NCBI RefSeq assembly: GCF_029167645.1
Contig: NZ_CP119147.1
Location: 6,528,501 to 6,592,500, forward strand
Reading direction: 5' to 3'
DNA length: 64,000 nt
Source of the DNA: Streptomyces sp. AM 2-1-1
Lineage (GTDB): Bacteria; Actinomycetota; Actinomycetes; Streptomycetales; Streptomycetaceae
Part shown: positions 1-64,000 of the stretch, one piece after another
Layout of the letters: the number at the start of each line of letters is the position of its first letter
Position numbering within the stretch: position 1 is the first letter of the stretch
Notes under the pieces: model-generated
What the model was told of the DNA's origin: nothing
Databases searched by the model: none
Seen by the model: only the letters and a program-made list of their open reading frames with translations
Made by a program: the position numbers and the translations under genes

Positions 1-672
1 GTCGAACTCCTCGGCGCCGTGCGGGAAACGGGCGGCACCTGCCTGCTCGCGCGGTGCGCAGGGGGCGTTTCCGTCCGGCTCACCGTCGCCGACGACGACC
101 CCGCGCTCGCCCACCGCGACAACCTGATGCTGCTGGCCACGGCGCCGGGGACACGGTTGAGGATCATCGGCCGCCTCGTCCCCGCCTCGCATCCCCGGCT
201 CGCCCTCCTCGCCTGCTCGCACCCGACCGGCGACGGCACGATCGACCTCGGCCTCGACCGCCTGCGCCGCGCCGATCTGCCGGACCCGACCGCCCCCGTG
301 CACCCCGCCCCGCCGCAGGCCGGCGGACCCGGCATCCACTCACCCCTGTACCTCCTGGAGCGGCGGGTCGAACAGGCGGTCCCGGCGGGCCGCGCCGCCC
401 TCGGCATGCTCGGCGACCTCACCTCCGAGACCCGCCGCATCGGCCGCGCGGGCCTCCCCACGGCCGCCGGACTCCTCACCGCGCTGTGCGCCTCGGCGGC
501 CCAGCGGGAGCGCGACCACTTCGGCCGCCTCCTCCCGGCCGACACCGACGGCTTCGCCCTGCACTGGCTCACCGCCGCCCGTTACACGGCGGCCGTGGCC
601 GAGGCCCTGTGCGCGGCCGCGTGGGATACGGCGCCGGAGGAGGGGCGGGCCGTGGCGTCATCGGATTACTGA
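1..672 (+). CDS. 3' part of an unrecognised protein (5' end outside window)
   Basis: The reading frame is open from the first base and ends at a TGA at 670-672, so this is the C-terminal part (about 223 residues) of a longer protein; the first internal GTG at 19 has no convincing ribosome site. The product is rich in Ala, Leu and Arg, has no signal peptide or membrane segment in the visible part, and looks soluble and helical towards its end. I do not recognise the family. The third-position GC pattern is typical of the neighbouring genes, which supports real coding. Confidence 0.6.
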   Translation, partial: VELLGAVRETGGTCLLARCAGGVSVRLTVADDDPALAHRDNLMLLATAPGTRLRIIGRLVPASHPRLALLACSHPTGDGTIDLGLDRLRRADLPDPTAPVHPAPPQAGGPGIHSPLYLLERRVEQAVPAGRAALGMLGDLTSETRRIGRAGLPTAAGLLTALCASAAQRERDHFGRLLPADTDGFALHWLTAARYTAAVAEALCAAAWDTAPEEGRAVASSDY

Positions 673-924
673 ACGGCGGGGCCCGGCGAACACGGGCTGA
701 CGGTCGGACAGTCCCCGGCGTTCGTGCGGCAGTTCCCTGCAACGGCGGCGTCGCATGCGTCGAACGACAAGGTGAACCGGTGCGGGAGGTCCGGTTCAGA
801 CCCGACCTGCGGGCAAAGAGTGTCGGGCCCCGCAGCCTGACTCTCACGCAGGAGGCGACGCCGCGGGTGGTGAGGGGCCGAAGGCGGGGGTAGACGGTGA
901 AAAGTACCTAACGAGGGAGGAGCA
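673..924. other. Intergenic region before the RsbW-like gene
   Basis: I see no convincing gene here. The last bases hold a strong ribosome binding site (GGGAGGAG at about 914-921) for the gene starting at 925. No clear promoter or hairpin was identified. Confidence 0.4.
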
Positions 925-1365
925 ATGCCGAAGGACACGTCGCTGCGCGCGATGGGATGGGCTCAGACGTTTCCGGTGTCGCAAGGCGTGCGGGCCGGCC
1001 GGCAGTGGACGCGTCAGCGCCTGGCATCCCTGGAATGGACCAGGAACGCGCCCGAATCGGTGGACGCGATCCTGCTCAGTGTTTCCGAACTCGTCACCAA
1101 CGCACATGTGCATGCACACAGTGACGCCCAGCTCGTGCTGACCTGGGACAGCCACTGCCTGCACGTGAGTGTGCACGACTCCGACCCCGTCCCGCCCGCC
1201 AAGAAACCGGAGGACCTCACGTTGACCGGGGGGCGCGGAATGGTTCTCGTCGACGCGCTCGCCGACGGCTGGGCCACGCACCCCCAGGCGTCCGGCAAGA
1301 CCGTCACCGCGTGCTTCGTACCGCCGGGCGCTCCGAAGCCCCGGCACGGCGGAGACGTCAGCTGA
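925..1365 (+). CDS. RsbW-like ATP-binding protein (HATPase_c_2, anti-sigma factor type)
   Basis: This 146-residue protein is one GHKL ATPase domain of the kind found in Streptomyces anti-sigma factor/serine kinase proteins. The N box is visible as SELVTNAHVHA (residues about 54-64, with the Glu and Asn that hold Mg-ATP), followed by an Asp-rich G1 region (VHDSDP, about 89-94) and the glycine lid GGRGM (about 109-113). The start ATG at 925 follows a good GGGAGGAG site. Family members bind ATP and control a sigma factor or anti-anti-sigma factor; no partner gene is adjacent, so the target is unknown. It stands alone, with IS debris downstream. Confidence 0.85.
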   Translation: MPKDTSLRAMGWAQTFPVSQGVRAGRQWTRQRLASLEWTRNAPESVDAILLSVSELVTNAHVHAHSDAQLVLTWDSHCLHVSVHDSDPVPPAKKPEDLTLTGGRGMVLVDALADGWATHPQASGKTVTACFVPPGAPKPRHGGDVS

Positions 1366-1454
1366 TTCACCGGGGGTGCCTCCATGTCGTTCGTCGACTC
1401 CGCGCTGCCGGATTTGTGGGTGGTGGTGCCGTTCATGCGCTGAGGCGCGACGGC

Positions 1455-1790
1455 CGGTGTTCGGGGTTCGCAGAAGGTTCCGTCGCGGAGTATGGCGAAA
1501 AGGAACAGGGGCCGCTTGAGCTGCGGTTTCCGCCTCGTGGGGCGTGTCCGCCGTGGACGGAGGTTCCCGGTAACTGTGTGGTCGGCGAGGTCGGCACAGG
1601 AGGCGAGGTGGGCGGCGGTGGGGAAGCTGGCGCCTTGGCCGACGGTGGTCAGCAGCACTGCGGCGGCCCTGACGCCGACACCGGGCACCGAGGTCAGGAC
1701 CGGGGAGAGAGGTGGGCCTCCAGCAGGGAGCTGATCTGAGTTTCCAGGTGTGGGGCAGGGTGCCGGGGAGAGTCCTGTTCGCCCGGCTTG
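1455..1790 (-). pseudogene. IS110-family transposase remnant (C-terminal part)
   Basis: On the minus strand the translation reads SLLEAHLSP, then after a one-base frameshift near 1703 SPVLTSVPGVGVRAAAVLL and FPTAAHLASCADLA, then LKRPLF joined directly to LFAILRDGTFCEP. These are characteristic C-terminal (Transposase_20) blocks of IS110/IS116/IS902 transposases. The stretch that normally lies between the LKRALF block and the AMLRDGTFYEP block is missing, so there is an internal deletion as well as a frameshift. It cannot encode a working enzyme. The last block shares a 19-bp exact match with a second remnant near 3817-3835. Confidence 0.8.
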
Positions 1791-1830
1791 ATCACACGCC
1801 GGTGCGGTCGGAGCAGGTCCGGCCCAGAGA

Positions 1831-2553
1831 TCAGAGTTCTGCCGGAGGCAGGCCGAGATGGTCGTGCAGTGCCTGGCTGCCGACGGGTGTCACGAGGAGG
1901 GCGCGGCTGGTTCCGATGCGCGTCATCCACCCGGCGGCGAGTGCGTGGGCGGACAGGGCGGAGCCCACCACGCCGGCCAGGTGGGGACGGCGCTCGGTCC
2001 AGTCCAGGCAGGCGCGCACCGGTGGCCGGCGTGAGCCGACGGGCACCGTGATGCCGACCTCGGCAAGCCAGAGGGCGCCCTTGCCGGTCAGGCCCGGCTC
2101 GGATCCCCACTCCAGGAGTCCGCGTTCGATCATCGCGTCGGTGATGGCCAGCGCGGTGGTTCCGGCCAGGTGGTCGTAGCACAGCCGGGCGCGGGCCAGT
2201 GCCTGCTGCCGGCCGGAGGCCGCCAGCGAGCGTGGCCGAGTGCTGTGCTTCGGGGCCAGCGCGGCAAGGCTCTCGATCAGTTCGACCACTGTGCGGTCGG
2301 CCACCCGTACGTAGCGGTGGCGTCCGTGTCGCTCCTCGACGAGGAGTCCGCCGTTTACGAGCAGGTTCAGGTGCGAGGTCGCGGTGGACGGTGCGACTCC
2401 GGCGTAGCGCGCGAGTTCGTTCGCCGTCCATGCCCGGCCGTCGAGCAGTGCGAGGCAGAAGGCTGCCCGGGTGCCGTCGGCCAGCATTCTGGCAACGCCC
2501 GCCAGGTCCACACCCACATCCTGGCCCGCACGCTGAATGTCCACGGTGCCCAT
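1831..2553 (-). CDS. ArsR-type winged-helix transcriptional regulator
   Basis: This 240-residue protein has an N-terminal ArsR/HTH_20 winged helix (about residues 15-75): a helix-turn-helix (WTANELARYAGVAPSTATSHLNLLV) followed by the wing (GLLVEERHGRHRYVRVAD). The remaining part is a helical extension with an Arg/Pro-rich C-terminus; no metal-binding Cys cluster is present, so it is unlikely to sense arsenic or similar metals. It is divergent from the acetyltransferase gene, and the shared upstream region contains an 18-bp inverted repeat that is the best candidate operator. The ligand is unknown. Confidence 0.85.
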   Translation of the reverse strand: MGTVDIQRAGQDVGVDLAGVARMLADGTRAAFCLALLDGRAWTANELARYAGVAPSTATSHLNLLVNGGLLVEERHGRHRYVRVADRTVVELIESLAALAPKHSTRPRSLAASGRQQALARARLCYDHLAGTTALAITDAMIERGLLEWGSEPGLTGKGALWLAEVGITVPVGSRRPPVRACLDWTERRPHLAGVVGSALSAHALAAGWMTRIGTSRALLVTPVGSQALHDHLGLPPAEL

Positions 2554-2567
2554 TGTCGCCGACGTCC

Positions 2568-2585
2568 CTTCGACGTCCGTCGAAG
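2568..2585. promoter_or_regulatory. Inverted repeat in the divergent ArsR/GNAT promoter region
   Basis: CTTCGAC-GTCC-GTCGAAG is a perfect 7-bp inverted repeat with a 4-bp spacer. It lies 15 bp upstream of the regulator's start and about 78 bp upstream of the acetyltransferase start. Winged-helix dimers of this class bind such palindromes, so autoregulation and control of the neighbour are likely. Confidence 0.55.
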
Positions 2586-2662
2586 CGTCCCCGTCCTAGT
2601 GTCGGCCCGTGCGTCGGGCTCACCGGCCCCGCACCCGCATCCGCTCATGTACTGGAGATGCC

Positions 2663-3163
2663 TTGCCCGTGTCCGACATCGCCGTCACCGTCCCCCACCA
2701 GCACCAACCTCAGACCGACGTCGTGCTCACCGACGCCCCCGACCCGGAGGACGTTGCGGCAATCTCCGACGCGCTGGACCGCTTCAACATCGAACACACG
2801 GGAATCGCCGACCGCAGACCTCTGGCCGTCCTGGTCCGTGATCCCGGAACGCGCCAAGTGGTCGGCGGACTGACCGGGCGCACCTCGCTCGGGCTGTTCT
2901 TCCTCGACCTCTTCTACCTGCCGCCCCGGCTGCGGGGCAGCGGGCTGGGAACAGAGCTGCTCCGGAAGGCCGAGGACGAGGCTCGTGCCCGTGGCTGCCG
3001 CTCGGCTGTGCTCTACACGATCACCTTCCAGGCCCCCGGCTTCTACCAGAACCACGGTTGGAAGCGGCTCGGAGAGGTGCCCTGCGATCCGCCAGGCATC
3101 AGCCGCGTCTTCATGACCAAGGAACTCACGGCACCAACCGGTGAACCGACCCGGTCCCGGTGA
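2663..3163 (+). CDS. GNAT-family N-acetyltransferase
   Basis: This is a single-domain acetyltransferase of about 166 residues. The acetyl-CoA binding motif A is clear (LPPRLRGSGLGTELLRKAE, R/Q-x-x-G-x-G/A form), followed by the motif B region ending in GFYQNHGWKRLGEV, typical of GNAT proteins. The frame extends upstream to an ATG at 2609, but the TTG at 2663 (or GTG at 2669) sits correctly behind GGAG at 2654-2657, and the upstream residues look non-coding. It probably acetylates a small amine. It is divergent from and probably controlled by the ArsR-type gene. Confidence 0.8.
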   Translation: MPVSDIAVTVPHQHQPQTDVVLTDAPDPEDVAAISDALDRFNIEHTGIADRRPLAVLVRDPGTRQVVGGLTGRTSLGLFFLDLFYLPPRLRGSGLGTELLRKAEDEARARGCRSAVLYTITFQAPGFYQNHGWKRLGEVPCDPPGISRVFMTKELTAPTGEPTRSR

Positions 3164-3244
3164 GGTCGCCGTGCTCGTGCACCGTCATCTGATCCGTCCG
3201 CTCCGCACCTGCCACACACCGCGTCCGGAGCGCCACGGTCCGAG

Positions 3245-3525
3245 GTGGTGGTGCCGTCCGGTCCGCTCGACGCACTGGCTCAGGTGCCAGATCCGAGGAA
3301 TCCGCGCGGGGGTGCGGTTCCACCTGGCAACACTGCTCGCGGTCGGCGTATGTGCACCCACCAGCGCCGGACACAGAGATCCCTGACCGCCATTGCCGAG
3401 TGGGTACGCCGCTGCGACCAGGATGTCCTGGCCCGACCGGGCTGCCCTTCGACCCCTTTACCGGCCGGTTCAAGGCTCTGGGCGAGCGCACTTGGCGCGA
3501 TACATGCGTCCGCCCGGGACATTCC
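3245..3525 (+). pseudogene. ISAs1-like (H-repeat type) transposase remnant, N-terminal part
   Basis: Fragments of an ISAs1-like transposase N-terminus are spread over three frames: PLDALAQVPDPRNPRG, then RFHLATLLAVGVCAPTSAGH, then SLTAIAEWVRRCDQDVLAR, then GCPFDPFTGRFKALGERTWRDT. The order and wording match the DDE_Tnp_1-associated N-terminal domain, but at least three frameshifts separate the pieces and the catalytic part is absent. It is a dead fragment. Confidence 0.75.
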
Positions 3526-3786
3526 CCAAGTCATGCCCTCGACAGGGGGACACAGTCATGCCGGGCCCGGAGGCCGGCGGCTCCGTTGCAGGACCGCGAA
3601 AAACATGACGCGGGTCTTGGGTCTGGCGCAGGCGGGCGGAAGGCGACGTCGGACTTCAGGACCCCTCCAGCCACCCGCGCACGACACCTCTTCCCGCAGT
3701 CGAAGCCCGGGTCCGCGACCCGCGCACCAGCCGATGGATCGGTCCCGCCCGGATCGGGCCGGTCCTGGGCCTGCCGGCCTCAACCG

Positions 3787-3895
3787 TGTCCAGGACCACG
3801 GTCCACCGGGGCTCGTAGAAGGTTCCGTCGCGGAGCATGGCGAAGAGGACGTCGGCTCGGCGGCGGGTGACGCGGAGGAGGAGGGCCTGGGGGTG
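3787..3895 (-). pseudogene. Second IS110-family transposase remnant (extreme 3' end)
   Basis: The minus strand reads LLRVTRRRADVLFAMLRDGTFYEPR, the last conserved block of IS110-family transposases. Nothing upstream in the same frame resembles the rest of the enzyme. The bases 3817-3835 repeat 1472-1490 exactly and in the same orientation, so two copies of a related element once flanked, or recombined around, the ArsR/GNAT pair. Confidence 0.7.
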
Positions 3896-4007
3896 GGAGC
3901 TCCGGAGTCCAGCCGCTGTCCATGTCCAGGCCGCAGGGGGCCGACGGCTCGTTCGTACAGTCAGAGATCAGGATCGGTCGTCCGCCAGGAGAGAGGCACA
4001 CGCCGTC

Positions 4008-7000
4008 TCACCGTCGGGACCCCGGCCGTGACCTCGGCCCAGGAGCGGTGCGCAGGCCCAGAAGGGTCTGCACGCCGTAGTTGTCGCTGACTGCTCGGGA
4101 GCAGACCCGGTTGAAGCCCCCCACGCTGTGCCGACGGGCAGTCAGCAGGAGGTTGGCAGCCTGGACGATCTGGTCTCCTCGTCCGTGCATCAGGGTGCGG
4201 GGGAAGGGGTTGGCACTGCGCACGTAGCGGGCGCCCAAGGTGACAGCGCGGCCCCGCTCGAACTTGACCACGATGGACTCGTTGCCATGAGCCGACTGCA
4301 GCAGGCGGCAAGCGTCGAAGCAGTCGTAAGCGCGGCGGGCGTGCTCCGCTGCCGTACGGGCGGTGTCGGAGTCGGGATCGAGCAACCTGCCTTCGCCCTC
4401 CTCCCACCGCTCCACCACATCACGTGCTCGGTCCAGGTAGAGCTTGCCCAAGCCGTCGAGCAGTTGGACGCTGGTGAAGTCCGTGAGCAGCAGTTCGCCT
4501 ATGAACTCCGAGGTGTACTGCCCCATGTCCTGGTCGGCGGGGGTGTCCGGGGCCGGAGAACCGGTATCGGTAGCGGACCCGGGGGTGACCGGCCCTTCCG
4601 TCTCGTCTCCCAGGTAACCCGCGAAAAGGCCGGAGAGCGGGTTGCCGCCGGACAGCCCGCCCTTGACGGTAATGCGCGCCGAGTTGCTCAGTCGAGAAGG
4701 GTTGCGTCCCTCACCGTAGTGGCGGCGGTCGAGGAAACGGCCGACCGTACCAGCGTAGTCGCCGCCCACCACCGACTCGAATGCCTCGTCAAGGGGATCC
4801 CAACGCACCGGCTGGTTCAGGCGCAACGCGACCTGAGCGTCAAGGATCGCGGCAAGGCTGAAGCGGCTGTCACGGCCCACGACCGAGCCGAGGTGCTGGT
4901 GGGCAGCCGCCAGTCGGTCTTGCACCTGGGTGGAACGTTGGTTTGGGGCGTGGGCGGCCTCCGCCAGCATCGCCTCCGCGGCGGACAGCCGGGCCATCCG
5001 GCTCACTTCCCCGTTGGGGGCGGTGCGGGCCAGGTGCTCGTAGAGCTCGATCGCCTTCTCGTAGTTCCATACGTACCGGTGGAAGGCGGCCTGCGTGGAG
5101 ATGAGCCGCGCGTCGCCGGGCCAGAGACGTGACGCCTTCTCGAAGAGGGCGAGGACGGGGCTGTTGTCGACGACAGGCGTCTTGGTGCTCGGTCCCGGAC
5201 CTCGACCCCCCTTTCCTTGCTTCAGGGCGATGTTGTATTCCAGGATGCCCTTCCAGCGGCGGTATTCGCGCTCCAGCCGGGTTTCGATCGCGCACAACTC
5301 GATCGACGGGCCATAGCGGTGGCGGTGATCCCGCAGCTTCCGGCTGCGCTGGCTGTAGATCCGCTCTATCTCTCGCTGTTGCGTTTCCGGCGGCGCCATC
5401 AGGAAGTCCTTGCCGGGCTCCTGTGCGGCGCCTCGCAGGCTGCCCTGGGAGACCCAGTCGGAATTCAGGCACGCCAGGTCGAGCAAGCCGTGGGAACGGG
5501 ACTGGTCGTTCTCCTGTGACAGCCAGGACCGGACCGCCCGGACACACGTCTTACGGCGTCGCTCAGCCACCTCGCCGGCCTCGCTGGTCCGCTGGGTGGT
5601 TCGCCAGATGTCCGTGACCTGCCGCAGCCACACCGAGTACGCGAACGGGCTGGGTGCCAGCTCGACGGCGGCCAGGGCGCGGTCCGCCGCCCTGGCTCGC
5701 CGGGCGCGTGCGGCGCCGTGCTTCTGGCTGTCGCGCAGTGCCCGTGCCAGGAAGCCGTAGCACTGGGCCAGTGCGCTCAAGGCGGCAGCGGTGTCCTGGT
5801 CCTGCAACGAGGGTGCCGGAGCACCCGGCTCACGCGGGGCGGGCAGGTTGTTGTGCGGGCCTCGGTCGCCGAGGCGGTACTGGTCGAGCAAGGGAAGTCC
5901 TTCCAGGAGGGATATCGCCTCCTGGGCGCCATGGCGCGTCTTCTCCGGCTCCGAGTACCACGCGTGGACCTTCCGCAGGAAGCGTGCTACCGCCACACAC
6001 AGTGTGGGCGGCCACGTTCTCCGGTCGCCCCAGCATGCGTCCAAGGCATCCATCACCAGGGCGCGGGTCTCGTCGAGCTCGTCGTCGTCAGTGCTCTGGT
6101 GGAGCAGGACCTGGGCCGTGTCGAGCAGACGCATCGACCACAGAGTGAGCGGCTCGTTCTGCTCTCGGGCAATCCCGAGGCCGGCGACCGCGTTCCGCAC
6201 CGCCTGGACGAGCTCCCGGCGGCATTCCGCCCGATCGGTCAACAGGCGGCTGCGGGCGCGGCAGACACGGCTGTTCATTTGGAGACGCGCTTGTACATAA
6301 CGCGGGGTGTCGTCCTGCCGGAGCGTCTCGGTCACCAGCAGGTGTGCCCGGTCAACGAGGGTCTTGGCCTCGTCGAGTCGGTTGTCGTCGATCAGTGACT
6401 CGGCGGTGTTGAGCAGCCAGGAGACGGCCAGGGTGACCCGGCCCGCCTGTCCGGGGCTCCGTTCCAGGGCACCCTCGTACACCAGGTCGGTGGCCTGCAT
6501 CCGTACCGGGAGCAGGCGGACGGTCAGGCCCAGCCGCTTGCCGGTGTAGTCGAGCGAGGTGTCGATGGAGCGCAGCAGGGTGTGCGGGACTTGCCCCGAG
6601 CGGCAGGCGGACAGGGCGGTCGAGACCTCCTCGGCGGCCGCCATGAACATCGTGCCCCGCTCCGCTGCCGCGCCCGCGCGGCGGGCCGTGAAGGTGAGGG
6701 TCGCCACCGCGTGGTAGAGGGAGAAGAGCGGGTGGGGGGTGGGGGCGACGGTGAGGCTCTCGACTGCGGCGGGAAGAGGTTCGCCGGCGAGTGGGGGCGG
6801 GGACTCGTCGGACCCGGTGGGCGGGAACCCGGTGGCCCCTTCTTGCGCGAGGGGCGGCGTCTCTTTCGAGCCGTGCAGGTACAACGCGTCGCCCTTGGGC
6901 GCGACGACCAGGTCGCAGACCACTTCGTGCAGCTCCGGCAGCCGACGCTCCGCGTCGTCCTCGATCCAGCCCAGAGCGCTGCGCAGTTGGCTCTGGAAGA

Positions 7001-9119
7001 CGTCGTTGGCCTGGTCCCCGGCCTTGTCCAGTACGGTCGCGGCCGAGGGGAAGAGGACCCTCGCCGCAGCAGCGAGGCGGTGGTCGAGGTCGCCGTTCTC
7101 GGTCAACCCCGGTGGTATCAGGAGCTTCACGTACTTCCGGGCGAGCACGGGGCGGGTGAACGGATCAGTGTGGGGCGCCGCGAGCGCGGTCAGGAGAAGG
7201 GTCCGCAGGGCGTGTTCACTCGCCTGACCGATGGTGAGGGCACCCGAGGCGTCCGCCGAGAGAACCCGGGAGTCCAGAAGCATCCCCAAGGTCGCGCCGG
7301 GGAGAGCGACGGCGGGGTCTTCCAACACCTGGCGAGGCAGCGAAAGACGGTCGCCGAGGCTCCACACCGCAAGCAGGGCGAGCGTTTCCGGCGTGGCCGG
7401 CTGCTCTCCGACCGGGGCGAAGGAGCAGCCCAATTCCGCGAGGGTGAGGGCGAGGTTCGGGGCGGTACCCTCCACCAGAGCGGTCGCCACGGCATCCGGT
7501 TCGGGAGGCGGGGTGCCGGAAGCGGAGCCGGTGGCGGAGCCCTTGGTCGTGCGGTAACCGTTGGCGCCGCGGTACAGCTCACCCGGCAAGCGCAGCCTCC
7601 CGTCCTCGATGTGACGGAGAACGCTTGCGCCGTCAACGGAGATCCGCTCCGACGCCAGAAGCTTGGTGAGGAGCTCGGCTGCCTCGTCGTCCGTCAGCTC
7701 GGCCAGGGGAATGGGGGCCTTCTGCGTCAGTTGCTGTCCGCCCTCGACCTCGACCGGGACCCGCGAGACGACGATGTTCGCCGTGTCGCGAAAGTAGGGG
7801 TGGCCGAGGAGTTCGTCGAGTTCATCGCCGATCCGCTCGGAGTCGTAGCCGAGGCGGCCGCAGTCGATGATCAGGAGCAGGGTGTGGCCGCGGGCGTGCT
7901 CCCGCAAGCGGTCGATGACCAGTTGTCGGCGCGGGTCGGCGGCGCCGCCGGTCGTGTCGAAGCCGATGTCCTGCAGCCCGACCTGGAGGGCGTCGGCGAG
8001 GGCGCCCAGGACGGGGGACTCCGCGCTGGGGTTGGGAATGACCATCTCCAACAGCAGCCAAGGCTGTCCGGCCGGCGCGGCCTCCTTGATCTCGGGGGAG
8101 GAGAGTAGTTGGCGGACGAAGGCCGACTTGCCGGCGTACTGCGGACCGTGCACGGGCAGCACCGCCCGTTGTCCGAACCTCCTTCTGGCATCCTCGAGTT
8201 CGAGGCTCCGCCCGGTGAAGTCCGTCACAGGGGAGGGCCAGGCGCGGAAGCCGTCCGGGCGAGGAAGCGTTGCGGGTTCCCGTGCGGAGCCCGGCAGCGC
8301 GGGAGAGGTGAAGGTGTGCGGGACAGGAGGCGGCGGAACGTGTCTACGGTTGCGGAGCCAGGGGCGGTTCGCCCAGGTGGCGGCGGACTGCTGGGGCTCC
8401 TGGAGTGTGGTGCCCTCGGCGTCGGGGGAGTCCTTCAGAATTTCGCCGACCGTGTCGAAGACCCACTGGGCCGACAGGCTCGGGCGGTTCTCCGCGATCC
8501 CGTCGAGAGCTTTCAGCAGCGCGCCGGTGAAGAAGGTGGTCTCTCTGCCGGAGTCTCCGCGTGCGGTTTGATTGTGTGCGGCGGCGGACATCACGAACCA
8601 GCCCCGCTCGGTGCCCGAGCCCGACGCCTCAGCGGGTAAGGAATCGATCGCACCACCCGAGAAGCAGCAGTCGAGGATGAGCAGCTTGCGCTCAGCCAGC
8701 TCTTCCTCGTCCGCGACGGTGCGGAAGATGTCGGCTACCGACACCATGGAATTCTGCGGGGTCAGCACGTCGCCGGTGTCGTGCGGCGCCAAGTAGAGCG
8801 TTTGGGTGCGGCCGTCGAAATGAGCGTGGCCCGCGAAATAGAGAACGTAGAGCCCGTCGGATCGGGTCAGCCTGTAACTGGCGCTGATGGCGTCCAGCAT
8901 GTCGGACCGGGTCAGGTCCTTGTAAGCGACCAGGTTCATCCCACGAAGGCCCCACACGTCCGGGTCTTTGAACACCTTGCTCAGCCGCTCGATGTTGGTG
9001 GCCGCGGCGTGTACCGGGGCGAACGCACTCGAGGGGTAGGTGACACCACCGAGGAGCAGGGCGGTGGACCGGGCAGGAGATACTTTCTCCTCGTCCGGAT
9101 TTCCTTGGTTCTGGCTCAC
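4008..9119 (-). CDS. Caspase-family protease fused to a STAND-like NTPase and a long helical (TPR-like) C-terminus
   Basis: This 1703-residue protein begins with a peptidase C14 (caspase) domain, about residues 16-235: a His in YFAGHAHFDG (His98) and a Cys in LLILDCCFSGG (Cys152, preceded by Asp150) form the expected dyad. A linker leads to FTGR (301-304) and a P-loop NTPase with Walker A GPQYAGKS (325-332) and a Walker B-like LLLIIDC near 415, as in STAND/NLR-like ATPases. The remaining 1100 residues are helical, with TPR-like segments such as WNYEKAIELYEHLARTAPN. The start is a GTG overlapping the stop of the EACC1-like gene (GTGA), so translation is coupled. I infer a suicide or defence effector whose protease is held in check by the NTPase and helical sensor. 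No target or trigger is visible. Confidence 0.85.
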   Translation of the reverse strand: MSQNQGNPDEEKVSPARSTALLLGGVTYPSSAFAPVHAAATNIERLSKVFKDPDVWGLRGMNLVAYKDLTRSDMLDAISASYRLTRSDGLYVLYFAGHAHFDGRTQTLYLAPHDTGDVLTPQNSMVSVADIFRTVADEEELAERKLLILDCCFSGGAIDSLPAEASGSGTERGWFVMSAAAHNQTARGDSGRETTFFTGALLKALDGIAENRPSLSAQWVFDTVGEILKDSPDAEGTTLQEPQQSAATWANRPWLRNRRHVPPPPVPHTFTSPALPGSAREPATLPRPDGFRAWPSPVTDFTGRSLELEDARRRFGQRAVLPVHGPQYAGKSAFVRQLLSSPEIKEAAPAGQPWLLLEMVIPNPSAESPVLGALADALQVGLQDIGFDTTGGAADPRRQLVIDRLREHARGHTLLLIIDCGRLGYDSERIGDELDELLGHPYFRDTANIVVSRVPVEVEGGQQLTQKAPIPLAELTDDEAAELLTKLLASERISVDGASVLRHIEDGRLRLPGELYRGANGYRTTKGSATGSASGTPPPEPDAVATALVEGTAPNLALTLAELGCSFAPVGEQPATPETLALLAVWSLGDRLSLPRQVLEDPAVALPGATLGMLLDSRVLSADASGALTIGQASEHALRTLLLTALAAPHTDPFTRPVLARKYVKLLIPPGLTENGDLDHRLAAAARVLFPSAATVLDKAGDQANDVFQSQLRSALGWIEDDAERRLPELHEVVCDLVVAPKGDALYLHGSKETPPLAQEGATGFPPTGSDESPPPLAGEPLPAAVESLTVAPTPHPLFSLYHAVATLTFTARRAGAAAERGTMFMAAAEEVSTALSACRSGQVPHTLLRSIDTSLDYTGKRLGLTVRLLPVRMQATDLVYEGALERSPGQAGRVTLAVSWLLNTAESLIDDNRLDEAKTLVDRAHLLVTETLRQDDTPRYVQARLQMNSRVCRARSRLLTDRAECRRELVQAVRNAVAGLGIAREQNEPLTLWSMRLLDTAQVLLHQSTDDDELDETRALVMDALDACWGDRRTWPPTLCVAVARFLRKVHAWYSEPEKTRHGAQEAISLLEGLPLLDQYRLGDRGPHNNLPAPREPGAPAPSLQDQDTAAALSALAQCYGFLARALRDSQKHGAARARRARAADRALAAVELAPSPFAYSVWLRQVTDIWRTTQRTSEAGEVAERRRKTCVRAVRSWLSQENDQSRSHGLLDLACLNSDWVSQGSLRGAAQEPGKDFLMAPPETQQREIERIYSQRSRKLRDHRHRYGPSIELCAIETRLEREYRRWKGILEYNIALKQGKGGRGPGPSTKTPVVDNSPVLALFEKASRLWPGDARLISTQAAFHRYVWNYEKAIELYEHLARTAPNGEVSRMARLSAAEAMLAEAAHAPNQRSTQVQDRLAAAHQHLGSVVGRDSRFSLAAILDAQVALRLNQPVRWDPLDEAFESVVGGDYAGTVGRFLDRRHYGEGRNPSRLSNSARITVKGGLSGGNPLSGLFAGYLGDETEGPVTPGSATDTGSPAPDTPADQDMGQYTSEFIGELLLTDFTSVQLLDGLGKLYLDRARDVVERWEEGEGRLLDPDSDTARTAAEHARRAYDCFDACRLLQSAHGNESIVVKFERGRAVTLGARYVRSANPFPRTLMHGRGDQIVQAANLLLTARRHSVGGFNRVCSRAVSDNYGVQTLLGLRTAPGPRSRPGSRR

Positions 9120-9472
9120 CCCAGTTCCTTCAGGACCGCGGCGACGTCCTTTGCCTGCCCTTCTACCGTGAGTTCGCTGCGACGGGTGCCGTCCGGGAGG
9201 TCCGTCCGGGCCACCTCGATTTTGAGGCCACCGCGCCGCGGACCGCGCAGGCGCTCTGTCACGTACTGCTGGAGGGCCGCGAGGAGTGTCGGCAGAGCAA
9301 CGTCTTCGCCGAGGAACTGCAATACCTCGACGGCACCCAAAGCACCCTGCTCGACCTCAGTGGTGGTGCGGACCGAGCGCACGCCCTGACGCCTCAGATC
9401 CTGTTTCAGCGTCCTCTCCAGAGTGCCCAGTTCGTCGGCCAGGCCGCCCTCGATACTCAGAAGAATGCGCAT
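9116..9472 (-). CDS. Effector-associated constant component EACC1-like small protein
   Basis: This 118-residue protein has the pattern I associate with EACC1 proteins of NTPase-dependent conflict systems: an N-terminal strand and acidic helix (MRILLSIEGGLADELGTLERTL), a Gly-rich LGAVEVLQFLG segment, a helix LPTLLAALQQYVTERLR, and two C-terminal strands around KIEVARTDLPDG and SELTVEG. Such proteins are encoded next to variable effectors and are thought to be a constant signalling or adaptor part. The ATG at 9472 follows a GGGGGAAG site, and the stop overlaps the start of the caspase gene, so the two form one operon. Confidence 0.75.
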   Translation of the reverse strand: MRILLSIEGGLADELGTLERTLKQDLRRQGVRSVRTTTEVEQGALGAVEVLQFLGEDVALPTLLAALQQYVTERLRGPRRGGLKIEVARTDLPDGTRRSELTVEGQAKDVAAVLKELG

Positions 9473-10396
9473 GAACTTCCCCCCACGGTGCCGGACCGGA
9501 GGACTGGAGTCACCTTACGGACCCCGTCCCTCACGGTGCGTATAACCCTTCTCGCATCATAGGCGAAGTCGACTCAAGTGACGCCGGGACCGGACGAGAT
9601 GGCCTTCTGGCGGTCCCCGGGGCAGCAGTTGGGGACGGGAGGCAACAACCCGGGAACGAGGGGCCATTCGCCGGTCCGCCCGAGGACACACCGCGAGGCC
9701 GGACAGCAGCCACTTGGCGTCCCTTCGACGACGGTGACGGCTTGGGAGAGGCACGGTGACATCGCAGGGGCAAGGGGACGGCTCTGGCGCGATGTGCGGT
9801 CGCGGTGCGGCGTCGAACGGCAGTGGGGTCAGCTGCCGCGGGGCCCCGCGGTGACCCGACGGCACGAATACTCCCTGCCAGGACGCTCGTTGGCGCGCTG
9901 GTCTTCGGTGTACGGCCCGGTGGCGCGAGTAGTTCTGCCGCATCTCTCCGTTCCCGTAACAAGGGCGCGCCGCGTGAGGCATCACGCGCGGCCCGATCGG
10001 CCATTCCGGCAGGCGCCGTTCCGCGGAACGACACTGCCTCGTTCGACGGAGGATGCTCGACGAGCTTGATCTTCTGTGATCGGGTCCGAAACCCAGCCCC
10101 GAATAAACGTGTATGTGATCACTCGGACCGGCGATCGGCATACCCGCGGGCGGCCCTCGGCGAGGGTGGTGGTCGTCCGAGGAGTACACGAGTTCAGCGC
10201 GAAGGTGGCCACGTGACTCGCCCCGCGCGCTGAGCGGACAGGTGTTCGCGGAACCGCAAGGGTGACAGGCAGAGTTCCGCTGCCGTCCGGCCCGGGGGCG
10301 GGTGCGTCGCTCGAGTCCGGGGACGCCGTGCGCGTGCGGAGAGCCGCTCGTGGGTGCACGCCACCGCGAGCCCCGCGATTCTCCCCTGCTCGCGCG
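9473..10396. other. About 0.9 kb without a recognisable gene
   Basis: Several open frames cross this stretch on both strands, but none resembles a protein family I know, none has a good start site, and they contradict one another. The part next to 9473 must hold the promoter of the EACC1/caspase operon. The base composition is less extreme than in the neighbours around 10070-10130 (an AT-richer patch with TGTATGTGATCA), which could be a promoter or recombination scar. Confidence 0.4.
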
Positions 10397-11305
10397 TCAC
10401 CGGGCGCCGGTCACCTGGCGGGCGGCCTCCGCGTATGCGCGGACGAGGGGGCGGGTGTCGTCGCGGCGCCAGGCGAGGGCCAGCCTGCTGGGTGGTACAC
10501 CGGTCACCGGCCGGGTCGTGACACCGTCGAGCGCGATGAGCTGGGCGTTGCCGCGAGCCACCAGGCAGACCCCGAGGCCGGCGGCGAGCGCTGCGTGCGT
10601 CTCGGCGGTGCCGTTGACCTCGCCGCCGATCCGGGGAGGCCGGCCGCTCCGGCTGCCGAGGGCGAGCCAGTGGTCCCGCAGGGGCCCCGCACTCCTCGGC
10701 AGGGCGAGGAAGGGCTCGTCCAGCAGATCGGTGAAGGCGATCTCCTCGCGTGCGGCCAGCGGATGGGTCTCCGTGAGGGCGACGAGGTTCTGTTCCTCGG
10801 ACACCACGGTCCAGGCGAACCGTTCCGGGTCCGGCACGGGAAGCCAGACGAAAGCGACGTCGCACTCCCCGCCTGCCAGCCCCGCCGTCACGTCCTCAGA
10901 GCCCACCCGGCGCAGTCGCACCTCGGCCCCGGGATGGGCCGCGGCCAGCCGGGAACGGATCGCGGGAAGCAGACCGCCGGGCACCGGACTCGCACTCGTC
11001 CCCACCACCACGGTCGTACGTTCCCGCGCCGTCACGCGCCCCACGTCCGCCCGGCACGCCTCCCAGGCGGCGAGCATGGCGAGGGCGTACGGCCGCAGGG
11101 CCTCGCCGGCACTCGTCAGCCGTACGCCCCGACGGTGCCGGGCGAACAACTCCGCGCCCAACTCCTTCTCCAGGGTGCGGATCTGCTTACTCAGGGCGGG
11201 TTGCGACACCAAGAGCCGCTCAGCCGCCCGGGTGAAGTGGAGCTCCTCCGCGAGCGCTGTGAAGTACCGCAGCTCGCGTAAGTGGACATCGCCCGCTCTG
11301 CTCAT
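10397..11305 (-). CDS. LysR-family transcriptional regulator
   Basis: The 302-residue product has the classic LysR layout: an N-terminal helix-turn-helix (about residues 9-68: LRYFTALAEELHFTRAAERL, SQPALSKQIRTLEKELGAELF) and a C-terminal periplasmic-binding-like effector domain starting near residue 95 (TVVVGTSASPVPGGLLPAIRSRL). LysR proteins usually control a divergent gene; here no divergent gene is close (the gene upstream is on the same strand), so its target is unclear. Length and start are normal for the family. Confidence 0.9.
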   Translation of the reverse strand: MSRAGDVHLRELRYFTALAEELHFTRAAERLLVSQPALSKQIRTLEKELGAELFARHRRGVRLTSAGEALRPYALAMLAAWEACRADVGRVTARERTTVVVGTSASPVPGGLLPAIRSRLAAAHPGAEVRLRRVGSEDVTAGLAGGECDVAFVWLPVPDPERFAWTVVSEEQNLVALTETHPLAAREEIAFTDLLDEPFLALPRSAGPLRDHWLALGSRSGRPPRIGGEVNGTAETHAALAAGLGVCLVARGNAQLIALDGVTTRPVTGVPPSRLALAWRRDDTRPLVRAYAEAARQVTGAR

Positions 11306-11464
11306 TCCTGTGGGCTATCACGCCGGGACTCGGAGGGGCAACTGTCCCGCGCCGTTCAGTGGTTATCGAGCCAACCGGAAGCCCGTCCGGGGCCGATACG
11401 AGCAGCGTGAGCCCGGGGCGCGTTCGCCGCGCGCACCTGGTCGGTCTTCGGAGCCGGCGCATGC

Positions 11465-11493
11465 CGGGGGCGCGGCGGACCGCCGCGCCCCCC
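11465..11493. terminator. GC-rich hairpin downstream of the beta-helix gene
   Basis: Bases 11466-11478 and 11480-11492 form a nearly uninterrupted GC-only inverted repeat (GGGGGCGCGGCGG and its complement). It lies about 60 bp beyond the stop of the beta-helix gene at 11554 and has no T-tract, as is usual for Streptomyces terminators. Confidence 0.5.
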
Positions 11494-11553
11494 GTGCGCC
11501 GACTCCACGACCGACGCGGCACCCGGGAGGGCGGGCCGTCGTCGCTCCCGGCG

Positions 11554-13368
11554 TCAGACGGTGCCGACCCCGTTCGCGTAGGACTTCATGAAGTACGTCG
11601 CGAAGCCGTTCTGGACCGGGTCGCCGGCCTTGTCGATGCAGTGCAGGATGCCGCCACCGCCCGGGCCGTTGAGGCAGACCGTCATCAGGTCGGTGAAGAC
11701 GACGCCCGGGGTGTCGGGGACCTCGTAGGCGGCCTCGGTGTAGATGTCCGCTTCGAGGTTGAAGAAGCAGTAGCTGCCCAGTCCCCAGGCGCGGTGTTCA
11801 CGCACCCGGTCACCGACCTTGTAGGCCGCGTAGCCGAGGGTGGAGCCGTGCCGCCAGGCCGTCTGGGTGGGCACGTCGTAGGGGTGCTCGTTCTGGAAGA
11901 AGTAGGTGCGGCCGTGTTCGCCCTGCCACAGCACCTCGTACTTCTGGTAGTGCTCGACGAAGAGCCCGTACGCGGTGACGTGGTCGCCGTTCACCACGAT
12001 GCCGGTGTCGGCGGGGTTGACCGTCCAGCCGACGGTGCCGTCGAGACCGTGGTCGGCGCGCCAGAGCCAGAGGTGGTCGCAGATGACGTCGTTGCTGTCG
12101 ATCTGGACGCTGACCCCCGCGCCCCCGGCCACCGCGCCGCCGATCCGGGCGACGATGTCGAACAGCACGGTCGGGTCGGTGGTGTGCCGCCGGCGGCTGG
12201 AGCCGTTGCCGACGCGCAGCAGCACCGGGGTGTACCGGGATGCCGCCTCGAACAGCAGTCCGGCGAGGGTGACACCGGCGACGTCGGCGACCTCGATCAC
12301 GGTGTTGCCGCGGGTGGAGCGCAGGGTGGCCAGGCCGAGGCCCAGGACCACGGTGCCGGGGCGGTTCACGCGCAGCGGTGCGGAGACGTCGTAGATGCCC
12401 GGGGTGAAGAGGAGGTGCTTGCCGCGGGCCAGGGCCCGGTTGATCTCGGCTGCCGAGTCGCCCGGCTCGGCCACGTGGAAGTGCGACAGCGGGATGGTGT
12501 GTCCGCGCGCCGGGCCGTTCGCCCAGGTGGTGGCGGTGCTGTTGGTACGGAGCGCCGGCACGAAGACCTGGAGGGAGCCGTGGCGGTCCACGGTGAGGAA
12601 CGGCTTCTCCCGAATCACGGGGGTGCGGTCGATGGTGGTCATCGGCGGGGTCGGGAAGGACTGCGCGGGGGCGCCCCCGGTCCCGACGAACACCATGTTC
12701 CAGTTGGAGCCGTTCCAACTGCCGAAGGTGTCGTTGCGCGACAGCCACTGCTGCTGGGAGCCGGACTCGACCTGGCCGTCCACCAGGCTGTCGGCGAGGA
12801 AACCACCGCTGGACCACTGGTTGCCGGGCGGGCTCGGCCACAGGGACATGTTCCCCTTGACATGGACGCGGCGCATCGGGGCGGCTTGGGAGACGGCCCA
12901 GCGCTCCAGCCCGTCCGGCGGCACGATGGTCAGGTTCTCCGCGGCCCGCCAGAAGTTCTGCGTGCCGTTGCCGTCGAACCACTGTGCGTCGACCGTGACA
13001 TGACCGTTGATCACCACGTCGGCGGGGCTCGCGCCGAGGCCCAGGACGTGCGTGTAGAAACCGACGTTGATGTCGACGGCGTAGGTGCCCGGCAGGAAGG
13101 CGAGCGCGATGCGCTCGTCGCCGAACTGGTTGGACTCCTGGGTGGTGAAGACGGCGTCGACCGCTGCCTGGATCGACGCGTCGCTCATGGACGGATCGAA
13201 GACCAGGACGTTCCGGCCGAGCGGGGAAGAGGCGCCGCCGTGCCGGGACTTGTCGGACGCGGCGGACGACGACGCGAACGCCGGTCCGGAACAGACACCG
13301 CTGATCAGCGGCACCGAGGCGGCGGCAGCCCCGCGCAGCACACTACGACGAGAGGGAATCATGGACAC
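11554..13368 (-). CDS. Tat-exported right-handed beta-helix protein (GH55/pectate-lyase-like fold)
   Basis: This 604-residue protein starts with a twin-arginine signal (SRRSVLRGAAAASVPLISG, residues 6-24) ending near an Ala-rich cleavage site. Two similar segments open with an FDP/AEPGDS...INRALA...LLFTPGIYDV pattern (near residues 55 and 315), as in pectate_lyase_3/GH55-type proteins made of two beta-helix domains. Genes of this type are often annotated in Streptomyces as coagulation factor 5/8 domain proteins, though I see no such domain. It is probably an extracellular polysaccharide-active enzyme, perhaps on beta-1,3-glucan; the substrate is inference. A LacI-type operator lies just upstream. 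Confidence 0.75.
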   Translation of the reverse strand: MSMIPSRRSVLRGAAAASVPLISGVCSGPAFASSSAASDKSRHGGASSPLGRNVLVFDPSMSDASIQAAVDAVFTTQESNQFGDERIALAFLPGTYAVDINVGFYTHVLGLGASPADVVINGHVTVDAQWFDGNGTQNFWRAAENLTIVPPDGLERWAVSQAAPMRRVHVKGNMSLWPSPPGNQWSSGGFLADSLVDGQVESGSQQQWLSRNDTFGSWNGSNWNMVFVGTGGAPAQSFPTPPMTTIDRTPVIREKPFLTVDRHGSLQVFVPALRTNSTATTWANGPARGHTIPLSHFHVAEPGDSAAEINRALARGKHLLFTPGIYDVSAPLRVNRPGTVVLGLGLATLRSTRGNTVIEVADVAGVTLAGLLFEAASRYTPVLLRVGNGSSRRRHTTDPTVLFDIVARIGGAVAGGAGVSVQIDSNDVICDHLWLWRADHGLDGTVGWTVNPADTGIVVNGDHVTAYGLFVEHYQKYEVLWQGEHGRTYFFQNEHPYDVPTQTAWRHGSTLGYAAYKVGDRVREHRAWGLGSYCFFNLEADIYTEAAYEVPDTPGVVFTDLMTVCLNGPGGGGILHCIDKAGDPVQNGFATYFMKSYANGVGTV

Positions 13369-13420
13369 GGCTCTCCCTGCAGAGGGTGAATGGACGGGAC
13401 CGCAACCGGCCCCCGATCTC

Positions 13421-13437
13421 TGAGAGCGCTCTCTCAG
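13421..13437. promoter_or_regulatory. LacI-family-type operator upstream of the beta-helix gene
   Basis: GAGAGCGCTCTC at 13422-13433 is a perfect 12-bp palindrome with the central GCGC typical of actinobacterial LacI-family sites (compare the CebR box TGGGAGCGCTCCCA). It lies about 54 bp upstream of the gene starting at 13368, where a repressor would block transcription. No LacI gene is present in the window. Confidence 0.65.
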
Positions 13438-13689
13438 CCACGAAGTGAATCACCGCGGATGTGGAGCGTCAATGATCCGGACGCGAAGCGGGCCCGGGCG
13501 AAGGTGAGTTGGCCGGGCGACGTGGCGAGGGTGCACGACCCGGCTCCCGGCCCCCGCGTACCGGACGGGCGGCCCGGACCGCGCGGGTCCACCGGCCTCC
13601 GGGCCGAGAGCGGTACCCCCCCGGCTCCTCGCCGTCGCCTCCGTCGGGGGCGGCCGATGACCGAGCGTCAGTTGCCGCGAGTCGCCTGC

Positions 13690-13995
13690 CCGGCTGCCTC
13701 GACCCCCTCAGCCCGCAGGAGATCATCGAGGGCCCGCTCGCCCACCACGACGTGCGGGATCTCGTCGACCTCGCGCTCCCGAACTTCCGGCCCGGCAAGG
13801 GCTGGGACTACGCCGACACCAACTGTCCGCCGGCCGGCATGCTCATCGAGAAGGTCACGGGCCACACCTGTGGCGACGAGATCCGCCGCCGCGTCGTCGC
13901 GTCGTCGCGCCGCTCGGGCTGAGTGCGACGTGCGTCCCCGGCGACGACTCGGTGATCCCCGGACCGCACCCAGGCGGGTCGTACGGCCGGGTGGC
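13690..13995 (+). pseudogene. Serine hydrolase (beta-lactamase class C / DD-peptidase family) remnant
   Basis: One frame reads LVDLALPNFRPGKGWDYADTN followed by AGMLIEKVTGHTCGDEIRRRVVA, the segment around the catalytic Tyr-x-Asn-like motif of D-alanyl-D-alanine carboxypeptidase/class C beta-lactamase relatives (the family usually has WDYSNTNY; here it is WDYADTNC). After a frameshift near 13905 the next frame continues PLGLSATCVPGDDSVIPGPH, the expected following block. The N-terminal SxxK part and the C-terminal half are absent, so this is a decayed fragment. Confidence 0.75.
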
Positions 13996-14108
13996 GTGTA
14001 CCGGCGCGGCGCCGGGGCGCGTACGGAGCCCCGCCGTCGCGCTGGTATCCGCCGTATCCGCCGCCCCGCCGAGCTCTCCCGGCGCGCCACTGACGGTGCG
14101 GCGGGCAT

Positions 14109-15128
14109 TCAGGGATAGGCGGGCGACACCGCCGCGGTCATGACACGGCGCGGATGGCCGGAGCCGTCCGCCGCCGCCTCGTAGAGATCCGCGCCGAAGT
14201 CGCCCGGCAGCGCGTACGTCACGGTGGTGTCGTCCTTCCAGACCGCCTGGTCGTCCACGCTGCGGCCCTCGGCGAGCGGATGGTCGGCGAGCGTACGCAG
14301 GTCCAGGACGTGCAGCCGCCAGGGCGCGTCCGAGGGCAGCCCCTCGTCGCGCCTCTTGTAGGCGATGCGGGAACCGTCGGGGGAGAGTGACGGGCACTCC
14401 ACATTGGTCCGTAGCGTGGTGACGGTGCGGGTGCGCAGATCGCCCCGGACGAGGTAGGTGTGTCCCTGCGTGGCGAGCGTCGCGTAGAAGTGACGGTCGT
14501 CCGCGTCGAAGGTGACACCCCAGAAGTTGACGTCCGCGGCCCGGTAGGGGCGCCCGTCCTTGAGTATCGCGAAGTCCTCCAGGGTCGGCACGAGGTCGCC
14601 GGTGCGGGTGTCGAGGATCGCGGCGCGGGTGGAGAAGTTCGTACCGGCGTAGCTGTCGCCGCCCACGAAGACCGTCCAGGCCGCCAGTCGGCCGCTCGGT
14701 GAGACACGTGCGCGGGAGGGGATGCCGGGGAGCGCGTAGTGCGCGCGTTCCTTCAGCCGACGGTCGAGGATCGTGGCCCGGTAGGTGTCCGTCAGGGTTC
14801 CGTGCACGGCCTGGAGGCAGACGGCGGTGCCCGAAGCCGCGTAGAAGCGAAGGCACTTGACCCCCGAGGTGGTGCGGGCGCCACCGGGCGCACCGGCGTC
14901 CACCGTCGTCACCTCGTCGCGGTGCGGCCCCCACGCCATGTTCCGGAAGACGATCCGGTGCTCGTCGGTGAGCGTGACCCGCCCGGCCGTGACGGCCGGT
15001 CCGCCGGGCTTCGCGACGTCGCGCGCGCCGGACCGGTCCGCGGCGTGCAGGACGGAGGCGGTGGCGACCACCGCGAGCACGGCGGACGCGCAGAGGAGGA
15101 CGAGGAGGCGGGTGCGCAGGCGCGTCAT
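14109..15128 (-). CDS. Membrane-anchored or secreted TolB-like beta-propeller protein
   Basis: The 339-residue product starts with an N-terminal hydrophobic segment (RLLVLLCASAVLAVVATASVL, about residues 7-27) that is a signal peptide or anchor. The rest has repeated TolB/WD40-like blades, for example SPSGRLAAWTVF and SLSPDGSRIAYKRR, with DxR-T-type turns (ILDTRTGDLV, VLDLRTLADH). Translation upstream to 15233 is open, but the ATG at 15128 overlaps the stop of the MFS gene (ATGA), which fixes the start. It is the last gene of a three-gene operon; its role is unknown. Confidence 0.8.
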   Translation of the reverse strand: MTRLRTRLLVLLCASAVLAVVATASVLHAADRSGARDVAKPGGPAVTAGRVTLTDEHRIVFRNMAWGPHRDEVTTVDAGAPGGARTTSGVKCLRFYAASGTAVCLQAVHGTLTDTYRATILDRRLKERAHYALPGIPSRARVSPSGRLAAWTVFVGGDSYAGTNFSTRAAILDTRTGDLVPTLEDFAILKDGRPYRAADVNFWGVTFDADDRHFYATLATQGHTYLVRGDLRTRTVTTLRTNVECPSLSPDGSRIAYKRRDEGLPSDAPWRLHVLDLRTLADHPLAEGRSVDDQAVWKDDTTVTYALPGDFGADLYEAAADGSGHPRRVMTAAVSPAYP

Positions 15129-16405
15129 GCGGGAACCTTCGGGGTCGGGCCGGTACGGAGGGAGACAGCGGCGCACACGGCGAGCGCGACCGCCGCCGCG
15201 AGCAGGGCGGTGCGGTCGCCCCACGCGGTCCACACGGCGCCGAAGGCCAGCGAGCAGACGAACCGGGCGAGAGCCTGCCCGGTCTGTATCAGGGCGAGCC
15301 CGGACGAGCGCAGCTCCTCGGGCACGCTCTGCGAGGCGGCTGCCATGAGCACCCCGTCGGTGGCCGCGTAGAAGGCCCCGTGCAGAACGAGCACCACGAA
15401 CGGGAGCGCCGTACCGCGCCAGGAGGAGAGAAGCAGAGCGTACGCGCCGAGCAGCGCGCCGTGCCCGGCGAGGAACACCCGCCAGGGGCCGATCCGGTCC
15501 GCGAGCCGTCCCAGGGGGAGGGCGAGCAGCAGGAACGCCGCCGCGGTCCCCACCGGCAGCAGGGCGAACCAGCGGTCGGGCACCCCGAGACGGTCCTGGA
15601 GCAGCAGGTAGAGGAACGAGTCGCTGACGGTGGCCAGGCCCAGCAGCAGTGCGCAGACCGCGATGCGCCGGATCCCGCGATGGCGGAGCAACGCGAAGGC
15701 CGCGCCCAGGGTGGGGCGGGGATGCCCGGCCGCCGGCGCGGTGCGTGGGAACCCGGCCCCGGAGGGAACGAAGAGCACCAGCACCAGCACACCGGCCACG
15801 GCGACGCAGAAGCTCACGGTGAACACCGCGTCGTAGCCGTCGACGGTGGCGCGCAGGACGAGGAACGCGACGACGGGTCCGAGCAGGGCGCCCGCGGTGT
15901 CCATCGCACGGTGGACACCGAAGGCACGGCCGCGGACCTCCGGTGGGGACGACAGCGAGATCATCGCGTCGCGCGGCGCGGTGCGCAGCCCTTTGCCGGT
16001 GCGGTCGGCCGCCAGGACGAGGCCGATGGGGGTGAGGGTGTGTGCGAGGAGGAGGAACGGTTTGCAGAGGGCCGAGATGCTGTAGCCCAGGACGGCGACG
16101 GCCTTGTGGCGTCCGCCTCCCCGGTCCGCGACGTGCCCGCCCACCAGACGCACCACGGCGGAGAACCCGTTGTAGAGGCCGTCCAGCACTCCGAAGCCCA
16201 GAGGGCTGAGGCCGAGACCGGCCACCAGATAGAGCGGCAGGACCGCCGTCACCATCTCGGAGGAGACGTCGGTGATCAGACTGACCGTGCCGAGCGCGAG
16301 CACCGCGGGAGCGACCGCCACGCGCCGCCGGGCCGGGTCCGTGCCCGGCCCGGCAGCGCGTTCGGCGGACCCCGCACCGGCTGCGCGGCTGTCCGCTACG
16401 TACAT
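15125..16405 (-). CDS. MFS transporter
   Basis: This 426-residue protein has about 12 hydrophobic segments in two halves and MFS motifs: the loop 2-3 region GGHVADRGGGRHK (GxxaDRxGRR-like) and, in the second half, LGRLADRIGPWR. The segment ITDVSSEMVTAVLPLYL near residue 44 is typical of a group of MFS proteins of unknown substrate found in actinobacteria. It starts 1 bp after the phosphoesterase stop and its own stop overlaps the beta-propeller gene, so all three are co-transcribed. An efflux role is likely; substrate unknown. Confidence 0.85.
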   Translation of the reverse strand: MYVADSRAAGAGSAERAAGPGTDPARRRVAVAPAVLALGTVSLITDVSSEMVTAVLPLYLVAGLGLSPLGFGVLDGLYNGFSAVVRLVGGHVADRGGGRHKAVAVLGYSISALCKPFLLLAHTLTPIGLVLAADRTGKGLRTAPRDAMISLSSPPEVRGRAFGVHRAMDTAGALLGPVVAFLVLRATVDGYDAVFTVSFCVAVAGVLVLVLFVPSGAGFPRTAPAAGHPRPTLGAAFALLRHRGIRRIAVCALLLGLATVSDSFLYLLLQDRLGVPDRWFALLPVGTAAAFLLLALPLGRLADRIGPWRVFLAGHGALLGAYALLLSSWRGTALPFVVLVLHGAFYAATDGVLMAAASQSVPEELRSSGLALIQTGQALARFVCSLAFGAVWTAWGDRTALLAAAVALAVCAAVSLRTGPTPKVPA

Positions 16406-16406
16406 G

Positions 16407-17297
16407 TCAAGACGTCCAGACCCCGGTGATGTCCTTGGCGGACGCGGCGTTCCCCGCGTGCCCGAGGCCGTGCATGTCCTCGATGGTGCGCAGGAGGTCG
16501 TAGTGGTTGTACGTGGTGGAGGAGGTGGAACCCGGGGTCACCCGCTGCCCGTAGAGGACGGTCGGGATGCGGTTCCCGCTGAGCCGGTTGTCCTCGTCGA
16601 AGGTGACGACGAGGAGGCTGTTGTGGGTCTTCGCCCAGGTCGCGTAGGCGCCGAGGTTGTTCTTCAGCCAGGTGTCGCCGCTGGACACCGAGCAGTCGTG
16701 CATGTCGCTGCAGAGGTTGGGGACGACGAAGGAGACCTGCGGCAGCTTCGTGTAGTCGGTGGGGAACTGGCCGAAGGTGTACGCGGTCGAGGTGGGGACG
16801 TTGCTGAAGCCGAACCACGGGTTGTGCTTGCGGGCGTACTTGCCGCTGCTGCACGTGGTCGAGCCCTGGCTGGGCAGCGTCTCGTTGTAGCTCGCCCAGC
16901 TCTTGCCCGCCGCGATCAGCTCGGAGGCGAGATTGGCCTTGGCGGAGAAGCCGGGGGTGTAGCAGCTGTCGTCCGTGATGCCCTGGGTGGAACCCGAGAA
17001 CAGGGCGAAGTAGTTGGGCTGGCTGGGGTGCGTCTCGGCGTACGCGGCGCTCAGGTTGGCGCCACCGCTCTTCAGCGAGTTGATGTACGGGGCGCTGGAG
17101 GAGCCGATGACCTGGCTGTACGCGTGGTTCTCGAAGACGACGACGATCACGTGATCGGGGGTGGGCACGCCGGTCGCGGCCTGGGCCGGGGACGAGCCGC
17201 CGATGCCGGTCCACAGACCGGCGGCGGCCACCGCGGTGAGGGCCGCGGCGCAGGCGAGGGCGGTGCGACTGCGGCGGAAGAGCGATCTGCCGAGCAC
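16407..17297 (-). CDS. Secreted phosphoesterase (acid phosphatase / phospholipase C-like, PF04185)
   Basis: The 296-residue product has a signal peptide (RTALACAAALTAVAAAGLWTG) and then the phosphoesterase family signature PDHVIVVVFENHAYSQVIGSS followed by APYINSL. Metal-binding blocks FDEDN and NHYDLLRTIEDMHGL are visible near the C-terminus. The frame is open far upstream, but the GTG at 17297 lies 6 bp behind a perfect GGAGG (17304-17308) and begins just before the signal peptide. It probably hydrolyses extracellular phosphomonoesters or phospholipids, and it heads the operon with the MFS and beta-propeller genes. Confidence 0.85.
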   Translation of the reverse strand: MLGRSLFRRSRTALACAAALTAVAAAGLWTGIGGSSPAQAATGVPTPDHVIVVVFENHAYSQVIGSSSAPYINSLKSGGANLSAAYAETHPSQPNYFALFSGSTQGITDDSCYTPGFSAKANLASELIAAGKSWASYNETLPSQGSTTCSSGKYARKHNPWFGFSNVPTSTAYTFGQFPTDYTKLPQVSFVVPNLCSDMHDCSVSSGDTWLKNNLGAYATWAKTHNSLLVVTFDEDNRLSGNRIPTVLYGQRVTPGSTSSTTYNHYDLLRTIEDMHGLGHAGNAASAKDITGVWTS

Positions 17298-17488
17298 GGG
17301 GGACCTCCGGTGGGGAGTGTGAGCGGGTGTGACGGGCACGGTGCAGCCAGAGCATGCGCACGCCAAGAATCTTCTGCCGCGTCCCCTCCGGCAGGAGTCA
17401 TGAAGATCGGGTGAACTGTGCGTTCCCCGCGCCGGGCAGGGAGTCGGGCAGCCGTCCCCGGGCGGTCGCGCGGGGAGGCGCCGACACG

Positions 17489-17525
17489 GCTGTGCCCGCC
17501 GGCGGACCGAGCCGGCGGGCACAGC
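17489..17525. terminator. Strong hairpin ending the chvE-mmsA-mmsB operon
   Basis: GCTGTGCCCGCCGGC (17489-17503) pairs perfectly with 17511-17525 across a 7-base loop. It sits 18 bp after the mmsB stop (17543) and before the phosphoesterase promoter region, so it most likely terminates the sugar transporter operon. Confidence 0.75.
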
Positions 17526-17542
17526 GCTGCGGAGGAGCGGGG

Positions 17543-18777
17543 TCAGGCGCCCGCCCTCCGCTTGTTCCACACGTCGAAGCCGACCGCAGCCAGCAGCACC
17601 AGGCCCTTGATGACCTGCTGCCAGTCGGTCCCCACCCCGACCAGGTTCATGCCGTTGTTGAGGACACCGAGGACCAGGCCGCCGATGATGGCTCCCAGTA
17701 CCGTGCCCACGCCACCGCTCATCGACGCTCCGCCGATGAACGCGGCCGCGATGGCCTCCAGTTCGAAGTTCACCCCCGCCTTTGGCGAGGCCGCGTTGAA
17801 GCGAGCCGCGAAGACGAGACCGGCGAGCGCCGCGAGCATTCCCATGTTGAGGAAGACCGCGAAGGTCACCTTCTTGTCCTTGACCCCGGACAGCTTCGCT
17901 GCGGGCAGGTTCCCCCCGATCGCGTAGACGTGCCGGCCGACCACGGCGTTGCGCATCACGTAGCCGAAGCCGATCAGCAGCACCGCCAGGATCAGGAGCA
18001 CCACGGGGGCGCCCTTGTAGCTGGCGAGCAGCAGGGTGGTGACCAGGACCGCGGCGACCAGCGCCGCCGTCTTCAGCGCGAACAGGCTCGTCGGAAGCGG
18101 GTCCAGGGTGAACTCCCGCTGGTTCCTGCGCTCCCGCACCTCCTGGAACACCACGTAGGCGGCGAGTCCCAGCCCCAGGATCAGAGTGATGTTGTGGTAG
18201 TTGGTGTCCGGGCCCACCTCCGGCAGGAAGCCGTTGGCGACCTTCTGCAGCCCTTCCGGGAACGGACCGAGCGTCTGCCCCTTGAGGAAGATCTCCGTCA
18301 GTCCGCGGAAGAGCAGCATGCCGGCGAGGGTCACGATGAACGACGGGATGCCGACGTACGCGATGAAGAAGCCCTGGACCGCGCCGGCGGCGGCTCCCAG
18401 CAGCAGCGTGAGGACCACCGCGACCGGCCAGGAGACGTGGTGCTCGACCATGAGCACCGCCCCGATGCCGCCCACCAGGGCCATCAAGGAGCCGACCGAC
18501 AGGTCGATGTGCCCGCAGATGATGACGATCATCATGCCGATGGCGAGGATGAGGATGTAGCTGTTCTGCAGCACCAGGTTGGAGACGTTGCGCGGCAGCA
18601 GGAGGTCGCCGCCCGTCCAGATCTGGAACAGGAGCACGATCAGGCCGAGGGCGAAGAGCATCCCGTACTGGCGCATGTTGCGCCGGACACCGTCCAGGAG
18701 CACCCGGCCCACCGGTGCCGAGGAGGAGCGGGTGCCGCCTCCCGGCGGTGCCGGCGTGGTCGGGCTGACGTCGGTGC

Positions 18778-18781
<4 letters not shown>
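17543..18781 (-). CDS. mmsB: Monosaccharide ABC transporter permease (MmsB/XylH type)
   Basis: The 412-residue protein has about ten membrane segments and the BPD_transp_2 signature: [15 protein letters not shown] near residue 88, [17 protein letters not shown], and near the C-terminus [30 protein letters not shown]. The length, longer than RbsC-type permeases, matches the multiple-monosaccharide MmsB group. The ATG at 18781 overlaps the stop of the ATPase gene (ATGA), so translation is coupled. It forms the channel of the ChvE-MmsA-MmsB importer. Confidence 0.9.
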
Positions 18782-20402
<1,621 letters not shown>

Positions 20403-20406
<4 letters not shown>

Positions 20407-21512
20407 CCCAGCTCCCCGGCGTCGATGTAGCCCGAGTCGACCAGGACCTTCTCGTAGTTCGTCCTGTCGACGCTGATCGGGTCGAGCAGGTAGGCCGGGA
20501 CCACCTTCTTGCCGTTGTCGTACGTGGTGTCGTCATTGGTCTCGGGCTTCTTGCCGTCGAGGACGGCGGTCACCATGTCCGCGGCGACCGTGGCGAGGGC
20601 CCGGGTGTCCTTGTAGACGGTCTGGGTCTGCTGGCCCGCGATGATCGACTTCACGGAGGCCACTTCGGCGTCCTGGCCGGTGACGACCGGCAGCGGCTTG
20701 GCGGTACTCCCGTAGTCGTCGGACTTCAGGGCGGAGAGGATGCCGATGGAGATGCCGTCGTACGGGGAGAGCACGGCATCGACGCGGGCGGCGGCGTAGG
20801 AGGAGGTGAGCAGGTCGTCCATGCGCTTCTGCGCCGTCCCTCCGTCCCAGCGCAGCGTGGTGACCTGGTTGAGCTGGGTCTGCTGGGAGCGCACGACCAA
20901 CTGCTTCTTGTCGAAGTACGGCTTCAGCACCTTCATGGCGCCGTTGAAGAAGTACTTGGTGTTGTTGTCGTCGTTGGACCCGGCGAAGAGCTCGATGTTG
21001 AAGGGGCCCTTCTTCTTGCCGTCCTGCAGGCCCAACTTGTCGACGATGTAGGTCGCTTGGAGCTCGCCGACCTTCTCGTTGTCGAAGGAGGCGTAGTAGT
21101 CCACGTGATCGGAGCCCAGGATGAGCCGGTCGTAGGAGATCACCGGGATCTTGGCGTCGGCCGCCTGCTGCAGGACGTTGGAGAGCGCCTCGCCGTTGAT
21201 GGCGGCGATGACCAGGGCGTCGACGCCCTGGGTGATCATGTTCTCGATCTGGGCGACCTGCTGGTCGGGGTCGTCCTCCCCGTACTGCAGGGTCGTGGCG
21301 AATCCGGCCTTCTTCAGACTCGCGGTCATGTTCTTGCCGTCGGCGATCCACCTCTCGGAGGACTTGGTCGGCATGGCGATGCCGATGGTCACGTCCTTCT
21401 TGTCCTTCGATTCCTCGCTTCCCCCCTCGCTGCTCTGCCCACAGGCGGTCAGGAGCATGGCGCAACCGGTGGTCACGGCCAGAAGGGCGGATGCGGACCG
21501 GAACTTCTTCAT
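20403..21512 (-). CDS. chvE: ChvE-type sugar-binding lipoprotein
   Basis: This 369-residue protein starts with a lipoprotein signal ([25 protein letters not shown], Cys at about 24) and continues as a periplasmic-binding type 1 domain ([22 protein letters not shown]...[15 protein letters not shown]). The wording matches ChvE/multiple monosaccharide-binding proteins. Translation is open upstream, but the ATG at 21512 is correctly spaced (8 bp) behind an AGG site and starts the signal peptide; an in-frame ATG at 21518 is possible. It is the first gene of the operon and has a lac-type operator about 130 bp upstream. Confidence 0.9.
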
Positions 21513-21644
21513 GAGCATTACCTGGCAATCCGTCGTCGAGGCGGCTCTGTTCGGAACGGCCTCGGCGTCGGCGCGTGTCCTCGCGCCGTCGGACGACGTC
21601 GTCCCGGGTGGGCGGCCGGTCTCGGTAGACCTGGCCGCGCGTAG

Positions 21645-21662
21645 ATTGTTAGCGCTCACAAT
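21645..21662. promoter_or_regulatory. Near-perfect lac-type operator upstream of chvE
   Basis: ATTGTTAGCGCTCACAAT is an 18-bp palindrome with one mismatch, and it differs from the ideal symmetric lac operator (ATTGTGAGCGCTCACAAT) at a single position. It lies 133 bp upstream of the chvE start. A LacI-family repressor responding to the transported sugar is the expected binder; no such gene is in the window. Confidence 0.75.
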
Positions 21663-22375
21663 GGTGCGAGACAAGAGGGGTCAGCCTTTTTTCCGCAGTT
21701 GATACCCAGCCGTAAGCAGGGAGGAGTGCGCGGGCGGGCCTCTCGCGAAGGGATCGATTCCGCCGCGGGGGACATGCGTGACGGTGAGGCAACAGGCTTC
21801 TCCGGGACCGAGTTGGGGCCCCCGCGGCGCCGCGGCCGCACCACCCGCCTCGCGCATTGCCGCGTCGGTTCCACTCCGTCGGTGCGCGCACCCGGCCGCC
21901 GTACCCTGCCTCAGGAGGAGTTGTGGGACCGGACCGGGTCCGCCGCTCCGGGGGAGTCTGCGGTGGCGGCGGACCGCCGGCTTTCACGGATCGGTGATTC
22001 CCGCTGCGACACGGTCTGTTCGTCGTGCGAGTGTCGTCCTCGGCCGCGCGTCGATCCCGAGTCGGACGGTCAACCCCACGGCGAGGCGGTCCCGTGCCAC
22101 CCGGCACCACCCGACGCTCCACCGTCGACCCGCCATTTCCTGCCGCACACCACGGCTGCCCCGGTGGCCACGGCAGCACCACCCTTCCCGTCGAGGCCGC
22201 AGGCGGCCCTGACCGCCCGCCGACCAGGGTCACGCCCACGCTCCCGGTCGGTGCGAGGGCTGTAACAGAGCGGACTTCGCCGGCGACCGATCCCGGCGGC
22301 GGCAACCACAATGGCGGGAGAGAGCTCGCGTCATCGACCGGCCCCGGGGCCGGTCCCGGGGGAGTAGGACACGGC
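21663..22375. other. 0.7 kb intergenic region between chvE and the DUF4232 gene
   Basis: No family is recognisable in the open frames of either strand. The region should contain the promoters of the divergent chvE operon (left) and of the lipoprotein gene (right; GGGGGAG at about 22359-22365 acts as its ribosome site). A T6 run at about 21688-21693 stands out in this GC-rich DNA but has no clear hairpin. Confidence 0.4.
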
Positions 22376-23125
22376 ATGCACACGAAGACAGCCAGAGCCG
22401 GATCGGTGCGTCAGGGACTGCGCGGCACCCTGTGGGGAGCGGCCGTGATCGTGGCCTTCCTGGCGACCACCGCCTGCGAGACCTCCGAGGGGGAGGCCGA
22501 CGCCGCGCCCTCGGTCGCGGCCCCGGCCGGGGAGAGTGCCGCGAAGAGCCCCGCGCCGTCGGGTGACACCGGCACCGGTACCCCCGCCGCCACCGGGAGC
22601 GGCAGCGGTGGTTCGGCGGGTCAGGACGCCGGCGACAGCGGAGAGACCGGCGGCGGCAACGGCACCGCCCATCCGGACTGCGAGGCCACCGACCTCCACA
22701 CCGCCGTCGAGTCGCAGGACGCGCCGGGGCAGACGCCCCGCCACTTCCTGCTGACCGTCACCAACGGCAACGAGAAGCCCTGTGTCCTCAACGACGCACC
22801 GCTGCTGCGACTCGGTGCGGGCAATGACACCCCGACCGTCCGCACGCTCGGAGAGCCGGACACCGAGCCCGTCGTCGTCGAAGGAGACGGCACGGCCTAC
22901 GCCGGTCTGTACGTCTTCGGCAACGACGAGGGCGGCGAAGCGGAATACGACCAGGCGGACCGGTTCACCGCCACCCTGGTCGCCGGTGAGGGAACCGAAC
23001 TCAACGGCACCCTCGTCTTCGACCTGCCCGACGGGCTCGCCTCCGTCTCCTACGACGACGCGGCACGGGTGAACGGCTGGGCCGGTACCGAGGGCCTGGC
23101 GATGCGCCCGATCAACCAGCTCTGA
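22376..23125 (+). CDS. DUF4232 lipoprotein
   Basis: This 249-residue secreted protein has a lipoprotein signal ending LATTAC (Cys about residue 34), then a low-complexity Ser/Gly/Ala/Thr linker of about 65 residues, then a DUF4232-like beta domain starting CEATDLHTAVESQDAPGQTPRHFLLTVTNGNEKPCVL. Such proteins are common on the Streptomyces cell surface and have no known function. The upstream frame is open, but the ATG at 22376 begins the signal and follows GGGGGAG. It stands alone and is convergent with the GPP methyltransferase gene. Confidence 0.85.
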   Translation: MHTKTARAGSVRQGLRGTLWGAAVIVAFLATTACETSEGEADAAPSVAAPAGESAAKSPAPSGDTGTGTPAATGSGSGGSAGQDAGDSGETGGGNGTAHPDCEATDLHTAVESQDAPGQTPRHFLLTVTNGNEKPCVLNDAPLLRLGAGNDTPTVRTLGEPDTEPVVVEGDGTAYAGLYVFGNDEGGEAEYDQADRFTATLVAGEGTELNGTLVFDLPDGLASVSYDDAARVNGWAGTEGLAMRPINQL

Positions 23126-23145
23126 CCGCGGGGGCCACGGCGGGT

Positions 23146-23196
23146 CGGCCGGTGCCGGCGAGGTCCGTCCGCGGGGCGGCTCCCGGGCACCGGCCG
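23146..23196. terminator. Possible terminator between convergent genes
   Basis: CGGCCGGTGCC (23146-23156) and GGCACCGGCCG (23186-23196) are perfectly complementary and enclose a 29-base GC-rich loop that can itself fold. The hairpin lies between the convergent DUF4232 and GPP methyltransferase genes. Confidence 0.45.
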
Positions 23197-23205
23197 GGCG
23201 GCCCG

Positions 23206-24096
23206 TCAGACGCGGTCCGCCGCGATGAGGAGGTACTGGAAGGACCCGTCCCGGTAGGAGTTGAGGAACGCGTCCTCGATGCCGGTGACCAGTGACGTGG
23301 TGGCTCGCAGCTCCCAGTAGGGCAGGGTGTCGGGGGTGAGGTCGACGACGGCCGTCGGCACCAGGCGGTTGTCGGCCATGGCGCGCAGGTACTCCCGGCG
23401 CGAGTGGATGTTGCACTCGAAGTGCGCGTTGATCTGCGAGACCCACTTCGAGGGCTGGCCGTACCGGGGGTTCCAGCAACCGGTGATGGTCACGTAGCGG
23501 CCGCCGACCCTCAGGACACGGGAGTGCTCGGCGAAGAGGTCCTGGAGGTCGACGTACATGCTCGACTCGTTGTTCCACGAGCCGGCGGCCGACCCGGTCG
23601 CGAAGGGTGTCGCGAGCATGTTGCAGACGCGGGCGCGGACGCGGTCCTGCACGTCCAGTTCGCGGGCGCGGCTGTTGGCGAACTCGGCCTGCTTGGCTGA
23701 GAGGGTGACCCCTTCCACCGTGCATCCGAAGCGCTGGTGGGCCATCACCATCGACCCGCCCCGGCCACAACCGGCGTCCACCAGGGTGTCGTCGTGGCCG
23801 ATGGCGCCGAGGTGCCCCAGGAGGAACTCGGCCTGCGCCGACTCCAGTCGGTGGAGCTCGGCGATCACCTTCTTCTCGCGCGCGCTGTCCTCGGCGTCGC
23901 CCAGCGCCGCGTGATCCACCTCGCCGATGCCGTAGTGGTGGTGGTACAAGCCGTCCACGTCGCCGAGGCGCAGGTTCACGGGCCGCGCCTCCCCGTCCCA
24001 GTAGCGGGCGATGTCCCCCTGGTAGGGCGTCGCCGGGCGGGGGATGCGCGCGGCGGGGGCGACGATAGGTTCGGTGCTGGTCACGGCTGGATCCAT
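23206..24096 (-). CDS. Geranyl diphosphate 2-C-methyltransferase
   Basis: This SAM-dependent methyltransferase (296 residues) adds a methyl group at C2 of geranyl diphosphate to give 2-methyl-GPP, the first committed step of 2-methylisoborneol (earthy odour) formation. The SAM-binding loop VDAGCGRGGS is at residues 106-115, and the family blocks RYWDGEARPVNLRLGDVDGLYHHHYGIG and NNESSMYVDL are present, as in SCO7701 of S. coelicolor. It starts 4 bp after the stop of the 2-MIB synthase gene, so the two are co-transcribed. Confidence 0.95.
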   Translation of the reverse strand: MDPAVTSTEPIVAPAARIPRPATPYQGDIARYWDGEARPVNLRLGDVDGLYHHHYGIGEVDHAALGDAEDSAREKKVIAELHRLESAQAEFLLGHLGAIGHDDTLVDAGCGRGGSMVMAHQRFGCTVEGVTLSAKQAEFANSRARELDVQDRVRARVCNMLATPFATGSAAGSWNNESSMYVDLQDLFAEHSRVLRVGGRYVTITGCWNPRYGQPSKWVSQINAHFECNIHSRREYLRAMADNRLVPTAVVDLTPDTLPYWELRATTSLVTGIEDAFLNSYRDGSFQYLLIAADRV

Positions 24097-24100
24097 TCTC

Positions 24101-25408
24101 TTACCAGAAATCGGGCAGGGTGTAGCGGTAGGTGTTGGTCCGGTGCCAGTAGTGGTTGCCGTCGACCCACGCGGCGACGCCCCGCAGGAAGCGGTGCACC
24201 GGAGGGAGGGGGCACGCCTCCGCGAGGGCAGCGGCCTCCCTCTCGAAGTCCCGCATCAGGTCGTTGTGGACCTCGACGGACTTCAGATAGGCGTCGCGGT
24301 CGGAGAGTCCTTCGCGTGCGGCGATCACGACGGGCAGGTTCAGGTGCCGACCGGGGGAGTCGAGTTCCTTGGTGTACGAGTACAGGTCGTTCACGAGGGT
24401 CGTCGCGTTCCCCGCCAGGGCGATGACCCTCTGCATGGCGTCCTGGGCGTGCAGGTCCGCCGGCAGTTCGTAGCCGCCGACGGTGTCGGTGATGGTCGGG
24501 CACGGGCGGAAGTTGTTGAACTGGCGCATCGCCAGGTACTCCCACACCTCCGGTACGTGGTCCAGTTGCGCCCACGCGGCTTCGGCGAGGTACCCCAGGT
24601 GCAGCCGGGCCATGTCGTGCCGGAGCCGGTCCGCCTGGGACGCTCCGGCCGCCCGCACGAAGTACTCCATGGCGGAGCGGTAGGCCCGCCGGGGTGCGTC
24701 CGCCCGGAGCGACTTCGCCCACTGCGGCCGGTACTCCTCGGTCGTGTGGAGGGGATCGAGGGCGGTGTGTGCCAGCAGGAGCCGCTCGCCGAGGCCCACG
24801 GGCGAGCCCCCGTGGTCCTCGCAGTAGCAGTCGTCCACCGCGTTCTCCGCGACCATCAGGCGCGTGGCGAGCATCAGGTGGTCGACGGAGGGCGCGTCCG
24901 GATGGCAGACGACCATGTAACGGCCCACCGAGAAGCCGTCGAACTGCTCCTCCCACTCCTCGGGGTAGAGCTGGACCTCCTCCAGCGCCCAGGCCTTGAT
25001 CCTCCGGCTGACCTCCTCGACCCGTGCCAGGTCGGGATCGGGCACTGGATGGTGGTAGAGCCCCGGGACCGGCGTCCCCTCCGCGGCCCCGGCCGGCGAG
25101 GGCGGCGCCGGTTCCCGAGCGACCAGCCGCAGCCCCGCGGTGCCCAGACCGCTCGGCCCCCGCAGGAGGCGTTCGATACCGGCACCCGGTACCTTCGCGA
25201 CAGCGGTCGGGGCGGGGAGCGGCGGAGTTACGGGCGGGGCGGTCGCGGTGTGTACGGCGGGCGGGCCGCCGAGTGCGGCCCTGACGTCATGGGCGCGGGC
25301 CGCCGCAGCGGCGAGAACGTGCGCCCCGAACCGGGCGGCCGCCTCGGGCGTGCTCGACCGCGGTGGCGAGGGGGGCGGGGGCGGCGGTGGCGGCTCGGGC
25401 GCGGGCAT
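24101..25408 (-). CDS. 2-methylisoborneol synthase
   Basis: This class I terpene cyclase (435 residues) converts 2-methyl-GPP to 2-methylisoborneol. The metal-binding Asp-rich motif is DDCYCED (residues 192-198), and the second motif is N340-D-L-Y-S344-Y-T-K-E348 (NDxxSxxxE). The first 110 residues are a Pro/Ala-rich, probably disordered arm starting with a long run of prolines; in this family that arm is the signal for loading into the encapsulin shell. The ATG at 25408 follows AAGGAG; more upstream frame is open but not homologous. It lies between the shell gene and the methyltransferase gene in one operon. Confidence 0.95.
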   Translation of the reverse strand: MPAPEPPPPPPPPSPPRSSTPEAAARFGAHVLAAAAARAHDVRAALGGPPAVHTATAPPVTPPLPAPTAVAKVPGAGIERLLRGPSGLGTAGLRLVAREPAPPSPAGAAEGTPVPGLYHHPVPDPDLARVEEVSRRIKAWALEEVQLYPEEWEEQFDGFSVGRYMVVCHPDAPSVDHLMLATRLMVAENAVDDCYCEDHGGSPVGLGERLLLAHTALDPLHTTEEYRPQWAKSLRADAPRRAYRSAMEYFVRAAGASQADRLRHDMARLHLGYLAEAAWAQLDHVPEVWEYLAMRQFNNFRPCPTITDTVGGYELPADLHAQDAMQRVIALAGNATTLVNDLYSYTKELDSPGRHLNLPVVIAAREGLSDRDAYLKSVEVHNDLMRDFEREAAALAEACPLPPVHRFLRGVAAWVDGNHYWHRTNTYRYTLPDFW

Positions 25409-25590
25409 CGAGGGCTCCTTGGTGGGGTGGACGGATCTGCCGGAGTCCGCTGCGCCGCGCGCTCCCCGCCCGGGGAGCCTGGCGGGGGCCGCGGCCGGGC
25501 CCGGGGAACACGGCGGCGGGGGACTTCGGTGCGAGCGGGTTGGACCCGGGGGTGGGGGCGGGTGGCCCCTCACGTTCCGCCGGAAAGGGC

Positions 25591-27003
25591 TCAGCCCTGC
25601 CAGCGTGCGATCTGCACGTTCTCCAGCACGCCCACCGCATCCGGTACGAGGATGGCGGCGGAGTAGTACGTGCTGACGAGATAGGACGTGATCGCCTTCT
25701 CGTCGATGCCCATGAAGCGGACCGAGAGACCCGGCTCGTACTCGTCCGGCAGCCCGGTCTGGTGCAGACCGACGACGCCCTGGTTCGCCTCCCCGGTACG
25801 CATGACCAGGATCGAGCTGGTCTTCTCCCGGGTGACGGGGATCTTGTTGCACGGCAGGATCGGAACCCCGCGCCAGGCCGGCACCTGCTGGCCGCCGAGG
25901 TCGACGTGGTCCGGATAGACCCCTCGCGCGTTGAACTCCCGCCCGATCGCCGCGATCGTCCGGGGGTGTGCGAGGAAGAACTTGGATCCGCGTCGCCGGC
26001 AGAGCAGCTCGTCCAGGTCGTCCGGTGTCGGCGGGCCGGAGTGCGTCTGCAGGCGCTGCTTGAAGTCGGCGTTGTGGAGCAGGCCGAACTCCCGGTTGTT
26101 GATCAGCTCGTGCTCCTGGCGTTCGCGCAACGCCTCGATGGTGAGCCTGAGTTGCTCCTTGGTCTGGTTCATCGGCCCGTTGTAGAGGTCGGCGACCCGC
26201 GTGTGGATCCGCAGGATGGTCTGGGCGACGGACAGTTCGTACTCGCGGGGCTTCAACTCGTAGTCGACGAAGGCGCCGGGCAGGTGCTGCTCACCGACGT
26301 GCCCCGCCGACATGGCGATCTCCGCCTCGCCGCGGTGGTTCTGCCCCCGCCGCGAGCGTGCGGAGAACGCGTCGAGGTGCGTCCGCAGGCCCGGGGCCCC
26401 GGAGACCACGGACGTGAAGTCGGAACGCGACAGGGTGAGCAGCGTGCCCGAGGTCTCGGCGGTGACGGTCTGCTCCCACCGGGCGTCCTCGTCCAGCAGC
26501 GCCTCCTCCCCGAACCGGTCGCCGTCGGCGAGTACGTCCAGGGCGACCTCGTCGCCGTAGGTGCCCACGGAGGTCTGGTTGACGCGGCCGTGCGCGATCA
26601 GATGGATCTGGTCCGCGGCCGTCCCGCGCTCGACCAGCGTCTCGCCGGCACGGAAGTCGCGCTGCACGCACCGGTCGGCGAGCGCCGTCAGCACGTCCAC
26701 GTCGTCGAAACCGCGCAGCAGCGCCAGTTCACCGAGCTCGCGAGGGATCACCCGGACGTCGGAGCCCTCCTGGACGAACTCGATGGTTCCGTCACCGACG
26801 GTGTAGGAGAGCCGGCGGTTCACCCGGTACGCCCCGCCCTGGGCCTCCACCCAGGGGAGCATGCGCAGCAGCCAGCGGGAGCTGATCTCCTCCATCTGCG
26901 GTGCGGACTTGGTCGTGTGGGCGAGCTTGCGGGCAGCCCCCGTGCTCAGGCTGGACTGCGGGGGCAGCTCCAGTCGCGCTTCCGGGCTCGAGTCAACACT
27001 CAT
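25591..27003 (-). CDS. Family 2B encapsulin shell protein with cyclic-nucleotide-binding-like domain (EshA type)
   Basis: The 470-residue product has a central cNMP-binding-like domain (about residues 95-205; [25 protein letters not shown], then [19 protein letters not shown]) placed inside an HK97-type encapsulin shell protein whose C-terminal part begins near [17 protein letters not shown] and continues through [20 protein letters not shown]. This is the EshA/family 2B encapsulin layout. Such shells carry 2-methylisoborneol synthase as cargo in Streptomyces. The Arg of the phosphate-binding cassette is in a non-classical context (ARWEQT rather than PRAAT), so nucleotide binding is not certain. 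It is first in the operon. Confidence 0.93.
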
Positions 27004-27449
27004 CGTGCACGCTCTCCATGATCAGCGCGGCGGCGCGGGCATACGGACGCCACCGGGCACCGAGGGAAAAAAAGGGGGTTACGTGGACGGAGACCCGTCC
27101 GGACGCAGGGAACACTAACGGCCGCCGCCTCCACCGGATCAAGGAAAGCCGCCGATGTTAACTCGATGCGATGATCGCGTCCCGCTCGAGGTTTGTCCGG
27201 CTGCCGACGCGTTCCGGCCGTGGACGGTGCGGGAGCAACTCCCTTGCGCCGGGCGGGAATGTGCCGGTCGGTACGGGGTGATCACCGCCGGGTACGCCGG
27301 GGCCGGTGTTCCACCGCGGCCGGCCGCTCATCCCCGGTGCGTCTGCGGTGCCCCGTCCACCCGTCTCCGTCCACACGTCTCCGTCCGCCCGTCTCCGTCC
27401 AGCCGTCCCCGGAGGCTGCCCGTGGCCGGCCCGGCGCACGGTGCCCCCG
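27004..27449. other. 0.45 kb intergenic region upstream of the encapsulin gene
   Basis: No gene is recognisable. The right part holds a short tandem repeat (see separate entry). The part next to 27003 contains an A7-G5 run (about 27065-27077) that breaks the GC pattern; the encapsulin promoter should lie in this stretch, but I cannot assign -10 or -35 boxes. Confidence 0.4.
27361..27410. repeat. 14-bp tandem repeat, three units plus partial copies
   Basis: Units 27361-27374, 27375-27388 and 27389-27402 all fit (A/C)CGTCTCCGTCCNN, with partial copies on both sides (27351-27360 and 27403-27410). It lies just beyond the stop of the MFS gene. It may be a polymerase-slippage product without function. 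Confidence 0.6.
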
Positions 27450-28928
27450 TCAGGTGACGGAGATCCGCGAATCGCCGCGGGGCCGATCCGCCGGCGTCAC
27501 GGCAGGGCTCGGTGGAGCCGCCAGGTGGTCGTTTGATGCCGCCGGGTCCGTCAGCCTGTTCAGCCGGGCCGGGACGTCGAAACCGATCAGGAGCACCACG
27601 ATCACCGTGCCCGCGGAGGTGAGCACGGCCAGCGCGCGCCCCAGATCCATGCCGGACGCCAGGTGCGCCCCCAGCACCGGGGCCACGGCCCCGCCCAGCG
27701 CTCCGACGTTGTAGGTGAAGCCGAGCGCCGCCCCCCGGCCGCGGGTGGGGAAGTGGCCCCCGATGTAGCGCGGCAGCAGCCCGGAGATCCCGAAGCTGGT
27801 GGCCTGCAGCAGGAAGAGCAGGCAGCCGAGCACGAGCACGTTGTCGCGCACGGCGAAGACGGGAGCGACGAGGACGAGCGAGGCCAGCAGGGTCAGCGCG
27901 TACGCCTTGCGCACACCGATCCGGTCACCGAGGAAGCCGGCCGCACAGCATCCGGCCATGGTGCCGAAGCCGGCGAAGGTCAGGACACCGGTGACCTGGC
28001 CGCCGCTGTACCCCAGCTCGGTCCGGAGGTAGGTCGGAAGCAGGGCCTGAATCGGCCAGGAGTACAGGAACGCGAAGAAGAGCGTCACGATCATCGACAC
28101 GTACAGGAGTCCGTTTCGTCGTCCGCCCATCTGGACCGCGAACGCGAGCAGGCAGAGGCCCGCCGCCACGGACAGCGGGGCGACGAGCCCTTCACCGCCC
28201 GGCGTGAAGACCAGGAAGAGCGAGAGCGCGGCCACCACGGCGAGTGCGGTGTTGCCCGTCGCCAGCCACGGAGTGCGCACCAGCGGCCGCAGCGGGCCGG
28301 GCAGCACCTCCCGCGCCGCAGCCTCCTCCGTCCACGCCCCGGTCTCCGGCAGGGCCCGCCGCATCCACAGTGCGATCACGATGGGGACGATGCCCAGGAA
28401 GAACATCCAGCGCCAGCCGAGCGAGGGCACCACCCAGTCGTGGACCTGTGCGGCCAGCACCGAACCCAGCGAGAAGCCCGAGATCAGGAAGCCGCTGGCC
28501 CGCCCGCGCAGACGGGCGGGCCAGCTCTCCAGGACGTACGTCGCGCTCGCGCCGTACTCGCCCGCCATGCCCATCCCGACGGCGAGCCGGGCGGCGAAGA
28601 GGCTCTCGTAGTTCCAGGCGAGGCCGCACGCGAACGTGCCCAGCGAGTAGAGCAGGATGCTGGCCACCATGGAGAGCCTGCGTCCGTACCGGTCGCCGAG
28701 GGCGCCCAGTACCGCACCGCCCAGCCACCGGGTGACGAAGGCCCCGGAGACCAGACCGGCCGCCCGCGCCGTGCTCAGGTGGAAGTCGTCGGCGACCTCG
28801 GTGAGGACGAGGGTGATCAGGACGAAGTCGAACCCGTCGAGGACGTAACCGGTCCAGGCGGCGAGGAAGGACTTCCACCGGGCGGCGCCGACCTCGCGGT
28901 ACCAGGGGAAGGCGGGTGATTTCTGCAC
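27450..28928 (-). CDS. NanT-like MFS transporter (probable sialic acid:proton symporter)
   Basis: This 492-residue protein has 12-14 hydrophobic segments. MFS motifs are GALGDRYGRR (about residue 74, loop 2-3) and GFLGDRIGVRK in the second half, and the N-terminal WTGYVLDGFDFVLITLVLTEV matches the sialate/metabolite:H+ symporter group. The start is GTG at 28928. It lies downstream of nanK-nanE on the same strand (129 bp gap with an inverted repeat), and sialic acid genes follow on the other side, so import of free sialic acid or a related acid sugar is likely. Identity of the substrate is inference from context. Confidence 0.75.
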   Translation of the reverse strand: MQKSPAFPWYREVGAARWKSFLAAWTGYVLDGFDFVLITLVLTEVADDFHLSTARAAGLVSGAFVTRWLGGAVLGALGDRYGRRLSMVASILLYSLGTFACGLAWNYESLFAARLAVGMGMAGEYGASATYVLESWPARLRGRASGFLISGFSLGSVLAAQVHDWVVPSLGWRWMFFLGIVPIVIALWMRRALPETGAWTEEAAAREVLPGPLRPLVRTPWLATGNTALAVVAALSLFLVFTPGGEGLVAPLSVAAGLCLLAFAVQMGGRRNGLLYVSMIVTLFFAFLYSWPIQALLPTYLRTELGYSGGQVTGVLTFAGFGTMAGCCAAGFLGDRIGVRKAYALTLLASLVLVAPVFAVRDNVLVLGCLLFLLQATSFGISGLLPRYIGGHFPTRGRGAALGFTYNVGALGGAVAPVLGAHLASGMDLGRALAVLTSAGTVIVVLLIGFDVPARLNRLTDPAASNDHLAAPPSPAVTPADRPRGDSRISVT

Positions 28929-28985
28929 GATGCGCTCAATGATGCGATACCACCGTCAACCGCCGGACGGCGGTACCGCATCGTG
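28926..28985. promoter_or_regulatory. Long inverted repeat upstream of the NanT-like gene
   Basis: CACGATGCG (28926-28934) and CGCATCGTG (28977-28985) form a perfect inverted repeat 42 bp apart, and inside it GATGCGATACC and GGTACCGCATC form a second imperfect pair. The left arm overlaps the GTG start of the transporter, so this could be an operator or an RNA structure that limits translation. Confidence 0.4.
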
Positions 28986-29057
28986 AAGCTCTCGTGCGGT
29001 GCCGCCGTCACCCACCGGGCCGGAACCCCGTCCCGCGCCCCGGCCGCAGCCGGGCGC

Positions 29058-29738
29058 TCACGGCCGGGCGAGCCCGGCGACGAAACGTGCCGTGAGGGCG
29101 GTGGGCGCGGTGATCGCGGTGCCGACCACGACGCTGTGGGCGCCCCGGCCGAGAGCCTCGCGGGCCTGCTCCGGCGTGTGGAGCCGCCCTTCGGCGACCA
29201 CCGGCACGGCGACCGCGGCCGCGAGCGCCTCCACCAGTTCGAGGTCCGGACCCGGCTGCTGCGGGGAACCCGGCACGTAACCCGAGAGCGTCGTCGAAAC
29301 GAAGTCGGCCCCGGCCCCGGCCGCCGCGACCCCCTCGGCGAGCGTGGAGACGTCGGCCATCACCAGGGCGCCCGCCGCGTGCACGGCGGTGACCAGCTCG
29401 GCGAAGGCCGAGCCGTCGGGGCGCGGCCGGTCGGTGGCATCGGCGGCGACCACGGCCGCGCCCGCTTCCACGAGCGCCAGGGCGTGGTGGACGGTCGGCG
29501 TGATGTACACCCCGGTGTCACCGTCCTTCCACAGGCCGATGACCGGCAGGTCCACGGCGTCCACGATCGCGGCGACGACCCCGGGCTCGTTGGCGCGGAT
29601 CGCCGACGCCCCGCCGGCGACGGCCGCCAGCGCCAGGCGCACGAGGGCGGACGTCTCCCGCATGGGATCGCCCGGCGGCGCCTGGCAGGAGACGATCAAA
29701 CGGCCTTCGAGTACGGCGGCGAGGTGCTGTGCGGTCAT
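29058..29738 (-). CDS. nanE: N-acetylmannosamine-6-phosphate 2-epimerase
   Basis: The 226-residue TIM-barrel protein shows the NanE blocks GRLIVSCQAPPGDPM near the N-terminus, ASAIRANEPG, VIGLWKDGDTGVYITPT and the phosphate-binding VVAEGRLHTPEQA...GAHSVVVGTAIT. The enzyme converts ManNAc-6-phosphate to GlcNAc-6-phosphate in sialic acid breakdown. The ATG at 29738 overlaps the nanK stop (ATGA), so kinase and epimerase are made together. Confidence 0.92.
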   Translation of the reverse strand: MTAQHLAAVLEGRLIVSCQAPPGDPMRETSALVRLALAAVAGGASAIRANEPGVVAAIVDAVDLPVIGLWKDGDTGVYITPTVHHALALVEAGAAVVAADATDRPRPDGSAFAELVTAVHAAGALVMADVSTLAEGVAAAGAGADFVSTTLSGYVPGSPQQPGPDLELVEALAAAVAVPVVAEGRLHTPEQAREALGRGAHSVVVGTAITAPTALTARFVAGLARP

Positions 29739-30727
29739 CGGGCGACTCCCGGGTGGTGGAGGGGAAGGGACGTGGTCAGGGCCGCGGCGCCCAGCACGGC
29801 GGCGTCGTGGCCGAAGAGCGGGGGCTCGGGCACGAGCCGGCCGCGCAGGGGCGGCATGAGTTCGGCGGTGAAGGCGGCGGTGAGGGCCCGGCCGTAGACC
29901 GGACCGATCCGGGGAACCCCACCGCCCACGACGACCCGGTCGGGGCCGAGCGCGTTGGCGAGGCCGCCGAGGACCCGCCCGAGCGCCGTCGCGCCGGTGG
30001 TGATGGCGAGCACGGCGGCCCGGTCGCCCCCGGCGGCCCGGGCGGCGACCGTTTCCAACCGGTCCACCAGGGCGCCGGTGAGCCGCTCGTAATGGGCGGT
30101 GATGCCCGGGCCGGAGGCGATGACCTCCAGGTGACCGGTGGCCTCCGCACCGCACGTGCAGGGCAGCCCGGCGGCGTCCGCACTGGCCATGTGACCCAGG
30201 TGCCCGGCGACGCCCCCCGCCCCCTGCAGCATCCGCCCGTCGACGGCCACCGCCCCGCCCACGCCGGTCCCGACGGCCGCGAACAGCAGCGAGCCGTGTG
30301 GGTCGCCGAGGGCGGCGAGTTCCGGACCGGCGGTGGCGCGCACGTCGTTGTCGCAGGCCACCGGCAGACCCGTGCGGTCGGCCAGGCCAGGGCCGAGCCG
30401 GGTGCCCGCCCACCCGGCGATCGAGTCGGTGGCGCTGGTGACCGTGCCGCTGCGGGGGTCGACGACCCCGGCGGCCGCGATGCCGAGCACCGTCGCCAGC
30501 CCGCCGGGGTCCACCTCGGCCGCCGCGCCGGCGAGTGCGTCGAGGACAGCGGACGCGCCGTCCTCGGCGGGAGTGGGCCGGGTGTGCCGGGCCAGTACGG
30601 TGCCGTCGGCCGCGAAGAGCGCTGCCGCGATCTTCGTGCCGCCCAGGTCGAGACCGACGACCGGGGTCGCGGGGCGGCCCGTGCCCGTCGGACCGCCACC
30701 TCTCGCAGGGGGTGTGGTCAGGGCCAT
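29735..30727 (-). CDS. nanK: ROK-family N-acetylmannosamine kinase
   Basis: This 330-residue ROK protein has the ATP phosphate-binding motif GLDLGGTK (residues 25-32), a catalytic-Asp region VACDNDVRA and the second ATP loop VGTGVGGAV. The ROK zinc motif appears as CTCGAEATGHLE, where the usual third Cys (CxCGxxGCxE) is replaced by His and two residues are inserted. Gene order with nanE and nanA supports phosphorylation of ManNAc. The ATG at 30727 is chosen because the upstream frame has no homology and enters the regulatory region. Confidence 0.88.
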   Translation of the reverse strand: MALTTPPARGGGPTGTGRPATPVVGLDLGGTKIAAALFAADGTVLARHTRPTPAEDGASAVLDALAGAAAEVDPGGLATVLGIAAAGVVDPRSGTVTSATDSIAGWAGTRLGPGLADRTGLPVACDNDVRATAGPELAALGDPHGSLLFAAVGTGVGGAVAVDGRMLQGAGGVAGHLGHMASADAAGLPCTCGAEATGHLEVIASGPGITAHYERLTGALVDRLETVAARAAGGDRAAVLAITTGATALGRVLGGLANALGPDRVVVGGGVPRIGPVYGRALTAAFTAELMPPLRGRLVPEPPLFGHDAAVLGAAALTTSLPLHHPGVAR

Positions 30728-30968
30728 GGTGGTGAGCTCCCACTCGTTCGGAACGCCGGTTCGCCGACCGCACCGGGATCGGATCGCAACATCAGACGTA
30801 AGATGTCCTATGTCTCTGTTCACCATAGCCGGGACGCCCGGCAGTCGGTCAAGGGGTTCCCGGCCGCAAGCCTTCGGACCGGAGGCCGCCGACGGGGGTC
30901 CCCGGTGGAAGGACCTCGCATCGGGTCGGGGTGGCGCCGGTACCCGGCTCCACGTCAGGAGGAACGCC
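30728..30968. promoter_or_regulatory. Divergent control region between nanK and the FCD regulator
   Basis: This 241-bp region separates nanK (left, minus strand) from the regulator starting at 30969 (right, plus strand). It holds one copy of the 19-bp regulon operator (30790-30808), 63 bp from the nanK start, and the AGGAGG site of the regulator (30956-30963). Confidence 0.7.
30790..30808. promoter_or_regulatory. Sialic acid regulon operator, copy 1
   Basis: CATCAGACGTAAGATGTCC matches the copies at 32788, 33722 (complement) and 40596 closely. The core CATC-N2-ACGT-N2-GATG is palindromic, which fits binding by a dimeric GntR/FCD regulator. Confidence 0.75.
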
Positions 30969-31667
30969 GTGGCACGCCCCACGATGACCCAGGACATCGA
31001 GCGCAGGATCAAGGAGCTGATCCTCGGACACCGGCTCGCCCCGGGTGACCAGCTGCCCACCGAGACCGAGTTGATGGAGCTCTTCTCCGTCGGACGGGTC
31101 TCCGTGCGGGAGGCGCTCAAGGCACTCCAGGCCACGAACGTCGTCGAGATCCGGCGCGGCTTCGGTACGTTCGTCGGCACGCTCTCCCTCGCACCCTTCG
31201 CCGACGGGCTGGCGTTCCGGGCCGTCGTACGGCAACGGCAGGGCGAGCCGGGGCTGCTGGAGCTGATGAAGGTGCGCGAGGCGCTGGAGGCCGGCCTCAT
31301 CGGCGCAGTGGCCGCGGACATCACCGCCGAGGAACTGGCCGCCCTGCGCGGCCTCGTCGCCAGGATGGAGTACGAGGCGGGTGGCGGCGGCGTGGCGCGC
31401 TCCACCGACCGCGCCTTCCATCTCGCTCTCTACGCCTCCCTCGACAGCCACCTGCTCAGCGAGGTGCTCGACGCGTTCTGGGCGGCGCTGGAGAGGGTGC
31501 GCGAGGACATGGACGACGCCCACCAGGACCCCTGCCTCACCTGCGCACAGCACCGCGAGATCGTCGACGCGCTCGAAGCGGGGGACGGTGGCCGCGCCGC
31601 ACAGGCCATGCGCGTCCACTTCGACGGGGTGCGCGGCCGTCTGGAAGCGGGCTCCCCGGGCTGGTGA
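30969..31667 (+). CDS. GntR-family regulator, FCD subfamily (first copy)
   Basis: The 232-residue protein has an N-terminal GntR winged helix (about residues 5-68; GDQLPTETELMELFSVGRVSVREALKALQA, then EIRRGFGTFVG) and a C-terminal all-helical FCD ligand domain with metal-binding positions RAFHLALYASLDSHLL and QHREIVDALEAGD. The GTG at 30969 follows AGGAGG. It is divergent from nanK and shares with it an operator region, so it is one of two candidates to bind the 19-bp sites. Ligands may be ManNAc, ManNAc-6-P or sialic acid. Confidence 0.88.
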   Translation: MARPTMTQDIERRIKELILGHRLAPGDQLPTETELMELFSVGRVSVREALKALQATNVVEIRRGFGTFVGTLSLAPFADGLAFRAVVRQRQGEPGLLELMKVREALEAGLIGAVAADITAEELAALRGLVARMEYEAGGGGVARSTDRAFHLALYASLDSHLLSEVLDAFWAALERVREDMDDAHQDPCLTCAQHREIVDALEAGDGGRAAQAMRVHFDGVRGRLEAGSPGW

Positions 31668-31683
31668 GGGCGGTGGACGCCGA

Positions 31684-31728
31684 CCGGCGGTCCGCGCCGG
31701 GTGCCGCACGCCCGGCACGGACCGCCGG
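31684..31728. terminator. Hairpin between convergent regulator and esterase genes
   Basis: CCGGCGGTCCG (31684-31694) pairs perfectly with CGGACCGCCGG (31718-31728), and the GC-rich inner part can extend the stem. It lies just after the regulator stop at 31667 and 40 bp before the esterase stop, so it can serve both directions. Confidence 0.6.
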
Positions 31729-31767
31729 ACGGCCCGGTGCCGTGCGCCCGCAGCCGGGACGGCTCTC

Positions 31768-32757
31768 TCAGCCGGGCGTCACGGTGGCGAACAGCTCGCG
31801 CACCCAGGTGAGCTGGCGGCGCTGGTGGTGGGTCGTACCGCCCTCGTGCCCGTTGAACTCGTACACCTCCACCTGCTTGGGACCGCCGTACCGGTTGTAG
31901 GCGGTGAAGCAGGTGGACGGCGGGCAGATCTCGTCCATCATCGCGATCGAGAAGAGCGCCGGTGCGGTCGCCCGCGCGGCGTGATGGGCTCCGTCGAAGT
32001 AGGACAGCGTGCGGAAGACCGGGGCGGTCCGGTCGCGGTGGAGCCGCAGGTAGGAGGCGATCTCCGTGTAGGGCGGCAGGGAGGTGATGCGCGCGGCCCG
32101 CGGGAAGTTGCAGAGGAAGGGCACGTCGGGCATGACTCCCGCGAGGGAGGGGACCAGCCCGGACGCCGCCAGGGCGAGGCCTCCGCCCTGGCTGACCCCG
32201 GTCACCACGATGCGGGCCGGGTCGACGGCGGGGTGCTCGCGCATCGCCTCCACGCACCGGACGGCGTCGGTGACGATGCGCCGGTAGTAGTAGGTCTCGG
32301 GGCTCTCGATGCCGCGCGTCAGGAAGCCGGGCGTGGTCCCCGCCCCGCCGGCGTCGGTGTCGGCGGTGGCCCCGACGGCCGCGGACCAGCCCTGGCCGCG
32401 TGTGTCCATGACCAGGTGCGCGTAACCGGCGCAGGCCCACAGGAGGTTCTCGTGCGCCAGCCCGCGCCCTCGGCCGTAGCCCAGGAACTCGACGACGCAC
32501 CCCAGGGGGCCGTCCGTCCCCGCGGGCATGCGCAGCCAGCCCCGCACGGGCCGGCCGGCGTGGCCAGGAACGCTGACGTCGTACACGCGCACCTGGGGGA
32601 GGCCCGTCTCCGTCTCCGTGAACACCGGTCGCACGCAGGCGCCTTCGCCGGGCGGGGCGGCCAGGGTGCCGGACCAGAAGGCGTCGAAATCCTCGGGCTC
32701 GGGGAGGTCGGGGCGGTAGGTCACGCACTGTTCCAGGGGGAGGTCGACTGACGGCAT
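31768..32757 (-). CDS. Acetylxylan esterase/cephalosporin deacetylase-like hydrolase
   Basis: The 329-residue alpha/beta hydrolase shows the AXE1 family pattern: DFDAFWSGTLA near the N-terminus, MDTRGQGWS, the nucleophile elbow VTGVSQGGGLALA (catalytic Ser), MMDEICPP and a C-terminal NGHEGG with the catalytic His. The enzyme family removes acetyl groups from sugars. In this cluster the natural guess is removal of O-acetyl groups from sialic acids, a function normally served by NanS-type enzymes; this is inference. The ATG at 32757 has a good AAGGAC site, whereas the in-frame ATG at 32790 would lie inside the operator. Confidence 0.82.
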   Translation of the reverse strand: MPSVDLPLEQCVTYRPDLPEPEDFDAFWSGTLAAPPGEGACVRPVFTETETGLPQVRVYDVSVPGHAGRPVRGWLRMPAGTDGPLGCVVEFLGYGRGRGLAHENLLWACAGYAHLVMDTRGQGWSAAVGATADTDAGGAGTTPGFLTRGIESPETYYYRRIVTDAVRCVEAMREHPAVDPARIVVTGVSQGGGLALAASGLVPSLAGVMPDVPFLCNFPRAARITSLPPYTEIASYLRLHRDRTAPVFRTLSYFDGAHHAARATAPALFSIAMMDEICPPSTCFTAYNRYGGPKQVEVYEFNGHEGGTTHHQRRQLTWVRELFATVTPG

Positions 32758-32787
32758 GGTAGGTCCTTCGGGGAGCGAGAGGTAAGG

Positions 32788-32806
32788 CATAAGACGTCAG
32801 ATGTCC
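32788..32806. promoter_or_regulatory. Sialic acid regulon operator, copy 2
   Basis: CATAAGACGTCAGATGTCC lies 31 bp upstream of the esterase start. It differs from copy 1 at only two positions. Confidence 0.75.
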
Positions 32807-32923
32807 TGTGGGTAACGGGACCTTAGGCAGCGGAACGGATCCCGTCAAGAGTGGGGCGGTCCGCCGCACGCTCCCGGTCCGGGGCGTACGGCGGACCGGG
32901 GGCGCACGGCGGACCGCGGCAGG

Positions 32924-33670
32924 TCAGGCCGAGGCGTCCCGGCGCGCCCGCGCCTCCCTGATCCGGCGCCGGACCGGCGCGTAGTGGTCCTCGATCGCCT
33001 GGAGGAAGGCGATCGAGTCGCCCGCCCGGGCGGCGTCCACGATGCCCTGGTGGGCGGCGATCGTCGCAGTCTCGTCCGCGTGCGTGAACCCGTCGAGGTG
33101 CGGGGCGACGATCACGTAGACGTCCCAGAACGCCATGGAGAGCTGGCCGATGAGCTCGTTGCCCACCGGGGCGACCAGGAGCGCGTGGAAGGACCGGTCC
33201 GCGGCGACGAAGCCGTGGCCGTCGCCCGCACCGGTGGCGCGCATGGTGGCCACGAGTTCGTCCAGGGCGTCGAGCTGCTCACCGGTCAGCGAGGCCACGA
33301 TCCGGTCCGCCATGCCCCGTTCGAACAGCTCACGCACGTCCACCAGGTCGGCCATCACCTGGAAGTCGTCGTCGGGGGAGAGGAGACCCCGGAACGTGAG
33401 GCTCTCCACCAGGGCGGAGAGGCTGAGCCGCCCCACGTAGGTGCCGTGGCCGTGGCGGACGTCGACGATGTCGAGCGCGTCCAGGATCTTGACCGCCTCG
33501 CGCACACTGGAACGGCTGGCGCCGAGCGCCTCGCAGAGGGCGGGCTCGGTGGGCAGCGGGTCACCGGGGCGCAGCCGTTCGTCGAGGATGTAGCGCTTGA
33601 TTCCCTCCACCACTTCCTGCCGCAACAGCGTGCGACTCGGTCTGGCGCCGGAAATTTCTGGACTCCCCAC
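32924..33670 (-). CDS. GntR-family regulator, FCD subfamily (second copy)
   Basis: This 248-residue protein has a GntR winged helix (LRPGDPLPTEPALCEALGASRSSVREAVKILDAL, then DVRHGHGTYVG) and an FCD domain (ADRSFHALLVAPVGNELI, AAHQGIVDAARAGD). An in-frame ATG at 33727 would place the start inside the operator at 33722-33740, so I prefer the GTG at 33670, seven bases behind a GAGGGG site. It is divergent from the ABC transporter operon and shares its operator, the normal arrangement for an autoregulated local repressor, so it is the better candidate master of this regulon. Confidence 0.87.
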   Translation of the reverse strand: MGSPEISGARPSRTLLRQEVVEGIKRYILDERLRPGDPLPTEPALCEALGASRSSVREAVKILDALDIVDVRHGHGTYVGRLSLSALVESLTFRGLLSPDDDFQVMADLVDVRELFERGMADRIVASLTGEQLDALDELVATMRATGAGDGHGFVAADRSFHALLVAPVGNELIGQLSMAFWDVYVIVAPHLDGFTHADETATIAAHQGIVDAARAGDSIAFLQAIEDHYAPVRRRIREARARRDASA

Positions 33671-33721
33671 CTCTTGACCCCTCTCGATTGTCAAGCTACG
33701 TTCCCAGGCTATCAAGGCATC

Positions 33722-33740
33722 GGACATCTGACGTCTTACG
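33722..33740. promoter_or_regulatory. Sialic acid regulon operator, copy 3
   Basis: On the minus strand the bases read CGTAAGACGTCAGATGTCC; 17 of 19 agree with copy 2. It lies between the divergent FCD regulator and the ABC transporter operon, 94 bp before the binding-protein start. Confidence 0.78.
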
Positions 33741-33833
33741 CCCTAGTCTCCTCGCATCGTGGACTGGGCCCTCGTGGACGAACTGCTCCTCTTGCCCCGT
33801 CTCCTCTCCCTCAACGTCCCCTTTGGAGGACCC

Positions 33834-35429
33834 GTGCCCGAGCTGAGGCCCACAGGCGTCGAGCGCCGCACCTTCCTGCGATACACCGGACTCGTCAGTG
33901 CGGCGGCCGCCATCACGGCGAGCGTGGCCGCCTGCGGCGGCCCCTCGTCGACCGGTGACGACGCGTCGGGCGCCACCGGCACCACCGGCACCATCGAGGC
34001 CGGCATGTCGTACGCGCTGTCGACCGGGTTCGACCCGATGACCACCTCGGGGGCCACCCCCTACGCGGCCAACATGCACATCTTCGAGGGCCTCGTCGAC
34101 CTCGATCCGGTGACCCTCGAAGCCAGACCCGCTCTGGCCACCGAGATGCCGAAGAAGATCAACGCCACCACCTACCGGGCCACCCTGCGTGACGGCGCCA
34201 CCTTCCACGACGGCTCCGCGGTGACCGCCGAGGACGTGGTGTTCAGCTTCGAACGCATCCTCGACCCCGACAACGCCTCGCTGATGGCGCAGTTCGTGCC
34301 GTTCCTCGACGGTGTCTCGGCCGTCGACGCCAAGACCGTCGAGTTCAAGCTGAAGTACGCCTTCACGCTCTTCCCCTCCCGCATCTCGGTCGCCAGGATC
34401 GTGCCGAAGAAGATCGTCGAGGCGGACGCCAAGGGGTTCGACGCCAAGCCGGTCGGCTCGGGGCCGTACAAGTTCGTCGAGGCGATCCGCGAGGACAAGA
34501 TCGTCTTCGCCAAGTACGCGCAGTACAACGGTGCTCACCCGGCCAAGGCCGAGAAGATGATCTGGCGCCTCATCTCGGACTCCTCCGCCCGGGTCAGCGC
34601 CATGCGCTCCGGCCGGGTCCAGGCCATCGAGGACGTCCCCTACATCGACGTCGCGGGCCTCGCGGGCTCGGCGAAGACCGAGTCGGTGCAATCCTTCGGC
34701 CTGCTCTTCCTCATGTGCAACACCGCCGACAAGCGCTTCGCCGACAAGCGGGTCCGCCAGGCGCTGCACTACGCCCTGGACACCGAGAAGATCATCAAGA
34801 CCGCGCTGGTCGGCAACGCGACGGCCGCGACCGGCTACGTACCCACCACCCACCCCGACTACCACAAGGCCGCCACCGTCTACACCCACGACGTGGCCAA
34901 GGCGAAGAAGCTGCTCGCCGAAGCGGGCGTGGGCAAGCTCGAGTTCACCGTGTTGCTGACGGACACCGGCTGGGTCAAGGACGTCGCCCCGCTGATCCAG
35001 GAGAGCTGGGCCGCCGCCGGTATCGAGGCGAAGCTCGGCATCGCACAGTCCGCGGCGCAGTACGCCAAGATCGACGGCGGTGACTTCGAGGTACTCGTGG
35101 CGCCCGGGGACCCGTCCGTCTTCGGCAACGACGCCGACCTCCTGCTCCGCTGGTTCTACTACGGCTTCTGGCCCGAGAACCGGTACGGCTGGGCCAAGTC
35201 GGCCGCCTACAAGCAGGTCAAGCAGCTCCTCGACAAGGCCGCGCAGGCCGCCGACGAGAGCACCCGCAAGCAGCTCTGGGGACAGGTCACCGACCTGGTG
35301 GCGGAGGAAGCGGCGCTCTACCCGATCTTCCACCGCAAGCTGCCCACCGCCTGGAACGACAAGGGGCTCTCCGGCTTCTCGCCGCTGCCCACCACGGGCC
35401 TGTCGTTCCTGGACGTCGGCCGCGCCTGA
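33834..35429 (+). CDS. Peptide-type ABC transporter substrate-binding lipoprotein (probable sialic acid binding)
   Basis: The 531-residue protein is an SBP_bac_5 (DppA/OppA-like) binding protein. It carries a twin-arginine-like signal (RRTFLRYTGLVSAAAAITASVAAC) ending in a lipobox Cys, then the family block RPALATEMPKKINATTYRATLRDGATFHDGSAVTAEDVVFSFERI. The GTG at 33834 follows GGAGGA; the frame is open to 33759 without a better start. The SatABCD sialic acid transporter of Haemophilus ducreyi belongs to the same transporter family, and the context here (nanE, nanK, nanA-like, sialidase) suggests the same substrate. Confidence 0.85.
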   Translation: MPELRPTGVERRTFLRYTGLVSAAAAITASVAACGGPSSTGDDASGATGTTGTIEAGMSYALSTGFDPMTTSGATPYAANMHIFEGLVDLDPVTLEARPALATEMPKKINATTYRATLRDGATFHDGSAVTAEDVVFSFERILDPDNASLMAQFVPFLDGVSAVDAKTVEFKLKYAFTLFPSRISVARIVPKKIVEADAKGFDAKPVGSGPYKFVEAIREDKIVFAKYAQYNGAHPAKAEKMIWRLISDSSARVSAMRSGRVQAIEDVPYIDVAGLAGSAKTESVQSFGLLFLMCNTADKRFADKRVRQALHYALDTEKIIKTALVGNATAATGYVPTTHPDYHKAATVYTHDVAKAKKLLAEAGVGKLEFTVLLTDTGWVKDVAPLIQESWAAAGIEAKLGIAQSAAQYAKIDGGDFEVLVAPGDPSVFGNDADLLLRWFYYGFWPENRYGWAKSAAYKQVKQLLDKAAQAADESTRKQLWGQVTDLVAEEAALYPIFHRKLPTAWNDKGLSGFSPLPTTGLSFLDVGRA

Positions 35430-35500
35430 ACCCCACGTGTCCGGGCCGCCCGTGCGGCCGGCCCGGACACGCTGCCCGCCCAACCGCAAGGAAACCGACG

Positions 35501-36451
35501 ATGGTTGCATTTCTCCGGCTTGCGCTGCGCCGCGTCGCCATGATGCCGGTGATGATCCTCGGCATCGCGCTGCTGGTCTTCGTGGTGCTGCAGTTCTCGC
35601 CGACCGACCCCGCGTACAACGCGCTCGGGGAGAGCGCGACGCCCGAGGCCCGCGAGGCGTTCTCCGAGGCCAACGGGCTCAACGACCCCTTGCCCGTACG
35701 CTACTTCCGCTTCCTGGGCCAGCTCCTCCACCTGGACCTCGGGTCGACCGTCCCGCCCAGCCGGCCCGTGATCGACCGGATCACCGAGGCCTTCCCCCTC
35801 ACCCTGCAACTGACGTTCCTCGGCCTGGCCCTGGCCGTGGTGCTGGCGACGGTGGGCGGAGTCGCCGGTGCGATGTACCGCGACCGGTGGCCCGACCAGC
35901 TCTTCCGGCTCGTCTCCATGGCCGGCGTGGCGGTCCCCTCGTTCTGGCTCGGCGTACTGCTCATCCAGCAGTTCGCGCTGAACAGCCCCCTCTTCCCGAC
36001 CGGCGGCTACACCAACCCCGCCGACTCGTTCAGCGGCTGGCTCCGGTGCATGGTCCTGCCCGCCGTGTCGCTCGCCGTCCCGGTCGCCGCGTCGCTCGCC
36101 CGCCTCATACGCACCTCCATGGTCGCCGAACTCGACCGTGACTACGTCCGTACCGCGCGAGGCAACGGGCTCCCGGTCTTCCTGGTCGTCCGCTCGGTCC
36201 TGCGCAACGCGCTCGTCACCCCGCTGACCGTGCTCGGGGTGAAGGTCGGCTACCTGCTCAGCGGAGCCGTCGTCATCGAAGCGATCTTCGACCTCCCCGG
36301 CATGGGCAAACTCATCCTCGAAGGTGTCACCGGCGGCGACGTCGCGCTGGTCCAGGGCACCGTACTGACCATCGCCATCGCCTTCCTGGTGGTCAACATC
36401 ATCGTCGACCTGCTCTACCTGCTGGTCAATCCGCGCATCAGGACGGTCTGA
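35501..36451 (+). CDS. ABC transporter permease (DppB type)
   Basis: This 316-residue protein has about six membrane segments. The DppB family N-terminal block RRVAMMPVMILGIALLVFVVLQFSPTDPA and the conserved cytoplasmic EAA-loop region ELDRDYVRTARGNGLP (about residues 208-223) are clear, followed by SGAVVIEAIFDLPGMGKL. It is 71 bp after the binding-protein gene and 1 bp before the next gene, in the same operon. Confidence 0.92.
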   Translation: MVAFLRLALRRVAMMPVMILGIALLVFVVLQFSPTDPAYNALGESATPEAREAFSEANGLNDPLPVRYFRFLGQLLHLDLGSTVPPSRPVIDRITEAFPLTLQLTFLGLALAVVLATVGGVAGAMYRDRWPDQLFRLVSMAGVAVPSFWLGVLLIQQFALNSPLFPTGGYTNPADSFSGWLRCMVLPAVSLAVPVAASLARLIRTSMVAELDRDYVRTARGNGLPVFLVVRSVLRNALVTPLTVLGVKVGYLLSGAVVIEAIFDLPGMGKLILEGVTGGDVALVQGTVLTIAIAFLVVNIIVDLLYLLVNPRIRTV

Positions 36452-36452
36452 C

Positions 36453-38423
36453 ATGTTCGACACGGGCCGTCTGGCCAAGAAGCTCTCCCGACCCCACATC
36501 GCCTTCCGCGCCCTTCCGGTCACCTCCCGGATCGCCCTCGCCGTGCTCGTCGTGGTCGTGCTCGGTGCCGTGCTCGCCCCCGTCCTCACGCAGGACCCGC
36601 TCACCACCGGTATTCCCGTGCAAGCCCCCAGCGGTGCGCACTGGTTCGGCACCGACCGCGCCGGGCGCGACGTGTTCGCCCGCGTGGTCAACGGCGCGCG
36701 CTACTCGCTGGTCATCGGTTTCGGAGCGACCGCCCTCGCGCTGCTGGCCGGGTCGATCCTCGGTGCCCTCGCGGCGACCTCGCGCAAGCTGGGTGACGAG
36801 ACCGTCATGCGCACCCTCGACGTGGTGATGTCGTTCCCGCCGATCGCGCTCGCCGCCGTACTGGTCGCCGTCTTCGGGACGAGCCTCCCGGTCATCATCT
36901 TCACCGTCGCCTTCGTCTACAGCCCTTCACTGGCCCGTGTCGTACGCGCCAACGTCCTGGCGCAGTACGGCGAGGACTACGTGGCGGCCGAGAAGGTCCT
37001 GGGAGCGCGGCGGCCCCACATCGTGCTCCGGCACGTCGCCGTCAACTGCATGGCGCCCGTCATGGTGTTCGCCACCGTCATGGTCGCCGAAGCGATCATC
37101 TTCGAGGCGTCCCTCTCCTTCATCGGAGCGGGCGTCCAGGACCCCGACCCCAGTTGGGGCAGCGTGCTCGCCTACGGCCGGCAGATCCTCCTGGCCGGGG
37201 GCTGGTGGGCCACCTTCTTCCCCGGCCTCGCACTCCTGATCACCGTCCTGGCCCTCAACGTCCTCTCCGAAGGGCTCACCGACGCCTCCGCGGCGCCGAA
37301 GAGCGGTCGCACCGGCGGCGCCGATCCCCAGAAGGCCGTCAAGCCCGACCCCGTGGAGGCCTCCTCCACCGTCGACATCGACGCCGCGCTCGCCCGGCTC
37401 GCCCGGCACATCGGGTCCGCCGGGCCCTCCGTCACCCCGGTGCGGGAGGACGCCGCCGAACTCCTCGTCGTGCGCGACCTGGCCATCCGCTTCCCCGACC
37501 GGTACGGCGACATCCCGGTCGTCGACGGGCTGAACTTCACCGTGCACGAAGGCGAGACCCTCGGACTGGTCGGCGAATCCGGTTGCGGCAAGTCCATCAC
37601 CAGTCTCGCCGTCATGGGACTGCTCGCGCGCAACGCACGGGTGGACGGCGAGATCATCTACCGGGGCCGCGACCTGCTGAAGCTCCCCCCGAAGGAGCGC
37701 CGGGCGCTGATGGGACCCGAGATCGCGATGGTCTACCAGGACGCGCTCTCCTCCCTCAACCCGTCCGTCCTCGTCGGCACCCAGCTCAAGCAGCTCACCT
37801 CGCGCGGCGGCACCAGGACCCCCGCCGAACTCCTCGAACTGGTCGGCCTCGCCCCCGGACGCACCCTGCGCAGCTACCCGCACGAGCTCTCCGGCGGCCA
37901 GCGCCAGCGCGTCCTCATCGCCATGGCGCTGTCCCGCAACCCCCGCCTCCTCATCGCCGACGAACCGACCACGGCTCTCGACGTGACCGTCCAGGCGCAG
38001 GTCGTGGAGCTGCTCATCCGGCTCCGGGACGAACTGGGCTTCGCCATGGTGCTGGTCTCGCACGACCTCGCGCTGGTAGGTGACCTCGCGCACCGGGTCG
38101 CCGTCATGTACGCCGGCCGCCTGGCCGAGATCGGCGGCACCCGGGCGGTGCTGACCGACCCCGCCCACCACTACAGCCGCGGCCTGCTCGGCTCCGTCGC
38201 CTCCCTGGAAGCCGGCGCGGACCGCCTCCACCAGATCCGCGGTGTCGTCCCCGCCCCCCAGGGATTCGGGTCCGGCTGCCGCTTCGCCGGACGCTGCACC
38301 GCGGCGACCGACCTCTGCCGGACCACGCCGCCCGCGCTCACCGCGCGCGGCACCACGGAGGACCACGGCTTCGCGTGCTACCACCCGGCGCGCGCCGCAG
38401 AACTGGAAGGAAGCGCCCTGTGA
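36453..38423 (+). CDS. Fused ABC permease (DppC type) and ATPase (DppD type)
   Basis: Residues 1-275 are a DppC-type permease with the family block WFGTDRAGRDVFARVVNGARYSL (about 64-86) and an EAA loop QYGEDYVAAEKVLGAR (about 171-186). After a charged linker (about 276-330) residues 331-650 are a DppD-type ATPase: Walker A GESGCGKS (374-381), signature LSGGQRQRV, Walker B LLIADEPTTALDV, and a C-terminal Cys-containing oligopeptide-transporter tail (GCRFAGRCTAATDLC) that may bind an FeS cluster. The two parts are usually separate genes. It is coupled to the next ATPase gene by a GTGA overlap. Confidence 0.9.
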   Translation: MFDTGRLAKKLSRPHIAFRALPVTSRIALAVLVVVVLGAVLAPVLTQDPLTTGIPVQAPSGAHWFGTDRAGRDVFARVVNGARYSLVIGFGATALALLAGSILGALAATSRKLGDETVMRTLDVVMSFPPIALAAVLVAVFGTSLPVIIFTVAFVYSPSLARVVRANVLAQYGEDYVAAEKVLGARRPHIVLRHVAVNCMAPVMVFATVMVAEAIIFEASLSFIGAGVQDPDPSWGSVLAYGRQILLAGGWWATFFPGLALLITVLALNVLSEGLTDASAAPKSGRTGGADPQKAVKPDPVEASSTVDIDAALARLARHIGSAGPSVTPVREDAAELLVVRDLAIRFPDRYGDIPVVDGLNFTVHEGETLGLVGESGCGKSITSLAVMGLLARNARVDGEIIYRGRDLLKLPPKERRALMGPEIAMVYQDALSSLNPSVLVGTQLKQLTSRGGTRTPAELLELVGLAPGRTLRSYPHELSGGQRQRVLIAMALSRNPRLLIADEPTTALDVTVQAQVVELLIRLRDELGFAMVLVSHDLALVGDLAHRVAVMYAGRLAEIGGTRAVLTDPAHHYSRGLLGSVASLEAGADRLHQIRGVVPAPQGFGSGCRFAGRCTAATDLCRTTPPALTARGTTEDHGFACYHPARAAELEGSAL

Positions 38424-39427
38424 TCAGGCTCGACGGCGTCCACGTACGCCACAAGGCACGCAGCGGGGGCCTCTTCGGCAAGGACGCCGTACACGCCCTC
38501 ACCGACGTCTCCGTCGAGGTGGCCCGCGGAGAGATCCTCGGCCTGGTGGGGGAGTCCGGCTGCGGCAAGTCCACCCTCGCCCGGGTGCTGACGGGGCTGC
38601 AGAAGCCCACCGAGGGCGAGGTCCTCTTCCACGAGCGCGACCTCTGGGGGATCCCGGCGGCCGAACGGCGCGACCGGTTCGGCTCCTCGGTCGGCGTCGT
38701 CTTCCAGGACCCGTCCACGGCCCTCAACCCGCGCCTCACCGTCCGGCAGATCCTGCGCGACCCGCTGGACGTGCACCGGCGCGGCACCCGGGCACAGCGC
38801 GAGGCACGGGTGGAGGAACTCCTCGACCTCGTCGGACTTCCCGGACACACACTCGCCGCGCTGCCCGGCCAGTTGTCGGGCGGTCAGCGCCAGCGTGTCG
38901 CCATCGCGCGCGCCCTGGCCCTGGAACCCGAACTCATCGTCGCCGACGAACCCACCTCGGCGCTCGACGTCTCGGTGCGCGCCCAGGTCCTCAACCTCCT
39001 CGTCGACCTGCGCGAACGCCTCGGCCTCGGCATGGTGTTCATCTCCCACGACATCCAGACGGTGCGCTACCTCGCCGACCGCATCGCCGTCCTCTACCTG
39101 GGCCGCATCGTGGAGGAGGGCCGGGCCGAGGACGTCGCGGGCTCCCCCCGGCACCCGTACACCGAGGCGCTGCTCTCCGCGACTCCCAGCCTCCTGGAGA
39201 ACACCGAGCGCATCGTCCTGACCGGCCCGGTGCCCTCGGCCACCAACCCGCCGACCGGCTGCCCGTTCCGGACCCGCTGCTGGAAGGCCGACGAGGAATG
39301 TGCCTCGGTCTTCCCCGACCCCTCCCCGGCGGCCGGTACGCACCGCTGGCACTGCTTCCACCCCCAGCCCGCCCGACCGTCCGACGGGGGAACCACCCCG
39401 CGGACGCCTGCAAGGAGCACCGCATGA
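38420..39427 (+). CDS. ABC transporter ATP-binding protein (DppF type)
   Basis: The 335-residue ATPase has Walker A GESGCGKS, Q-loop VVFQDPSTALNPRLTV, signature LSGGQRQRVAIARAL and Walker B LIVADEPTSALDV, and ends in the Cys-rich oligopeptide-transporter tail (GCPFRTRCWKADEEC). It pairs with the ATPase half of the upstream fusion. The GTG at 38420 overlaps the upstream stop, and its own stop overlaps the start of the lyase gene (ATGA). The longer open frame upstream is not homologous. Confidence 0.92.
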   Translation: MIRLDGVHVRHKARSGGLFGKDAVHALTDVSVEVARGEILGLVGESGCGKSTLARVLTGLQKPTEGEVLFHERDLWGIPAAERRDRFGSSVGVVFQDPSTALNPRLTVRQILRDPLDVHRRGTRAQREARVEELLDLVGLPGHTLAALPGQLSGGQRQRVAIARALALEPELIVADEPTSALDVSVRAQVLNLLVDLRERLGLGMVFISHDIQTVRYLADRIAVLYLGRIVEEGRAEDVAGSPRHPYTEALLSATPSLLENTERIVLTGPVPSATNPPTGCPFRTRCWKADEECASVFPDPSPAAGTHRWHCFHPQPARPSDGGTTPRTPARSTA

Positions 39428-40356
39428 GCACGTCCACCCCCCCGTACGCCGGAGTCGTCCCGCCCGTCGTCACCCCGCTCACCGCGGACGGCACGATCGA
39501 CCGGATCTCCCTCGAAGGGCTCGTCGGCCACCTGCTCCGGGCCGGTGTCAGCGGACTGTTCGCGCTCGGCAGCTCCGGAGAGACCGCCTACCTGACGCCT
39601 GCCCAGCAGGACGAGGTCACCCGGGTGATCACGGCCACGGCCGCGGGCCAGGTGCCCGTGATCGTCGGCGCCATCGAGACCACCACCAACCGCGCGATCG
39701 AGCGGGCCCGTGCCGTCGCCGCCCTCGGCGCCGACGCCGTCGTGGTGACCGCGCCGTTCTACACCCGTACGCACCCCACCGAGATCGACCGTCACTTCCG
39801 GGAGATCGCCGGGGCCGTGGACCTTCCGCTGCTGGCTTACGACGTACCGGTCTGCGTCCACACCAAGCTGACCCCGGAGCTGCTCCAGCCGCTGGCGGCC
39901 GACGGTGTGATCGCGGGCGTGAAGGACTCCAGCGGGGACGACGGCTCCTTCCGCGTCCTGGCGAACGCGACGCGAGGGGTGCCCGGCTTCGCCATGCTGA
40001 CCGGCCACGAGCTGGTCGTGGACGCCATGATGCTCTGCGGGGCCCACGGTTCGGTGCCCGGCCTCGGCAATGTCGACCCGCACGGCTACGTGCGGCTGCA
40101 CGAGGCCGCGGTGCGCGGCGACTGGGCCGCCGCCAAGAAGGAGCAGGACCGGCTCGTGGCGCTCTTCGACATCGTCAAGGCGGCCGATCCGGCCACCGCT
40201 TCGGCGACGGCGGCCGGGCTGGGCGCGTTCAAGACCGCGCTCGAACTCCAGGGCGTCATCGCCACCAACGTCGTGAGCCCGCCGATGCGCCGCCTCGACG
40301 CGACGGAGCGCGCCACCATCGCCGCCCACCTGGAGCGCGCCGGCCTGCTGGGCTGA
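39424..40356 (+). CDS. Dihydrodipicolinate synthase/N-acetylneuraminate lyase family protein (probable NanA)
   Basis: The 310-residue TIM-barrel aldolase has the pyruvate-binding GSSGE (residues 49-53), Tyr139 in LLAYDVPV and Schiff-base Lys167 in GVIAGVKDSSGD. In this family GxxGE, Tyr and Lys are the catalytic core shared by NanA, DapA and KDG aldolases. Its place between a sialic acid-type transporter and a sialidase, with nanE and nanK nearby, suggests N-acetylneuraminate lyase, giving pyruvate and ManNAc. Sequence alone does not exclude another 2-keto acid aldol substrate. It is the last gene of the transporter operon. Confidence 0.82.
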   Translation: MSTSTPPYAGVVPPVVTPLTADGTIDRISLEGLVGHLLRAGVSGLFALGSSGETAYLTPAQQDEVTRVITATAAGQVPVIVGAIETTTNRAIERARAVAALGADAVVVTAPFYTRTHPTEIDRHFREIAGAVDLPLLAYDVPVCVHTKLTPELLQPLAADGVIAGVKDSSGDDGSFRVLANATRGVPGFAMLTGHELVVDAMMLCGAHGSVPGLGNVDPHGYVRLHEAAVRGDWAAAKKEQDRLVALFDIVKAADPATASATAAGLGAFKTALELQGVIATNVVSPPMRRLDATERATIAAHLERAGLLG

Positions 40357-40670
40357 CCGCCGCACGCCCCGCCCGGGCCGGCACGTCGAGGATTCCCGCC
40401 CCCGGCCACCACTCCGCCCCCTGACGGCGCCGGGGCGGTGTCCGGGGGCGGCGCGCGTACACGGCCCCCGCCGACCGCGATCCCTGGGGCCGCCAAGTCG
40501 GCCTCCGAGGGCGGGAGTTCATCCACCGAAACCCACACGCGGCAGAACGGTGGAATCCATTGACGTGACGGGCCCGCACTCCTACGGTCATCAAACACAA
40601 GACGTCTGATGTCTGTTGTCATAGGTCAGATGTTGCCGGATGGAATCTCCAGGCAGGAGTTGCGGACCAC
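40357..40670. other. Intergenic region upstream of the sialidase
   Basis: No gene is seen. The right third contains operator copy 4 (40596-40614), a degenerate half copy downstream (AGGTCAGATGTTGCC near 40623-40637) and the GGAG site of the sialidase. The left part is GC-rich without a convincing terminator. Confidence 0.5.
40596..40614. promoter_or_regulatory. Sialic acid regulon operator, copy 4
   Basis: CACAAGACGTCTGATGTCT lies 57 bp upstream of the sialidase start. It agrees with copies 1-3 in the AAGACGT-NN-GATGTC core (here AGACGTCTGATGTC). Confidence 0.75.
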
Positions 40671-42524
40671 GTGTTTGCCGTCCCAGCACAATCCACGTCA
40701 CGCTCGGCGCGATCCACGTCGACCTCGGCGCTGCGCCGAGGTGCGCTCGCCCTGCTGGCCCTCCTCACCGCGGTCACCACGGTGCTGCTCGTCCCCCTCC
40801 CGGCCTCGGCGGCCGTGAGCGGGCAGGCGGCGGTGGCCGACCAGGACTGCACCAGCAGCCGGATCAGGGTCACCCTGCTCAACGAGTCGGCGGCGGCGAC
40901 GACCTTCACCGCGACCTGGGCCGGCGTCGGTACCTACACGCGCACCGTGAGCGCGGGGGACCGGACCACCCTCTTCTTCACCAAGGCCGACAAGACGGTG
41001 TACTCCATCGCCGTCACCACCCCCCAGGGGCTCAACACCACCCTGAACGGCACGCTCGACTGCGGCGCCGCGCTGGGCGCCCAGATCGCCATGGAGTGTC
41101 CGCGCAACGCGGACGGAACGCTTCCCGCGACCCACCGGCTGGGGCTGACCCTGGTCAACCGCTCGGCGACCGCGCGCACCTTCACCGTCCGGTGGCCCGG
41201 CCTCTCCGCGACGACGTGGACGAGGACGGTCGCCGCCAACGCCTCGGACGCCTCGATGTACTGGACCGTGGCGAACGGCACGGCCTACGCCATCACGACC
41301 ACGGCGCCCGGCTTCACCCGGACCGAGAGCGGCCGGGCGACCTGCGGCCTGGCCACCGGAACCCCGGGGATGAACAGTCAGACCCTCTTCTCCACCACCG
41401 ATGCCGTCGCCGGGGTCAACACCCGCCAGACGGACGGCACGTACCAGGAGCGTTCCCGTACCGTGGCATCGGTCCGCATTCCGGCGATGGCCGTGTCGAA
41501 CACCGGCACGATCGTGGCCATGGCGGACGCCAGGGTCTCCAGCGCGGCCGACCTGGGCGGCGGCAGCAACGACATCCAGGTCGCGATGCGCCGCAGCACC
41601 GACGGCGGCGCCACCTGGTCCCCGGCCGAGATCGTCCAGCACGCCGGTACCACCACCGAGGGCTACGGCGACGTGAGCCTTCTGGTCGACCGCTCGGCCG
41701 GCGCCCGCGGCACGATCCACGCCTTCCTCAACTACTCCCCGGCGCCCGGCATCGGCTACTACGGCTCCGCCCCGGGATCCAACTCCGCCACCGACCCCAC
41801 CGCGATGCACATCCGGGTCATCTCCTCGACCGACGACGGAGTCACCTGGTCCGCCCCGGTCGACCTCAACCCGCAGGTAAAAAAGGTCGGTTGGGCCGGA
41901 ATCTTCGCCTCTTCGGGGCACGGTGTCCAGCTGGCGAGCGGCCGTCTCGTCCAGCCGATCGTCTACCGCGAGAACGGCGTCGACCACGCGGCGGACATCT
42001 ACTCCGACGACCACGGCGCCACCTGGAAGACCGGCGCCCCGGCCGCCACCGGAGTGAACGAGAGCAAGGTCCTCCAGCGAGGCTCCGGCAAGGTGGTGCA
42101 GAACATGCGGTCCAACGGCGGAGGCAACCGCTGGTACGCGACGGCGAGCGACGCCGGCGCCCCGGACGTGGCGAGCCCCTTCGGTACGGCGTGGAACTCC
42201 GGAATGATCGACCCGGGATGCAATGCCGACGAGATCTCCTACCTCTCGCCCACCGACGTGGACTCCGGCGGGCGCCCGATCACCACCGACACCGCGCTGT
42301 ACAGCGGCAACGCCTCCAGCAGCGGCCGCAACGAACTGACCGTGCGGGTCAGCGAGGACGACGGCGCGAGCTGGCGGCACCAGGTCCTGATCAAGTCGGG
42401 TGCCGCGGGATATTCGACGGCGGCCGTCCTCGGGAACGGAGCGATCGGAGACCTGTACGAGATCGGCGCGACCGGTGGAATCGTGTTCACCGGCTTCACC
42501 CTCGACTGGGCCAAGCAGTCCTGA
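40671..42524 (+). CDS. Secreted exo-alpha-sialidase (GH33)
   Basis: This 617-residue secreted enzyme has a signal peptide (ALLALLTAVTTVLLVPLPASAA, about residues 28-48) and two N-terminal Ig-like repeats with Cys pairs (about 58-132 and 142-226). The catalytic six-bladed propeller carries an RIP motif (SVRIPAM, 267-273) and four Asp boxes: STDGGATW (309), STDDGVTW (386), SDDHGATW (445) and SEDDGASW (561). It releases terminal sialic acid from glycans outside the cell. The GTG at 40671 follows GGAG by 11 bases. It is monocistronic and shares the regulon operator. Confidence 0.9.
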   Translation: MFAVPAQSTSRSARSTSTSALRRGALALLALLTAVTTVLLVPLPASAAVSGQAAVADQDCTSSRIRVTLLNESAAATTFTATWAGVGTYTRTVSAGDRTTLFFTKADKTVYSIAVTTPQGLNTTLNGTLDCGAALGAQIAMECPRNADGTLPATHRLGLTLVNRSATARTFTVRWPGLSATTWTRTVAANASDASMYWTVANGTAYAITTTAPGFTRTESGRATCGLATGTPGMNSQTLFSTTDAVAGVNTRQTDGTYQERSRTVASVRIPAMAVSNTGTIVAMADARVSSAADLGGGSNDIQVAMRRSTDGGATWSPAEIVQHAGTTTEGYGDVSLLVDRSAGARGTIHAFLNYSPAPGIGYYGSAPGSNSATDPTAMHIRVISSTDDGVTWSAPVDLNPQVKKVGWAGIFASSGHGVQLASGRLVQPIVYRENGVDHAADIYSDDHGATWKTGAPAATGVNESKVLQRGSGKVVQNMRSNGGGNRWYATASDAGAPDVASPFGTAWNSGMIDPGCNADEISYLSPTDVDSGGRPITTDTALYSGNASSSGRNELTVRVSEDDGASWRHQVLIKSGAAGYSTAAVLGNGAIGDLYEIGATGGIVFTGFTLDWAKQS

Positions 42525-42548
42525 CGAGCGGGGCCCCGCGGCACACCC

Positions 42549-42593
42549 GCCGCGTACCGGCCGGCCCGACACCGGGTCGCGCCGGTACGCGGC
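42549..42593. terminator. Hairpin downstream of the sialidase gene
   Basis: GCCGCGTACCGGC (42549-42561) pairs perfectly with GCCGGTACGCGGC (42581-42593). It lies 25 bp after the sialidase stop. Confidence 0.6.
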
Positions 42594-42808
42594 GCTCCCG
42601 TGCAGGAGTTCCCCACCCGGCCCCCGCCGAACTGCTCGGCCACCTGCACGCCACGGGTGCCGGCCGGCGCGGCTGCACGACCGCTCGCGCATGTCTCACC
42701 GCCGTCTCCGGCGGGCCCGCCCGGCGTGTGCGGGACCCCGCCCACGTCCTCGTGCGCTTTGATCGGTGGACGGAAGCAGGGCGACGAACCACCGATGGAG
42801 TGCTCGGC

Positions 42809-44320
42809 ATGACTGTGGACGAGGCCGTCACCACCCACTGGCTCTTCGGCGACCAGCTCGGCCCGCACTTCACCGATCCGGCGCGCGGCGGACCGCACCA
42901 CGCCGCGCCGTTGCTGATGATCGAGGCCAGGAGCGTCTTCCGGCGCAGGCGCTTCCACCGGGCCAAGGCCCATCTGATCCTGTCGGCGATGCGCCACCGG
43001 GCCGCCGAACTCGGGGACCGGGTCCGCTACGTCAAGGCGGACACCTACCGCCAGGGGGTGCGGGAGGCGATGGGCGACCGTCCCCTGACGGTGTGCCACC
43101 CCACTTCCCACGCCGCTCGCGCCTTCGTGGACCGACTGCCCTCGGTCCGGGTGCTGCCGGCCCGCGGATTCCTCGTGGCACACGACGAGTTCAGGACGTG
43201 GGCGGACGGCCGGGGCACGAAGCACCTGCGCCAGGAGGACTTCTACCGCTGGGTGCGCGCCACGCACGACCTGCTGATGGCGGGCGACCAGCCGGCCGGC
43301 GGCCGGTGGAACCTCGACCACGACAACCGGCAGCCGCCGCCGCGCGGCGCGAGTGAGCTCGGGGTCCCGGCGCCCTACCGGCCGCACGAGAGCGACATCG
43401 ACGCCGAGGTGCGCGCGGACCTGGACCGCTGGGTGCGCGAGGGGGACGTCGACTTCGTCGGCGAGGACGCGCCCCGCCGGTTCCCCGCCACCCGCCGCGA
43501 GGCGCTCGCGGCCCTCCGGCGCTTCGTCGACCACCGTCTCGCCACCTTCGGCGCGTACGAGGACGCGATCCTCGCCGACGACGCGACGATGAGCCACAGC
43601 CTGCTCTCGTCGTCGCTCAACCTGGGCCTGCTCGATCCGGCGGAGTGCGTCGAACGCGCGGAGGCACGGTGGCGCTCCGGCGACGTACCGCTCAACAGCG
43701 CGGAGGGCTTCGTCCGGCAGATCGCGGGGTGGCGCGAGTTCGTCTGGCAGGTCTACTGGTACTTCGGACCGGAGTACCGGAAGAACAACACGCTGCGCCA
43801 CCGGGGCCCGCTCCCCGACTGGTTCACCGAGCTGTCCCCGGAGGGGACGGACGCGAACTGCGTCACCCACGTCCTGGACCAGGTCAGGGAGACCGGCTGG
43901 ACCCACCACATCCCGCGCCTGATGATCCTGGGGAGCCTCGCCCTGCAACGGGGATGGGACCCCGGTGCCGTCACCGACTGGTTCCACCGCAGCTTCGTGG
44001 ACGGTTACGACTGGGTCATGGTCCCGAACGTGGTGGGCATGTCGCAGTACGCGGACGGTGGGCGCATGACCACGAAGCCCTACACCTCCGGAGGCGCCTA
44101 CATCGATCGCATGAGCGACCTCTGCGGTCCCTGCCGCTACAAGCCGTCCGTGCGCGTCGGCGAGGACGCCTGCCCCTTCACCGCCGGATACTGGAACCTG
44201 CTGCACCGCCACCGCGACCGGTTCGAGCACAACGCGCGGATGAGCCAGGCGGTACGGGGGCTGGACCGGCTCACCGATCTGGACGAACTGCTGGAGCAGG
44301 AGAGCCGCCGCCGGGACTGA
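42809..44320 (+). CDS. FeS-type photolyase (prokaryotic 6-4 photolyase/cryptochrome, PF04244)
   Basis: The 503-residue protein belongs to the deoxyribodipyrimidine photolyase-related family (FeS-BCP). It starts WLFGDQLGPHF, as members do, and has four Cys at 351, 439, 442 and 455 in the pattern NCVTHV...LCGPCRYKPSVRVGEDACP, at almost the numbering of the four iron-sulfur ligands of Agrobacterium PhrB (350, 438, 441, 454). Members repair 6-4 photoproducts using blue light, FAD and a lumazine cofactor. The ATG at 42809 follows GGAG by 8 bases; the longer open frame upstream is not homologous. The next gene is another UV-lesion repair enzyme. Confidence 0.92.
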   Translation: MTVDEAVTTHWLFGDQLGPHFTDPARGGPHHAAPLLMIEARSVFRRRRFHRAKAHLILSAMRHRAAELGDRVRYVKADTYRQGVREAMGDRPLTVCHPTSHAARAFVDRLPSVRVLPARGFLVAHDEFRTWADGRGTKHLRQEDFYRWVRATHDLLMAGDQPAGGRWNLDHDNRQPPPRGASELGVPAPYRPHESDIDAEVRADLDRWVREGDVDFVGEDAPRRFPATRREALAALRRFVDHRLATFGAYEDAILADDATMSHSLLSSSLNLGLLDPAECVERAEARWRSGDVPLNSAEGFVRQIAGWREFVWQVYWYFGPEYRKNNTLRHRGPLPDWFTELSPEGTDANCVTHVLDQVRETGWTHHIPRLMILGSLALQRGWDPGAVTDWFHRSFVDGYDWVMVPNVVGMSQYADGGRMTTKPYTSGGAYIDRMSDLCGPCRYKPSVRVGEDACPFTAGYWNLLHRHRDRFEHNARMSQAVRGLDRLTDLDELLEQESRRRD

Positions 44321-44379
44321 GGCCACACCGGCGCCGGACCCCGCGGCCGCGGCCGCACGCACGCGAGAAGGAGCAGCAC

Positions 44380-45600
44380 GTGGACCAGCGGTCGGCGGAG
44401 CCCGGACCGGCGGAACCCGAGCCAGGGAAGCCCGGCCCGGGACACCCCGCCCCGGCGGAACCCGAGCAGCAGGCGCTCTTCGCCTGGGACGACACCGCAC
44501 CGGCGTCCACCGTGCCCCAGCCGTTCCGCGACAGCGCGCCGGCGCGCCGGATGCTCGACGTCCGGGAGGTCTACGCCGAGCCGGCCGCCCTCGACTCCCC
44601 GCGCGGCCGGCAGATCATGGCCCGGCTGCCGGGGGTGCGTGTGACGCAGGTGGACAGTCACTGGCGCATCCCCTCCCTCCACGGCAACGACGGCAACATC
44701 GCCCGCTGGGTACGTGTCAAGACCGAGACGCTCGTCCTCGGGGTCAAGCACCAGCTCGCCACGCGCCCCAACGGCAGGTCGGCCGACTGGATCGCGCCCG
44801 GGCCCTCCAACGGCTGTGCGATGGCCTGCGTCTACTGCTACGTCCCCCGGCGCAAGGGCTTCGCCAACCCCATCACGCTCTTCACCAACATCGAGGCGAT
44901 CGTGGCCCACGTGCGGCGCCACGTACGCGCCCAAGGCCCCAAGACGGAACCCAACCAGTGTGATCCCCGCGCGTGGGTCTACGACATCGGCGAGAACGGC
45001 GACTGTTCCGTGGACGCCCTGATCTGCGACAACACGGCGGACCTGATCGCCGCGTTCCGTAGTCTGCCGACGGCGAAAGCCTCCTTCGCCACGAAGTTCG
45101 TCAACCCCGACCTGCTCGCGCTCGATCCGCAGGGCCGGACCCGGGTGCGCTTCTCCGTCATGCCGCCCGACGACGCACGGCTGCTGGACATCCGCACCAG
45201 CCCCGTCGCCGAGCGGATCGCCGCGGCCGCCGACTTCCTCGACGCCGGATACGAGGTCCACTTCAACCTCTCACCCGTCGTGCTGCGCCCGGGATGGCAG
45301 CGTGACTGGGCCGACCTCTTCGCCCACCTCGACGACGTGCTGCCGGCCCGCGTGAAGGAGCAGGCGGCCGCCGAGATCATCATGCTGACCCACAACCAGT
45401 CCCTCCACGAGGTGAATCTCGGCTGGCACCCCCGGGCCGAGGACGTGCTCTGGCAACCCGGGGCCCAGGAGACCAAGCGCTCGCAGAACGGCGCCCTCAA
45501 CGTCCGTTACGAGCGGGAGATCAAACGGCAGGCGCTGATCCGCGTCCAGGAACTGCTGGCGGAACGCGCACCCTGGATGCGCGTCCGGTACGCCTTCTGA
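44380..45600 (+). CDS. Spore photoproduct lyase-like radical SAM protein
   Basis: This 406-residue protein has a radical SAM cluster site GCAMACVYC (Cys146, 150 and 153; CX3CX2C as in SPL) and the family blocks YVPRRKGFANPITLFTN and VYDIGENGDCSVDAL. SPL reverses the thymine dimer of spores (5-thyminyl-5,6-dihydrothymine) with SAM. The first 35 residues are a Pro/Glu-rich extension that is not part of the fold. The GTG at 44380 follows AAGGAG. It lies 59 bp after the photolyase gene, probably in one operon. Streptomyces spores lack the dipicolinate core where the SPL substrate forms in Bacillus, so the substrate may differ. Confidence 0.88.
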   Translation: MDQRSAEPGPAEPEPGKPGPGHPAPAEPEQQALFAWDDTAPASTVPQPFRDSAPARRMLDVREVYAEPAALDSPRGRQIMARLPGVRVTQVDSHWRIPSLHGNDGNIARWVRVKTETLVLGVKHQLATRPNGRSADWIAPGPSNGCAMACVYCYVPRRKGFANPITLFTNIEAIVAHVRRHVRAQGPKTEPNQCDPRAWVYDIGENGDCSVDALICDNTADLIAAFRSLPTAKASFATKFVNPDLLALDPQGRTRVRFSVMPPDDARLLDIRTSPVAERIAAAADFLDAGYEVHFNLSPVVLRPGWQRDWADLFAHLDDVLPARVKEQAAAEIIMLTHNQSLHEVNLGWHPRAEDVLWQPGAQETKRSQNGALNVRYEREIKRQALIRVQELLAERAPWMRVRYAF

Positions 45601-45704
45601 GGGAGGGGTTGCCCGTCACCGGCCGGGGTACTCGGGAGCGGGGCCGAGGTCCCGCGGGCAGCGGTCCGGAGACTGTTGGGCGGCTGCCCGGAGCAGTAAG
45701 ATGA

Positions 45705-46034
<330 letters not shown>

Positions 46035-46423
46035 ACCCCGTGTGAGTGCGGGGCGTGAGCCGGGCGGTCGGGGAGCGGGTGCCGTGTCCGGCGTGACCTG
46101 CGGTCGGCGAGCAGGTCGTGCCTGGCGGTTCGCTCGGTTCACCAAGAGGCCATGGACGGTTCCGCCGCATCCCCCACGTCACGGCCGAGAGATCGATTCC
46201 CTCGCTGCGGTCACCTCGTGGACTCCGCGACCGACGAGACCCGCGCACGGCGTCCGGCCGACGTGGGGGAGCCGACGGCCGCCTCGGTGCCCCCGGAACC
46301 GATGGGCCGCCCGGACCGCCGGCCGCGCCACGCCATGCGGGGGCTCACCGTCCGCACCCCACAGGACGGTGAGACCCCGCTGGCGGTGCTGGTGCCCCGG
46401 CGGATGTACGCCAATGCCTGCGA
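46035..46423. other. 0.39 kb between the small gene and efeU
   Basis: An open frame on the plus strand (46152-46502) runs into efeU on the opposite strand and has no recognisable features, so I do not call it. No clear hairpin is visible, although the two flanking genes are convergent. Confidence 0.4.
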
Positions 46424-47254
46424 TCAGGTGGTCCCGACCGTGGTCGCGGGAGCCGGGCGGCGGGGAGGTGCGAGGAAGAGCGCCATGACCGGGACGACGT
46501 AGAACGCCCACGCGGCACTCTGGAGGACCGTCGGGTCGGGCTGGAAGTTGAACACACCCTTGAGGAGGGTGCCGTACCAGCTGTCGGCGGGGACGGCCGA
46601 ACTGACGTCGAACGCCAGGGTGTGCAGGCCGGGCAGGAAGTCACCCTCCTGGAGGTCGTGGAAGCCGTAGGCGAGGACGCCCGCCGCGACCACGACCAGC
46701 ATCGCGCCGGTCCAGGTGAAGAACCTCGACAGGTTGATGCTCAGGGCGCCGCGGTAGAACAGCCAGCCCAGTACCACGGCGGTGAGCAGTCCGAGCGCCG
46801 CGCCGACCAGGGGACGGACACCGTCGCCGGTGGCCTGGACCGCCGTCCAGATGAACAGCGAGGTCTCCAGACCCTCGCGGCCGACGGCCAGGAACGCGGT
46901 GAGGACCAGGGCGCCCGTGCCCATGGCGAGGGCGGCGTCGAGGCGGCCGTGGAGTTCGGTCTTCATGTGGCGCGCGGTGCGCTTCATCCAGAAGACCATC
47001 CACGTCACCAGGCCCACCGAGACGATCGACAGGCTGCCGCCCAGCAGTTCCTGGGCCTGGAAGGTCAGGGTGGAGGAGCCGAACTGGAGGACGGCACCGA
47101 ATCCGAGGGACAGGGCGACCGCCAGGCCGACTCCCAGCCACAGCGGCCCGAGCTTGTCCTTGTTCCCGGACTTGACCAGGTAGGCGACCAGGATGCAGAC
47201 GACCAGGCTCGCCTCCAGGCCCTCGCGCAGGCCGATCAGATAGTTGCCGAACAC
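46424..47254 (-). CDS. efeU: Ferrous iron permease EfeU (FTR1 family)
   Basis: The 276-residue protein has seven membrane segments and two REGLE motifs, REGLEASL (residues 9-16) and REGLETSL (near 126-133), which bind iron in FTR1/EfeU permeases. The start is GTG at 47254, 21 bp after the efeB stop. It takes up Fe2+ or Fe3+ with EfeO and EfeB as third gene of the operon. The C-terminus is a short Pro/Thr tail. Confidence 0.93.
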   Translation of the reverse strand: MFGNYLIGLREGLEASLVVCILVAYLVKSGNKDKLGPLWLGVGLAVALSLGFGAVLQFGSSTLTFQAQELLGGSLSIVSVGLVTWMVFWMKRTARHMKTELHGRLDAALAMGTGALVLTAFLAVGREGLETSLFIWTAVQATGDGVRPLVGAALGLLTAVVLGWLFYRGALSINLSRFFTWTGAMLVVVAAGVLAYGFHDLQEGDFLPGLHTLAFDVSSAVPADSWYGTLLKGVFNFQPDPTVLQSAAWAFYVVPVMALFLAPPRRPAPATTVGTT

Positions 47255-47275
47255 GGCGTCAATCCCTTCCGGGAA

Positions 47276-48571
47276 TCAGGAGAAAAGGGTCCGGCCCCAC
47301 CAGTCGTCCTTGTCGCGGACGCCCGGCGGGACGGCGAAGACGGCCGAACCCACGTGCTGGATGTACTCGTTGAGCGCGTCGTGCCGCGCGAGACCCCGCT
47401 GGATCGGGATGAAGCCCTTGCGTACGTCACGCTGGTAGGCCAGGAAGAACAGGCCCGCGTCGAGCCGGCCCAGCCCGTCCGTACCGTCCGTGAAGGAGTA
47501 GCCGCGGCGCAGGATCGTCGCCCCGCCGTTGGTGTCCGGGTGCGCCAGGCGGACGTGCGCGTCGGGCTTCATCGCCTTCAGGAACGGCTCGTCGCGCTCC
47601 TCGGACCTGCCGACGGGAGCGCCCTCGCCCTTGTCCCGGCCGAAGACGTCCTCCTGCTCCTGGAGCGAGGTGCGGTCCCAGGTCTCGATGTGCATCCGGA
47701 TGCGCCGGGCCACCAGGTACGAGCCCCCCGCCATCCAGGCGCTGCCGTCGCCCGGGGCGGCCCACACGTGCTTGTCCAGGGCGGCCGAGTCGGTGCCCGA
47801 GACGTTCCGGGTGCCGTCCTTGAACCCCATCATGTTCCGCGGGGTCTGCGCGTCCGGAGTGGTCGAGGAGGTCTTGCCGAAGCCCAGCTGCGACCAGCGG
47901 ACGGCCACCCTGCCGAAGCCGATACGGGCGAGCTGGCGGATCGCGTGCACCGCCACCTGGGGATCGTCGGCACAGGCCTGCACACAGAGGTCACCGCCGG
48001 AACGAGCCGCGTCGAGGTTGTCGCCGGGGAACGTCTCCAGGTCCACCAGAGCCTCGGGGCGCTCGGCCTCCAGGCCGAAACGGTCCCGGGCGAACAGCCC
48101 GGGGCCGAAACCGATGGTCAGGGTCAGGCGCGACGCCGACAGGCCGAGGGCCTCGCCGGTGTCGTCCGGCGGAGCCTCCGGCAGGCCGCCGAAGCCGCCC
48201 TCGCCGACCGGGAGGCCCGCCGTCATCAGGCGGGCCGCGACGGTCCACTCCTTGAGCAACCGGACCAGTTCGGCCCGGTCCCCGGTCCGCACGTCGAACG
48301 CCGCGAAGTGCAGGCGGTCCTGCACGGCGCTGGCGATGCCGGCCTGGTGCTCACCGTGGAAGGGCACCGCCGACCGGGTGCGGGAACCGTCGTCGTCGGA
48401 GCCGCTCAGGAGCCCGACGGCACCGCCGGCCGAGGCGCCGAGCGCGAGCCCGGCTCCGCCCCAGCCGAGCACGGCGCGGCGCGAGAACCCGGAGGAACCG
48501 GCCTCCGGCGCGGACGGCTCGGACCGCTCAGCCTGTCCGAGCCGTCCGGACTGCTCAGCCTGTTCGGGCAT
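47276..48571 (-). CDS. efeB: Deferrochelatase/peroxidase EfeB (Dyp type)
   Basis: The 431-residue protein carries a Tat signal (SRRAVLGWGGAGLALGASAGG, about residues 30-50) after a charged 29-residue extension. The Dyp-peroxidase signature GFKDGTRN (GxxDG, distal Asp) is present near residue 248, and a proximal-His region follows. The family oxidises haem or releases iron from it in iron uptake. The ATG at 48571 follows GGGAG by 6 bases; the frame is open to 48610 with no better start. It lies 28 bp after efeO. Confidence 0.92.
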   Translation of the reverse strand: MPEQAEQSGRLGQAERSEPSAPEAGSSGFSRRAVLGWGGAGLALGASAGGAVGLLSGSDDDGSRTRSAVPFHGEHQAGIASAVQDRLHFAAFDVRTGDRAELVRLLKEWTVAARLMTAGLPVGEGGFGGLPEAPPDDTGEALGLSASRLTLTIGFGPGLFARDRFGLEAERPEALVDLETFPGDNLDAARSGGDLCVQACADDPQVAVHAIRQLARIGFGRVAVRWSQLGFGKTSSTTPDAQTPRNMMGFKDGTRNVSGTDSAALDKHVWAAPGDGSAWMAGGSYLVARRIRMHIETWDRTSLQEQEDVFGRDKGEGAPVGRSEERDEPFLKAMKPDAHVRLAHPDTNGGATILRRGYSFTDGTDGLGRLDAGLFFLAYQRDVRKGFIPIQRGLARHDALNEYIQHVGSAVFAVPPGVRDKDDWWGRTLFS

Positions 48572-48599
48572 GGAAGCTCCCGTTCCTTCCCCGCCGGCC

Positions 48600-49739
48600 C
48601 TACTTGGCAACCGCTGCGGCGAGCTTGGAGAGCGGCTCGGCCAACGCGTTGACGGCGTCGGAGAACTGCTTGCGATCCGCTGCGCCGACCTTGTCGTACG
48701 TGACGAACGCGGTGGCCCCCGGGGCGCTGCGGTACTTCTCCAGCAGGGCGTCCAGAGCGGCGAACTGCTTGTCCAGCTCCGTCACCAGGGCCGCGTCGTT
48801 CTTCGCGGCGGTCGGCTTGAGCAGCTCGTACGCCTTCTGCGCGCCCTCCACGTTGGCCTTGAAGTCGTCGAGGTCCGTGTGGGAGTAACGGTCCTCCTCG
48901 CCGGTCACCTTGCCGGTCGCGACCTCGTCCAGCAGCTCCTTGGCGCCGTTGGCCATCGAGGTGGGCGTGATCTCCGCCTGACCGACCCGCTTCTGCCAGT
49001 CGGTGAGGTCCTTGTCGAGCTGGGTGGCGAGCGCCTTCTCCTCGTCACCGATCTTCTTGTCGGCCCACAGGGCCTTCTCCAGGCGGTGCCACCCGGTCCA
49101 CTTCTGGCCGGGCTCCAGACCGTCCTCGCGGGTGTCGGTCAGCGGGTCGATGTCGCCGAAGGACTCGGCGATCGGCTCGGTACGCTCCCAGCCGGTGCGG
49201 GAGGGTGCGAACGCCGCCTTGGCCGCCGTGATGTCACCGGCGCGGACCGCGTCCGTGAAGACCTTGACCTTCGGGAGGGTCTCGTCGGCCTGGCCCTGGG
49301 CGTACGAGCGGTAGGCGGCGACGGCGGCGTCGAGCTCGGGGCTGCGCTTCCGCGCGCCCTCGCCGGTGGCCTTGACCTTGGTGCGGATGCCGTCACCCTT
49401 CATACCGGGCTTGCAGGCGAACTCGTACTCGCCCGCCTTGACCTCGGCGGTGATCGTGGCCTTGGTGCCGGGGCCGATGTTCTCGCGCTCGGCGGCGATC
49501 CGGTCGTCCGGGAAGAGCACGTACAACTCGGTGACCTTGGAGCCCTTGTTCTCGACCTCGACGGAGATCTTGCCCGCCGGGAACTCGGTCTTGGAGACCT
49601 TGCAGTCACTGTCCGAAGCGGTCACCCGGATGGCTCCGGCGGCCCCGGCGTCGGTCTTCTGCGCACACCCCGTGGCCGTGACGGTGACTATCGCCAGACC
49701 GGCGGCTGCGAGAAATGCCGCGCGGGAGGATGAGGACAT
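48600..49739 (-). CDS. efeO: Iron uptake lipoprotein EfeO
   Basis: The 379-residue protein has a lipoprotein signal (LAAAGLAIVTVTATGC, Cys about 25), a cupredoxin-like N-terminal domain (DSDCKVSKTEFPAGKISVEVENKGSKVTELYV) and the imelysin-like M75 domain (GWERTEPIAESFGDIDP, HRLEKALWADKK with the HxxE iron site). It binds and delivers iron at the outer face of the membrane. The upstream frame is open, but the ATG at 49739 begins the signal. It is the first gene of efeOBU, with an iron-box-like sequence upstream. Confidence 0.93.
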   Translation of the reverse strand: MSSSSRAAFLAAAGLAIVTVTATGCAQKTDAGAAGAIRVTASDSDCKVSKTEFPAGKISVEVENKGSKVTELYVLFPDDRIAAERENIGPGTKATITAEVKAGEYEFACKPGMKGDGIRTKVKATGEGARKRSPELDAAVAAYRSYAQGQADETLPKVKVFTDAVRAGDITAAKAAFAPSRTGWERTEPIAESFGDIDPLTDTREDGLEPGQKWTGWHRLEKALWADKKIGDEEKALATQLDKDLTDWQKRVGQAEITPTSMANGAKELLDEVATGKVTGEEDRYSHTDLDDFKANVEGAQKAYELLKPTAAKNDAALVTELDKQFAALDALLEKYRSAPGATAFVTYDKVGAADRKQFSDAVNALAEPLSKLAAAVAK

Positions 49740-49776
49740 CGTGGCTCCAGGGAAAGCGGGCGGCAGAGCCGCAGAG

Positions 49777-49795
49777 TTAGGCAAGGCTGCCCTTC
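49777..49795. promoter_or_regulatory. Iron box (DmdR/IdeR type) upstream of efeO
   Basis: TTAGGCAAGGCTGCCCTTC matches the 19-bp consensus TTAGGTTAGGCTAACCTAA at about 13 positions, 38 bp upstream of efeO. Repression by DmdR with iron is expected. Confidence 0.7.
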
Positions 49796-50092
49796 CGACT
49801 ACGGAACTGTAGACGATGGTGGCCGCTACGTCTGCCCCCGGGCCGGGGCGGGGGGAGAGGGTGCCCGGCCGCCCGTCCCGGTGGGTCCGCCCCCGCAGCG
49901 CCGGCTTGACGGTGGGGCGGGTCGCTGCGAGGAGCGGGCCGCCTATCGCGTCGGTGAAGCGGTGCGTGCCGATCGCCCCGGCCGACGGATGCGGGACGGT
50001 CCGCACGACCGGCACGAAGCGGGCGAGAACGAAGTGACGGCCCGTCGGCGGGCCGGCTCGACCGGATCGGGGGCGCACTCGCCTCTGTAAAG

Positions 50093-50111
50093 TGAGGTGA
50101 GGCAAACCTAT
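50093..50111. promoter_or_regulatory. Iron box (DmdR/IdeR type) upstream of the BlaI-type gene
   Basis: TGAGGTGAGGCAAACCTAT matches the iron-box consensus at about 15 of 19 positions, better than the efeO site. It ends 49 bp before the regulator start. Confidence 0.65.
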
Positions 50112-50160
50112 TCTTGTGTTCGGGAGCGTCCGCCCGGGGCGACAGCGAGGCGGTGGCGGG

Positions 50161-50541
50161 ATGGTGGAGGACGGCCAGGACGCGAGACGTCCGCACGGTG
50201 AGCTCGTCGCGGACGTACTCGCGGTCCTCTGGGCCGCGCGGGAGCCCCTGACGCCGAAGCAGGTCAACGCCGCGATCGGCCGGGACCTGGCGCGGACGAC
50301 GGTGACGACGATCCTGACCCGCCTGCACGAGAGGGGGACGCTCGTGCGGAGCCGTGCGGCCCGGGGGTTCGCCTACGCCGCGGCCGACGACGCCGCAGGT
50401 CTGGCGGCCGGCCGGATGCGCCGGGAGCTGGAGCGCGAACCCCGCCGCGACCTCGTGCTCAAGCGCTTCGTGTCCTCGCTCTCCGAGGGCGACGAGGAGG
50501 CGCTGCGGCGCATGCTCCTGGAGACCGGGGGAGACCCGTGA
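50161..50541 (+). CDS. BlaI/MecI/CopY-family transcriptional regulator
   Basis: The 126-residue protein is a winged helix of the BlaI family: ELVADVLAVLWAAREPLTPKQVNAAI, then RTTVTTILTRLHERGTLVRSRAARGFAYAAAD, and a short C-terminal dimerisation helix. The frame is open from 50116, but 50161 (or GTG at 50164) begins the homologous part. It overlaps the M56 peptidase gene (GTGA), the usual BlaI-BlaR1-type pairing in which the peptidase removes the repressor. Confidence 0.88.
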   Translation: MVEDGQDARRPHGELVADVLAVLWAAREPLTPKQVNAAIGRDLARTTVTTILTRLHERGTLVRSRAARGFAYAAADDAAGLAAGRMRRELEREPRRDLVLKRFVSSLSEGDEEALRRMLLETGGDP

Positions 50542-51485
50542 CCCTCGTCCTGGCGATGGTTGGGCTGACGTTGGTGCTTCCGTGGGGCGGAGCCGCGGCC
50601 GGCCGCGGACTGGCCGCGTTCCTGCCGCCGCGAGAAGCGTGCGCCGTGCTGACTTCGGCCGCAGTGCTGCTCGCGGGCGGTACGGTCGCGGCCCTCGTCG
50701 GCCTGTTCCACGTACCGTTCCTCGCCTCCCTCGAACGGGTTCCGTTGCCGCGGTCGGCCGCCGAGTGGCCCGCGGCCCTGCCGATCGCCGCCGCTGCCGG
50801 AGTGGTGCTGGTGACCCAGGCGGTGCTCGTCGGCCGCCGCTGGTACGAGCGCCGCTCGATCCTGGCCGGTGCCCGGGCCTCGGCCGGTGACCCGGACTCG
50901 GACAGCGACCTGCTGGTGGTGCCCGACGCGGATCCCCAGGCCTTCGCGCTTCCGGGCAGACGCGGGCAGCGCGGCCGCGTCGTGGTGACCACGGGCATGA
51001 TCCGGGCCCTGGAACCGGACGAACGTGACGTGCTGTTCAGCCACGAGCGGGCCCATCTCGCGGGCCGTCACCACGTGCTGTCCGTCTCCGTCCACCTGGC
51101 CGCCGCGGTGCACCCCGCGCTGCGCTCGCTGCTCCCCGCCCTCGACTACCACCTGGAACGCTGGGCCGATGAGTCGGCGGCCGCCTCGGTGGGCGACCGG
51201 AAGCTCGCCGCGACGGCGATCGCACGCGCGGCACTCGCCGCGGCATCCTCCGGACGGACGGATACGGCCCGCGGCCCGCTGCTCTCCGTCGGCACCGGCC
51301 CGGTCCCGCAGCGGGTCGGAGCCCTGCTGGGTCCCGTACCCTCACGGCCCCGGGGAGCGGGGCCGCGGGCGGCCGCGGCCGGCCTGCTGGCGGCAGTCGT
51401 GGTGCCGGCGCTGCTGGGACTGGTCCTGCCCTACGGCCTGCACGAGTACGTGGAGTCGACCGCCCGGGCGCTGCTCGCGCGCTGA
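50538..51485 (+). CDS. M56-family membrane metallopeptidase
   Basis: The 315-residue protein has about four membrane segments and a cytoplasmic zinc-peptidase domain with HERAH (HExxH) in LFSHERAHLAGRHH near residue 170. It is a short BlaR1/MecR1-like protease without a C-terminal penicillin-sensing domain: it ends shortly after the last membrane segment. It probably cleaves the co-encoded BlaI-type repressor in response to an unknown signal. Confidence 0.88.
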   Translation: MTLVLAMVGLTLVLPWGGAAAGRGLAAFLPPREACAVLTSAAVLLAGGTVAALVGLFHVPFLASLERVPLPRSAAEWPAALPIAAAAGVVLVTQAVLVGRRWYERRSILAGARASAGDPDSDSDLLVVPDADPQAFALPGRRGQRGRVVVTTGMIRALEPDERDVLFSHERAHLAGRHHVLSVSVHLAAAVHPALRSLLPALDYHLERWADESAAASVGDRKLAATAIARAALAAASSGRTDTARGPLLSVGTGPVPQRVGALLGPVPSRPRGAGPRAAAAGLLAAVVVPALLGLVLPYGLHEYVESTARALLAR

Positions 51486-51552
51486 GCGTCCGTTTCGGGG
51501 ACGGTCCGGGGACGGACGCGCGACCGTCCCCCCGGACCGTCCCCTCCCCGTA

Positions 51553-51596
51553 CCGGACCCCGTCCCGCCGGGCGGGGCCGGCGGGACGGGGTCCGG
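51553..51596. terminator. Strong bidirectional terminator (19-bp stem)
   Basis: CCGGACCCCGTCCCGCCGG (51553-51571) pairs perfectly with 51578-51596 across a 6-base loop. A second, imperfect long inverted repeat lies just left (about 51503-51541). Both separate the convergent M56 and GH16 genes. Confidence 0.75.
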
Positions 51597-51610
51597 CGGG
51601 AGGTGAGGCC

Positions 51611-53068
51611 TCAGGAGACCGTGGGCACGGTGTCCTCGAACGACTTGCCCGCCGCCCGGTAGGCAGCGATCTCGGCGGTGACCTGGGCCGGGGTCAGCAC
51701 CCGGTCCTTGACGTGCAACACCCAGTCGACCTTCTGGTCGTAGGCACGCGGGGTGGTGCTGGTCTGGCCCGCGAGGTCGATCAGCCACTGGTTGAAGTTG
51801 ATGGACATCGGCCGCTCCGGCAGGTAGCGGGAGTCGTGACGCCCGAACTCGACGCCGTCGATGGAGTAGACGATGGAGCTGTTGTCGATGGTGAGGACCA
51901 GATCGTGCCAGCCCGCGTAGCTGATCCGGGACTCGGAGTGCTGGTTGACCGCCTCCCACGGGTCGGGGCGGTAGGTCTCCCAGGACGTCGTGTAGAGGAT
52001 GTTCGCGGGCTCGCCCCAGCCGCCGTTGGGCAGGTACTCGAAGTCGTACTCCGCGTAGTCGTCGGCCATCGGCGCCTTGAGGTCGTTGATGGTGAAGAAG
52101 GTGCTGACGAGGTGGTCCCCGTCGGGTCCGTACTTCGGGGCGTCGGCGAACCGCACCCGGGCCGCGTAGGTGCCGTTGCGGAACTTCGTCGCCTTGGTGA
52201 GGACTTCGGCCTGCTCGGTGGTCCCCGCGGTACCGGCGGTGGAGGTCTCCAGGTTCATGATCGTGTTGGTCCCCTCCTTGGCGAAGGTGACGTTCTCGGC
52301 CGGCCAGCTCGCGCCCGGCACGCCGGGGCCGCCCGAGTTGGAGCGCACGTTCCAGCCGTGCGCGCCGATCGCGGGGTCGCTGTACGACGTGTAGGTGAAG
52401 TCGTCGAAGAGCCGGGCGCCGCCACCGGGCGGATCGGTCGGGTCCGTGGGAACGGTCGGGTCGGTGCCCGGGCCGTTGCCCGCCGGCGCGGTGCCCCACA
52501 CCTGGGTACCGCCCACGGTCGCGGTCACCTTGGACCAGTTGGCGTACGAGGTCTGCGCCGAGCCGAAGGAGTAGTCGTCCGACTGGTTCAGCGGCTGCCA
52601 GTTGGAGCGGTGGAAGCGCAGCTGCATGTCGCCGGTGTCCGCGCCGGGAGCCAGCGAGCCGGCCCCGGCGGTGAAGCCGATCTCCAGGTAGCGGTCGGCC
52701 GTCGCGGTGGGGTGCGCGAGTGTGCCGAAGGTGCCCGTGATGTTGGCGCACCCCTTGACCGCCCAGGAGCAGGCGTAGGTGTACGAAGCTCCGGCGTCCG
52801 CCTTGAAGTAGTAGCGGATCTTGACCTGCGCGAGGGAGACGGACGCGCTGCCGGTGTTGACGGCCTTGAACCAGGGTTCCGCCTGGTCGGAACCGGTGGA
52901 GCTCTGGCGGTACTGGACCGTCAGGGGTTCGCCGGCGGCGGTGGCGGGCACGGCCGCCAGGGTGGCGGAGCCGAGGCCGGCCAGCGCCAGGGCGGCCAGT
53001 GCGACGCGGACGCGGGAGGTGCGGGGACGGGAGGTGCGCTCTCTCTTGTTCGTGGCTGTGCTCGTCAC
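51611..53068 (-). CDS. Secreted GH16-type glycoside hydrolase with N-terminal CBM3-like domain
   Basis: The 485-residue product has a signal peptide (ALAALALAGLGSATLAAVPATA, to about residue 45) and a CBM3-like domain (about 47-200: EPLTVQYRQSSTGSDQAEPWFKAVNTGSASVSLAQVKIRYYF). A Pro/Thr/Asp-rich linker leads to a GH16-like catalytic domain starting near LFDDFTYTS. The catalytic ExDxE appears as AEYDFEYLP. GH16 enzymes cut beta-glucans and related polymers; the exact substrate is not clear. The GTG start overlaps the GH20 stop (GTGA), so it is translationally coupled to the chitooligosaccharide operon. Confidence 0.82.
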   Translation of the reverse strand: MTSTATNKRERTSRPRTSRVRVALAALALAGLGSATLAAVPATAAGEPLTVQYRQSSTGSDQAEPWFKAVNTGSASVSLAQVKIRYYFKADAGASYTYACSWAVKGCANITGTFGTLAHPTATADRYLEIGFTAGAGSLAPGADTGDMQLRFHRSNWQPLNQSDDYSFGSAQTSYANWSKVTATVGGTQVWGTAPAGNGPGTDPTVPTDPTDPPGGGARLFDDFTYTSYSDPAIGAHGWNVRSNSGGPGVPGASWPAENVTFAKEGTNTIMNLETSTAGTAGTTEQAEVLTKATKFRNGTYAARVRFADAPKYGPDGDHLVSTFFTINDLKAPMADDYAEYDFEYLPNGGWGEPANILYTTSWETYRPDPWEAVNQHSESRISYAGWHDLVLTIDNSSIVYSIDGVEFGRHDSRYLPERPMSINFNQWLIDLAGQTSTTPRAYDQKVDWVLHVKDRVLTPAQVTAEIAAYRAAGKSFEDTVPTVS

Positions 53069-54579
53069 CTGGTGTTCCTCTCGGGAAGGTGGATCGTGGA
53101 GGGACGGCCCGGCACCCCGAGGGCGTCGAGCCGGGTCTTGTGGTGGTCCAGCCGCGCCCGGAACCCGTCCCAGTCGCGGCCGCCGGACCAGGCGGTGTCG
53201 GCCAGGGCGCACAGCCGGGGGAAGAGGAGGTACTCGGCGTGCGCGGCGGTGGGCACGTACTCCGTCCACAACTGGGCCTGGGTGCCCAGTACGTGGGCGG
53301 CGTCCGCCGGATCCCAGTGGTCGGGCGCGGGGTCGGTGGCGTGGACGGTGGGCAGGTCCACGGTGAAGCCGGGCTGCCCCGGCGGTTCGTCGGAGTGCGT
53401 GGAGGCCGGGTAGTCGAGGTAGGTGGAACGGTGCGGGGTCATGATGACCGGGTGGCCCTCACGCGCCGCCGCGAGCCCGTGCTCCGCCTCCCGCCACGCC
53501 ATCACGGTGAACGACTTCGGCAGGTCGTCGCCGCTCTCGGTCCAGCCCAGCGGGCGTCTGCCGTGCTCGGTCAGGTAGGTCCCGACCCGGTCCATGAGCC
53601 AGCGGCGGAGCTCCTCTGGCCCGGCCAGCCCCTGCTCGGCGACGCGCCGCAGCGCGGAGGGCGAGGAGTGCCACTCGTCGGTCGGGCACTCGTCGCCGCC
53701 GACGTGGATGTACGGCGAGGGGAAGATCTCCATGACCTCGCCGAGCACGGCCCGGCAGAAGTCGAGGGCCTCGTCGTGGACGCCGAGGACGGTGTCGCAG
53801 ACGCCGTGGCGGTCCCAGACGTCCAGCCGGCGGTCGGGGAAGTTGCCGAGGTGCGGGTAGGCGGCGAGCGCGGCGCGGACGTGCCCGGGCATCTCGATCT
53901 CCGGGACGACGGTCACCCCGCGGTCGGCGGCGTAGGCGACCAGGCCGGTCAGTTCCTCGCGGGTGTACGCGCCTCCGTGCGGCACCCCGCCCACCTCCGT
54001 GAGCCGGGGGTAGGCGCCGACCGGCATCCGCCAGCCCTGGTCGTCGGTGAGGTGCAGGTGCAGCACGTTGAGCTTGTGCAGGGCCAGCAGGTCCGTGAAA
54101 CGCCGCAGGAACGCGACGGGCTGGAAATGACGGGCCACGTCGAGCATCGCCCCCCGCCAGGCGAAGCGCGGCACGTCCGTCGTCTCCAGGCAGGGGATCG
54201 ACCACGGGATGTCGGGCGCCGGCGCGGTGGAGAGCGCGGCGGCCGGCAGCAGCTGACGCAGGGTCTGGACGCCGTGCAGCAGGCCGTCGGGCCCGGCGGC
54301 CCGCAGCAGCACCGCCTCCTCGCTGACGGTGAGCCCGTAGCCCTGGGCGCCGAGGCCGGCGAGTCCGGGATCGAGGGCGAGGACGACCTGTCCGTCGTCC
54401 GCGAGGGGCAGCGGCAGTCCGGTCGCCGGAGCGAGCAGGGTACGCAGCAGGAGTGCGGCGGGCCCGGTGCCGGGGGTGGAGCGGATCGCGGTGGTGGCGT
54501 CGAAGGTGAAGCGGCCCCTGCGGAGGTGGAGCCGTAAGGGCTTCGGCACGAGGCCGAGACCGGTGGGGGGCATGGACAC
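53065..54579 (-). CDS. Beta-N-acetylhexosaminidase (GH20), DasD-like
   Basis: The 504-residue enzyme has an N-terminal GH20b domain and a catalytic TIM barrel with HLHLTDDQGWRMPV and the catalytic Asp-Glu pair HVGGDECP. No signal peptide is seen, so it should act in the cytoplasm on imported chitooligosaccharides, cutting off GlcNAc. The GTG at 54579 follows GGAG by 5 bases; the open frame upstream belongs to a different frame of the permease gene. It is 8 bp after the permease stop. The order SBP, permease, permease, GH20 equals dasABC-dasD of S. coelicolor. Confidence 0.92.
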   Translation of the reverse strand: MSMPPTGLGLVPKPLRLHLRRGRFTFDATTAIRSTPGTGPAALLLRTLLAPATGLPLPLADDGQVVLALDPGLAGLGAQGYGLTVSEEAVLLRAAGPDGLLHGVQTLRQLLPAAALSTAPAPDIPWSIPCLETTDVPRFAWRGAMLDVARHFQPVAFLRRFTDLLALHKLNVLHLHLTDDQGWRMPVGAYPRLTEVGGVPHGGAYTREELTGLVAYAADRGVTVVPEIEMPGHVRAALAAYPHLGNFPDRRLDVWDRHGVCDTVLGVHDEALDFCRAVLGEVMEIFPSPYIHVGGDECPTDEWHSSPSALRRVAEQGLAGPEELRRWLMDRVGTYLTEHGRRPLGWTESGDDLPKSFTVMAWREAEHGLAAAREGHPVIMTPHRSTYLDYPASTHSDEPPGQPGFTVDLPTVHATDPAPDHWDPADAAHVLGTQAQLWTEYVPTAAHAEYLLFPRLCALADTAWSGGRDWDGFRARLDHHKTRLDALGVPGRPSTIHLPERNTR

Positions 54580-54587
54580 GGTTACTC

Positions 54588-55433
54588 CTAACCCTTGACC
54601 GCGCCGCCGGTCATACCGGTGGCGACCCGTCGCTGGAGGACGAGGAAGAGGACGAGGACGGGCAGCGCGAAGAGGGTGGAGGCGGCCATGGTGGCGCCCC
54701 AGTCGGTGCCGAACACGTTGGAGAACGAGGAGAGCCAGACGGGCAGGGTCCGGTCGTCCTGGTCCTTGATGATCAGCATGTTGGCGAAGGCGAACTCGTT
54801 CCACGCGGTGATGAAGCCGAAGAGGGAGGTGGCGAGCAGCCCCGGAGCCAGCAGCGGGAACGTGACCCGGCGGAAGGCGGCGGCCCGGGTGCATCCGTCC
54901 ACCTGGGCCGCCTCCTCCAGCTCGGCGGGGATCGCGGACAGGAAGCTCCGCAGGGTCACGATGGTGAAGGGCAGCGTGATCATGAAGTAGACGAGGGTCA
55001 GGGTCGCGAGCCGGTCGAGCATGTCGGTGTCGCGGGCGATGACGTACATCGGGATCAGCAGCGCCTCCCACGGGGCGACCTGGGCGACGAACACCATGAG
55101 GACGAAGCCCCGGCGGCCCTTCCAGCGCAGCCGGGCCACGGCGAACGCGGCGCCGAGGGCGACCACGAGGGCCAGCAGGACGCACCCCACCGTGACCATC
55201 AGGCTGTTGCGCCAGAACGACCAGAAGCCGTCGGCCGTCACCGCGTCGGAGAAGTGCTCCAGCGTCATCGAGGCGGGCAGGAACACCGGGGTCTTCGACT
55301 GGATGTCCGCGGTCGGCTTGAACGCGGTGAGGATCATCCAGTAGACGGGGAAGACGCTGAGCGCGAAGACGAGCACCGCCCCCGCGTGCAGGGGCAGTCC
55401 GCGCAGGGCCACGCGGGCGCGGAGGGATCTCAC
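54588..55433 (-). CDS. Sugar ABC transporter permease (MalG type), DasC-like
   Basis: The 281-residue protein has six membrane segments and the EAA motif EEAAQVDGCTRAAAFRRVTFPLLAPGL typical of the MalG group. The GTG at 55433 overlaps the stop of the MalF-type gene (GTGA). It is the second permease of the importer; no ATPase gene is in the operon, as for Das-type systems that share the common ATPase MsiK. Confidence 0.9.
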   Translation of the reverse strand: MRSLRARVALRGLPLHAGAVLVFALSVFPVYWMILTAFKPTADIQSKTPVFLPASMTLEHFSDAVTADGFWSFWRNSLMVTVGCVLLALVVALGAAFAVARLRWKGRRGFVLMVFVAQVAPWEALLIPMYVIARDTDMLDRLATLTLVYFMITLPFTIVTLRSFLSAIPAELEEAAQVDGCTRAAAFRRVTFPLLAPGLLATSLFGFITAWNEFAFANMLIIKDQDDRTLPVWLSSFSNVFGTDWGATMAASTLFALPVLVLFLVLQRRVATGMTGGAVKG

Positions 55434-56431
55434 AGCTCGGCCTCCTGACGGAACATCTGGCGGAAGTAGAGGACCAGCGCGCCGACCAGGACGAGGACGG
55501 TGAGGGTCGCGGCGGCCGCCCCCAGGTCGTAGCGGTGCAGTGACTGGGCGACTCGGTAGGCGTAGACCGGCAGCGTGGTGGTCGCACCGCCGGGACCGCC
55601 CTCGGTGACCGCCCAGATCTGTGCGAAGCACCGGAAGACCCAGATGACCTCCAGGCTCAGCACCAGCCCGAAGACCGGCCGCAGGAGGGGCAGCGTGAGG
55701 GACCGGAAGATCCGCCAGCCGCCGGCTCCGTCGATCCGGGCGGACTCGAAGAGCTCGGCCGGGACGGTGGTCAGCGCGGAGTGCAGGGTGACGGCGACGA
55801 AGGGCACCGACTGCCACACCACGAGCAGGACCAGGACGGTGAACGCGGCCGGCCCGTGCGCGAACCACGAGTACCCCTCGAAGGAGTCGAACCCGAGCCG
55901 GACCAGCAGCCAGTTGACCACCCCCAGCCGGGAGGCGAAGAGCCACTGGAAGACGGTGGTGGTGGCGATCACCGGGCTGGCCCAGGCGAGCACCAGCCCC
56001 ACGAGTACCAGGGTCCGCATCTTCTTGCCGAGGTGCTGCAGCATCAGCGCGACGGCGGTGCCGATCACCATGATGAGCACGACGTTGACCGCGGTCCACA
56101 GCAGGGTGCGCCGGACGACCTGCCAGAACTCGTCGTCCCGCAGGATCGCGGAGTAGTTCTCCAGGCCCGCGGAGGACGCGTGGCCCCGGATGAGTTCCGC
56201 CATGCCGTAGTGCTGGAAGGAGATCAGCAGGTTCCGCACCAGGGGGTAGGCCAGCAGGAGGGCGAAACCGATCACGGTGGGGGCGACGAGCAGATACGGC
56301 CAGAAGGTGGCGGGCACCCTGCGGCGGCGACCACCGGCCGGTCCGGACACCGGGGGAGCGGCCTTCCCGGTGTCCGGGGTGGGCGATCCGGTCGCCGCCC
56401 CGGGGCCGATCCGGTCCGCGGTCCGGGTCAT
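55430..56431 (-). CDS. Sugar ABC transporter permease (MalF type), DasB-like
   Basis: The 333-residue protein has a Pro/Gly-rich cytoplasmic N-terminus of about 40 residues and six membrane segments. The MalF-group EAA loop is ELFESARIDGAGGWRIFRSLTLPLLRP. The ATG at 56431 lies 25 bp after the binding-protein stop. Confidence 0.9.
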   Translation of the reverse strand: MTRTADRIGPGAATGSPTPDTGKAAPPVSGPAGGRRRRVPATFWPYLLVAPTVIGFALLLAYPLVRNLLISFQHYGMAELIRGHASSAGLENYSAILRDDEFWQVVRRTLLWTAVNVVLIMVIGTAVALMLQHLGKKMRTLVLVGLVLAWASPVIATTTVFQWLFASRLGVVNWLLVRLGFDSFEGYSWFAHGPAAFTVLVLLVVWQSVPFVAVTLHSALTTVPAELFESARIDGAGGWRIFRSLTLPLLRPVFGLVLSLEVIWVFRCFAQIWAVTEGGPGGATTTLPVYAYRVAQSLHRYDLGAAAATLTVLVLVGALVLYFRQMFRQEAEL

Positions 56432-56456
56432 GCCCGACCCCCGGGGAGGAGCCCGC

Positions 56457-57713
56457 TCACGGGTTGAGGGTCTTGCTGATGGCGTCGGACGCGGCCTTCG
56501 CCGCCTTCGCCGGGTCGCTCCCGGTCAGCACGGCCGTCATGTACTCCTTGATCGGGTTGGTGGCCTCGACCGCCGCCCACTCGGGGGAGTTGGGCGTGGC
56601 GCGTCCCCGTGCCGCGGCGGCCGCCATCGCGGCGTTGCCCTCGTCGTCCTTGAGGACACCGGCCAGCGACGTCCGGTTGGGCACGTAGCTCATGGTGCGC
56701 GCGAGCTCCGTCTGCTCCTTCTCCCCGGCGAGGGCCCGCACCACCTCGTAGGCCGCGTCCTGGTGGGCCGAGGCGACGGGGACGATGAGGTCGGAACCGC
56801 CGGTGAAGGTCGCCCCGGGGGTACCCGCCGTCCTGCCGGGGATCGGGAAGAACCCGAGCTTGCCCGCGAGGGCCGGATTGGCCTGCTCCACGATCTTGGC
56901 ACCGCCGGGTACGGCGATGATCTGGGCGACGTCGCCCTTGGCGAACACGTCCGCCTGGGGCGGGTTGGCCTCGTCCGCGTCCTCGGGGCCCTCGCCCAGG
57001 GCCTGCAGCCGCTGGTAGAACTCCATGCCCCTCAGCGCCTCAGGACTGCCGAGCGCGCCCCGCCACGTGTCGCCGTCCTTCACGGCGAGTTCGCCGCCCT
57101 CTTCCCAGACGAAGCCGGCCAGGGTGTACCAGTTCTGACCGGGGAGGTAGATGCCCTGCTTGCCGCCCTTGTCGAGCTTCCCGGTGATCTCCAGCCACTC
57201 CTCGCGGGTGCGGGGAGGCGCGGTGACGCCGGCCTTCGCGAAGAGGTCCTTGTTGTAGATCACCACGCGGTTGGCGGCGTACCAGGGGACACCGAACTGC
57301 TTCCCGTCCACCTTCCCCGGCTCCGCCAGGCCGGGCAGCCAGTCCGCGCCCTCCAACTCCGTGACTTTGTCGCTGAGATCGAGCACCCCGCCGCTCTGCG
57401 CGTACTGCGCGACCTGGGTGTTGCCCACCTCGATCACGTCCGGGGCGTCCTTGCTGGCGAGGGCAGCGGTGATCTTCTCGCCGATCCCGTCCCACTCCTG
57501 TATCTGGATGTCCAGGTCGGTTCCCTGGTGCTGGGTCTCGAACTCCTTCTCGAAACGCTGCAGATAGGCGTCGGAGACGCTGTCCTTCATGATCCATACG
57601 GTGAGCGCGGCGGGCCCGCCGGACTGGTCGGACCCGGGCGAGGAGCTGTCGCACGCGGTGAGCGCACACATGGCCGCCAAGGCCACCGCGGCCGGGATGA
57701 AGCGGATCTTCAC
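56457..57713 (-). CDS. Sugar-binding lipoprotein, DasA-like
   Basis: The 418-residue protein has a lipoprotein signal (AAVALAAMCALTAC, Cys about 21) and an SBP_bac_1 domain (LTVWIMKDSVSDAYLQRFEKEFE, then IQEWDGIGEKITAALASKDAPDVIEVGNTQ). The last block, VIEVGNTQ with an early IQEWDGIGEK, is close to DasA, the chitobiose-binding protein. The GTG at 57713 has GAGG 8 bases upstream and starts the signal; a GTG at 57722 has no room for a site. It is the first gene of the operon, with a palindromic operator upstream. Confidence 0.87.
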   Translation of the reverse strand: MKIRFIPAAVALAAMCALTACDSSSPGSDQSGGPAALTVWIMKDSVSDAYLQRFEKEFETQHQGTDLDIQIQEWDGIGEKITAALASKDAPDVIEVGNTQVAQYAQSGGVLDLSDKVTELEGADWLPGLAEPGKVDGKQFGVPWYAANRVVIYNKDLFAKAGVTAPPRTREEWLEITGKLDKGGKQGIYLPGQNWYTLAGFVWEEGGELAVKDGDTWRGALGSPEALRGMEFYQRLQALGEGPEDADEANPPQADVFAKGDVAQIIAVPGGAKIVEQANPALAGKLGFFPIPGRTAGTPGATFTGGSDLIVPVASAHQDAAYEVVRALAGEKEQTELARTMSYVPNRTSLAGVLKDDEGNAAMAAAAARGRATPNSPEWAAVEATNPIKEYMTAVLTGSDPAKAAKAASDAISKTLNP

Positions 57714-57735
57714 TGGATTCACCTCGAGAAATAGC

Positions 57736-57749
57736 TGACCAATTGGTCA
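57736..57749. promoter_or_regulatory. Operator palindrome between the DasA-like gene and the GntR regulator
   Basis: TGACCAATTGGTCA is a perfect 14-bp palindrome 23 bp upstream of the transporter start. A weaker related element (GACCAGTGGT, 57782-57791) follows. DasR-type dre sites have TGGTCTAGACCA, so the TGGTCA/TGACCA half-sites fit a HutC-type GntR protein encoded at 57906. Confidence 0.6.
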
Positions 57750-57905
57750 ACTGGACAACGGCGTGGCTAGAAGGTGGCATAGACCAGTGGTGGCGTCAAC
57801 CCTTGAACTAATAAGGGCAGTTGAGTGCGTTGTAGACTTCCCGCTGCCCCAGTCATCGCTTACCACCGAACCAGTTGCCGACGAAGAGGCGGAGAGGCCA
57901 GATCC

Positions 57906-58739
57906 ATGCAGAACAGCTCCTCAGGCTCCGGCGGCGTACTCAAACGCGAGCGGGTCCGCGAACACCTCCTCGGACTGATCGAGGTGCGCCGTCCCGGCGA
58001 CGCCATCCCCTCGGAGCGCACTCTCAGTGCCGAACTCGGCGTCTCCCGGCCCACTCTGCGCGCCGCGGTCGACGAACTCGTCGCCACCGGACAGCTCGTA
58101 CGCGAACACGGGCGCGGCATGTTCGTGGCTCCCGCCAAGATCACCCAGGAGCTGGTCTCGGACGACGCGGCCTTCGTGGTGCCCCGCGCGGCCGGCACGT
58201 GGTCCAGCAGGCTGCTGCAACTCGACACGATCCGCGCCGGCGCGCGCATCGGCCGCAAGCTGCGGGTGTCGCCCGCGGCCGAGGTGGTCTACATCGCCCG
58301 CCTGCGCCTGGTGGACGGCTCGCCGATGGCGATCGAGCACCTCCACATCCCGGCGGAGCTGGTCCCCACCCTCACCCCGCAGGAGCTCGAGGCGGGGGAC
58401 CTCTACGACCACCTGCGCGAGCACCACCACGTCCACGTCGACCAGGCCGTCCAGTCCATCGAGCCCACCGTCATCAACGAGGCCGAGGCGGCGGTCCTGG
58501 ACATTCCGGTCCTCTCACCCGCCCTGCTGATCGAACGCCTCACCACCGACACGGCGGGCCGGCCCGTCGAGTACGTGCACTCCCTCTACCGGGGCGACCG
58601 CTACCGCATCGTCTCCCGGCTGGCGCTCGGGACCTCCGGCCCGCATCCGCCGCCGGAGAGCCACCACCCGGGGATCCCTCCGGGGGACTTCGCGCACGGC
58701 GACATCATCACCTCGTCGACGAGGGGGGACGCCCACTGA
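57906..58739 (+). CDS. GntR-family regulator, HutC subfamily (DasR-like position)
   Basis: The 277-residue protein has an N-terminal GntR winged helix (GDAIPSERTLSAELGVSRPTLRAAVDEL) and a UTRA ligand domain (LRLVDGSPMAIEHLHIP; VEYVHSLYRGDRYRIVSRL), as DasR does. The sequence clearly differs from DasR, and a Ser/Pro/His-rich C-terminal extension of about 35 residues is added. The ATG at 57906 follows GAGAGG; the upstream frame is open but not homologous. It is divergent from the Das-like operon and probably controls it in response to a phosphorylated amino sugar. Confidence 0.85.
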   Translation: MQNSSSGSGGVLKRERVREHLLGLIEVRRPGDAIPSERTLSAELGVSRPTLRAAVDELVATGQLVREHGRGMFVAPAKITQELVSDDAAFVVPRAAGTWSSRLLQLDTIRAGARIGRKLRVSPAAEVVYIARLRLVDGSPMAIEHLHIPAELVPTLTPQELEAGDLYDHLREHHHVHVDQAVQSIEPTVINEAEAAVLDIPVLSPALLIERLTTDTAGRPVEYVHSLYRGDRYRIVSRLALGTSGPHPPPESHHPGIPPGDFAHGDIITSSTRGDAH

Positions 58740-58883
58740 ACGGGTCCCGGCGCCGCGCGGCCGAGAGGTCCGGCCGGGCCGGAGGGCGACCGGAGGACGC
58801 CCCCGTAACCCATTCAGGGGCGCTTGGTGTCCACTCGCTCACCCTGCGTGGCGGGTGGGGTTGATCACCCATAACTTCGGCTC

Positions 58884-60014
58884 ATGAGAACAAAGCACAT
58901 GAAATGCCTGGCGGGCGTCACCGCCGCCACGGCCACCGTCCTCGGGCTCACCGCCGCCCCCACGGCAGCCTCCGGACCCCACGAACACGTGGTGCACCCA
59001 GGAGAATCGATCCAGAAGGCGGTGGACGCCGCGCGCTCCGGCGACACCGTCGTCGTCCTGCCCGGTACCTACCGCGAGAGCGTACTGATCACCACACCGG
59101 GCCTGACGCTGCGTGGGACCGGCGAGCGTACGGTGATCGCCCCGGCCGCGGCCGGGACGGCGGCGCCCACCGGGACGGCCCAGGGGCCGGCCGCCGCCGA
59201 TGGCCCGAGGGCGGCCAACGCCTGCGCCGCGGGCGGCAACGGCATCTGCGTCGTGGGTACCGCCGGACACACCGTCGACGACGTCCGCATCCGCGCCCTC
59301 ACCGTCTCCGGCTTCACCAAGAACGGCGTATGGGCGTCCTGGACCGACGGTCTCTCCGTCCGCCGGGTGACCGCCCGCGACAACGGCACCTGGGGCATCG
59401 CCCAGGAGCGCTCGACCCGCGCCGACCTCCGCCGCAACACCGCCACCGGCAACGGCGACGCGGGTATCTTCGTCGCCAACGCGGTCAGCGAGGAGGGCGG
59501 GGCGACGGACACCGGCGGGACGATGATCGCGGACAACACGGTCAGCGGGAACCGCATCGGCGTCACCGTACGCCGGGTCAGGAACCTCCGGGTCGACGAC
59601 AACACCGTCACCGGCAACTGCAGCGGGATCTTCGTCGTGGGCGACGAGTCCAAGCCCGCGGCCGGAGCGATGACGATCAGCGGCAACCGGATCGTGAAGA
59701 ACAACAAGGTCTGCGCGGCGACGCCGCGGCTCGCGGCGATCGGGGGATCGGGCATCGTCCTCACCGGCAGCGAGGGCACGGTCGTACGGTCCAACGTCGT
59801 CCGGGACAACGTCGGCACCACCGACTTCTCCGGTGGCGTCCTGTTGTTCAAGAGCTTCGTCGGCGCCCTGAACACCGACAACACGGTCAGCGAGAACCTC
59901 GTGAGCGGCAACAGCCCCGCGGACCTCGCCAACCGTGACACCTCGGGCACCGGCAACACCTTCAGCGGCAACACCTGCGCCACCTCCGAACCGGCCGGGA
60001 TGTGTGCCGGATGA
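58884..60014 (+). CDS. Secreted right-handed beta-helix protein
   Basis: The 376-residue protein has a signal peptide (about residues 8-29, CLAGVTAATATVLGLTAAPTAA) and a beta-helix made of repeated short strands, with many N-T-V-S-G-N and D-N-T-V-T-G-N turns as in NosD/CASH and Beta_helix families. It opens VHPGESIQKAVDAARSGDTVVVLPGTYRES, the common entry block of pectin-lyase-fold proteins. No catalytic residues could be assigned; it may bind or cut a surface polysaccharide. An in-frame ATG at 58899 is an alternative start. Confidence 0.8.
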   Translation: MRTKHMKCLAGVTAATATVLGLTAAPTAASGPHEHVVHPGESIQKAVDAARSGDTVVVLPGTYRESVLITTPGLTLRGTGERTVIAPAAAGTAAPTGTAQGPAAADGPRAANACAAGGNGICVVGTAGHTVDDVRIRALTVSGFTKNGVWASWTDGLSVRRVTARDNGTWGIAQERSTRADLRRNTATGNGDAGIFVANAVSEEGGATDTGGTMIADNTVSGNRIGVTVRRVRNLRVDDNTVTGNCSGIFVVGDESKPAAGAMTISGNRIVKNNKVCAATPRLAAIGGSGIVLTGSEGTVVRSNVVRDNVGTTDFSGGVLLFKSFVGALNTDNTVSENLVSGNSPADLANRDTSGTGNTFSGNTCATSEPAGMCAG

Positions 60015-60048
60015 CCCCGCCCCGCCGCACCAGGAGAATCGAGACGGC

Positions 60049-61149
60049 ATGACCACCGTGAGCCCCACCCCCGGGACCAGCCCCGAGAAGTCCCCCCTCA
60101 CCTCCACCCTCGCGGCACCCCAGACCCACATCGGCACGGCGACCCCACCGCCCTCCATGCGGCTGAGGGAGCTCGCCTTCGGCGCCGCCTGCGCCGCAGC
60201 CGTGCGCGCGGCGGCCCGGCTGGGCGTCGCCGACGCCCTCGGCGAGACTCCGGCCTCCGCCGCGGAACTCGCCCTGGTGGTCGATGCCCAGCCGGTCCCG
60301 CTCCAGCGGCTGCTACGGGCCCTGACCTGCTACGGCGTCTTCGCCGAGACGGCGGACGGCAGGTTCGTGCACACCGAGACGTCCCGGCTACTGCGCGAGG
60401 ACGATCCGCACAGCCTGCGCTACATCTCCCTGTGGTGCACGGAGCCCTGGACCTGGGACGTCTGGCCGCGCCTCGAAGACGCGGTGCGCTCCGGCACGAG
60501 CGTCTTCCCCGAGACGTTCGGCAAGGGCTTCTTCGACTACCTCCACCAGGACGCGGGCGAGTCCGCCCAGGTGTTCAACCGCGCGATGACCACCTCCAGC
60601 ACGCAGTCCGCACGGGACGTCGCCGAACTCCTCGATCTGACCGGCGTCTCCTCGGTCGCCGACATCGGCGGTGGCCAGGGCCACGTCCTCGCCGGCCTGC
60701 TGGAGAAGCACCCCGCGGTCCGGGGGACCCTCATGGACCTGCCCGGCGTCGTGGCCCGCGCCGACGCACGGCTGCGCGACGGCGGCCCGCTCGCCGACCG
60801 GGTCCGGATCGTGGCCGGCGACTGCCGCGAGGACATCCCGTTCGAGGTGGATCTCTACATCATCAAGAACATCCTCGAATGGGACGACGAGAGCACCCGC
60901 AGGACCCTGCGCAACGTGGTCGCCGCGGCCCGGCCGGGCGCCCGCGTGGTGGTCATCGAGAACCTCGTCGACGACACCCCGTCCATGCGGTTCACCACGG
61001 CCATGGACCTGCTGCTCCTGCTCAACGTCGGTGGAGCCAAGCACACCCGGGAGAGCCTGCTCGGGCGCCTGGACGAGGCGGGGCTCCGGGTGGGGGAGAT
61101 CCACCCGGTCAACGCCTACCTGCACGCCTTCGAGTGCACCGTGCCGTAA
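60049..61149 (+). CDS. O-methyltransferase (acetylserotonin/TcmN-type, dimerisation plus SAM domain)
   Basis: The 366-residue protein has the N-terminal dimerisation domain (LAFGAACAAAVRAAARLGVADALGE) and a C-terminal Methyltransf_2 domain with SAM motif VADIGGGQGHVLAGLLEKHP, then RVRIVAGD and KNILEWDDE (catalytic Asp/Glu region). Such enzymes methylate phenolic hydroxyls of aromatic polyketides. It converges on the polyketide genes that follow, so it may act on the spore pigment or a related product. The ATG at 60049 has AGGAG 12 bases upstream. Confidence 0.88.
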   Translation: MTTVSPTPGTSPEKSPLTSTLAAPQTHIGTATPPPSMRLRELAFGAACAAAVRAAARLGVADALGETPASAAELALVVDAQPVPLQRLLRALTCYGVFAETADGRFVHTETSRLLREDDPHSLRYISLWCTEPWTWDVWPRLEDAVRSGTSVFPETFGKGFFDYLHQDAGESAQVFNRAMTTSSTQSARDVAELLDLTGVSSVADIGGGQGHVLAGLLEKHPAVRGTLMDLPGVVARADARLRDGGPLADRVRIVAGDCREDIPFEVDLYIIKNILEWDDESTRRTLRNVVAAARPGARVVVIENLVDDTPSMRFTTAMDLLLLLNVGGAKHTRESLLGRLDEAGLRVGEIHPVNAYLHAFECTVP

Positions 61150-61164
61150 TCGGACAGGGGAATC

Positions 61165-61214
61165 GCGCGACGCCCCGGGTCCGGCACCGAAGTGCCGGAC
61201 CCGGGGCGTCGCGC
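61165..61214. terminator. Bidirectional terminator with a 23-bp perfect stem
   Basis: Bases 61165-61187 and 61192-61214 are fully complementary around the loop CGAA. The hairpin fills the 87-bp gap between the convergent O-methyltransferase and cyclase genes and should stop transcription from both sides. Confidence 0.85.
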
Positions 61215-61236
61215 CGTCCGCCGTCGTCCCGTGTGC

Positions 61237-61557
61237 CTACCGCTGCCACGTGTAGAACGGCTGGGCCATCGCGTCCTTCGGACCGCGCCAGGTCTGCGGG
61301 TCGTACGGGCTCACGAAGGCGGTGAGCCGGTCGCTGATGGCCTGGAACTCCGGGTGCTCCATCACCTTGGCGATCTCCGGGCCCGGGGGGCGCTCCGACT
61401 CGATCAGGTGCAGGTACACGTCGCCGAACTGGAACAGCGTGCGCCGGTGGACGCCGACGAGGTGCGGGAGGTCCGTGGCGTCGGAGGCCTCGAACAGCTT
61501 CGCGATGTCGGGAGCGGAACCGGGAGCCATCCGGGCGACGATCAGAGCGTGGTGCAT
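61237..61557 (-). CDS. TcmI-type polyketide cyclase (whiE ORFVII-like)
   Basis: The 106-residue protein is a dimeric alpha/beta-barrel cyclase family member: it starts HHALIVARMAPG, contains DLPHLVGVHRRTLFQFGDVYLHLIE and ends with PFYTWQR, as spore-pigment and TcmI cyclases do. It closes a later ring of the aromatic polyketide. It lies 70 bp after the aromatase gene in the same direction. Confidence 0.9.
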   Translation of the reverse strand: MHHALIVARMAPGSAPDIAKLFEASDATDLPHLVGVHRRTLFQFGDVYLHLIESERPPGPEIAKVMEHPEFQAISDRLTAFVSPYDPQTWRGPKDAMAQPFYTWQR

Positions 61558-61627
61558 CGGGCTGCCTTTCGGGGCGATCGGGGGCCGGCGGCGGATCAGG
61601 GCCTGCCGTGATCCGCCGGGCGACGCC

Positions 61628-62366
<739 letters not shown>

Positions 62367-62382
62367 GAGGGACTTCTCCTTC

Positions 62383-63639
62383 TCACAGCGGGGTATCGGT
62401 GGGGCGGCGCAGCACCAGGGCCGAGTTCGAACCCATCAGGCCGCGACTGAGCACGAGCGCGGTGCGCAGCTCGGCGGGACGTGCCCGCCCGGTGACCACG
62501 TCGAGGTCGTGGCACACGTCGAAGACGTTGGGCGTCGGCGGGATCAGCCCGTGTTCCATCGCGAGCACGGCGGCGGCCGTGTCCAGCACGGGCGCGCCGC
62601 AGTAGGCGCGTCCGGTGCCGGTCTTGGGCGCCGTCACCGGCACCCGCCGTCCGTGCGCGCCGAGCGCGTCGGCGATCGCCAGCGCCTCGGCCCGGTCGGC
62701 GGAGGGCACGCCGAGCGCGTCCGCGAAGACCACGTCGATCTCCTCCGGCGCGCAGCCGGCTTCGCGCAGCGCCCCCTCGATCGCGTGGGCGAGCCCCGCA
62801 CGGGACTCCTCCCACCGGGACGCGCCGGTGAAGGTGGCGGAGTGGCCGGCCAGTTCGGCCCGCACCCGGGCGCCGCGGGCGCGGGCCGCGGACTCCTCCT
62901 CGACCACCAGCATGCCGCCGCCCTCGGCCGGTGCGAAGCCGCAGGCGTCCGCGGTGAACGGCCGGTAGGCCCGGGTGGGTTCGTCGCTGAGGCTGAGGGC
63001 TGCGTAACCGAGCTGGCAGACGACCGAGTACGGCGCGAGTGGTGCTTCGGCCGCGCCGACCACCACGGCGTCCGTACCGCGCCGGATGGAGCGCGCCGCG
63101 TGCATCAGCGCGTCCAGACCGCCGGCCTCGTCGCTCGCGACGACGGCGCACGGCCCCTTGAAGCCACCCCGGATCGAGATCTGACCGGTACTGGCCGCGT
63201 AGAACCAGGCGATGGACTGGTAGGGCCCGACGTAGCGGGAGCCCTCGCCCCACAGCCGCTGGAGCTCGCGCTGACCGAACTCGCCGCCACCGGAACCGGC
63301 GGCGGTGACCACGCCCACCTGGAACGGCGCGCCTTCGTAGTCGGCGCGGCCGAGCCGTGCGTCGCTCAGCGCGAGATCGGCGGCGGCCATCGCGTAGTGC
63401 GTGAAGCGGTCGGTCTGCACGAGGTAGCGCTCCTCGATGAACGCGACCGGGTCGAAGTCCCGTACCTCGCCGGCGACCCGGAGCGGGAGGTTCTCACAGC
63501 CCTCCCGCGAGACCAGGTCGAGGACGCTGACGCCCTCCTGGGTCTGCTTCCAGAAGGCGCCGGCGCCGGTCCCGTTGGGGGCGACGACGCCGATCCCCGT
63601 GATGACGGAGGTACGTGCGGAGCCTGCCGGTGCGTTCAT
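62383..63639 (-). CDS. Chain-length factor / ketosynthase beta subunit (whiE ORFIV-like)
   Basis: The 418-residue protein is a ketosynthase homologue lacking the active-site Cys: in [17 protein letters not shown] the position is Glu171, where most chain-length factors have Gln. It pairs with the KS-alpha and sets polyketide length. The ATG at 63639 overlaps the KS-alpha stop (ATGA), the coupling typical of type II systems that need equal subunits. Confidence 0.9.
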
Positions 63640-64000
63640 GGGGTCCTCCCGCCCGATCGGGTCATGGCGACGGCTGACTGGAATCCACCGAACCCGCTGC
63701 CGACCGAGAGCACGCTGCGCAGCTTGAGGGAACGAGCGGTGCGCGGTACGTAGTCGAGGTCGCACTCGGGGTCGGCGGTCTCGTAGTTGGCCGTCGGCGG
63801 CACCGTCTGGTGCTTGAGGGCCAGGACGCACGCGGCGATCTCGATCGCGCCGATGGCACCGAGCGAGTGGCCGACCATCGACTTGATCGAGCTCATCGGC
63901 ACCTTGTACGCGTGCGGCCCCAGGGCCCGTTTGACCGCAGCCGTCTCGTGCCGGTCGTTCTGCTTGGTGCCGGAACCGTGGGCGTTGACGTAGTCGACCT
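63636..64000 (-). CDS. Ketosynthase alpha subunit, C-terminal part (whiE ORFIII-like), cut by window end
   Basis: The visible C-terminal 121 residues read [18 protein letters not shown] (catalytic His of HGSGT) and [15 protein letters not shown] (second catalytic Lys and His), then [15 protein letters not shown] and [10 protein letters not shown]. The N-terminal part with the active Cys lies beyond 64000. It is the first gene of the visible polyketide operon and overlaps the chain-length factor gene. Confidence 0.9.

Follow-up and report, generated by a model that had tools for sequence, protein, structure and literature searches.

Sialic acid is a sugar of animal cell surfaces, and the locus studied here raises the question of how a Streptomyces would control the genes that deal with it. 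In the window (the whole 64-kb stretch of DNA analysed), four near-identical sites lie among the genes of a predicted sialic-acid cluster that also encodes two related regulators. From the comparisons given below we consider it quite probable that, with these sites as operators, two paralogous FadR-subfamily (GntR/FCD) repressors of the cluster control a local sialic-acid regulon. The genes of the cluster are:

27450..28928, minus strand: nanT, sialate:H+ symport MFS transporter (NF003024, 625.4 bits, cut-off 604)
29058..29738, minus strand: nanE, ManNAc-6-P epimerase (PF04131; NF002231, 263.4 bits, cut-off 189)
29735..30727, minus strand: nanK, ROK-family kinase, named from context (PF00480; N-acetylmannosamine kinase models below cut-off)
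30969..31667, plus strand: reg1, GntR/FCD regulator, recognition helix GRVSVRE
31768..32757, minus strand: AXE1-family esterase (PF05448, 4.7e-101)
32924..33670, minus strand: reg2, GntR/FCD regulator, recognition helix SRSSVRE, 39% identical to reg1
33834..35429, plus strand: SBP5-family solute-binding protein (PF00496)
35501..36451, plus strand: ABC permease (PF00528)
36453..38423, plus strand: fused ABC permease-ATPase (permease models at residues ~20-285, ATPase models at ~337-645)
38375..39427, plus strand: second ABC ATPase of the operon, named from its ORF sequence
39424..40356, plus strand: nanA-like DHDPS-family lyase, named from context (PF00701; NanA and DapA models below cut-off)
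40671..42524, plus strand: BNR-repeat sialidase (PF13088, 4.8e-26)

The esterase, for which NCBIfam gave no match, is possibly a sialate O-acetylesterase. Both regulators combine a GntR winged helix with an FCD domain (PF00392 5e-20 and PF07729 1.4e-23 for reg1; 3.4e-17 and 8e-21 for reg2).

Four sites and their specificity in the genome

The sites occupy 30790-30808, 32788-32806, 33722-33740 (complement) and 40596-40614, with coordinates and strands as given by the original prediction. Their near-identity to CAYAAGACGTCAGATGTCC also held, with the correction that agreement is 17-19 of 19 positions (2, 0, 1 and 2 mismatches, in positional order) and not the claimed 15-19. Four such sites compare with 0.02 expected by chance in the window, and none of 100 shuffles gave four; the core GACRTNNNAYGTC (GACRT-N3-AYGTC) occurs exactly four times in the 64 kb, always at these sites, against 0.24 expected. 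As proposed, the sites precede nanK and the FCD regulator reg1, the esterase, the FCD regulator reg2 and the ABC operon, and the sialidase. All four are intergenic once the gene starts of the esterase and reg2, whose longest ORFs run over their sites, are corrected by inspection to the likely ATG 32757 and GTG 33670, respectively.

A leave-out model built on 20 sites from other genomes and none from this one, with 150 of 832 first-look candidates scored, places the four sites at the top of the 7.2-Mb genome, at 23.6-25.2 bits against 16.4 for the next locus. Occurrence of the motif at many unrelated promoters had been named as the outcome that would speak against the prediction; the genome scan reported four strong sites only, which leaves the prediction standing and rules out a global motif among the sites reported. 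It is thus hardly credible that an unrelated global regulator binds the sites and that they are conserved in nan clusters by happenstance; moreover, the sites flank and co-vary with both FCD genes.

Three weaker sites were seen outside the cluster. A second encapsulin-like gene begins within one of them (G000:C1:2274694), which scores 12.6 bits with R1 and is missing from the R2 list; another (5962411) lies at a further FCD regulator and is taken as that paralogue's own site. The third (1555120), a candidate only because both profile lists of the genome lack it, is located before a secreted-looking beta-helix/ricin-lectin protein and after a TTGACG/TAGGGT-like box. Of the further genome matches with two and three mismatches, 2078676 and 3884735 were rescored only.

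Operator architecture and predicted promoters

Conservation extends across approximately 27 bp, which rules out a 19-bp unit, and comprises four pentamer half-sites with a 7-bp pitch, [GACRT]N2[GACRT]N3[AYGTC]N2[AYGTC]. The four operators fall into two classes by the spacer of the inner pair:

30788..30814, plus strand: class O1, AACATCAGACGTAAGATGTCCTATGTC, spacer AAG, between nanK and reg1
32786..32812, plus strand: class O2, GGCATAAGACGTCAGATGTCCTGTGGG, spacer CAG, before the esterase
33716..33742, minus strand: class O2, GGCGTAAGACGTCAGATGTCCGATGCC, spacer CAG, between reg2 and the ABC operon
40594..40620, plus strand: class O2, AACACAAGACGTCTGATGTCTGTTGTC, spacer CTG, before the sialidase

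The single operator class first proposed is therefore replaced by two, AAG at nanK/reg1 and CWG at the other three promoters, while the common core at all four sites stands. Since the O1 and O2 cores differ by one base, cross-binding is likely. The palindrome centred on ACGT holds in part. Within the window, the four sites do not settle the centre, with complementary pairs about the central base and about ACGT of 8/13 and 7/13 (nanK-reg1), 8/13 and 8/13 (esterase), 9/13 and 8/13 (reg2-ABC) and 9/13 and 9/13 (sialidase). Among four relatives' or consensus sites examined, the reg2 consensus, L119 and the L137/L140 site reach 11/13 about the central base and the reg1 consensus 8/13; in most of these conserved sites the centre of symmetry is probably the N3 spacer and not ACGT.

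Promoter-like boxes adjoin the operators:

30822..30852, minus strand: predicted nanK promoter TTGACC-N19-TATGGT, 7 bp upstream of the O1 operator
32820..32848, minus strand: predicted esterase promoter TTGACG-N17-TAAGGT, 7 bp upstream of its operator
33674..33702, plus strand: predicted ABC-operon promoter TTGACC-N17-TACGTT, 13 bp upstream of its operator
40560..40588, plus strand: predicted sialidase promoter TTGACG-N17-TACGGT, 5 bp upstream of its operator (window only)

A sigma-70 consensus scan gave one promoter box only, on the reg2 side. With the looser pattern TTGA[CT]/TANNNT, picked after viewing the aligned loci, an adjoining box was found at 24/24 esterase operators, 17/17 on the nanK/nanA side, 30/35 on the ABC side (the standard ABC box is missing in L077, L078, L080, L088 and L094) and at the one window sialidase site (1/1), while the regulator sides gave 0/35 and 0/17 and shuffled upstream regions 1/3800. 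Because the operators start 5-13 bp past the predicted -10 hexamers, repression at the transcription start is the best reading. Activation from these sites, or dual regulation of divergent promoters by an FCD protein, would find some ground at reg2, where a -35-like TTGATA abuts the reg2/ABC operator, so that on this side the operator is upstream of the box; passages of PMC6608401 also state that FadR represses or activates depending on where its operator lies. However, the catabolic-side operators of the window begin past the -10 hexamer, a position that suits repression, and we regard activation or dual control as improbable.

Spacer class and regulator type in related genomes

Three of the four sites are kept at the same promoters in relatives, with thinner support for the sialidase site. 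On a 20-point architecture score, regions upstream of reg1 reach 19-20 in 17/17 cases, those upstream of reg2 at least 14 in 35/36 (L090 has no site near reg2), those at the esterase at least 14 in 24/24 and those upstream of sialidases at least 14 in 7/27; control upstream regions score at most 13 in 107/111 and 14-17 in 4/111. These and the following genome and locus counts are raw, related genomes being counted separately despite shared ancestry, and the regulator searches scored the best 13-14 candidates per genome. Given this conservation, the fitting gene content and the genome-wide specificity, a sialic-acid regulon that would be read by FCD regulators, as originally predicted, is well supported.

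The exact O1 20-mer is present in 16/18 genomes with an in-cluster reg1 and 0/181 others (16/25 with the inclusion of seven more genomes that have 64-67% reg1 homologues), and the exact O2 19-mer in 19/34 genomes with reg2 and 0/165 others; in the 16 genomes that have reg2 and lack an in-cluster reg1, O1 is found in 0/16 and exact O2 in 8/16. As the O1, O2 and promoter patterns were derived from these same loci, their presence is partly built in, and more weight lies in their absence elsewhere and in the zero counts on the regulator sides. Differences in their outer half-sites leave the O2 sites of the window more than one mismatch away from the O2 19-mer. Allowing one mismatch adds nine genomes without reg2, and four of five such loci examined adjoin other FCD-type homologues of 27-33% identity. 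The reg1 homologues of about 55% identity (L110, L113, L115, L146-148, L153-156 and L159) had no tblastn-detected nan genes and no array scoring at least 16/20.

Within the same genus, the AAG spacer goes with reg1 ('RV' in the recognition helix) and CWG with its paralogue reg2 ('RS'). The 'RV' helix and AAG are paired in 16/17 cases as scored, the 17th (L073), which was scored one heptad off, having AAG in the architecture-scan register, and the 'RS' helix and CAG/CTG in 33/35 reg2 sites; CAG/CTG also appears at 23/24 esterase sites, which pair with 'RS' only if credited to reg2. L149 (G023) departs from this, with a GRV-type regulator and a CAG spacer.

This distribution bears on whether both regulators are needed. 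Either reg2 alone could control all four sites with reg1 serving elsewhere, or the two could be interchangeable, redundant repressors. The one-base difference between cores would allow this, L149 combines a reg1-like helix with CAG, and genomes with reg2 but without in-cluster reg1 retain the sites at reg2/ABC and, where present, at the esterase. Against it, the exact AAG site is confined to genomes with in-cluster reg1, 16 of 19 occurrences of the exact AAG class lie directly upstream of reg1, and the recognition-helix residue tracks the spacer class. We therefore judge control by one regulator or by interchangeable ones unlikely.

For the preferred pair of repressors, the binding, repression, effectors and stoichiometry that we infer would be as follows. 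Each operator holds up to four pentamer half-sites at 7-bp pitch, an inverted inner pair GACRT-N3-AYGTC with outer copies. A repressor sitting on the operator of nanK, the esterase, ABC-nanA or the sialidase would lie over the transcription start and keep RNA polymerase out. The main target of reg1, whose recognition helix has Val44, would be the AAG site at nanK/reg1; that of reg2, which has Ser54 at the equivalent place, would be the CWG sites of the sialidase, the esterase and reg2/ABC. Both proteins would be released by an acidic sugar or a pathway intermediate that binds beside the conserved FCD metal site, Neu5Ac being the candidate effector for reg1 and that of reg2 being less clear.

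The metal-ligand equivalents D172, H176, H222 and H244 are kept in 36/36 reg2 proteins and in 20/20 of the reg1 grouping, which includes two with Asn instead of Val at the helix position. Taking the Neu5Ac pocket residues from passages of PMC8012715, the Arg203 equivalent is Arg in 18/20 of the reg1 grouping and Ile/Val in 36/36 reg2, and the Gln221 equivalent is Gln in 17/20 and Ala/Asn/Asp/Val in 36/36, respectively; Asn165, His214 and Asn215 are kept in neither window protein, in alignments read by eye. The lack in reg2 of two E. coli NanR sialic-acid contacts that reg1 retains hints at different effectors.

More tentatively, a duplicated repressor pair may have split one regulon: an ancestral four-half-site operator would have given two spacer classes, and a single helix position (Val/Ser/Asn) would fit each class to its own paralogue, with diverged effector pockets (reg2 without the Arg203 and Gln221 equivalents), two sensed signals and 7-bp arrays loading several dimers cooperatively. 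If true, free Neu5Ac might, for example, govern the catabolic operon, and uptake, de-O-acetylation and the sialidase might answer to a different sialic acid or to an intermediate further down the pathway; cooperative loading would resemble that of E. coli NanR on its own repeats, with unrelated half-sites.

In three relatives, O1-like sites also precede an operon of two oxidoreductase genes, which may stand for a so far unrecognised step linked to the sialic-acid pathway. When the L141 oxidoreductases were compared with NanOx-like enzymes, the best PDB match of the first was 1,5-anhydro-D-fructose reductase, with a weak match to E. coli YjhC (1.9e-8). For the second, YjhC was not among the listed PDB matches.

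Comparison with known systems

According to passages of PMC8012715, E. coli NanR binds three GGTATA repeats as three dimers. It shares with the present regulators the GntR/FCD family, the sialic-acid targets, the conserved metal-ligand Asp and His equivalents and a short-repeat operator placed to block transcription (predicted here), but is one regulator where we find two. GGTATA-N3-GGTATA, at this spacing and within two mismatches, is absent from the window. Reg1 (119.9 bits) and reg2 (100.1 bits) fall below the cut-off of the NanR model NF003011 (260 bits), yet it is the best NCBIfam match of both.

Our operator comparison covers E. coli NanR, the FadR consensus, SdhR and HypR. Among actinobacteria, sialic-acid genes are also under NanR repressors in C. 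glutamicum (Uhde et al. 2016, as cited in passages of PMC8861201) and B. breve (Egan et al. 2015, as cited in those of PMC4746261). The FadR-subfamily consensus NyGTM-N0-1-KACNy, as quoted from PMC4494728, shares dyad symmetry and the GT-N3-A(C/T) core of the inner pair; here, in contrast, there are extra half-sites on both sides at 7-bp pitch, and AT replaces GT in one half. The O2 core GTCWGAY fits the consensus in one half and has AT in the other, and O1 has the spacer AAG. SdhR, of the HutC subfamily, is described in the same excerpts as having a 'palindrome with additional symmetry', TCTTATGTCTTATATAAGACATAAGA; this GntR-family operator likewise shows symmetry beyond the simple palindrome and contains ATGTC/GACAT elements, but subfamily, spacing and core differ. 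HypR of S. coelicolor is a Streptomyces FadR-type repressor whose motif CTNTGC(A/C)ATGTCAC includes an ATGTC half-site (PMC6608401, in part); it differs in controlling hydroxyproline genes, its motif symmetry is unclear per its authors, and the passages hold no four-half-site array.

Portions of PMC8754123 report a fadR gene in 226 of 234 nan clusters of the class Actinomycetia, with the same pathway genes and regulator family as here, and a second nanA copy in seven Streptomyces species. Searched by word, its text contains neither nanR nor operator, GntR or motif, and its passages hold no division between two regulators. In S. olivaceus, sialic acid is used by free-living strains only and not by insect-associated ones, as stated in part of PMC8749437. 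FadR-type genes in actinobacterial nan clusters are known, and the operator and the paired regulators are provisionally new. They give the use of sialic acid in Streptomyces-like actinobacteria a concrete control scheme that can be checked, and the natural series of Val, Ser and Asn helices against AAG, CWG and other spacers lends itself to studying how the DNA specificity of FadR-type repressors shifts after duplication.

Four predicted operator sites in the nan cluster

Four near-identical 19-bp operators were originally predicted in the window and read as a sialic acid regulon. We found all four 19-mers where they had been placed, with 17–19 of 19 matching positions (0.02 expected), within the predicted range of 15–19, and all are intergenic once gene starts are corrected by inspection. 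Their simplest core description, GACRTNNNAYGTC, occurs exactly four times in the 64 kb, at these same sites (0.24 expected). Below, reg1 and reg2 are the paralogous GntR/FCD regulator genes of the cluster (39% identity), and O1 and O2 are the operator classes with spacers AAG and CWG:

30788..30814, between nanK and reg1, O1
32786..32812, before the esterase, O2
33716..33742, between reg2 and the ABC operon, O2
40594..40620, before the sialidase, O2 (site 4)

In order of increasing coordinate, nanT, nanE and nanK (-) are followed by reg1 (+), an AXE1-family esterase (-), reg2 (-), then genes for an SBP, a permease, a fused permease-ATPase, an ATPase and a nanA-like lyase (+), and finally the sialidase (+). 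The nanT transporter exceeds the curated sialate:H+ symporter cut-off and NanE a subfamily cut-off; the kinase, lyase and regulators fall short of the cut-offs set for the corresponding models (NanK, NanA and NanR), so their names rest on context. Neighbouring features are:

23206-27003 (-), adjoining the cluster: genes for a methyltransferase, for a terpene cyclase with a match to 'family 2 encapsulin cargo protein terpene cyclase', and for a family 2B encapsulin shell
42809-45600 (+), downstream of the sialidase: gene for a photolyase-related protein (DPRP), followed by one of the spore photoproduct lyase (SPL) family

The genome also carries a second family 2B-like shell gene (L096, G000:C1 about 2273300-2274700). 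Beyond the reg1 operator, the relatives L061-L066, L068, L070-L076 and L078 have another nanA-like gene (50-57% identity to the window's own) that is missing from the window.

The original prediction named the motif's recurrence at many unrelated promoters as evidence against it. With a 24-site sequence model, the four sites score 24.5-26.0 bits and the next locus in the genome 16.2 (best 150 of 980 first-look candidates). Because four of the 24 training sites were the window's own, the model was rebuilt from 20 sites of other genomes, and the same four rank first at 23.6-25.2 bits, followed at 16.4 by a site at the gene start of a different FCD regulator (best 150 of 832 candidates). A 15-base core with up to three mismatches gives 57 matches (27 on one strand, 30 on the other; reversed pattern 6 and 12), and a single-mismatch match occurs off-cluster only once. 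Given this specificity, the scan does not refute the regulon reading. The four sites are judged to mark a real, specific, local regulon, and the original reading is supported, with refinements.

Two distant sites are worth recording. The next-best site (L098, G000:C1:5962411-5962433), at the start of the other FCD regulator, has an enolase-superfamily (MR_MLE) gene nearby. At L097 (G000:C1 about 1555115-1555137), a two-mismatch core site directly follows a TTGACG/TAGGGT-like box and precedes the gene of a protein that looks secreted and has beta-helix and ricin-lectin domains.

Operator architecture, conservation and predicted promoters

The operator is an array of half-sites with a 7-bp period, [GACRT]N2[GACRT]N3[AYGTC]N2[AYGTC]. 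The palindrome had been centred on ACGT; the window's sites leave the centre undecided, since every GAYRTC hexamer is close to its own reverse complement, and in 3/4 of the relatives' or consensus sites examined the centre is instead the spacer (11/13 pairs). Two weaker heptads (AGGTC, ATGTT), read by eye, lie downstream of site 4.

At a threshold of at least 66% identity (best 13 candidates per genome scored), reg2 orthologues were identified in 34/199 genomes of the genus, own genome counted. Upstream regions at 35 loci around them, with those of the window, were scored on the four-half-site pattern (20 fixed positions). All 17 reg1 regions score 19-20, 35/36 reg2 regions at least 14 (the exception, L090, scores 12) and 24/24 esterase regions at least 14; for four control genes, 107/111 score at most 13 and the remaining four 14-17. 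The consensus sites are GACGTGAGACGTAAGATGTCCTATGTC at reg1, AGCATCAGACGTC(A/T)GATGTCTGATGCC at reg2 and about GACAGAAGACGTCAGATGTCCTG at the esterase. Conservation support is weakest for site 4, since just 7/27 sialidase regions reach 14. In many relatives the BNR gene comes after the esterase in the same orientation, and may therefore share its promoter.

On the catabolic side, a predicted TTGA[CT]N-N16-19-TANNNT promoter box precedes the operator at 24/24 esterase, 17/17 nanK/nanA and 30/35 ABC loci, and at the window's sialidase; on the regulator side it occurs at 0/35 and 0/17 loci. Shuffled upstream sequences contain it in 1/3800; the pattern itself was picked after viewing these mutually related loci. 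The window's operators begin 7 (nanK), 7 (esterase), 13 (ABC) and 5 bp (sialidase) past the -10 hexamer, a placement that suits repression by masking of the transcription start.

Predicted operator classes and their probable regulators

The exact O1 20-mer GACRTAAGATGTCYNATGTC occurs at 19 places in 16/199 genomes, all among the 18 with in-cluster reg1 (16/25 if seven more with 64-67% reg1 homologues are counted), and lies directly upstream of reg1 at 16 of the 19. The exact O2 19-mer TCAGACRTCWGAYGTCTGA occurs in 19 genomes, every one with reg2; with one mismatch it is found in 34, nine of them without reg2, and the window's own genome has no match at either stringency. Sixteen genomes carry reg2 without in-cluster reg1, with exact O2 in 8/16 and exact O1 in 0/16. 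At six loci of this kind (L081-L086), the esterase is followed in the same orientation by nanA, nanK and nanE, which would therefore fall under the O2 site. As these patterns derive from the same loci and Fisher tests ignore shared ancestry, the tests are not taken as proof.

Spacer class tracks the amino acid that follows the recognition-helix Arg: AAG spacers go with Val, CWG spacers with Ser. The exceptions are L149, which combines Val and CAG, and three Ser cases with a CCG spacer (two at reg2, one at an esterase). A FastTree tree built on 91 regulators places all 36 reg2 sequences in a single clade (support 0.94). The 20 sequences of the reg1 grouping do not make a closed group; seven other regulators descend from the same ancestor.

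Divergent reg1 relatives (52-67% identity) near nanA, nanK or nanT have the same array with different spacers; those at L119 (GACATAGGACATCCCATGTCCCATGTC) and L157 (GACGTGGGACGTAGGATGTCCTACGTC) score 20/20. Other genomes of the genus have paralogous ABC clusters (SBP about 40% identical) in which related arrays, e.g. GACGTAGGACGTCGTATCTC, lie next to regulators with Arg-Asn ('RN') helices. Paralogous clusters of the SBP5 type, with FCD regulators of the 'RN' kind and related arrays of 7-bp period, were seen at L101-L109, L112, L114 and L143-L145. Outside the genus (396 genomes), two matches reach 1e-45 or better, each with a candidate CTG-spacer site scoring 17/20: in G282 between a reg2 homologue (52%) and the SBP, and in G236 (SBP, permeases, nanA, nanK, nanE) between SBP and permease.

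Away from the nan cluster, at L140, L141 and L142 (G166, G070, G179), an O1-like array scoring 20/20 sits ahead of an operon of two oxidoreductase genes (Gfo/Idh/MocA-like). The fetched stretches yielded no reg1/reg2 homologue at E 1e-12; the operon is a possible distant regulon member.

Comparison with known systems

PMC8754123 reports a fadR gene in 226/234 Actinomycetia nan clusters, and a word search of its text found no operator or motif. The passages covered on Streptomyces and actinobacterial nan operators contain no description of this operator, whose sequence we regard as new only provisionally; the most relevant published work concerns NanR of C. glutamicum and of B. breve.

Effector pockets were compared with the Neu5Ac contacts of E. 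coli NanR listed in PMC8012715. Metal-ligand equivalents are retained in all three regulator groupings examined; among the listed contacts, Asn165, His214 and Asn215 are in neither window regulator (alignment by eye). Arg203 is kept by 18/20 reg1-type proteins, whereas all 36 reg2 proteins have Ile/Val; Gln221 is kept by 17/20, against Ala/Asn/Asp/Val in 36/36 reg2. Since these two equivalents are mostly present in reg1-type proteins and absent from reg2, the comparison suggests that reg1 and reg2 may sense different ligands.
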